Below are positions 1 through 23,089 of a stretch of 23,089 bases of DNA, in pieces. Both the position numbers and the translations under genes were made by a program. The notes beneath the pieces are model-generated. The model did not search any database, was not told the origin of the DNA, and saw only the letters and a list, made by a program, of their open reading frames with translations. Source of the DNA: a virus; IMG/VR virus record IMGVR_UViG_3300024255_000170, positions 1 to 23,089 of that record. One strand, given 5' to 3'. Position 1 is the stretch's first letter; each line of letters starts with the position of its first letter.

Positions 1-96
1 TCGTTCGCTTGCCTTGCTGTATAAGGCATCTTTGATTTCCTGACTGATGTCAGCAGGTCCTCTACCTACAGCAATGGCGTCTACTACGTTGTCCAT
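1..96 (-). CDS. Small prohead-core-position protein, 5' part (gp68-like?)
   Basis: Only the first 32 codons lie in the window; the gene runs off the left edge in frame. The peptide begins MDNVVDAIAVGRGPADISQE and ends at the edge with KASER. It directly follows the portal gene. In T4 the small prohead core genes 67 and 68 sit between 20 and 21, so position suggests a scaffold-core component of the assembling head. The start at base 96 is chosen because it is the first ATG after the portal stop (34 bases away) and lies 21 bases downstream of a late-promoter-like box. The sequence resembles short proteins found at this place in cyanomyoviruses, as far as I recall. The T4 equivalence (67 or 68) is inference from position. 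Confidence 0.7.
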   Translation of the reverse strand, partial: MDNVVDAIAVGRGPADISQEIKDALYSKASER

Positions 97-117
97 AATA
101 AAAACGATAATATGATT

Positions 118-125
118 TATTTAGT
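118..125 (-). promoter_or_regulatory. Late promoter box ACTAAATA
   Basis: On the minus strand the octamer reads ACTAAATA, sharing the TAAATA core of the T4 late promoter TATAAATA. It lies just after the portal stop codon and 21 bases before the next ATG, a spacing matched by most other boxes in this window. The same octamer is found ahead of gp15. Confidence 0.55.
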
Positions 126-129
126 AAGT

Positions 130-1854
130 TTATAATCGCCCTTCACCACTACCGGGTAGAGGGGAGTTCATTTTTGCTGTTGCGTTTGCTGTATCTAAAG
201 CAGCGCCACCAGCATCAACGGTCGCGTCATTGACGAATCCATCAGGTTGTAGAGGTTCACCAGTGATAGGATCAATGGTGCTTGGATCGGGGATGACCCC
301 GTCCTCGATCTCCTTTTTAATCTGCTCATCTTGCTCTACCATTTCACCATCAGTCTGACGGAGAATCTTGGCGCGGATATACTCTTGTGAGTAATACTTA
401 CCGATATAGGGTTCTGCTTGAGCAAGTAGGTTGAGACGCTCTTGTAAGAGTTCAGTCTCTTTCAACTCAGCAAAGTGGTTGTCATATAGGAAGTCATACT
501 GGATATTATCTTTGATTTCTTCCCAGTCATCGGGGGTGATGACATTCTTGAGGATGAGTTGAGTCTTGAGTAGGTCACTGAATAGTGAGGCAAATCTCTT
601 ACGGAGACGAGCAACAAACTTAGAAAACTTGACTTCGTCTCTTAAGATCTCAGATGAACGACCCATGTTGAATCCTTCATTACCACCTGGGGCACGGGAT
701 TGTGGGACATTGAGTGAGTTATATAACTTGTTTCTGAAATACTCTAGGTCAGTGATTTCACCTAGGTTCTGTCCACCAGGTAGTGTAGAAATCTCAGTTC
801 CACGACCACCTTCACGACGAGGCAACCAGAAGTCCTCTAGCATCGACATTACTTTTTTGTCGTTCTTCATCTCGCCAGTAGCAGAATTATAAGTCTGCTT
901 ATTTCTATAACGCTGCATTACCTGATGTAGATATTGCTCTGCCTTTACTTTAGGTAGGTTGCCGACATCAATATAGAAGATTCTTCTTTCAGGTGCTCTT
1001 GATAATCTGTAGATGACAATAGCATCTTCAATCATTTTGAGTTGATTGACTGGTTTGATTGCCTTGTGTAGATATGAAAGAACTGTCTGGTTGTTTCTAT
1101 CGACTAGTCCCGAGTTACAATAGGCAATGGAATCCTTTGCAATTTTGATTCCTGTTGACGGATTCGATCCTCCATTAAATACACCAGGAGTAGCGGCGTA
1201 ACCACTGCTAGAAGCACCAGGGTTGTAAACATAGTATTCGTCAATAAGTGGACTAAACTGATCGTTTCTAGCGTTTGGAATTTGGTTGCCTGTGTTATTA
1301 ACAGTCAACACACGCTGAGCATTGGGGAATTTATTTGACTTCTGGTTGACCTTACGGACAAACTTGACCTTCATTGGATCGATATATCTCAAATCCATAA
1401 TGCCGTCTTGTGGTTTCTCTAAGTCAATGACCTTGAGATAGTGTAGACGACCATCAATATACCAGTTACGGAAAATCTCGTGAGCACGCTTATCGAAATC
1501 TAGAAGGTCCTTGATATACTTGAACTCATTTCTGATAATCTTCTTTACTTTTTCACTAGCATTTACATTGCTAAGTTCTACCTGGACTGGTGATTCGTAT
1601 GTATCGCTAACAATCGCTTCATTTACAACATCTTCAACAGCACTTTCCACTTCTGGAATGAGTGCCATCTCTCTGTATCGACGGATAAGTTCGTATTCTG
1701 TTCTGAATACACCTTCAATATCGATGAATGATCTTCCAAAACCACCGGATGCAAAATATTCTACGCCGTCCGCGTTACTCTCGGGGACTGGACTAATAGA
1801 ACCGGGGCGTTCTGGTGGTCCATCTGTGATTTGGAAACCAAAAAGTCTCGCCAT
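130..1854 (-). CDS. 20: Portal vertex protein gp20
   Basis: Forms the dodecameric portal ring at the unique head vertex, the channel for DNA packaging and the docking site for the terminase and neck. The 574-residue length is near T4 gp20 (524). Diagnostic segments are RRYREMALIPEVESAVEDVV (about residues 58-77), the RAPERRIFYIDVGNLPKVKA stretch (287-306) and a tryptophan/arginine/glycine-rich stretch DFWLPRREGGRGTE followed by LPGGQNLGE (341-366), all typical of cyanomyovirus portals. The N terminus (MARLFGFQI) and the ATG at 1854 fit that family. It is separated from gp19 by a terminator and has its own late-promoter-like box 34 bases upstream, so it appears to start a new transcription unit leading into head-core genes. 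The C terminus is Pro/Gly rich. The assignment is secure by motif and order. Confidence 0.97.
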   Translation of the reverse strand: MARLFGFQITDGPPERPGSISPVPESNADGVEYFASGGFGRSFIDIEGVFRTEYELIRRYREMALIPEVESAVEDVVNEAIVSDTYESPVQVELSNVNASEKVKKIIRNEFKYIKDLLDFDKRAHEIFRNWYIDGRLHYLKVIDLEKPQDGIMDLRYIDPMKVKFVRKVNQKSNKFPNAQRVLTVNNTGNQIPNARNDQFSPLIDEYYVYNPGASSSGYAATPGVFNGGSNPSTGIKIAKDSIAYCNSGLVDRNNQTVLSYLHKAIKPVNQLKMIEDAIVIYRLSRAPERRIFYIDVGNLPKVKAEQYLHQVMQRYRNKQTYNSATGEMKNDKKVMSMLEDFWLPRREGGRGTEISTLPGGQNLGEITDLEYFRNKLYNSLNVPQSRAPGGNEGFNMGRSSEILRDEVKFSKFVARLRKRFASLFSDLLKTQLILKNVITPDDWEEIKDNIQYDFLYDNHFAELKETELLQERLNLLAQAEPYIGKYYSQEYIRAKILRQTDGEMVEQDEQIKKEIEDGVIPDPSTIDPITGEPLQPDGFVNDATVDAGGAALDTANATAKMNSPLPGSGEGRL

Positions 1855-1888
1855 AATTAAAAAAGAGGTGTGATAATAACCTGTCTAT

Positions 1889-1896
1889 TATTTAGC
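1889..1896 (-). promoter_or_regulatory. Late promoter box GCTAAATA for gp20
   Basis: Minus-strand GCTAAATA lies just after the terminator that follows gp19 and 34 bases before the gp20 start. A promoter is expected here because the terminator would otherwise cut gp20 off from upstream transcription. Confidence 0.5.
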
Positions 1897-1900
1897 ACAC

Positions 1901-1928
1901 AAAAAAAGAGGTCCCTTTTGAGGACCTC
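1901..1928 (-). terminator. Rho-independent terminator after gp19
   Basis: On the minus strand a perfect 7-bp stem (GAGGTCC / GGACCTC, bases 1922-1928 with 1908-1914) encloses a 7-base loop and is followed at once by seven T residues (1901-1907). It sits 22 bases after the gp19 stop. This is a textbook intrinsic terminator and the only strong one I found in the window. It would end the gp18-gp19 transcript. Confidence 0.9.
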
Positions 1929-1950
1929 CTGAGAAAATATGAAATGTGAT

Positions 1951-2547
1951 TTAGAAAATATCTTCACCACCGGCATTGGCGCCGTTGCCTTTGATTGCTT
2001 CCCACCACTGGACCTGCATCTCTACAGTGAATTCCTGAATCGTATCAGTTGACTCGTAGTTGAGGTCAATTGACTGAATGTTGGTTGGGAAAATATCGTG
2101 GAAGCGATATGTGCGAAGGGTGGAACCATCTCTATCTAGTTGATAGACATATGCATCAGACTGATAGTCTGCGGGATCCTGTGTTCCTGTCGCGTCTTCC
2201 ATCTTGTTCATCGTATTCATCCACTTCTCGAAAGCAGAGCGGATAGCGAAGTCGGTGTCGTTTAGGACTGTGATGGTCCAGGTATCGAAGGTTCTATCAC
2301 CTGCGATTTTTAGAACACGACCACGGAAGGGAACTTCGATGGGTGTGATGTTTGAAGCGGGAAGTGCTGCTGCCTTTACAAGGAAGCGTGACTTCTGTAA
2401 TGTATCTGTATCGGTAGGTGCCGAGAGAGGGAACTGAAGAACAACTTCGAACAGATTGGGGCGGGCGCCGCCACCAGTCAGTTTTGCTTTGAAGTCGCTA
2501 ATCGTCCTCAATACGGGAGATTCTACCTGTTTTCTGGTACTTGCCAT
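1951..2547 (-). CDS. 19: Tail tube protein gp19
   Basis: Major tail tube subunit; hexameric rings stack to form the inner tube through which DNA passes. The 198 residues compare with 163 in T4. Recognisable segments are NLFEVVLQFP near the N terminus, the LPASNITPIEVPFRGRVLKI stretch and DRTFDTWTITVLND (the central beta-sandwich signature of contractile-tail tube proteins), then a C-terminal EFTVEMQVQWWEA. It lies between the sheath gene and the terminator, 37 bases after the gp18 stop. No properly spaced late box precedes it, so it is probably transcribed from the gp18 promoter. The C-terminal tail NGANAGGEDIF is a short extension. Confidence 0.96.
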   Translation of the reverse strand: MASTRKQVESPVLRTISDFKAKLTGGGARPNLFEVVLQFPLSAPTDTDTLQKSRFLVKAAALPASNITPIEVPFRGRVLKIAGDRTFDTWTITVLNDTDFAIRSAFEKWMNTMNKMEDATGTQDPADYQSDAYVYQLDRDGSTLRTYRFHDIFPTNIQSIDLNYESTDTIQEFTVEMQVQWWEAIKGNGANAGGEDIF

Positions 2548-2584
2548 TGGATTTATAACTCCGGGTTAGAAGGTAGAGAGTGAA

Positions 2585-4771
2585 TTATACAGTGCCTACA
2601 ATCTCTTCAAAGGAGACGCCGCTACGAGTAGCAACGAATGTTAGACCGATGAAGTTGATTGAGCGTGTAGGCTTGAGGAAGATGTCAGCAATGAACTCAT
2701 TCCTGTCTACGACGGCAGGAGTGTTGTTTGTCTCATCACAAACAACGATGAAGTCGGTGATGCCTCTCTTAGATTGAACATCTCGTAGGAATGGTTCTAC
2801 GATGTTAACGAAGTTGGTACGGGTGACCTCATCGTTGAATTCAAATAGTTGATCCTTAGCAGCGGCAGAGATTGCTTGCTCAACATAGATGAATAGGCGA
2901 CGGACGTTAATTCTGTCGAATGCAGAAGAAGCGGAGAGTCCAGTCTTATCTCCGTATAGAATCATACCACCGATATCACCAGCAAAGATGACTGGGTTGA
3001 TACGTGCGCTGTAGAGGCGGTCTCTTTGCGCCTGAGTGGGATTGTATGCTAAGCGTGAACCGTTGAGGATAGCGCCTCTTGTGGTGCCCGCTGGTGAGAA
3101 CCAGGGGAAGGCAACCTGGTCGGTGCGGCAGCAGCAACCAGCAATGTCTCCGTTTAGGGGGACATAACGGAACTTATCAGCGAAACGGTCATACATGTAC
3201 TTGTATCCCGTATCAAAGATAGCGTAGGATGAAGAACCAACCGTTGAATAGAAGTTAACGATGTTATCAGTTACTTTGTTTGAAGCAATGGTGACTTGAG
3301 CACCTGCTCCACTATCAGTAATCTGTGAACCTCTATATGGTGAGATGAATGCTAGAGCATCCTTTCTCAACTCAGCAATAGAAATGAGTTTGTTTGCTAG
3401 TGACTGTGCTTCTGCTTCGTTATAAGCGGAAGACCCCATAATTAGGAAGTCTACATTCGTGTCGTCATCGGATTCGAAGTTGTCATATCCAGCAGCGATA
3501 TCTCCTACTTCTACTCTTAGTGCTCCATCCTTCTCGATGTCCATTAGTCCATCGTAGTTTGTGCCTTTCTCCATAACAAGTTGGAGGTTGCCACAAGAGA
3601 AGAAGTTGACGTTACGGGTCTGTTGATCCCACTCACCACCATTTTCAGGTGTGAATCCATTACCACCGGTCTCGAAAGAAGTAGTAACAACACCTACGGG
3701 TTGTGAACCACCGAAGGCATAACTGGAGGTGTTAGCAAGATGCTTTCTCCAGTAGGAGGGAGTGCCCACAGAGAATTCAGCATCGCGTGCTTTGGAGATG
3801 CCGAGGTTCTTCTCTAGAATAGTACCAGCATTACCAGTTACATCACCAGTGTCATCAAAGATAACAACATGGAATTCATCAAATCTTGAATTTCTATTTC
3901 TAGCATACTCAGTAGTTGTAGGGCGGTTGGCGATTGAATTCCAATTTGCCTCGATACGACCACCCTGTAGGGAGATTGTCTGGTTATCAAACCAGTCTTC
4001 TGGGAACTGAGTCTGAAGTGCTGTAGTAGTTACAATACCTGTTGATGTGTAGAGTGAGAAGTCACCCTCAACGAATGACCAAGTACCACCCTGCTGATAA
4101 TCAACTTCCTGCTCGATTCCAGTTGTTGGTGTGAAAGATAATACCTTTACATCAACTGAATCGGTGATGGTATCGATTCCAGTAACAATACCTTTGAGGT
4201 TGCCCTCTACTAGTGCTGTTACACCAGCACCTGCAGCAACTTTGCTGATTGCCTGAACAACACCTTGACCCAAAGCAACGGTTGGGGTAGTTGTTAGTCC
4301 TAGACCAACACCTTTAAAGGTCTGGTCTGCTTTACCGTCTAGAAACGCTACCTTGATACCGTTTGCCCAAGAACCACAGTTTCTTGCTGCAATAGTAACA
4401 CCAGGAATGATGTTCTCATCATATCCTAGAGCATTGTAATCCTCTAGACTCTTAATCTTAATACTTGATGCTGCGCCCACAAACGCATTACGCAAGTTAT
4501 CGTTATCAGAACGAACAACCCTCATAATACCACCGTAAGCAAGGTAGGAAGCGATGGATAACCATCCCTCATACTGTCTATCAGTGGAACTAGGTTGACC
4601 GAAAACGTCTAAAAGTTCGTTCTCGCTTGCGATTAGTGTGGGTTCATCAACGGGGCCTCTAGCGAAAGAGGCGACGATGGCACCGGTTTTATCGGAAGAG
4701 GTTTGGACTTGACCTAGGGTCAAATCGACTTCTCTTACGAGTACTCCGGGCGATGCTAAATTTACAGGCAT
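2585..4771 (-). CDS. 18: Tail sheath protein gp18
   Basis: Contractile sheath subunit that surrounds the gp19 tube and shortens on infection. The 728 residues compare with 659 in T4. The N terminus (LASPGVLVREVDLTLG, then TGAIVASFARGPVDEPTLI) is the classic sheath opening. The C-terminal domain carries RRLFIYVEQAISAAAKDQLF followed by NEFIADIFLKPTRSINFI, the conserved core that forms the inner sheath lattice. A GDIAGCCCRTDQVAFPWFSP segment matches the conserved GDIAG..ARTD region of T4 sheath, here with three consecutive cysteines. The start at 4771 is supported by a GGGAG ribosome-binding site nine bases upstream and a late box further upstream. Confidence 0.97.
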   Translation of the reverse strand: MPVNLASPGVLVREVDLTLGQVQTSSDKTGAIVASFARGPVDEPTLIASENELLDVFGQPSSTDRQYEGWLSIASYLAYGGIMRVVRSDNDNLRNAFVGAASSIKIKSLEDYNALGYDENIIPGVTIAARNCGSWANGIKVAFLDGKADQTFKGVGLGLTTTPTVALGQGVVQAISKVAAGAGVTALVEGNLKGIVTGIDTITDSVDVKVLSFTPTTGIEQEVDYQQGGTWSFVEGDFSLYTSTGIVTTTALQTQFPEDWFDNQTISLQGGRIEANWNSIANRPTTTEYARNRNSRFDEFHVVIFDDTGDVTGNAGTILEKNLGISKARDAEFSVGTPSYWRKHLANTSSYAFGGSQPVGVVTTSFETGGNGFTPENGGEWDQQTRNVNFFSCGNLQLVMEKGTNYDGLMDIEKDGALRVEVGDIAAGYDNFESDDDTNVDFLIMGSSAYNEAEAQSLANKLISIAELRKDALAFISPYRGSQITDSGAGAQVTIASNKVTDNIVNFYSTVGSSSYAIFDTGYKYMYDRFADKFRYVPLNGDIAGCCCRTDQVAFPWFSPAGTTRGAILNGSRLAYNPTQAQRDRLYSARINPVIFAGDIGGMILYGDKTGLSASSAFDRINVRRLFIYVEQAISAAAKDQLFEFNDEVTRTNFVNIVEPFLRDVQSKRGITDFIVVCDETNNTPAVVDRNEFIADIFLKPTRSINFIGLTFVATRSGVSFEEIVGTV

Positions 4772-4780
4772 CTGGTGAGT

Positions 4781-4786
4781 CTCCCT
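4781..4786 (-). promoter_or_regulatory. Ribosome binding site of gp18
   Basis: The minus strand reads AGGGAGACTCACCAG before the gp18 ATG. The GGGAG core with about 9-base spacing is one of the few clear Shine-Dalgarno sequences here. Most genes in the window lack one, so gp18 may be translated unusually strongly, as suits a major virion protein. Confidence 0.65.
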
Positions 4787-4811
4787 TTTGAAAATCCGAA
4801 TAATCTAAAAA

Positions 4812-4819
4812 TATTTATC
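4812..4819 (-). promoter_or_regulatory. Late promoter box GATAAATA for gp18
   Basis: Minus-strand GATAAATA lies in the 70-base gap between gp17 and gp18, 40 bases before the gp18 start. The gap is AT-rich and long for this compact region, consistent with a promoter for the sheath-tube unit that ends at the terminator at 1901-1928. Confidence 0.7.
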
Positions 4820-4841
4820 AAAATAAACATTTCAGAAAGAG

Positions 4842-6494
4842 TTACATATATTCCCACATATGACTATTGGTCCCATATTCATCTGTATACCAACGATCTC
4901 CTGTATTATCTACAAAAGAGGTTGAATCCGTGCCATCACTAACAAAACCAAAGGGTGCCATGTCCTGCTCTATCTGGTTTTCCTTCTCATTATAGATCTC
5001 TTTTCTAACATCATTATCCGTCATCTCACGGAAATAATCCTGAGCAACCACCCAAGCAAAGATGACTAGACACATTGCTAGGTCATCATTACATCCATCT
5101 TCAGCAGCGAATGTATTATTCCTGGAGATAAAGGTCGTCAACTCCTGGACAATATCGTAGTCGGTGAAGGTGAGTTTATTCTCCTCAATCAATGCTTTGA
5201 GGTTGGAGCAACCGAGTTTCTTGGTTGCTGTGCTCATCTTCACACCCAACTGTGTCTTAGTGCCAGAGAATCCTGAACCGAGTTGCTGCCCTGCTCGCCC
5301 TCTCATAGCGCACATTAGGACATTGGGATACTCCAGGTCATAGTTGAGGATAGAAGCGACCTGGTCGCCAATATCGTTGACCTCAATAAGAGTCCACGCC
5401 CTGTTATACATCTTACATACTCTCTGTATGATGCTTGGGAATACAATCGGTTTGATTTCATTATCCCGATACTTTGCTACTACAGTATAAGGAAACTTAG
5501 TAACATCAAAAACAACAAAGGCAGAGTAATCTTTCCCAACACCCCTAGCAACGTCAACAGTAATAACATAGTTGTGCTCTTCCTTTGGATCTACAAAAAT
5601 ATCTAGATGGTCATTTGACTTGATAGGAAGTTCATAATCCATTGCTCTCAGAGCAGTTGGTGAGATGAGAGTATCAACTGAACCAATAAACTCACATTCA
5701 AACTCAACCTTGAACTGGTCATATGAGGTGTTGGCAATCGTCTGTGCCTTCCAGGCATCATCACGACCCGGCACCTGAGACCAATGGACCTCGATGGGGT
5801 TATACTCGTTCTTACTCTTCTCAGCGTCGTGCCACATACGGTAGAAGTGATTCATACCGTGTGGCGTGGATACGATAATAACCTTGGTAGATTTACCAGA
5901 GGAGATCGTAGGATATACTGACGCGAAGAACTGGTCAGCAATATTATTTTGAACGAACGCAAATTCGTCCAGGAAGATGATGTTGAACGACATACCTCGG
6001 ACAGCAGATGCTGAGGTAGACGCTGCTAGAATCTTAGAACCATTCTCAAGTTCAACAGATCCTTTGTTCCAGGAGATGATACCGTGCTGCATCCAGGACG
6101 GTAAGTTCTCATAAGCAATCTGTAGACGACCAAGAATCTCCCTAGCAGTTGCTGCTTTGTTTGCTAGGATACCGATATTGACGTTGTCGTTAAAGATTAG
6201 ATAATGGAGTAGAAATGCAACACAGGTCGTAGACTTACCTGTCTGACGAGGCATCTTACAGATAGTAAATCTCTTCTCGTGAAAACTTCTGACGAGGTTT
6301 TCCTGGAAGTCATACATTGTAAAAGGTATGAGACCCTTATCCAAGGACACAATTTTAATGTGTTTCTTGGAAAAGTAAATAGGGTCTTCCTTACACTTAA
6401 TATATTCTTTGACTTGATCTAGAGTAAAATTAACGGCAACGTTTGCCTTCTTGAGATTAGGATTACCTAGATACTTGTTATCAACTGCTGGCAT
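4842..6494 (-). CDS. 17: Large terminase subunit gp17 (ATPase and nuclease)
   Basis: DNA-packaging motor that docks on the portal, translocates concatemeric DNA by ATP hydrolysis and cuts it at headful. All catalytic parts are visible in 550 residues. The N-terminal ATPase has Walker A PRQTGKST (about 82-89), Walker B IIFLDE (172-177) and the coupling motif STPHG (209-213). The C-terminal RNase H-like nuclease has Asp314 in ITVDVARG, Glu371 in LIEVND and Asp470/Asp471 in CNDDLAM. These match the D-E-D triad of T4 gp17. The gene is 19 bases downstream of the 403-residue gene and has no evident late box of its own, so it is likely co-transcribed with it. Unlike in T4, the small terminase gene is not adjacent. 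Confidence 0.98.
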   Translation of the reverse strand: MPAVDNKYLGNPNLKKANVAVNFTLDQVKEYIKCKEDPIYFSKKHIKIVSLDKGLIPFTMYDFQENLVRSFHEKRFTICKMPRQTGKSTTCVAFLLHYLIFNDNVNIGILANKAATAREILGRLQIAYENLPSWMQHGIISWNKGSVELENGSKILAASTSASAVRGMSFNIIFLDEFAFVQNNIADQFFASVYPTISSGKSTKVIIVSTPHGMNHFYRMWHDAEKSKNEYNPIEVHWSQVPGRDDAWKAQTIANTSYDQFKVEFECEFIGSVDTLISPTALRAMDYELPIKSNDHLDIFVDPKEEHNYVITVDVARGVGKDYSAFVVFDVTKFPYTVVAKYRDNEIKPIVFPSIIQRVCKMYNRAWTLIEVNDIGDQVASILNYDLEYPNVLMCAMRGRAGQQLGSGFSGTKTQLGVKMSTATKKLGCSNLKALIEENKLTFTDYDIVQELTTFISRNNTFAAEDGCNDDLAMCLVIFAWVVAQDYFREMTDNDVRKEIYNEKENQIEQDMAPFGFVSDGTDSTSFVDNTGDRWYTDEYGTNSHMWEYM

Positions 6495-6513
6495 AATAAA
6501 GTTAAAATGATGA

Positions 6514-7725
6514 TTATTCTACTATGGTGACATCCTGAGGAATAGTAGAACTACTACTCAACGTACTTCCTAAGGAGTCAATGATTACAGTTCTTCCTCT
6601 AATATCATAACCGACATCAGAAGACCTAGTAATATACTGAAGACCATCTGGAGCACCAAACTCGAAGAATCCTGACCCACCAGTCACTCTTCTGACCCAT
6701 TCATATCTATAAGTGAATGGGGGAACACCACCACTGAATACTGCTGCAGTTTGTGTTAGGACTGTGCCTGACTGACCAACTCCATCGAGAGTTCCCTTTG
6801 ATACCAATGCTAGTGGTTCTGCTATAACCTCAATGTGGTTTGGAATCGCAGCGATAGCTTTGTGATAATTGTATGCGTCAGTCCAGTAAGTTCTTCCTCT
6901 AATCTCATAACCAATATCACTATACTGAATAGTATAAGTCAATCCCTCTGGAGCACCAAATCTTACATACACATTCGTGGTGCCAGTTGGTTTTCTAAGC
7001 CATTCATATGGCTTAGTAAATGGACCGATACCACCGGTTATAGTGCCTTCTGTCATAGTAAGTACATCTCCTGGATATGCAGGGTCCGCTCCACTAAAAG
7101 TAAGAGTACCATTCACATCGACCTTCATCTCATCAACAACAACATCCGAAGCAGGAGTATTGACAGTGAGATATGATGGAGCGATTATGGCATCTTGAAT
7201 TCTAGTAGAAATACGAAGTCTAGCTCCCACCAAAGAAGAGTCTATTTCTTTTACTGCAGTATCAACTGCCGTCCAAGGACTAATACCAGTCCAAGCACCA
7301 CCAGGGGTTTCTTGTTTCTGTAACTGACCTTCAACAGTGATGGGTTCAGTACCACCCTGATAACCAGCAACCTGACCAGCCACATCTCTACCGACAGCAA
7401 ATCCGTTAGGTGCTGTGATATTACCAACACCTACAATTTCTAGTGGATTCAAACTACCTACTGGGTTATTGTTTTCGTCACGCCTGATGTATTGACCTGG
7501 GATGACTATATTATTATCTACGTCTCTCTTCACATACTCCTGAATGGAAGTTGCACCACCACCCACTAGAGTCTTTACATAATCACCATCAAAATCTTTC
7601 CAGGTAAAGTTAGTCCAACCGGCTGCATCCATACTCGCACTTCTAAATGCAGGTTGTGGTACAGCAACTACGTTGTCGTCATCGTATCTAACGTAGTTAT
7701 TATTTGTGTGTGTGAGTATCGACAT
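6514..7725 (-). CDS. Putative virion protein with tandem about 100-residue repeats
   Basis: Not a T4 core gene; function unknown. The 403-residue protein has a clear internal duplication. Residues about 204-299 and 306-401 align, sharing FGAP(E/D)GL.Y, then SD(I/V)GY(E/D)IRGRT, at an offset of 100 residues. A third, degenerate copy may lie at 122-190 (GGTEPIT... GARLRISTRIQD). The N-terminal third has a shorter repeated motif, Y(V/I)(R/K)xDxxNN (positions 11, 64 and 79). The composition (Gly, Thr, Val, many beta-prone residues) suggests Ig-like or other beta-sandwich domains, as in capsid or tail decoration proteins. It lies between the two terminase genes under its own late box, so late expression and a virion location are plausible inferences. 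No signal peptide or membrane segment was seen. Confidence 0.85.
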   Translation of the reverse strand: MSILTHTNNNYVRYDDDNVVAVPQPAFRSASMDAAGWTNFTWKDFDGDYVKTLVGGGATSIQEYVKRDVDNNIVIPGQYIRRDENNNPVGSLNPLEIVGVGNITAPNGFAVGRDVAGQVAGYQGGTEPITVEGQLQKQETPGGAWTGISPWTAVDTAVKEIDSSLVGARLRISTRIQDAIIAPSYLTVNTPASDVVVDEMKVDVNGTLTFSGADPAYPGDVLTMTEGTITGGIGPFTKPYEWLRKPTGTTNVYVRFGAPEGLTYTIQYSDIGYEIRGRTYWTDAYNYHKAIAAIPNHIEVIAEPLALVSKGTLDGVGQSGTVLTQTAAVFSGGVPPFTYRYEWVRRVTGGSGFFEFGAPDGLQYITRSSDVGYDIRGRTVIIDSLGSTLSSSSTIPQDVTIVE

Positions 7726-7748
7726 TTAACCAGAGTTTGTCGTCAATA

Positions 7749-7838
7749 CTATTTATTCTCGATAAATCCTACCTTTATTAGATTTGCTACAAATAGGATC
7801 GTACAAGTGTAAGCGAAAAATCCGGGGACTGTCATCAT
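7749..7838 (-). CDS. Candidate 29-residue membrane peptide
   Basis: A short ORF starting ATGATG at 7838 and ending TAG at 7749-7751. It encodes MMTVPGFFAYTCTILFVANL followed by IKVGFIENK. Residues about 5-25 form one hydrophobic stretch suited to a single membrane span, with a charged Lys/Glu C-terminal end. A late-promoter-like box (AGTAAATA) ends 19 bases upstream. The stop codon lies inside the AATAAATA box of the next gene, an overlap also seen for other genes here. No good Shine-Dalgarno is present. An overlapping ORF in another frame (7753-7848, 31 residues, hydrophilic) competes but looks less protein-like. It matches no family I recognise; a lysis or envelope role would be speculation. 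Confidence 0.5.
   Translation of the reverse strand: MMTVPGFFAYTCTILFVANLIKVGFIENK
7750..7757 (-). promoter_or_regulatory. Late promoter box AATAAATA for the repeat protein
   Basis: Minus-strand AATAAATA lies 24 bases before the start of the 403-residue gene and overlaps the last codons and stop of the 29-residue ORF. Confidence 0.65.
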
Positions 7839-7845
7839 GCTGATG
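7833..7845 (-). repeat. Hairpin over the start of the 29-residue ORF
   Basis: Bases 7833-7837 (CATCA) and 7841-7845 (TGATG) are complementary around a 3-base loop. The two candidate ATG codons (7836-7838 and 7833-7835) lie in one arm and the loop, so folding would cover the start. A GGG/CCC pair outside (7825-7827 with 7852-7854) could extend it imperfectly. Confidence 0.4.
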
Positions 7846-7857
7846 CATCTACCCGAC

Positions 7858-7865
7858 TATTTACT
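7858..7865 (-). promoter_or_regulatory. Late promoter-like box AGTAAATA
   Basis: Minus-strand AGTAAATA keeps the TAAATA core and lies 19 bases before the start of the 29-residue ORF. It is the most divergent member of the NNTAAATA set because positions 1-2 differ from the T4 form, so support rests on spacing. Confidence 0.4.
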
Positions 7866-7881
7866 ATGTTTTATATTTTTT

Positions 7882-8013
7882 TTACCTTTGTTGTGGGTGA
7901 ATAAACATAATACCCAGTACTGGGACTGTGACCAATAGGTAACAAAGCAGTCCCATAAACCAAAGGTGCTCTAAAGCGTGAGTCAAAGCGTACTTAACAA
8001 CTAACAAGTCCAT
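7882..8013 (-). CDS. Candidate 43-residue single-span membrane protein
   Basis: An ATG at 8013 opens 43 codons ending TAA at 7882-7884. The peptide begins MDLLVVKYALTHALEHLWFM and ends IMFIHPQQR. Residues about 18-38 (FMGLLCYLLVTVPVLGIMF core) form a strong membrane-spanning stretch. The N-terminal part could be an amphipathic helix with two histidines and a glutamate. It is preceded, 25 bases upstream, by TATAAATA, a perfect T4 late box, which directly follows the 250-residue gene. An in-frame stop six codons upstream of the ATG excludes a longer N terminus from a nearer start. There is no clear Shine-Dalgarno. No family was recognised; small size, one span and late timing would suit a holin-like, envelope or minor virion peptide, but that is inference. 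Confidence 0.65.
   Translation of the reverse strand: MDLLVVKYALTHALEHLWFMGLLCYLLVTVPVLGIMFIHPQQR
7913..7955. repeat. Palindrome and inverted repeat inside the 43-residue ORF
   Basis: Bases 7913-7924 are a perfect 12-base palindrome (CCCAGTACTGGG). Overlapping it, TGGGACTG at 7921-7928 pairs perfectly with CAGTCCCA at 7948-7955 across a 19-base spacer. Both could fold in the minus-strand transcript and they are mutually exclusive. Both lie in coding sequence, so chance is possible. Confidence 0.6.
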
Positions 8014-8038
8014 TTCAGGCAAATGTTATAAGATGAAT

Positions 8039-8046
8039 TATTTATA
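8039..8046 (-). promoter_or_regulatory. Late promoter box TATAAATA (perfect T4 consensus)
   Basis: Minus-strand TATAAATA lies 25 bases before the 43-residue ORF and immediately after the stop codon of the 250-residue gene. It is one of two exact matches to the T4 late -10 element in this window and strongly suggests that what follows is expressed. Confidence 0.8.
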
Positions 8047-8048
8047 TT

Positions 8049-8801
8049 TTAGCACTTCCATTTTCGTAATGCTAGTGCCTTACGTGTTGGTTTGCCCTTA
8101 TCATCTTTCATAGGTCCTTTCATTCCACCCATTCTAGCGCAGAATGACTTTTTTCTAGGACCACCTTCAGGTTGAGGTGCTTTGAGGTCGGAGCCGGGGT
8201 TCTCTCGTTCATAGGACTTGCGTCCCTTCTCGTTAAGACCCCCGGCTTTATTCTTTCCCTCTTTACGCTGCCATGCTGACTCATTAAACTCAGCGAAGGT
8301 CTTCTTACCTTCTTTGACACAGTTAGGGACATCTTTACCGTCCTTCTTCTTGGTGCCCTTTGCTTTGTAACCATCCCAACACTTGTCAGCGCCGACATTC
8401 TTACGTGCTTGCTTCATACCTTCGCCAATGTCAAGGGTGTCAGGATAATCCTTGTCTCCTTTCTTAGCAGGTTTCTCACCGCGCTTACGCTTGGCGTGGA
8501 TGTTATCCCACAAACCCTTTTTTTTACCTTCTCCAAGGTTGGACTGCTCTTCCATTTTTTTACCATCTTTTTGTGGTTTGATACTGGGGGCATGAACGCC
8601 CATATGCTTATCATATTTGACTGATGTCTTTAGGTCCTCTTTTTCCTTTTTATCTTTGATAGAGGGAGCACCAGTCATATCTGCCTCAGCATAGTAGTTA
8701 GTAACTTCAAATGCTGGGTTTCCATTAGCGTCATCCAAAATGAAAGACTCTTTGGAAGTTTTGGACTTCATTTTAGACCAAAAAGGTTGGATGTTTTCCA
8801 T
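8049..8801 (-). CDS. Lysine-rich mosaic protein with a DUF6321-like C terminus
   Basis: A very basic, hydrophilic 250-residue protein of unknown function. It reads as a string of short modules. Residues 97-120 contain LWDNIHAKRKRGEKPAKKGD. Residues 139-163 contain DKCWDGYKAKG followed by NCVKE, with paired cysteines. The C-terminal 178-250 contains RKEGKNKAGGLNEKGRKSY, then KSFCARMGGMKGPMKD, ending ALALRKWKC. From memory these modules recur separately in many marine phage proteins, and the last resembles the family I know as DUF6321; I could not check this. The strong positive charge suggests nucleic-acid or capsid-interior binding. It sits in the insert between gp16 and gp17, after the 139-residue gene. 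Only a weak box (TAAAAATA) precedes it. Confidence 0.85.
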   Translation of the reverse strand: MENIQPFWSKMKSKTSKESFILDDANGNPAFEVTNYYAEADMTGAPSIKDKKEKEDLKTSVKYDKHMGVHAPSIKPQKDGKKMEEQSNLGEGKKKGLWDNIHAKRKRGEKPAKKGDKDYPDTLDIGEGMKQARKNVGADKCWDGYKAKGTKKKDGKDVPNCVKEGKKTFAEFNESAWQRKEGKNKAGGLNEKGRKSYERENPGSDLKAPQPEGGPRKKSFCARMGGMKGPMKDDKGKPTRKALALRKWKC

Positions 8802-8842
8802 TTTACAAATTTAATAAGAACACGCTTTAGCGCAATTGATAC

Positions 8843-8850
8843 TATTTTTA
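8843..8850 (-). promoter_or_regulatory. Possible weak late box TAAAAATA
   Basis: Minus-strand TAAAAATA differs by one base from TATAAATA, in the 51-base gap before the 250-residue gene, 41 bases upstream of its start. It lacks the TAAATA core seen elsewhere, so it is doubtful. Confidence 0.3.
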
Positions 8851-8852
8851 AA

Positions 8853-9272
8853 TTAATCGTAAGTTTTCTTGCCACTTTTTAGATATCCAGACCCTTTAGA
8901 GTCATAGAATCTAATTCCTTTTGCTTGCCTTTCAGAGGCAAGTTGCCCTTTGCGTTCTTTATCTTTAGCACGAGACTTTGCTTCTCCTGCTTGTGCTTTA
9001 AAGTCGCTGAGTTTCTTCTCTCTCTTTTCCTTACTGAAACCATCAAGGTCTTTATTTGATGGTGCCTTAAGTGCCTCGGACATTCCGCCGTCCATACCAG
9101 AGTTTCCACCCTGATCATTGTCGTCGTCATCTCCAATAATTGTGTCGAGACCATAAGATCCCTTCTTTATCTTTTTATAATCACAGGTACAATCCTTCTC
9201 GGATTCTCCACAATTATCACATTGCTTAGATTTCTTTTCACCCTTTTCAGGATTACTCTTTGACTTAGCCAT
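8853..9272 (-). CDS. Small charged protein with an N-terminal cysteine cluster
   Basis: Unknown function. The 139-residue hydrophilic protein has lysine-rich ends and an N-terminal cysteine set CDNCGESEKDCTC (Cys18, 21, 28 and 30), spaced like a small zinc-binding knuckle. An acidic patch (GDDDDND, about 47-53) and a Gly/Met linker follow, then a long charged helix (about 80-118). The C-terminal motif is GIRFYDSKGSGYLKSGKKTY. The gene starts six bases after the gp16 stop and has a GATAAATA box 20 bases upstream, inside the end of gp16. It could bind DNA or terminase given its charge and place, but this is inference from composition and context only. Confidence 0.85.
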   Translation of the reverse strand: MAKSKSNPEKGEKKSKQCDNCGESEKDCTCDYKKIKKGSYGLDTIIGDDDDNDQGGNSGMDGGMSEALKAPSNKDLDGFSKEKREKKLSDFKAQAGEAKSRAKDKERKGQLASERQAKGIRFYDSKGSGYLKSGKKTYD

Positions 9273-9278
9273 GGTAGT

Positions 9279-9713
9279 TTAATCTGATAGACTATTTATC
9301 ATTCCTTCTTTGATCATCTTCTGAAGGTCAGTAGTTGATCCGACAAAGACGGAATTGTTAGTAACATTGGTTTGGTTGTTGGTGATGTTCACCTGCTCCA
9401 AGTCCTTTGCTTTCTTCTGTAAGTCTAGCAACTTATCGGTCACATCGGCAATATTCTTAATTAATGCTCCAGCAACTTCATAAGATCTAGCACTATCACT
9501 CTCTTGAGCAAGTTCCAGGGCGCCATTTACTGCTTCCTGTCCCTTTTCAATCAAACTGTATAAGTTTGCTCGAGTGTAATCATAATCTTTTCTTGCATCT
9601 TGTGAATCAATTTCAGTAGCAGTATTCTCCTTGCGGACAACAGGTGCTTTTTCTGGTTTCACAATAGTGGATTCACAATCCAATGCTTCATCGATCGATT
9701 CAAAATTACTCAT
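9279..9713 (-). CDS. 16: Small terminase subunit gp16
   Basis: Recognises packaging DNA and stimulates the gp17 ATPase. The 144-residue length is close to T4 gp16 (164). The central part is predicted helical: DYDYTRANLYSLIEKGQEAV (about 44-63), then ARSYEVAGALIKNIADVTDK and LLDLQKKAKDLE (75-106), the helical-hairpin and coiled-coil oligomerisation core of the T4-type small terminase. A polar NNQTNVTNN linker and a short C-terminal helix (TDLQKMIKEGMIN) follow. It starts two bases after the gp15 stop and lacks a separate late box, so it is likely co-transcribed with gp15. Its last codons carry the late box of the next gene. Order and motifs support the call well. Confidence 0.93.
   Translation of the reverse strand: MSNFESIDEALDCESTIVKPEKAPVVRKENTATEIDSQDARKDYDYTRANLYSLIEKGQEAVNGALELAQESDSARSYEVAGALIKNIADVTDKLLDLQKKAKDLEQVNITNNQTNVTNNSVFVGSTTDLQKMIKEGMINSLSD
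9293..9300 (-). promoter_or_regulatory. Late promoter box GATAAATA inside the gp16 3' end
   Basis: Minus-strand GATAAATA (part of the codons for Met-Ile-Asn-Ser of gp16) lies 20 bases before the 139-residue gene. It marks the start of the inserted gene block as its own late unit. Confidence 0.65.
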
Positions 9714-9715
9714 GT

Positions 9716-10516
9716 TTAAGGATTGTAATCAGCATCTTGTGTGGGACTATACTTTTTGGAATCGAAGAAGAGAACTGTATCCTCATTGAAACCAAAGTCA
9801 TCACCCGGTTCAGCATCAACTGGGTCGGGAGTAACAGTATATCTGACTTCCCTTGGCGCTGTCGGTTTAGTATCGGTATGGTAATCAACCTGTACCTTGC
9901 GGATGAGACCATCTCCAGTATCGCTGATAGGACCAAATAGATAGGTCTTAGCAGTAAAACTGAGTGTATAGATGATAGTCCTGCGTGCTGTGAAGTCTCC
10001 TTCATAATCATCAGTAAAGTTAATACCATCTAAAACGATGGGGATGTCTCTCTTCTCACCAATAGAGTCCACCAAATCAACAGTGATGTTGAATGATGGT
10101 TGGAAGTAAGGGAGAATCTGCTCTACGATTTGTAGGGCATCCTCATTGAGTTTAGTCATTATATTCAACTCAAAACCCAGATTATAAGGGACAGGCAGAT
10201 AAACCCTTTTGAGTTTAGTGCCGTCTTCTAGAGTTTTGAATGTCTGTGTAGGTTGAGTTTTCCTAGTGCCGTCATAGGCAATAGAGTTCATCTCAAACGA
10301 CATTCTAGGAAGAGTGATCTCAGTGGGTTGATTTAACTCACTTTGCTGAGTAATCCTAGCAAGAAATTTCTGCATAGGACCATACGCCAAAGGGATCTTC
10401 ATGTCGTTAATGACACTTGCCTTTGGATCTGTCTTCTGAATATGAACGTTATTGAATAAGTTTCCAAAACCAACAACGGTTCGTTTGATTATTTCATGAT
10501 AGAAATAGTCAACCAC
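9716..10516 (-). CDS. 15: Tail terminator / sheath stabiliser gp15
   Basis: Forms the hexameric ring capping tube and sheath and joining the tail to the neck. The 266 residues match T4 gp15 (272). The N terminus MVDYFYHEIIKRTVVGFGNL followed by FNNVHIQK parallels the T4 opening (YFYNSSFRRY...LFSNIQI). The middle KIPLAYGPMQKFLARI and ITLPRMSFEMNSIAYD also fit the family. It is preceded by a 28-base gap after gp14 that holds an ACTAAATA late box 25 bases from the ATG, and it ends two bases before gp16. The C-terminal end is acidic (DPVDAEPGDDFGFNEDT). Confidence 0.95.
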   Translation of the reverse strand: MVDYFYHEIIKRTVVGFGNLFNNVHIQKTDPKASVINDMKIPLAYGPMQKFLARITQQSELNQPTEITLPRMSFEMNSIAYDGTRKTQPTQTFKTLEDGTKLKRVYLPVPYNLGFELNIMTKLNEDALQIVEQILPYFQPSFNITVDLVDSIGEKRDIPIVLDGINFTDDYEGDFTARRTIIYTLSFTAKTYLFGPISDTGDGLIRKVQVDYHTDTKPTAPREVRYTVTPDPVDAEPGDDFGFNEDTVLFFDSKKYSPTQDADYNP

Positions 10517-10541
10517 AGGAATATACCGTAATATACTATTT

Positions 10542-10549
10542 TATTTAGT
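10542..10549 (-). promoter_or_regulatory. Late promoter box ACTAAATA for gp15
   Basis: Minus-strand ACTAAATA overlaps the gp14 stop codon and lies 25 bases before the gp15 start. It is identical to the box ahead of the gene after gp20. Confidence 0.55.
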
Positions 10550-12020
10550 CGCCAAATGGATTCGATGAATCGAAGTTGTAGGAATTATCGTTGAAACTTC
10601 CAAACTGATTGAATTCTGTCTCATCAACGATATCGTTTGCAACATCTTGGATGTCATCAGATTCGGAGTATTTATCTGACGGAGTTCTAGTGTTCCATCT
10701 CTTGATAGAGTATCGTGCCCTGCTGGTCTTACCGACAAGAACTTCCTCTCTAGAGAAGTCAACATCCTCTTTCTCTGGGTCTAGATTAGTAATCTGAAGG
10801 ACTTTACTAACACCATCCCAACCACGGACTCGTGCCTGGGTGCCTGATGTCTTACCTTCAACAATTTCATTGTATATAAAGTCACCATCACCAGCGTCTG
10901 GAGGGGCATCTACGATGACTGTAGCGCCCTCAAACAGGTCCTTACCTGGGTTGGTAACAACTGCCTGGACGATCTTTGTGCCGTTCGTTAGAGCAACACC
11001 TTCAGCGATAATATTATTATCATTATCATAGACACTAATCATAGCGTCTTCAGCATAACCTGTGCCTTGCTCCTCAACATCAAACTCAATAATACCTTTA
11101 GATAGTGGGTCGGTGTTGATACCTGCTCTAACTAGAGCACCACTACCTTGCCTATCAGGGGGAACGATGTTAATTGTAGGTGCCTCAGTATAACCACTGC
11201 CACTACGGAATACCACCAAGTCCTTCACAGATGATGTGCTGTTATTGACTGTTGCCTGATTCATTATCAAGGCAATCTGTGGGTCAGTACCAACCTGTGG
11301 AGGTTCAATAACAATATCAGGTGTTGCTGTATAACCTTTACCCTCATTCAAGATGAGTAGTTTTTCAATATAACCAGTGCCTAGTTTGTAGGATACCTCT
11401 GCTCTATTGCTTAGAGCGATCAACTCAAGTGATGTGATGTATCCTTTATTGGATAGTGTGGAGTCGATCTCATCGATAGAAGTATCGAATACCTCATCTT
11501 CATACTCGAATAACTCACACTCTAACTCATAGGTGTAACCTTTACCAAGTTGATAGAATGGTTTCTCGTGCTCTACAAACTTGATTTCAAATAATCTTCT
11601 GCCGAGTGGGAAGTAAATTAAGTCTCCCTCTTTCGGTCTATGAATTGTTGGTAATTCATTTGTATTGGTTGCTGTATTCATCAGATACAACATTCTAGAA
11701 TTCAAGAATGGAGCGATATAACTCTCATACCTCTCTCTGGAGATAGTAAGAGTTACATCGTCCTTGACCTGAATACCAAACTTGGACATAATATCACCTT
11801 GACCACCATAACCGTCAAAGTTATTGAGGTATGCTTCGATGATAAAATATGACCTAAACTGAGAGGATGTTACCTCTCTCATAATAGTTGCTTCCTTTAC
11901 AAACTCTCTAGGAATGTAAAAGACATCAATACCATACATGCGGAGTTGCTCGTTAACGAGATCCTGCATCAGGTTTTGTTCTTGTGTTGATCCGTGAAGG
12001 AAGAAAGGATTAACAACCAT
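10545..12020 (-). CDS. 14: Neck protein gp14 with an inserted GxGY repeat region
   Basis: Part of the neck ring (with gp13) that closes the filled head and receives the tail. The N-terminal 180 residues match T4 gp14: QLRMYGIDVFYIPREFV (27-41), AYLNNFDGYGG (63-73), KFGIQVKDDVTLTI (80-93), PKEGDLIYFPLGRRLFEI (129-146) and PFYQLGKGYTYE (154-165). T4 gp14 is 256 residues, but this protein has 491. The extra part (about 217-375) is a run of repeats with GKGY, GSGY and GTGY followed by proline and valine/isoleucine strands, a pattern also found in gp8 and the giant protein of this phage. The C terminus ends in NPFGD, reminiscent of the T4 gp14 end. The ATG follows the gp13 stop immediately (TAAATG), suggesting translational coupling. 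Confidence 0.94.
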   Translation of the reverse strand: MVVNPFFLHGSTQEQNLMQDLVNEQLRMYGIDVFYIPREFVKEATIMREVTSSQFRSYFIIEAYLNNFDGYGGQGDIMSKFGIQVKDDVTLTISRERYESYIAPFLNSRMLYLMNTATNTNELPTIHRPKEGDLIYFPLGRRLFEIKFVEHEKPFYQLGKGYTYELECELFEYEDEVFDTSIDEIDSTLSNKGYITSLELIALSNRAEVSYKLGTGYIEKLLILNEGKGYTATPDIVIEPPQVGTDPQIALIMNQATVNNSTSSVKDLVVFRSGSGYTEAPTINIVPPDRQGSGALVRAGINTDPLSKGIIEFDVEEQGTGYAEDAMISVYDNDNNIIAEGVALTNGTKIVQAVVTNPGKDLFEGATVIVDAPPDAGDGDFIYNEIVEGKTSGTQARVRGWDGVSKVLQITNLDPEKEDVDFSREEVLVGKTSRARYSIKRWNTRTPSDKYSESDDIQDVANDIVDETEFNQFGSFNDNSYNFDSSNPFGD

Positions 12021-12893
12021 TTAACCCACCATATCAAGAGGAGGAAGTTCGTAGGTGCTAGACATATCTTGTTTGATGATGTCCAATTCTTTTACACCTT
12101 CATCGTAGATTTCTCTACCATTCATCTCAATACCGCCTGGAAGTTTTGTTCCACGGAATTTGATGAGGTTCTGTCCCCACTGTTTCTTGAGGGCAGCGGT
12201 CAAATACTTTTTGACCCAACTATCATTATAGATTTTAACAAAGTCCTCGGGATCAAGTGCTCTATAGCAATCGATAAGGATTACTTCACCACCTGACAGG
12301 GCACTCCAGTTGAAATCAATATACAATCTGTCCATTCTCTTATTGAAACGAATCATCGTCTCTGGATTGAACATGAAGTCATATGTTTCAAACCACTGCT
12401 TCGCTAGGTAGTAGTCAAGCATACCACCACCATAGAAACCGCTCATACCTCCCATCCCACCATATGGTGAGACACCAGGACCTAGAATACCTAGACCAGG
12501 GAATGCTCCAAATCCACCACCACCATTTGCTGCTCTAGGTGCCATCACTCTCTCAACACCAATCACCCAATCAGGGATAGGGATATAGTTGGAGTTCTCA
12601 ATGAATGTAGCAGTCGTAGGAGTCTTGTCACCGGGGTAGGTGAGAGATGCTGTCGAAATTCCTGGATTAGTGAATGGGTTATAGTCACTACCACGAGCAA
12701 TGTCGTGCTCTGTAATCTCATACTTGAGATATGTCCTGACTACACCATCATAGTGTCTCTCTTGGAAATGCTGGATAGTGTCATCCAACACATCATCAAT
12801 CTGCTCATCAGCAATGTTGATTTCCAACACTGGAGCACCAAGTTGACGCAAGGCGTAGTTTACTAATTCTTGTCTAGTGCTTGGTTTTGCCAT
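12021..12893 (-). CDS. 13: Neck protein gp13 with a Gly-rich insertion
   Basis: Head-completion neck protein that works with gp14 after DNA packaging. The 290 residues compare with 309 in T4. Conserved features are the N-terminal TRQELVNYALRQLGAPVLEI, DDVLDDTIQHFQERHYDGVV (33-52) and a C-terminal part containing WVKKYLTAALKKQWGQNLIK and LPGGIEMNGREIYDEG. A Gly/Met/Tyr-rich loop occupies about 122-158 (GGGGFGAFPGLG ... GGMGGMSGFYGGG). The start overlaps the stop of the upstream 85-residue ORF by one base (TGATG), so the two are probably translationally coupled. No separate late box was seen. Confidence 0.95.
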   Translation of the reverse strand: MAKPSTRQELVNYALRQLGAPVLEINIADEQIDDVLDDTIQHFQERHYDGVVRTYLKYEITEHDIARGSDYNPFTNPGISTASLTYPGDKTPTTATFIENSNYIPIPDWVIGVERVMAPRAANGGGGFGAFPGLGILGPGVSPYGGMGGMSGFYGGGMLDYYLAKQWFETYDFMFNPETMIRFNKRMDRLYIDFNWSALSGGEVILIDCYRALDPEDFVKIYNDSWVKKYLTAALKKQWGQNLIKFRGTKLPGGIEMNGREIYDEGVKELDIIKQDMSSTYELPPLDMVG

Positions 12894-13150
12894 CAGAAGA
12901 AACCCGCATCAATTGTATCAGTCCAAGCAGTTCTGCTTGTATCTGGGTTTACTGTAAGGACAATAGTAGACTTACTGATCTGAGAACCCTCAACAATAGG
13001 GGTAAACTGATCTCCATTCCAGATAGGAACTTCACCAGTGCCAATACCAATATTATCTACATCATTCAAGTTACCGAATGATGCTGGTAGTCCGTTTGAA
13101 ATAACTCGGACTACATTGCGTTGTCCGATTTGGTCGAGTAAATTTGCCAT
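12893..13150 (-). CDS. Small putative fibre/neck-associated protein (85 aa)
   Basis: Unknown function. The 85-residue protein contains LNDVDNIGIG, then GEVPIWNGDQFTPI (28-52). This is a compact version of a 'DVD ... WNG ... W/F-P' motif that I associate with linker segments of cyanophage tail-fibre-type proteins. It ends with DAGFF, an aromatic C terminus. It overlaps by one base both the preceding 176-residue gene and gp13, so the trio looks like one translation-coupled unit. Its place matches that of the T4 whisker gene wac, just before gene 13, which makes a collar or minor virion role plausible but unproven. Confidence 0.8.
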   Translation of the reverse strand: MANLLDQIGQRNVVRVISNGLPASFGNLNDVDNIGIGTGEVPIWNGDQFTPIVEGSQISKSTIVLTVNPDTSRTAWTDTIDAGFF

Positions 13151-13680
13151 CAGGACCTCTCCGTATCTTCGCTAGTTGGTGTTGCTTGGACCCACTGAGA
13201 ACTATCTTGGTCAGTATAGTAGATATACATACGACCATCAGAAGAGTTCCACCAGAGGTCTCCTGGGACTGGATCGGCAGGTGGTTTTGTGCCAATTGCT
13301 ACAGGTGGTTGACTTGGTTTGATTACACCAGATTGCATGTCTGTTACTCCTGGGTTTACTAATGCCATTCCCTCAACAACACGATAAACTTTATTATCTT
13401 GTTTGCTAATCAGAATTACATCATAGACATATCTACCTTCTTTGAGGGCAGTTGTCTGCTCTGAATTTAGACTAATGGTGATTTCACCACTAGTGGGTTT
13501 GAGTACTTTGACATCAAACTCCACACCAAAAGGGGCACTAGGATGTTTCCTAAGTTGACCTACACCACGAAATTGTGTGAGGTTAATAGGAACACTAGTG
13601 CCCGCATCATCTAACTTGAAATTAGCAGAGAAATCAGCACCCTGGTCAATAGTTATATTAGAAACGTAGGCGCTTGCCAT
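13150..13680 (-). CDS. Putative virion protein with a BppU-like N-terminal domain
   Basis: The 176-residue protein probably has two parts. Residues 8-110 (ITIDQGADFSANFKLD, then GEITISLNSEQTTALKEGRY, YDVILIS) read as an all-beta domain of the type found at the N terminus of baseplate and receptor-binding proteins. I recall BppU-like folds with this opening. Residues 126-167 hold a Pro-rich linker and GDLWWNSSDGRMYIYY then SQWVQA, a motif common in cyanophage tail and fibre proteins. A late box (GATAAATA) lies 26 bases upstream. It overlaps the next ORF by one base. A structural role near the tail or collar fits, but the exact place is unknown. Confidence 0.82.
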   Translation of the reverse strand: MASAYVSNITIDQGADFSANFKLDDAGTSVPINLTQFRGVGQLRKHPSAPFGVEFDVKVLKPTSGEITISLNSEQTTALKEGRYVYDVILISKQDNKVYRVVEGMALVNPGVTDMQSGVIKPSQPPVAIGTKPPADPVPGDLWWNSSDGRMYIYYTDQDSSQWVQATPTSEDTERS

Positions 13681-13701
13681 ATCTCAAGTTATAGGATACT
13701 A

Positions 13702-13926
13702 TTATCTATTTATCATTTGTTGGATTAGTTCTTTTAATTCCTCAATCTGCTTCTTAGACTCATCTAGATCATTCTTCAATGTCTCTAGTTCATTTTTAGA
13801 TCTCGATTCCTTGAGAAACTTCTTTTTGTAGTTTCGGTATCCTTGCACATCCATATTAACGATGGCACCCGACTTATTATCACGGTAGAGGTTGTCGTGT
13901 CCCTCTACCTTTGCGTATCCCTTCAT
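13702..13926 (-). CDS. Small coiled-coil protein (74 aa)
   Basis: Unknown function. The N terminus (GYAKVEGHDNLYRDNKSGAI then VNMDVQGYRNYKK) looks like a short globular head seen in many T4-like marine phages. Residues about 40-72 (ELETLKNDLDESKKQIEELK, then ELIQQM) form an obvious heptad coiled coil. The start overlaps the stop of the giant 2459-residue gene by one base (TAATG), so it is translationally coupled to it. It could be an assembly chaperone for the giant protein, like the small chaperones paired with T4 fibre genes, but that is inference. Its last codons contain the late box of the next gene. Confidence 0.82.
   Translation of the reverse strand: MKGYAKVEGHDNLYRDNKSGAIVNMDVQGYRNYKKKFLKESRSKNELETLKNDLDESKKQIEELKELIQQMINR
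13707..13714 (-). promoter_or_regulatory. Late promoter box GATAAATA in the 3' end of the coiled-coil gene
   Basis: Minus-strand GATAAATA overlaps the codons for Met-Ile-Asn-Arg, the last four of the 74-residue gene. It lies 26 bases before the 176-residue gene. It probably drives the 176-85-gp13-gp14 unit. Confidence 0.65.
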
Positions 13927-16900
13927 TATGCTAATGCGATTGCTCTTACATCTCTGTAGAACGGTGCTCTCGCCTCGTTAGTACCAGACATTACGATCTT
14001 GAGTTGGAAACCCTGGAACTCAGGTAGATTCTTCTGCTCGTATTCGTATTCTAAGAATTCGTTAACAGCACTTGCCTTGACAAACTTGTTAGGAAGACCG
14101 TTGTTCTTAGATAGGTCGATTACGGTATCACCGAAACCATCACCATCAACATCTAGCATATTGGTGTAACCAGGGAAGAGTTCCCAAGATGGATCTGTTC
14201 CGCCTTGTGTCGATGGACCGAATAGACGGTATAGGACACGGAAGTCACAGGAAGCATCACGATATGCTGTGATGAATACCTTCAATGAAGTAGAAGGATT
14301 CTTGATATCGATTCTGGTTGAGATATAGATGGATGAGTGTGGGTCACCATTCGTTCTATTTACTCTAGCGTCATCAGCAAAGTTTTTGACCGGAGCATTA
14401 ACAGCATTTCTCACAAAGACCATATTGGTTTGTGAAACATCAATTACTGGACTGAGGTTTTGGTCCGTGCTCTTGAGTGAAGCAGCATAAGTGAATGATG
14501 CCTGTGCTGGAATGTCTTCTAGGAATGTAACTTCATTGATTCGGTTGGCGATGAGACGAGGTGTTTCGAATCTAGTGTATCCATCGACTGTTGCTGGGGT
14601 ATAACCCTGGTCGATATAGGATATCTCATTACCGTTACAACTTGTTCCACTAATCGTTCTAATAGTACCAGTGATACTGGTTGTTTCATTCGGTGTGAAT
14701 GTTCCCATTGATGGGAGGATACGATTAAACTGGAAGTTTTGAGCGATATAAGCATTAGAACCACCAACTTCTCCCTGTTGATTGAAGCAGAGCATACCTG
14801 GACCAGACTGCCTATCTGAGCGGTCAATCTTGATAGGTAATGTATTGAATGTTCTAGTGTCTCCTAAAGTTGAGTTGATAGGTGTCTCTAGAAGAGTATT
14901 GATTCTTCTGAGGGATACACCACTAACTTCATACTTATAAACTCTAGTGCCTGGGTCGTGGATTAGAACAGCACTATTATCAACACCACGGGATGTGATG
15001 CCTAATGTGCCATCACCATTGTTTGTGTATTCGATAATCTCACCACCCAAGTAAGCATAACCAAACGATGTGGTAATACCTTCAAAGGTTGCGAATGGTG
15101 CAGTATTATCAACGATCAACTGAGTATCGGTGATATTCAACTGCCCACTGAGGGAAGTTGCAGGTTGGTCACCTAAGCAGTTGACGATAGACAAGAACTG
15201 ATTATCAGCGTGTAGAGCGTGTGCAGGACAGTCAACAACAAAGACATCACCAGCATACATTGGGTCAATAACTGTCGAACCAAGGGCATCAACATCAACA
15301 CCAGTGTAGATTAGTTGACCATTCTCGGCGATTTTCTTGATGCTATCAGTAGCAACATATCTTTCACCAAGAACATTGGTTAGATATAGCGTATCTGTAT
15401 CACCAATACTTTCGATAGTGATAATAGCGTCTCCACCAGCATCAGCAACATCGGATGTCTTAATACCAACAGTGTCTCCGACTTTATATCCAACACCGCC
15501 ACTAACAACAGTAGCACTGTCGATTACGCCGTCTGTTACATTAATGTTGAGTGTAGCATTCTCACCGAGAGAACCAGATCTACCTAAGACGCCAGCAACA
15601 GATAGTGAGTATGCCTCAACAGCAGTGTAACTACCATCAATGAAACCGGAACCACCATCAGTGATATCAACAGTTGTCATTGGTCCGCCGAGAGCATCGA
15701 TGTCTGCTGGGACCTTAGAAACATTGGTGAAACCAGAACCAACAGAGGTAATAGCATCACCAGGTTGGAAGTTGTAACTGTTTGGTTGGACACGGACCTT
15801 GATTTTTCTTGGTAGAGTCAAGATGCCGTTGTTACGGATACGAGTTGAGTTGCTGAGTGGTGGGTTTGTAAGGAATACAGTTCCCTCTTCAGTAGTAAAC
15901 AACGCCTTATAGAGAGTAAATTTGAGGTCTTCAAACTGACTCGGTGTCCAGATGCTACCATTCTGTGACTTGAATAGCGAACCATTTAGATACTGCTGTG
16001 AGATAATAACCTGACCAGTACCAGTGGCAGCATCTCCATCAGTCTCGGTATCAGTATTGTCTACAGCGGTATCAGTCTCAACTGCTGCCTGGTCGTCCTG
16101 TAAGGAACCAGAGACGCCGTCAGCGACACCTGATGCTTGACCAGGAGCAACATTGCCTTCACCCATACGGGCAATCCAAGCAGTGTAGTCGTCAGTAGTT
16201 GGTGCTAATAGAACTAGTGCATATGTAATGCCTGGTTCTAGGTAAATTGGTGATGGGAAGAATACTGTTGTTGGAACAGTAGCATCACTAGAGACATTGA
16301 CATCATCAGGACCTAATACAACACGAGCATATGACTGAACAAGTTGTGTTGTGGGAGTTCCCAATTCAGTTGTGCGAATCTCAACTGCTAAGTTATCTGT
16401 CTCCGACTTTGCTGCCATATAGATGTCAACTGAAGTCAAGAATGCTCCAGTCTCATCTACACGGAAGGTTTGTGCCAAAGGATCATCATATCTATCCTCA
16501 TCTCTTTCCTGTCGTCTTTGACGCCTCACTCGTCTTTCGACTCTAGTGATATTGTTGACGATGGTTCTTGTTCTGTCAATAAATCTTCTTTCGACGAAGT
16601 TGTTTTCAACAGTAACCGTTCTATCAATAACTTGTGTTTGTGTCCTATCAATAACTGTTTGGAAGTTATTTGTGACTGTGTTATCAATAATGATTGGTGG
16701 TGGGGGTGGTGGTAAATCCTGGACACCAATAGTTTCAGTCCTTCTGTTCTGGACAGTACCTGATGATTCGAATGTAGCATCAGTGAAGGAAACATTGGTG
16801 CTTCCCAATACTGGTTTAGCATTAGCAGCACTTGACGATAAACGGAAAGTTCTGATTCCAGTTCTTAGTCTGAATGCTGGTGCTGGAGTTGTGTAGGGGT

Positions 16901-19900
16901 CTCTGAAGTAGATAGCACCCTGCAATTCAGCAAAGGTATCTGATACTAACTTAAGGTCAGTAACATCTGCTACAGCACGACTAGAGGCACCCTCAATTCT
17001 CATTCCTGTAGCAAGTAGACCATAGTATCTTTCATCACTCATATCAGCAAGTGAGAAGATGTCAATGTTTAGAATGGTAGAGGATCCTGAGTATGCTCCA
17101 GGAATAATCTCACCTCTTCTGTATGGGTTTTGTGTATACTTTCTTCTTGGAGCACTGAAAGGACCAGTCTTATGATTCTGTGCGGCAACACGAGCAGCAA
17201 AGACTTGTGTGCTTCCGTTGAAACCACGGACAGTCTCACCAACGATGAAGGCACCAGACCTCATATTGATTTCAATTAGTTTGGGGATAATATCCGCCCC
17301 TGCCTGACCATCCCAGAAAGGATAGAAACGAGTGTGTGGACGAAGACCATCAGCAGAGAAAGCAACGTTTCTCTCACGCATAAACTGAGCAACCTCAACA
17401 CTCTCAACGAAAGTCTTAGAGAAGTCACCAGTTGTCGTGCCGTATACATTGATACGCTGACTACCGAGTTGTCTTGTAACAACAAAGTCATCGCTTCTAG
17501 GAGCGATAGACATCGAACCATTATAGAGAATAACATTGAATGGGTTTACATTCTCAATTCTCGATGCTAGTGGTTGTGAAATCCACTTCCTCTCACTATA
17601 GTCGAGTGTTACTAGGTCACCAGTCTTGGTCGTATTAGGATCTACTAGAGGTAGGTCACCATCTAGAGCGATTGTCTGGGAGTCAATTCCATCCTTTAGT
17701 AGTAGACGGATTGGAATAGTTCCAAATTCCTGAAGACAAGCAAGTGTTCCGAATGAGGTAATGACATCTGCCTTGTAGTCTGGGTTATTGATGTCTACAA
17801 AGTTTAGTGATGTAAAGTCATCGGCAAAGAAACCAGTCTTGAATCTGATATTACCATCAGCATCAGTAATATTTACAGACTCTGCCTGTCTCTCTAGTAG
17901 TGAGAGTGAAGTAATCTCTTCTAGATTCTCAATACGAGTTTCTAGTCTTCCAATATCCTTCATCGTATAACGCTTGTTATCGATTTGAATAACTTTGATG
18001 TCATTCATATCGAAGACATATGGTGGATACTCGATACGAGCGAGTTCCATTGCTGTCTCAGCAGAGTCTGGATATGATGGGTCTCTGTTTGGAGCACCCA
18101 TAACAACTTGGAATTTACCTTCTTTGGTTGCAATAACTCTATCCTTTCTTCCAAGATAGAAGTCATATCCAAGAGACATACTCTCATTAGGAGCAACTAC
18201 CTGTAGTGGAGTGTTGCCTACACTACCGAAATCTCTCTGAGTGTAGTTGAATGGTGAGTCTGCCGTTGTAGCAAGGTCAAATGGTTTGACACGAGGACGG
18301 AAATCAAGTGTATCAGAAGCACGAATATCTTTCTGGGGACCTAAGTTAGGCATCCAGTACTCAAATGATGGATTGTCGTATGAGTTTACTGTGTAGAAGT
18401 CACCCTTATCATCAGCAGGGACAGTGAAGGCATCATAGATGATTCTTAGTCTCTTGTTAGGTGCTACACCGTTATCAGATCTCACAATCCTAGCATAATC
18501 GTAGAACTGCTCTCTGTATCCATTATCGAGTGTGTATCTATCTGTAATGTCTAAGTAGTTTCCATCCACCATCCCCTGTAGGATGTTCTGGACACCAGAT
18601 TCTTGGAAGATTACTAGTTCGCCAACTTCAAATTTGTCTTGACTGAGATATACAATTCTCACATTCTCTTGGTCTGGAACAGTGATGACCTGTGCAACAG
18701 CACCACTTACCTCACCTCTTACATACTCACCTCTAACTAGGTTGGCATCTAAGGCAAGACCAGCAACAAACTGCATCACATCTAGAGTTGGATTGCCTGA
18801 ATCCAGTGACTCATAGACAGCAACAATATTTCTTACATCAGGAATGTTGAGTGAAACTTCCTGGTCATCAACACGAAGACCATAGTATGGACTTGGTTGT
18901 AGTTGATATTTGTCGGTACCAATGCCAGTAGAAATTCTATCTACGATTAGTTCTTCTGAGCGAGAAACAATCTTAGTCTTGGAACGAATACCACTCTTAA
19001 TAGCAGTAACATTTGCAACTACATTAGTTTGACTTGGTGGTAGGTTGTGGATACTAACGGTATTACTAGTGAATGATACGGCAGTAGAATCAATTTTTAC
19101 ATTGGTGCCGTCAGATAGAGTAATACTGTATCTTCCTGGTCTATAGGCAGCAAAGTCAGAGTTATTGACATTCAAAGCACTGCTGTTTGCGGTCAATGTA
19201 CCACCAGCATCAATACTGAGACCAGTAATTTGCTTGGTGAATATCAACTCAGAGGAAGATAGGTCTAGTTTTGCTGTTGTTCTCTCTTCAAGAGTAGCAT
19301 ATAAGAATGACTTATCTTGGTTGAATGTCTGAGAGATCATAAGTCTCATAACGACATCAATAGTTTCTGCAGGCAATGTGCCGTCAACTGATCCTACAAC
19401 ATCATCAACTGCCTCAATGGTCATAGAGAGATCATCAGCAGAGATAGCACTAACTCTATTGAAGGTGATTAGTGATTCGCCAGACTTCTGGTAAGCAACA
19501 ATATCACCGACCTTGAAACTATTAAATGTGCGTCCACCACAAGCGACTACACCACTAGCAGTAATAGTGAAGGTATCGTCTGGTAAGAAGTTTTCTGCGA
19601 CTCTAGGATAGAGAAGTGTTTCTGAAGCGAAATTGACCTGTAGTCCGCCATCAATAGAAGGGGCATTCTGACCTATAGATCTTACATTATCGGTCTTGTA
19701 GGCGTCTACAGAGGCAATGGTGAGGGTATTAGATGTGGTGCCGTTGATTGATAGTGTTTCTCCTCTCTGGAATTCACCATCAACTTGAGTTAGAGTTACA
19801 TCGTTCCCATTGAGAGTTCTAACGTAACCAATTGAGTTGCTGCTGAGACCCTTGACTTTGTATCCGGCAAGTAACAGACTTGAGGGATCAGAGTTTACAG

Positions 19901-21305
19901 TAACCTTTGTGAAAATTTGAGTATCAAATAGATATAAGTCAAATACGGTAGTAGTATCTTGGTAAGAACCGTCGTGTAAATTGAATGAATAAGGGCGTGC
20001 CTCACCAATCAAGTTGCCAGAAGGGGCGTTGGAAGATAGTCTACCGTCATATAGTTGGACGATATTATCATCATAATCCAAACCAATAGCAGGAGTACCA
20101 GTAACATTGTTTACGAGATACTGGTTGCCCATCTCAAATGGGATGGAAGCAGAAGAGATATTATCAGTTGTTCTTGGTTTTGGTGAGTCTAAGTTGGTTG
20201 TTCCTGGTGTTTTTACATCATAACCACGAACATATGCAACACCTGCTTGGACTTTGACACACGCTAGGTCAGTCGTAGGAGTAGCACCTTCCTCAGTAAG
20301 TTGACCTACAGCATAGGAACCACCATTACCTAAACCATTGTTTAGTGATTCATCAACAGTTACACCTAGACCCTTAACAACATAGTCTCCAGACTCATCA
20401 TAAGTCCTTTTAGCGAGGTAATCTTTTAGATAATTGTATTCTGTCGCTTCTTCTAATTTCTTGATATTACCATCGGTGACACGGAGCAACTCAATAAAGT
20501 TGGTGTCGTTTGTATCATCGATTGGTTTCTTGGTGAGTTTTGCCGTAATCTTGAGACGGTCAGCACCTGGAGCAGAGAAGTTGTTGAAACCCTTAGCATT
20601 ATCGTATAGTGTGTCGTCTTGACCAGCAGTAACGATGCTTTGATTAACCTGCAAACCAACTCTGAAAGATGGTGTGTTGATATAGGGTTCTAGAATAACT
20701 AGACTTTTCTGGACTTTTACGAATGTTCCTCTGATGAAATAAACACCATCAGCGATCTGTGCTGATGAACCAGTAGTTACAGCATCTTGAACTAGAGTAG
20801 TAGCAAAGATACTACCAGCATTGATTGTTGTATTCCCATAAACGATTGGTGACTCATTGACTAGAGGTTCGTTTGTTAGGAATGTTCCTGTCTCTTCATC
20901 AGTACCACTATCCTCATATGAGATATAGATGGTGGGGTTGACTGCTACTTCAGCAGGAGGGAGGAGAATATTAACTACTTTTGCTCTTACACCGGAAATT
21001 CCACCTACAATCTTAGTCCCAATAAGACTGCTCAAATATAACGATACATCAATACCACCCTGCTGCGGGTTTACCAATACACAGGTATAGTTTGGGTTGT
21101 ATGTGATGGCACCAGGGATGACCATCGAACCCTCTTTGAAGAAGTGTTCGCCAAACTTACTAACTTGATTTTGGAGGATTGACTGAAGTGTCGTCAGTTC
21201 TCTTGCTTGAACAGGAAATCCTGGTTTGAAGAGAACTTTATAAAAGTCTTTATCCTCATCAAAATCGTCAAAGTATGGACTAGTATCGAGATTGATTTGG
21301 GACAT
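13926..21305 (-). CDS. Giant virion protein with a DUF4815-type N terminus (2459 aa)
   Basis: The largest gene in the window, placed after gp8 where T4 has genes 9-12. The N terminus (SPYFDDFDEDKDFYKVLFKP, then GFPVQARELTTLQSILQNQV and FGEHFFKEGSMVIPG) is the signature I associate with DUF4815 proteins of cyanophages and pelagiphages. Further along are a six-proline run (about 1533), a repeated VIDRT segment (about 1538-1586), an Arg-rich stretch RRVRRQRRQERDEDRYDDPL (about 1590-1610) leading into DPLAQTF, an Asp/Thr-rich acidic linker (about 1738-1762), GSGF/GVGY repeats (about 1850-1940) and a GGEIIEYT...HDPGTRVYKYE...GVSLRRI module (about 2060-2130). A baseplate-to-fibre organiser or long adhesin is likely from position, size and beta-rich composition. 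No T4 homologue is assigned. A possible late box lies 98 bases upstream inside gp8. Confidence 0.92.
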   Translation of the reverse strand: MSQINLDTSPYFDDFDEDKDFYKVLFKPGFPVQARELTTLQSILQNQVSKFGEHFFKEGSMVIPGAITYNPNYTCVLVNPQQGGIDVSLYLSSLIGTKIVGGISGVRAKVVNILLPPAEVAVNPTIYISYEDSGTDEETGTFLTNEPLVNESPIVYGNTTINAGSIFATTLVQDAVTTGSSAQIADGVYFIRGTFVKVQKSLVILEPYINTPSFRVGLQVNQSIVTAGQDDTLYDNAKGFNNFSAPGADRLKITAKLTKKPIDDTNDTNFIELLRVTDGNIKKLEEATEYNYLKDYLAKRTYDESGDYVVKGLGVTVDESLNNGLGNGGSYAVGQLTEEGATPTTDLACVKVQAGVAYVRGYDVKTPGTTNLDSPKPRTTDNISSASIPFEMGNQYLVNNVTGTPAIGLDYDDNIVQLYDGRLSSNAPSGNLIGEARPYSFNLHDGSYQDTTTVFDLYLFDTQIFTKVTVNSDPSSLLLAGYKVKGLSSNSIGYVRTLNGNDVTLTQVDGEFQRGETLSINGTTSNTLTIASVDAYKTDNVRSIGQNAPSIDGGLQVNFASETLLYPRVAENFLPDDTFTITASGVVACGGRTFNSFKVGDIVAYQKSGESLITFNRVSAISADDLSMTIEAVDDVVGSVDGTLPAETIDVVMRLMISQTFNQDKSFLYATLEERTTAKLDLSSSELIFTKQITGLSIDAGGTLTANSSALNVNNSDFAAYRPGRYSITLSDGTNVKIDSTAVSFTSNTVSIHNLPPSQTNVVANVTAIKSGIRSKTKIVSRSEELIVDRISTGIGTDKYQLQPSPYYGLRVDDQEVSLNIPDVRNIVAVYESLDSGNPTLDVMQFVAGLALDANLVRGEYVRGEVSGAVAQVITVPDQENVRIVYLSQDKFEVGELVIFQESGVQNILQGMVDGNYLDITDRYTLDNGYREQFYDYARIVRSDNGVAPNKRLRIIYDAFTVPADDKGDFYTVNSYDNPSFEYWMPNLGPQKDIRASDTLDFRPRVKPFDLATTADSPFNYTQRDFGSVGNTPLQVVAPNESMSLGYDFYLGRKDRVIATKEGKFQVVMGAPNRDPSYPDSAETAMELARIEYPPYVFDMNDIKVIQIDNKRYTMKDIGRLETRIENLEEITSLSLLERQAESVNITDADGNIRFKTGFFADDFTSLNFVDINNPDYKADVITSFGTLACLQEFGTIPIRLLLKDGIDSQTIALDGDLPLVDPNTTKTGDLVTLDYSERKWISQPLASRIENVNPFNVILYNGSMSIAPRSDDFVVTRQLGSQRINVYGTTTGDFSKTFVESVEVAQFMRERNVAFSADGLRPHTRFYPFWDGQAGADIIPKLIEINMRSGAFIVGETVRGFNGSTQVFAARVAAQNHKTGPFSAPRRKYTQNPYRRGEIIPGAYSGSSTILNIDIFSLADMSDERYYGLLATGMRIEGASSRAVADVTDLKLVSDTFAELQGAIYFRDPYTTPAPAFRLRTGIRTFRLSSSAANAKPVLGSTNVSFTDATFESSGTVQNRRTETIGVQDLPPPPPPIIIDNTVTNNFQTVIDRTQTQVIDRTVTVENNFVERRFIDRTRTIVNNITRVERRVRRQRRQERDEDRYDDPLAQTFRVDETGAFLTSVDIYMAAKSETDNLAVEIRTTELGTPTTQLVQSYARVVLGPDDVNVSSDATVPTTVFFPSPIYLEPGITYALVLLAPTTDDYTAWIARMGEGNVAPGQASGVADGVSGSLQDDQAAVETDTAVDNTDTETDGDAATGTGQVIISQQYLNGSLFKSQNGSIWTPSQFEDLKFTLYKALFTTEEGTVFLTNPPLSNSTRIRNNGILTLPRKIKVRVQPNSYNFQPGDAITSVGSGFTNVSKVPADIDALGGPMTTVDITDGGSGFIDGSYTAVEAYSLSVAGVLGRSGSLGENATLNINVTDGVIDSATVVSGGVGYKVGDTVGIKTSDVADAGGDAIITIESIGDTDTLYLTNVLGERYVATDSIKKIAENGQLIYTGVDVDALGSTVIDPMYAGDVFVVDCPAHALHADNQFLSIVNCLGDQPATSLSGQLNITDTQLIVDNTAPFATFEGITTSFGYAYLGGEIIEYTNNGDGTLGITSRGVDNSAVLIHDPGTRVYKYEVSGVSLRRINTLLETPINSTLGDTRTFNTLPIKIDRSDRQSGPGMLCFNQQGEVGGSNAYIAQNFQFNRILPSMGTFTPNETTSITGTIRTISGTSCNGNEISYIDQGYTPATVDGYTRFETPRLIANRINEVTFLEDIPAQASFTYAASLKSTDQNLSPVIDVSQTNMVFVRNAVNAPVKNFADDARVNRTNGDPHSSIYISTRIDIKNPSTSLKVFITAYRDASCDFRVLYRLFGPSTQGGTDPSWELFPGYTNMLDVDGDGFGDTVIDLSKNNGLPNKFVKASAVNEFLEYEYEQKNLPEFQGFQLKIVMSGTNEARAPFYRDVRAIALA

Positions 21306-21308
21306 CGT

Positions 21309-22865
21309 TTAGAATTCCAAGATGATTTTAACGTCTTCTTTTTGGCGGGGATTCCTTGGCACAATTGGTCTATTGTCCAAGTATAGAATTTCACCGCTCT
21401 GTTTATTTATCTCACTTGCGGCAATGCCATTTGTGAACTCAACACCGAGTTCGACTGACTTATCAGCAACAGTTTCAGATGAACCATTGAAGGTTGTATC
21501 AACTGTAGCAAGGAAACCATCGTCAGTAATGATGTTGTTGTTATTAGAAACGAATGGGATTTTCTCACCCCTAGTACTAATACCAACATAGTCAACACTA
21601 CCGTCAACGATTTGGACTTTACTCTGGTTTAGATAGAGTGACCTATCCTGGATATACTTGAGGACTTTGGTTTCTTCATCGAATGAAACAGCATACCCTC
21701 TAGCAATACCATCATCAGTTTGCTGACTAATGACTTGACCAACCTCAATGTCACCACTGAAGGATAGGACTTTGATTGAATCAGCAGCAGTAAATGTATT
21801 CTCAGTGAATGTCTGTAGAGACCCATTGATTTGTGGGTTTCTAATAATACCAATTTGTGAGAACTTGGTGTCTGTTGGGAAGTCACTATTTGAATCATCA
21901 AAGCGTGAATACACCAGAATCTTATCTGTACCTAGTTCTTCGTATAGGTCATAACCGTGTCCTCTAGATGGAGGAATAATGACCTCTAGTTCTGCTGCTT
22001 GAGTGATATTGGCGTTGATAGGACCGAGGTCAACTAGACCCCAACTGTATCCCTTACCACCTTTTGATACGATTGCTTTGGTAATCTTACCAGAAACAAC
22101 GTCGATGATAGCACGAGCACCTGTCCCATCACCAATGATAGGGAATTCTTGACCTGTGCCACCAGCATAACCAGCACCCTGGTTAGCAATATAAATTTGT
22201 TTAATCTGAGAGTCATTGATCTCTGAGTCGCCACTCTCACGGATAGCGGTGACTTGTGGTGTATCAGATGTTTCCCAATCACTGGGAACTGTGATGTAGT
22301 CAGTTGAGTCAAACTTCAGAACATCGGCAGGAGATACTGTAAAGAGATACTTCCAAACATATCCATCACCACTACTACCTGCTGCGCTTGGTTCAGTATC
22401 TACAAAGGTGGGTTCGTCTTCAGAACCATTACCTTTAGTATTAGCACCACTAGAACCGTTGCTCAAACAGATATACACTCTGAAGTCGCTGTTTACAACG
22501 TAGTAGTTTGCATCATAGAGGCGAGTTGAACCAGTATTTGGTGATACATTGAATACGCTATAGTCATCACGATATTGCTCATACCTAGTTCCCTGGACCC
22601 AATCGATACGACGAATCACTCGGCGAATGTTGCCGGGAGTGATACGACGACCATACATCATAGTATCGTATGTATGTCGGACATAAGCAAAACTATCGAT
22701 TGGTGATGGGGGATCATCATTCCAATCGAGTGTTCTACCATACCCATCTCCAACGGGGTTCGGGAGACCTACAAAGATGTAATATGAGTTATTTGGATCT
22801 GTTACAGAGGTGACGAAGTTGTCGGCGTTAAACAGCCTAAACTCGTCGGTAATAAGTGCGGACAT
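21309..22865 (-). CDS. 8: Baseplate wedge protein gp8
   Basis: Wedge component of the baseplate. Recognised by the cyanophage gp8 N terminus MSALITDEFRLFNADNFVTS, the YVRHTYDTMMYGRRI region (61-75), DDYSVFNVSPNTGSTRLYDA (100-119), the DFRVYICLSNG segment (127-137) and DGYVWKYLFTVSPADVLKF (167-185). It ends with EDVKIILEF. The 518 residues exceed T4 gp8 (334). The extra length includes two GxGY motifs (NQGAGYAGG at 228-236, KGGKGYSWG at 268-276) like those in gp14 and the giant protein. The start at 22865 is the first ATG after an exact TATAAATA late box 36 bases upstream. It ends three bases before the giant gene. No Shine-Dalgarno is evident. Confidence 0.93.
   Translation of the reverse strand: MSALITDEFRLFNADNFVTSVTDPNNSYYIFVGLPNPVGDGYGRTLDWNDDPPSPIDSFAYVRHTYDTMMYGRRITPGNIRRVIRRIDWVQGTRYEQYRDDYSVFNVSPNTGSTRLYDANYYVVNSDFRVYICLSNGSSGANTKGNGSEDEPTFVDTEPSAAGSSGDGYVWKYLFTVSPADVLKFDSTDYITVPSDWETSDTPQVTAIRESGDSEINDSQIKQIYIANQGAGYAGGTGQEFPIIGDGTGARAIIDVVSGKITKAIVSKGGKGYSWGLVDLGPINANITQAAELEVIIPPSRGHGYDLYEELGTDKILVYSRFDDSNSDFPTDTKFSQIGIIRNPQINGSLQTFTENTFTAADSIKVLSFSGDIEVGQVISQQTDDGIARGYAVSFDEETKVLKYIQDRSLYLNQSKVQIVDGSVDYVGISTRGEKIPFVSNNNNIITDDGFLATVDTTFNGSSETVADKSVELGVEFTNGIAASEINKQSGEILYLDNRPIVPRNPRQKEDVKIILEF
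21404..21411 (-). promoter_or_regulatory. Possible internal late box GATAAATA in the gp8 3' end
   Basis: Minus-strand GATAAATA occurs within the gp8 codons for Glu-Ile-Asn-Lys, 98 bases before the giant gene. The octamer matches the other boxes but the leader would be longer than elsewhere, so it may be chance. Confidence 0.35.
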
Positions 22866-22901
22866 CGTATAAAATCAGAGTGCGATAAAATACCGTAACA
22901 A

Positions 22902-22909
22902 TATTTATA
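22902..22909 (-). promoter_or_regulatory. Late promoter box TATAAATA for gp8 (perfect consensus)
   Basis: Minus-strand TATAAATA overlaps the stop codon of the upstream gene and lies 36 bases before gp8. It is an exact T4-type late element at the head of a baseplate gene. Confidence 0.8.
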
Positions 22910-23089
22910 CACGCTTTCCGAGTCCGCCCTCATTTCTTAAACCTTCGGCAGTTCTGACGATCTGAGGATAGTTTTCCATCTCGGAAGAGAAGGTTGAACC
23001 ATCAACATCGTTGAAGTCGAGAGAATCATCAATGTCTCTCACGAGGTTGGAGATGCGACCCCAACTGAACTGACCGAGGTTTTCTCCTT
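22905..23089 (-). CDS. C-terminal end of an unassigned baseplate-region gene
   Basis: The last 60 codons of a gene that enters from the right edge, ending in TAA at 22905-22907. The visible end reads GENLGQFSWGRISNLVRDID, then DSLDFNDVDGSTFSSEMENY, and finishes RNEGGLGKRV. It lies directly before gp8, where T4 has gene 7 and where cyanophages carry a gp6/gp7-region structural gene, so a baseplate wedge or associated structural protein is the likely identity. Too little is visible to name it. The reading frame is open throughout and its stop overlaps the gp8 late box. Confidence 0.75.
   Translation of the reverse strand, partial: GENLGQFSWGRISNLVRDIDDSLDFNDVDGSTFSSEMENYPQIVRTAEGLRNEGGLGKRV

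Follow-up and report, generated by a model that had tools for sequence, protein, structure and literature searches.

A tail-less member of the PHROG 1184 / T4-GC 922 membrane protein family between gp16 and gp17 of a viral genome fragment

Results

An unannotated membrane mini-gene upstream of gp17

The DNA analysed here (hereafter the window) comprises 23,089 nucleotides of the virus record IMGVR_UViG_3300024255_000170, and the locus of interest lies on its minus strand between the genes for the two terminase subunits. The features of this interval are as follows.

4842..6494, minus strand: gp17, terminase large subunit, which fixes the synteny
6514..7725, minus strand: downstream neighbour, a 403-aa conserved cyanophage protein, phrog_3552 (unknown function; PHROG match)
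7749..7838, minus strand: unannotated membrane mini-ORF of 29 aa, MMTVPGFFAYTCTILFVANLIKVGFIENK (position conservation, pN/pS)
7750..7757, minus strand: AATAAATA, a late-promoter-like motif that overlaps the end of the 29-aa ORF and lies 25 nt before the 403-aa gene (motif search)
7882..8013, minus strand: tail-less PHROG 1184 / T4-GC 922 member of 43 aa, with a 4-residue C-terminus after the span (homology, PHROG match, AlphaFold2, purifying selection)
8038..8061, minus strand: putative site homologous to the ACG-2014f / S-CAM7 start codon (AAATGGAACTGCTGA, which lies within the terminal part of the gene before it; sequence comparison)
8039..8046, minus strand: TATAAATA, a T4-type late promoter motif confined to the window and its near twin L020, apart from a single near-consensus case in L079 (motif search, upstream comparison)
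8049..8801, minus strand: upstream neighbour, a 250-aa protein with a C-terminal DUF6321 domain (domain search)
9279..9713, minus strand: gp16, terminase small subunit, the other border of the variable gp16-gp17 interval

An earlier note, made from the letters of the window, had drawn attention to a 43-residue unannotated ORF at 7882-8013. The ORF is indeed present and runs on the minus strand, which the note had not stated, with its ATG at 8013 and its stop ending at 7882; it encodes MDLLVVKYALTHALEHLWFMGLLCYLLVTVPVLGIMFIHPQQR. The single membrane span proposed for it is borne out both by hydropathy, with a best 19-residue Kyte-Doolittle mean of 2.38 at residues 20-38, and by AlphaFold2, which predicts a helix at residues 2-14, a break and a second helix at residues 17-38 (mean pLDDT 83.4; alignment of window and virome rows only). 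A Kyte-Doolittle value of 2.2 is reached by only 4 of the 139 window ORFs of 30-60 aa. The histidine-bearing N-terminal helix of the earlier note stands as a predicted helix, but its histidines are not conserved in the family, and the hydrophobic moment of this helix in the window protein is no better than that of shuffles and gives no sign of amphipathicity. Translation of the protein and its location in the membrane are predicted. The ATG at 8013 is not preceded by any evident Shine-Dalgarno-like sequence. A structured RNA in place of a protein was considered and rejected (no Rfam match; fold z-score -1.4).

The ORF belongs to PHROG 1184 / T4-GC 922

The tBLASTn search suggested in the earlier note returned homologues in two named phage species, with 56-62% identity in ACG-2014f isolates and 66% in S-CAM7 (E 9e-7 to 5e-5). 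The note had recognised no family; the window protein nevertheless matches the PHROG 1184 profile with an E of 1.7e-5 (residues 10-39 to profile positions 9-38 of 54), and with an E of 6e-7 in a one-genome search. A loose family search at E<=1 matches 6 of 14 control genomes, so that weak hits at that level are meaningless. Members of PHROG 1184 are annotated in GenBank as T4-GC 922, function unknown, in Syn33, S-SM1 and S-SM2.

The earlier note had held that a spurious frame would betray itself by stops or frameshifts in its homologues or by the lack of an excess of synonymous change. None of the 107 distinct C-termini collected carries an inactivating stop, and codon comparison of the conserved core across 36 disjoint pairs of family members gives a pN/pS of 0.12. 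Within the window's own clade, pN/pS is 0.14, with about 9 of 198 nonsynonymous and 21 of 66 synonymous sites changed (four disjoint pairs; Fisher p 3e-8). Because tblastn homologues, the PHROG 1184 match and purifying selection coincide, the ORF is real beyond chance, and we regard it as almost certainly a genuine gene of the PHROG 1184 / T4-GC 922 family.

Scans of IMG/VR recovered one twin at 98% identity and further relatives at 56-73%. The long (tailed) form, which was scanned separately from the short form as a mixed alignment was too diverse, is encoded by at least 592 virome stretches. The collected sequences share the core GxLxxLLVxVPxxGxxxxH; in the short-form alignment G21, L27, P31 and G34 never vary and H39 hardly does, which places the conserved residues, with their P31xxG34xxxxH39 core, in the span and at its end. 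The tail HKYxWEHWEPF is found in 78 of 106 distinct members and is absent in 28, the window's included. Among S-RIM8 isolates, some have the tailed and others the tail-less form at this locus, indicating that the tailed and tail-less forms are alternatives of one gene, and together with the 28 members that lack it this is why the tail was not treated as family-defining. The tail-less form has apparently never been annotated: in the regions of ACG-2014f and S-CAM7 inspected, the ORF itself is without annotation, and the label "hypothetical protein" attached to some of the hits stems from the adjacent gene, which overlaps by 4 bases. In S-PM2 (L012, LN828717.1:110577-110693), a divergent, unannotated tail-less member lies inside a tRNA array, away from gp17.

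In one scan of genome contigs, no cellular relatives of the family were found apart from an evidently mis-binned phage contig. An origin as a host-derived small subunit was accordingly rejected, as this single match in the cellular collection, a Rhodopirellula MAG contig (L034, NZVD01000078.1), is evidently cyanophage DNA; its gene order is zwf, family member, GC647, nuclease, gp17, gp18. No photosynthetic subunit matched the 43-aa protein in Pfam, NCBIfam or PDB sequences. A Foldseek search of the PDB gave no match and is uninformative at so small a size, and the best PDB profile hits (an odorant receptor construct and neuraminidases, with E of 0.4 and above) were dismissed as chance.

A conserved position in a hyperplastic region

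Family members sit in the gp16-gp17 interval on the same strand as gp17, as does the window's ORF. The region g15-g18 has been described as a hyperplastic region of cyanomyoviruses that is thought to serve host adaptation (PMC2984593), and gp16-gp17 is one of four listed hot spots for Synechococcus-enriched genes, those seen only in phages isolated on Synechococcus, with zwf and gnd among them (Sullivan et al., PMC3037559). Common neighbours of the long form are zwf, gnd, petE, the small membrane protein T4-GC 647 and an SNase-type nuclease; the neighbours annotated or mapped across the family encode terminase, metabolic enzymes and nucleases, and no lysis gene was noted among them. In the near twin L020, a gene of 203 aa (2324-2935) separates the 139-aa and DUF6321 genes, where the window has only a short gap at 8801-8853; this difference reflects a gene gained or lost recently within the hyperplastic region.

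Directly downstream of the 43-aa ORF lies the 29-aa membrane mini-ORF (7838..7749). In S-CAM7 and in the majority of the clade's contigs, counterparts of 25-31 codons stand at the corresponding position, and a pN/pS of 0.28 over four pairs (p 9e-6) points to purifying selection. The window's 29-aa ORF has no PHROG match and no tblastn match in the phage collection, and ACG-2014f is without it. In most of the clade the site would thus hold a pair of membrane microproteins, resembling in arrangement the GC922 and GC647 pair of long-form phages. In S-RIM2, S-RIM8, S-RIM32 and one virome contig (L010, L017, L018, L032), a further very small, conserved hydrophobic ORF (about MEVQLGILIFMCMFGVFLFVVSLF) lies just upstream of the family member.

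A probable late promoter private to the window's lineage

The exact motif that the earlier note placed 25 bases before the ORF was confirmed: TATAAATA lies at 8046..8039 on the minus strand, and the ATG follows after a gap of exactly 25 bases (8038..8014). The window holds two exact copies of TATAAATA where 0.9 are expected, a count that is reached by 20 of 100 shuffles and is not significant alone. A degenerate cyanophage late-promoter motif, NATAAATA, has been described for S-PM2 (PMC2984593). It occurs in the window (4812-22909) eight times on the coding strand and not at all on the other, and five of the eight copies precede the starts of other genes by 21-41 nt (binomial p 6e-6), namely gp18, the genes for the 403-aa, 139-aa and 176-aa proteins and the baseplate wedge gene. 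Two copies fall inside genes, at 21411 and 10676. Given this strand bias and placement, the motif is very probably a working late promoter in the window's phage, and it is plausible that the 43-aa ORF stands under a T4-type late promoter of its own.

This arrangement is peculiar to few members. Among the 111 distinct family members with enough upstream sequence, a near-consensus late motif (ATAAATA) lies within 150 nt upstream in only three (the window, L020 and L079), which is no more than background. The ACG-2014f and S-CAM7 genes begin at a start codon that overlaps the end of the gene before, or comes shortly after it (AAATGGAACTGCTGA and variants). The homologous ATG in the window encodes only MEVLKYK before a stop; 48 nt further on, past the promoter, the gene begins anew in the same frame. 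The window's start region differs from that of every relative but L020. In the window's lineage, a separate promoter appears to have taken the place of coupled translation. The earlier note had read late timing as a clue to function; with so few members under such a motif, and with the starts of close relatives overlapping or abutting the preceding stop, this clue does not hold for the family.

Association with Synechococcus phages, petE and zwf

Across the 16 cyanophage genomes of Sullivan et al., a set whose membership is in part presumed, the family is found in 9 of 10 phages isolated on Synechococcus and in none of the six isolated on Prochlorococcus (p 0.0009, ignoring phylogeny). The exception is S-SSM7, isolated on Synechococcus WH8109, which is without the family gene and which has been singled out as having just two Synechococcus-enriched genes (PMC3037559). 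The family gene is also absent from the freshwater phage S-CRM01. Matches with an E of 0.03 in P-SSM4, P-HM1 and P-HM2 were discarded as chance, being 14-residue stretches inside long frames.

Among 28 whole phage records, petE is present in all 15 tailed genomes and in 4 of the 13 others (p 1e-4), and zwf in 8 of 15 and 0 of 13, respectively, both comparisons ignoring phylogeny. No petE, zwf or gnd was seen in the window, which is only a 23-kb fragment. We treat the host and petE associations as a lead, not as proof.

Discussion

Our analysis places a 43-codon gene of the window in PHROG 1184, a known but uncharacterised family, and adds to it a tail-less branch that annotation has apparently missed. 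The family is encoded by hundreds of cyanophage sequences, is under strong purifying selection, is confined to phages in the collections searched and tracks the divide between Synechococcus and Prochlorococcus. It also indicates that conserved membrane microproteins, and not just the well-known metabolic genes, occupy the gp16-gp17 hot spot. Its small size and fixed locus make the gene an easy knockout target.

The reading that we tentatively favour is that the 43-aa protein is a host-adaptation factor in the Synechococcus membrane, rather than a universal lysis or virion part. This reading derives from the tracking of Synechococcus and Prochlorococcus hosts, the location in the hyperplastic region and the co-occurrence with petE and zwf. 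In the window's phage, the protein would be expressed late from the ORF's own T4-type promoter, would insert into the host membrane as one helix ending in the conserved histidine, and would aid Synechococcus infection by acting on a host membrane complex, which it would bind and modulate, or on the state of the membrane. In the tailed form, the HKYxWEHWEPF extension, which the window's form lacks, may act together with phage plastocyanin and the sugar-dehydrogenase (zwf/gnd) genes. Against this reading, the argument is one of guilt by association, as every gene of the hyperplastic interval shares the same neighbourhood. The absence of the gene from S-SSM7 and S-CRM01, the lack of petE, zwf and gnd in the window fragment and the want of any sequence or fold match to a photosynthetic subunit also speak against it.

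The earlier note favoured a holin-like or other lysis peptide, made late, accumulating in the cytoplasmic membrane and permeabilising it, for which the 29-aa ORF could be a partner. One membrane span, the late promoter in the window and the tandem of two small membrane ORFs would suit such a role, and no cyanomyovirus holin is named in the literature covered, including PMC2984593. However, the 43-aa protein matches no lysis PHROG or other lysis family, the late motif lies within 150 nt in just 3 of 111 relatives, and no lysis gene was noted next to the family, whose annotated and mapped neighbours encode terminase, metabolic enzymes and nucleases. In addition, the gene is missing from all six Prochlorococcus phages and from S-SSM7, which lyse without it, as well as from S-CRM01; its absence from the six indicates that it is dispensable for lysis by such viruses. 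We consider a lysis role distinctly unlikely and a weaker reading than host adaptation. Superinfection exclusion, or a defence against DNA entry by competing phages by analogy with T4 Imm and Sp, would be in keeping with a small membrane protein in a variable region, but we consider it unlikely, as the protein has no Pfam match and no PADLOC model match and a late promoter would be poor timing for excluding secondary phages.

A minor virion component, such as a membrane-associated ejection or tail peptide, is suggested by the location among structural genes and the late promoter in the window's phage. Single-span hydrophobic peptides are unusual in tailed virions, the neighbouring hyperplastic genes include metabolic enzymes and most members are without a nearby late promoter, all of which make a virion role very unlikely. 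That the ORF is not a gene, and merely a chance hydrophobic frame in an intergenic gap, might be argued from its shortness, the want of a clear Shine-Dalgarno sequence and the aberrant start region shared with L020 alone; it is contradicted by the comparative data (a conserved frame, kept synteny and purifying selection) and is scarcely credible.

Returning to host adaptation, a more specific version can be put forward as a long shot. PHROG 1184 might be a phage-born thylakoid microprotein that acts alongside the phage's plastocyanin: its helix would dock on a Synechococcus electron-transport complex, and the tail, rich in W and H, would either handle plastocyanin or divert electrons. In phages that lack petE at the locus, tail-less forms such as the window's would retain the docking helix alone.

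Several known systems bear comparison with the window's gene. Phage holins and one-span lysis peptides are likewise small membrane proteins, and the late promoter in the window's phage recalls them, whereas the family is not found in all cyanomyoviruses, has no lysis-family match and is not linked to a lysis gene. The single-span photosynthetic small subunits (Psb, Pet and Psa, including PsbX-type, PetG/L/M/N and PsaI/J/M proteins) and phage HLIPs have the same size and one span, and the co-occurrence of the tailed form with phage plastocyanin adds to the likeness, although the family has no sequence or fold match to them; a photosynthetic subunit is a conceivable but unsupported reading. Typical members of PHROG 1184 / T4-GC 922 (for example Syn33_113, SSM1_123 and SSM2_242) share with the window's protein the PxxGxxxxH span core, the small size, the strand and the position upstream of gp17; the window's form differs in ending 4 residues past the conserved histidine, without the HKYxWEHWEPF tail, and in having a late promoter of its own and, at the N-terminus, a private extension of 7 residues. 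Unlike the window's gene, the ORF of ACG-2014f and S-CAM7 is without a late promoter of its own, and ACG-2014f also does without the 29-aa ORF. These phages nonetheless hold the closest named relatives, which are 56-66% identical over the matched part, tail-less, and set between the DUF6321-containing gene and gp17.
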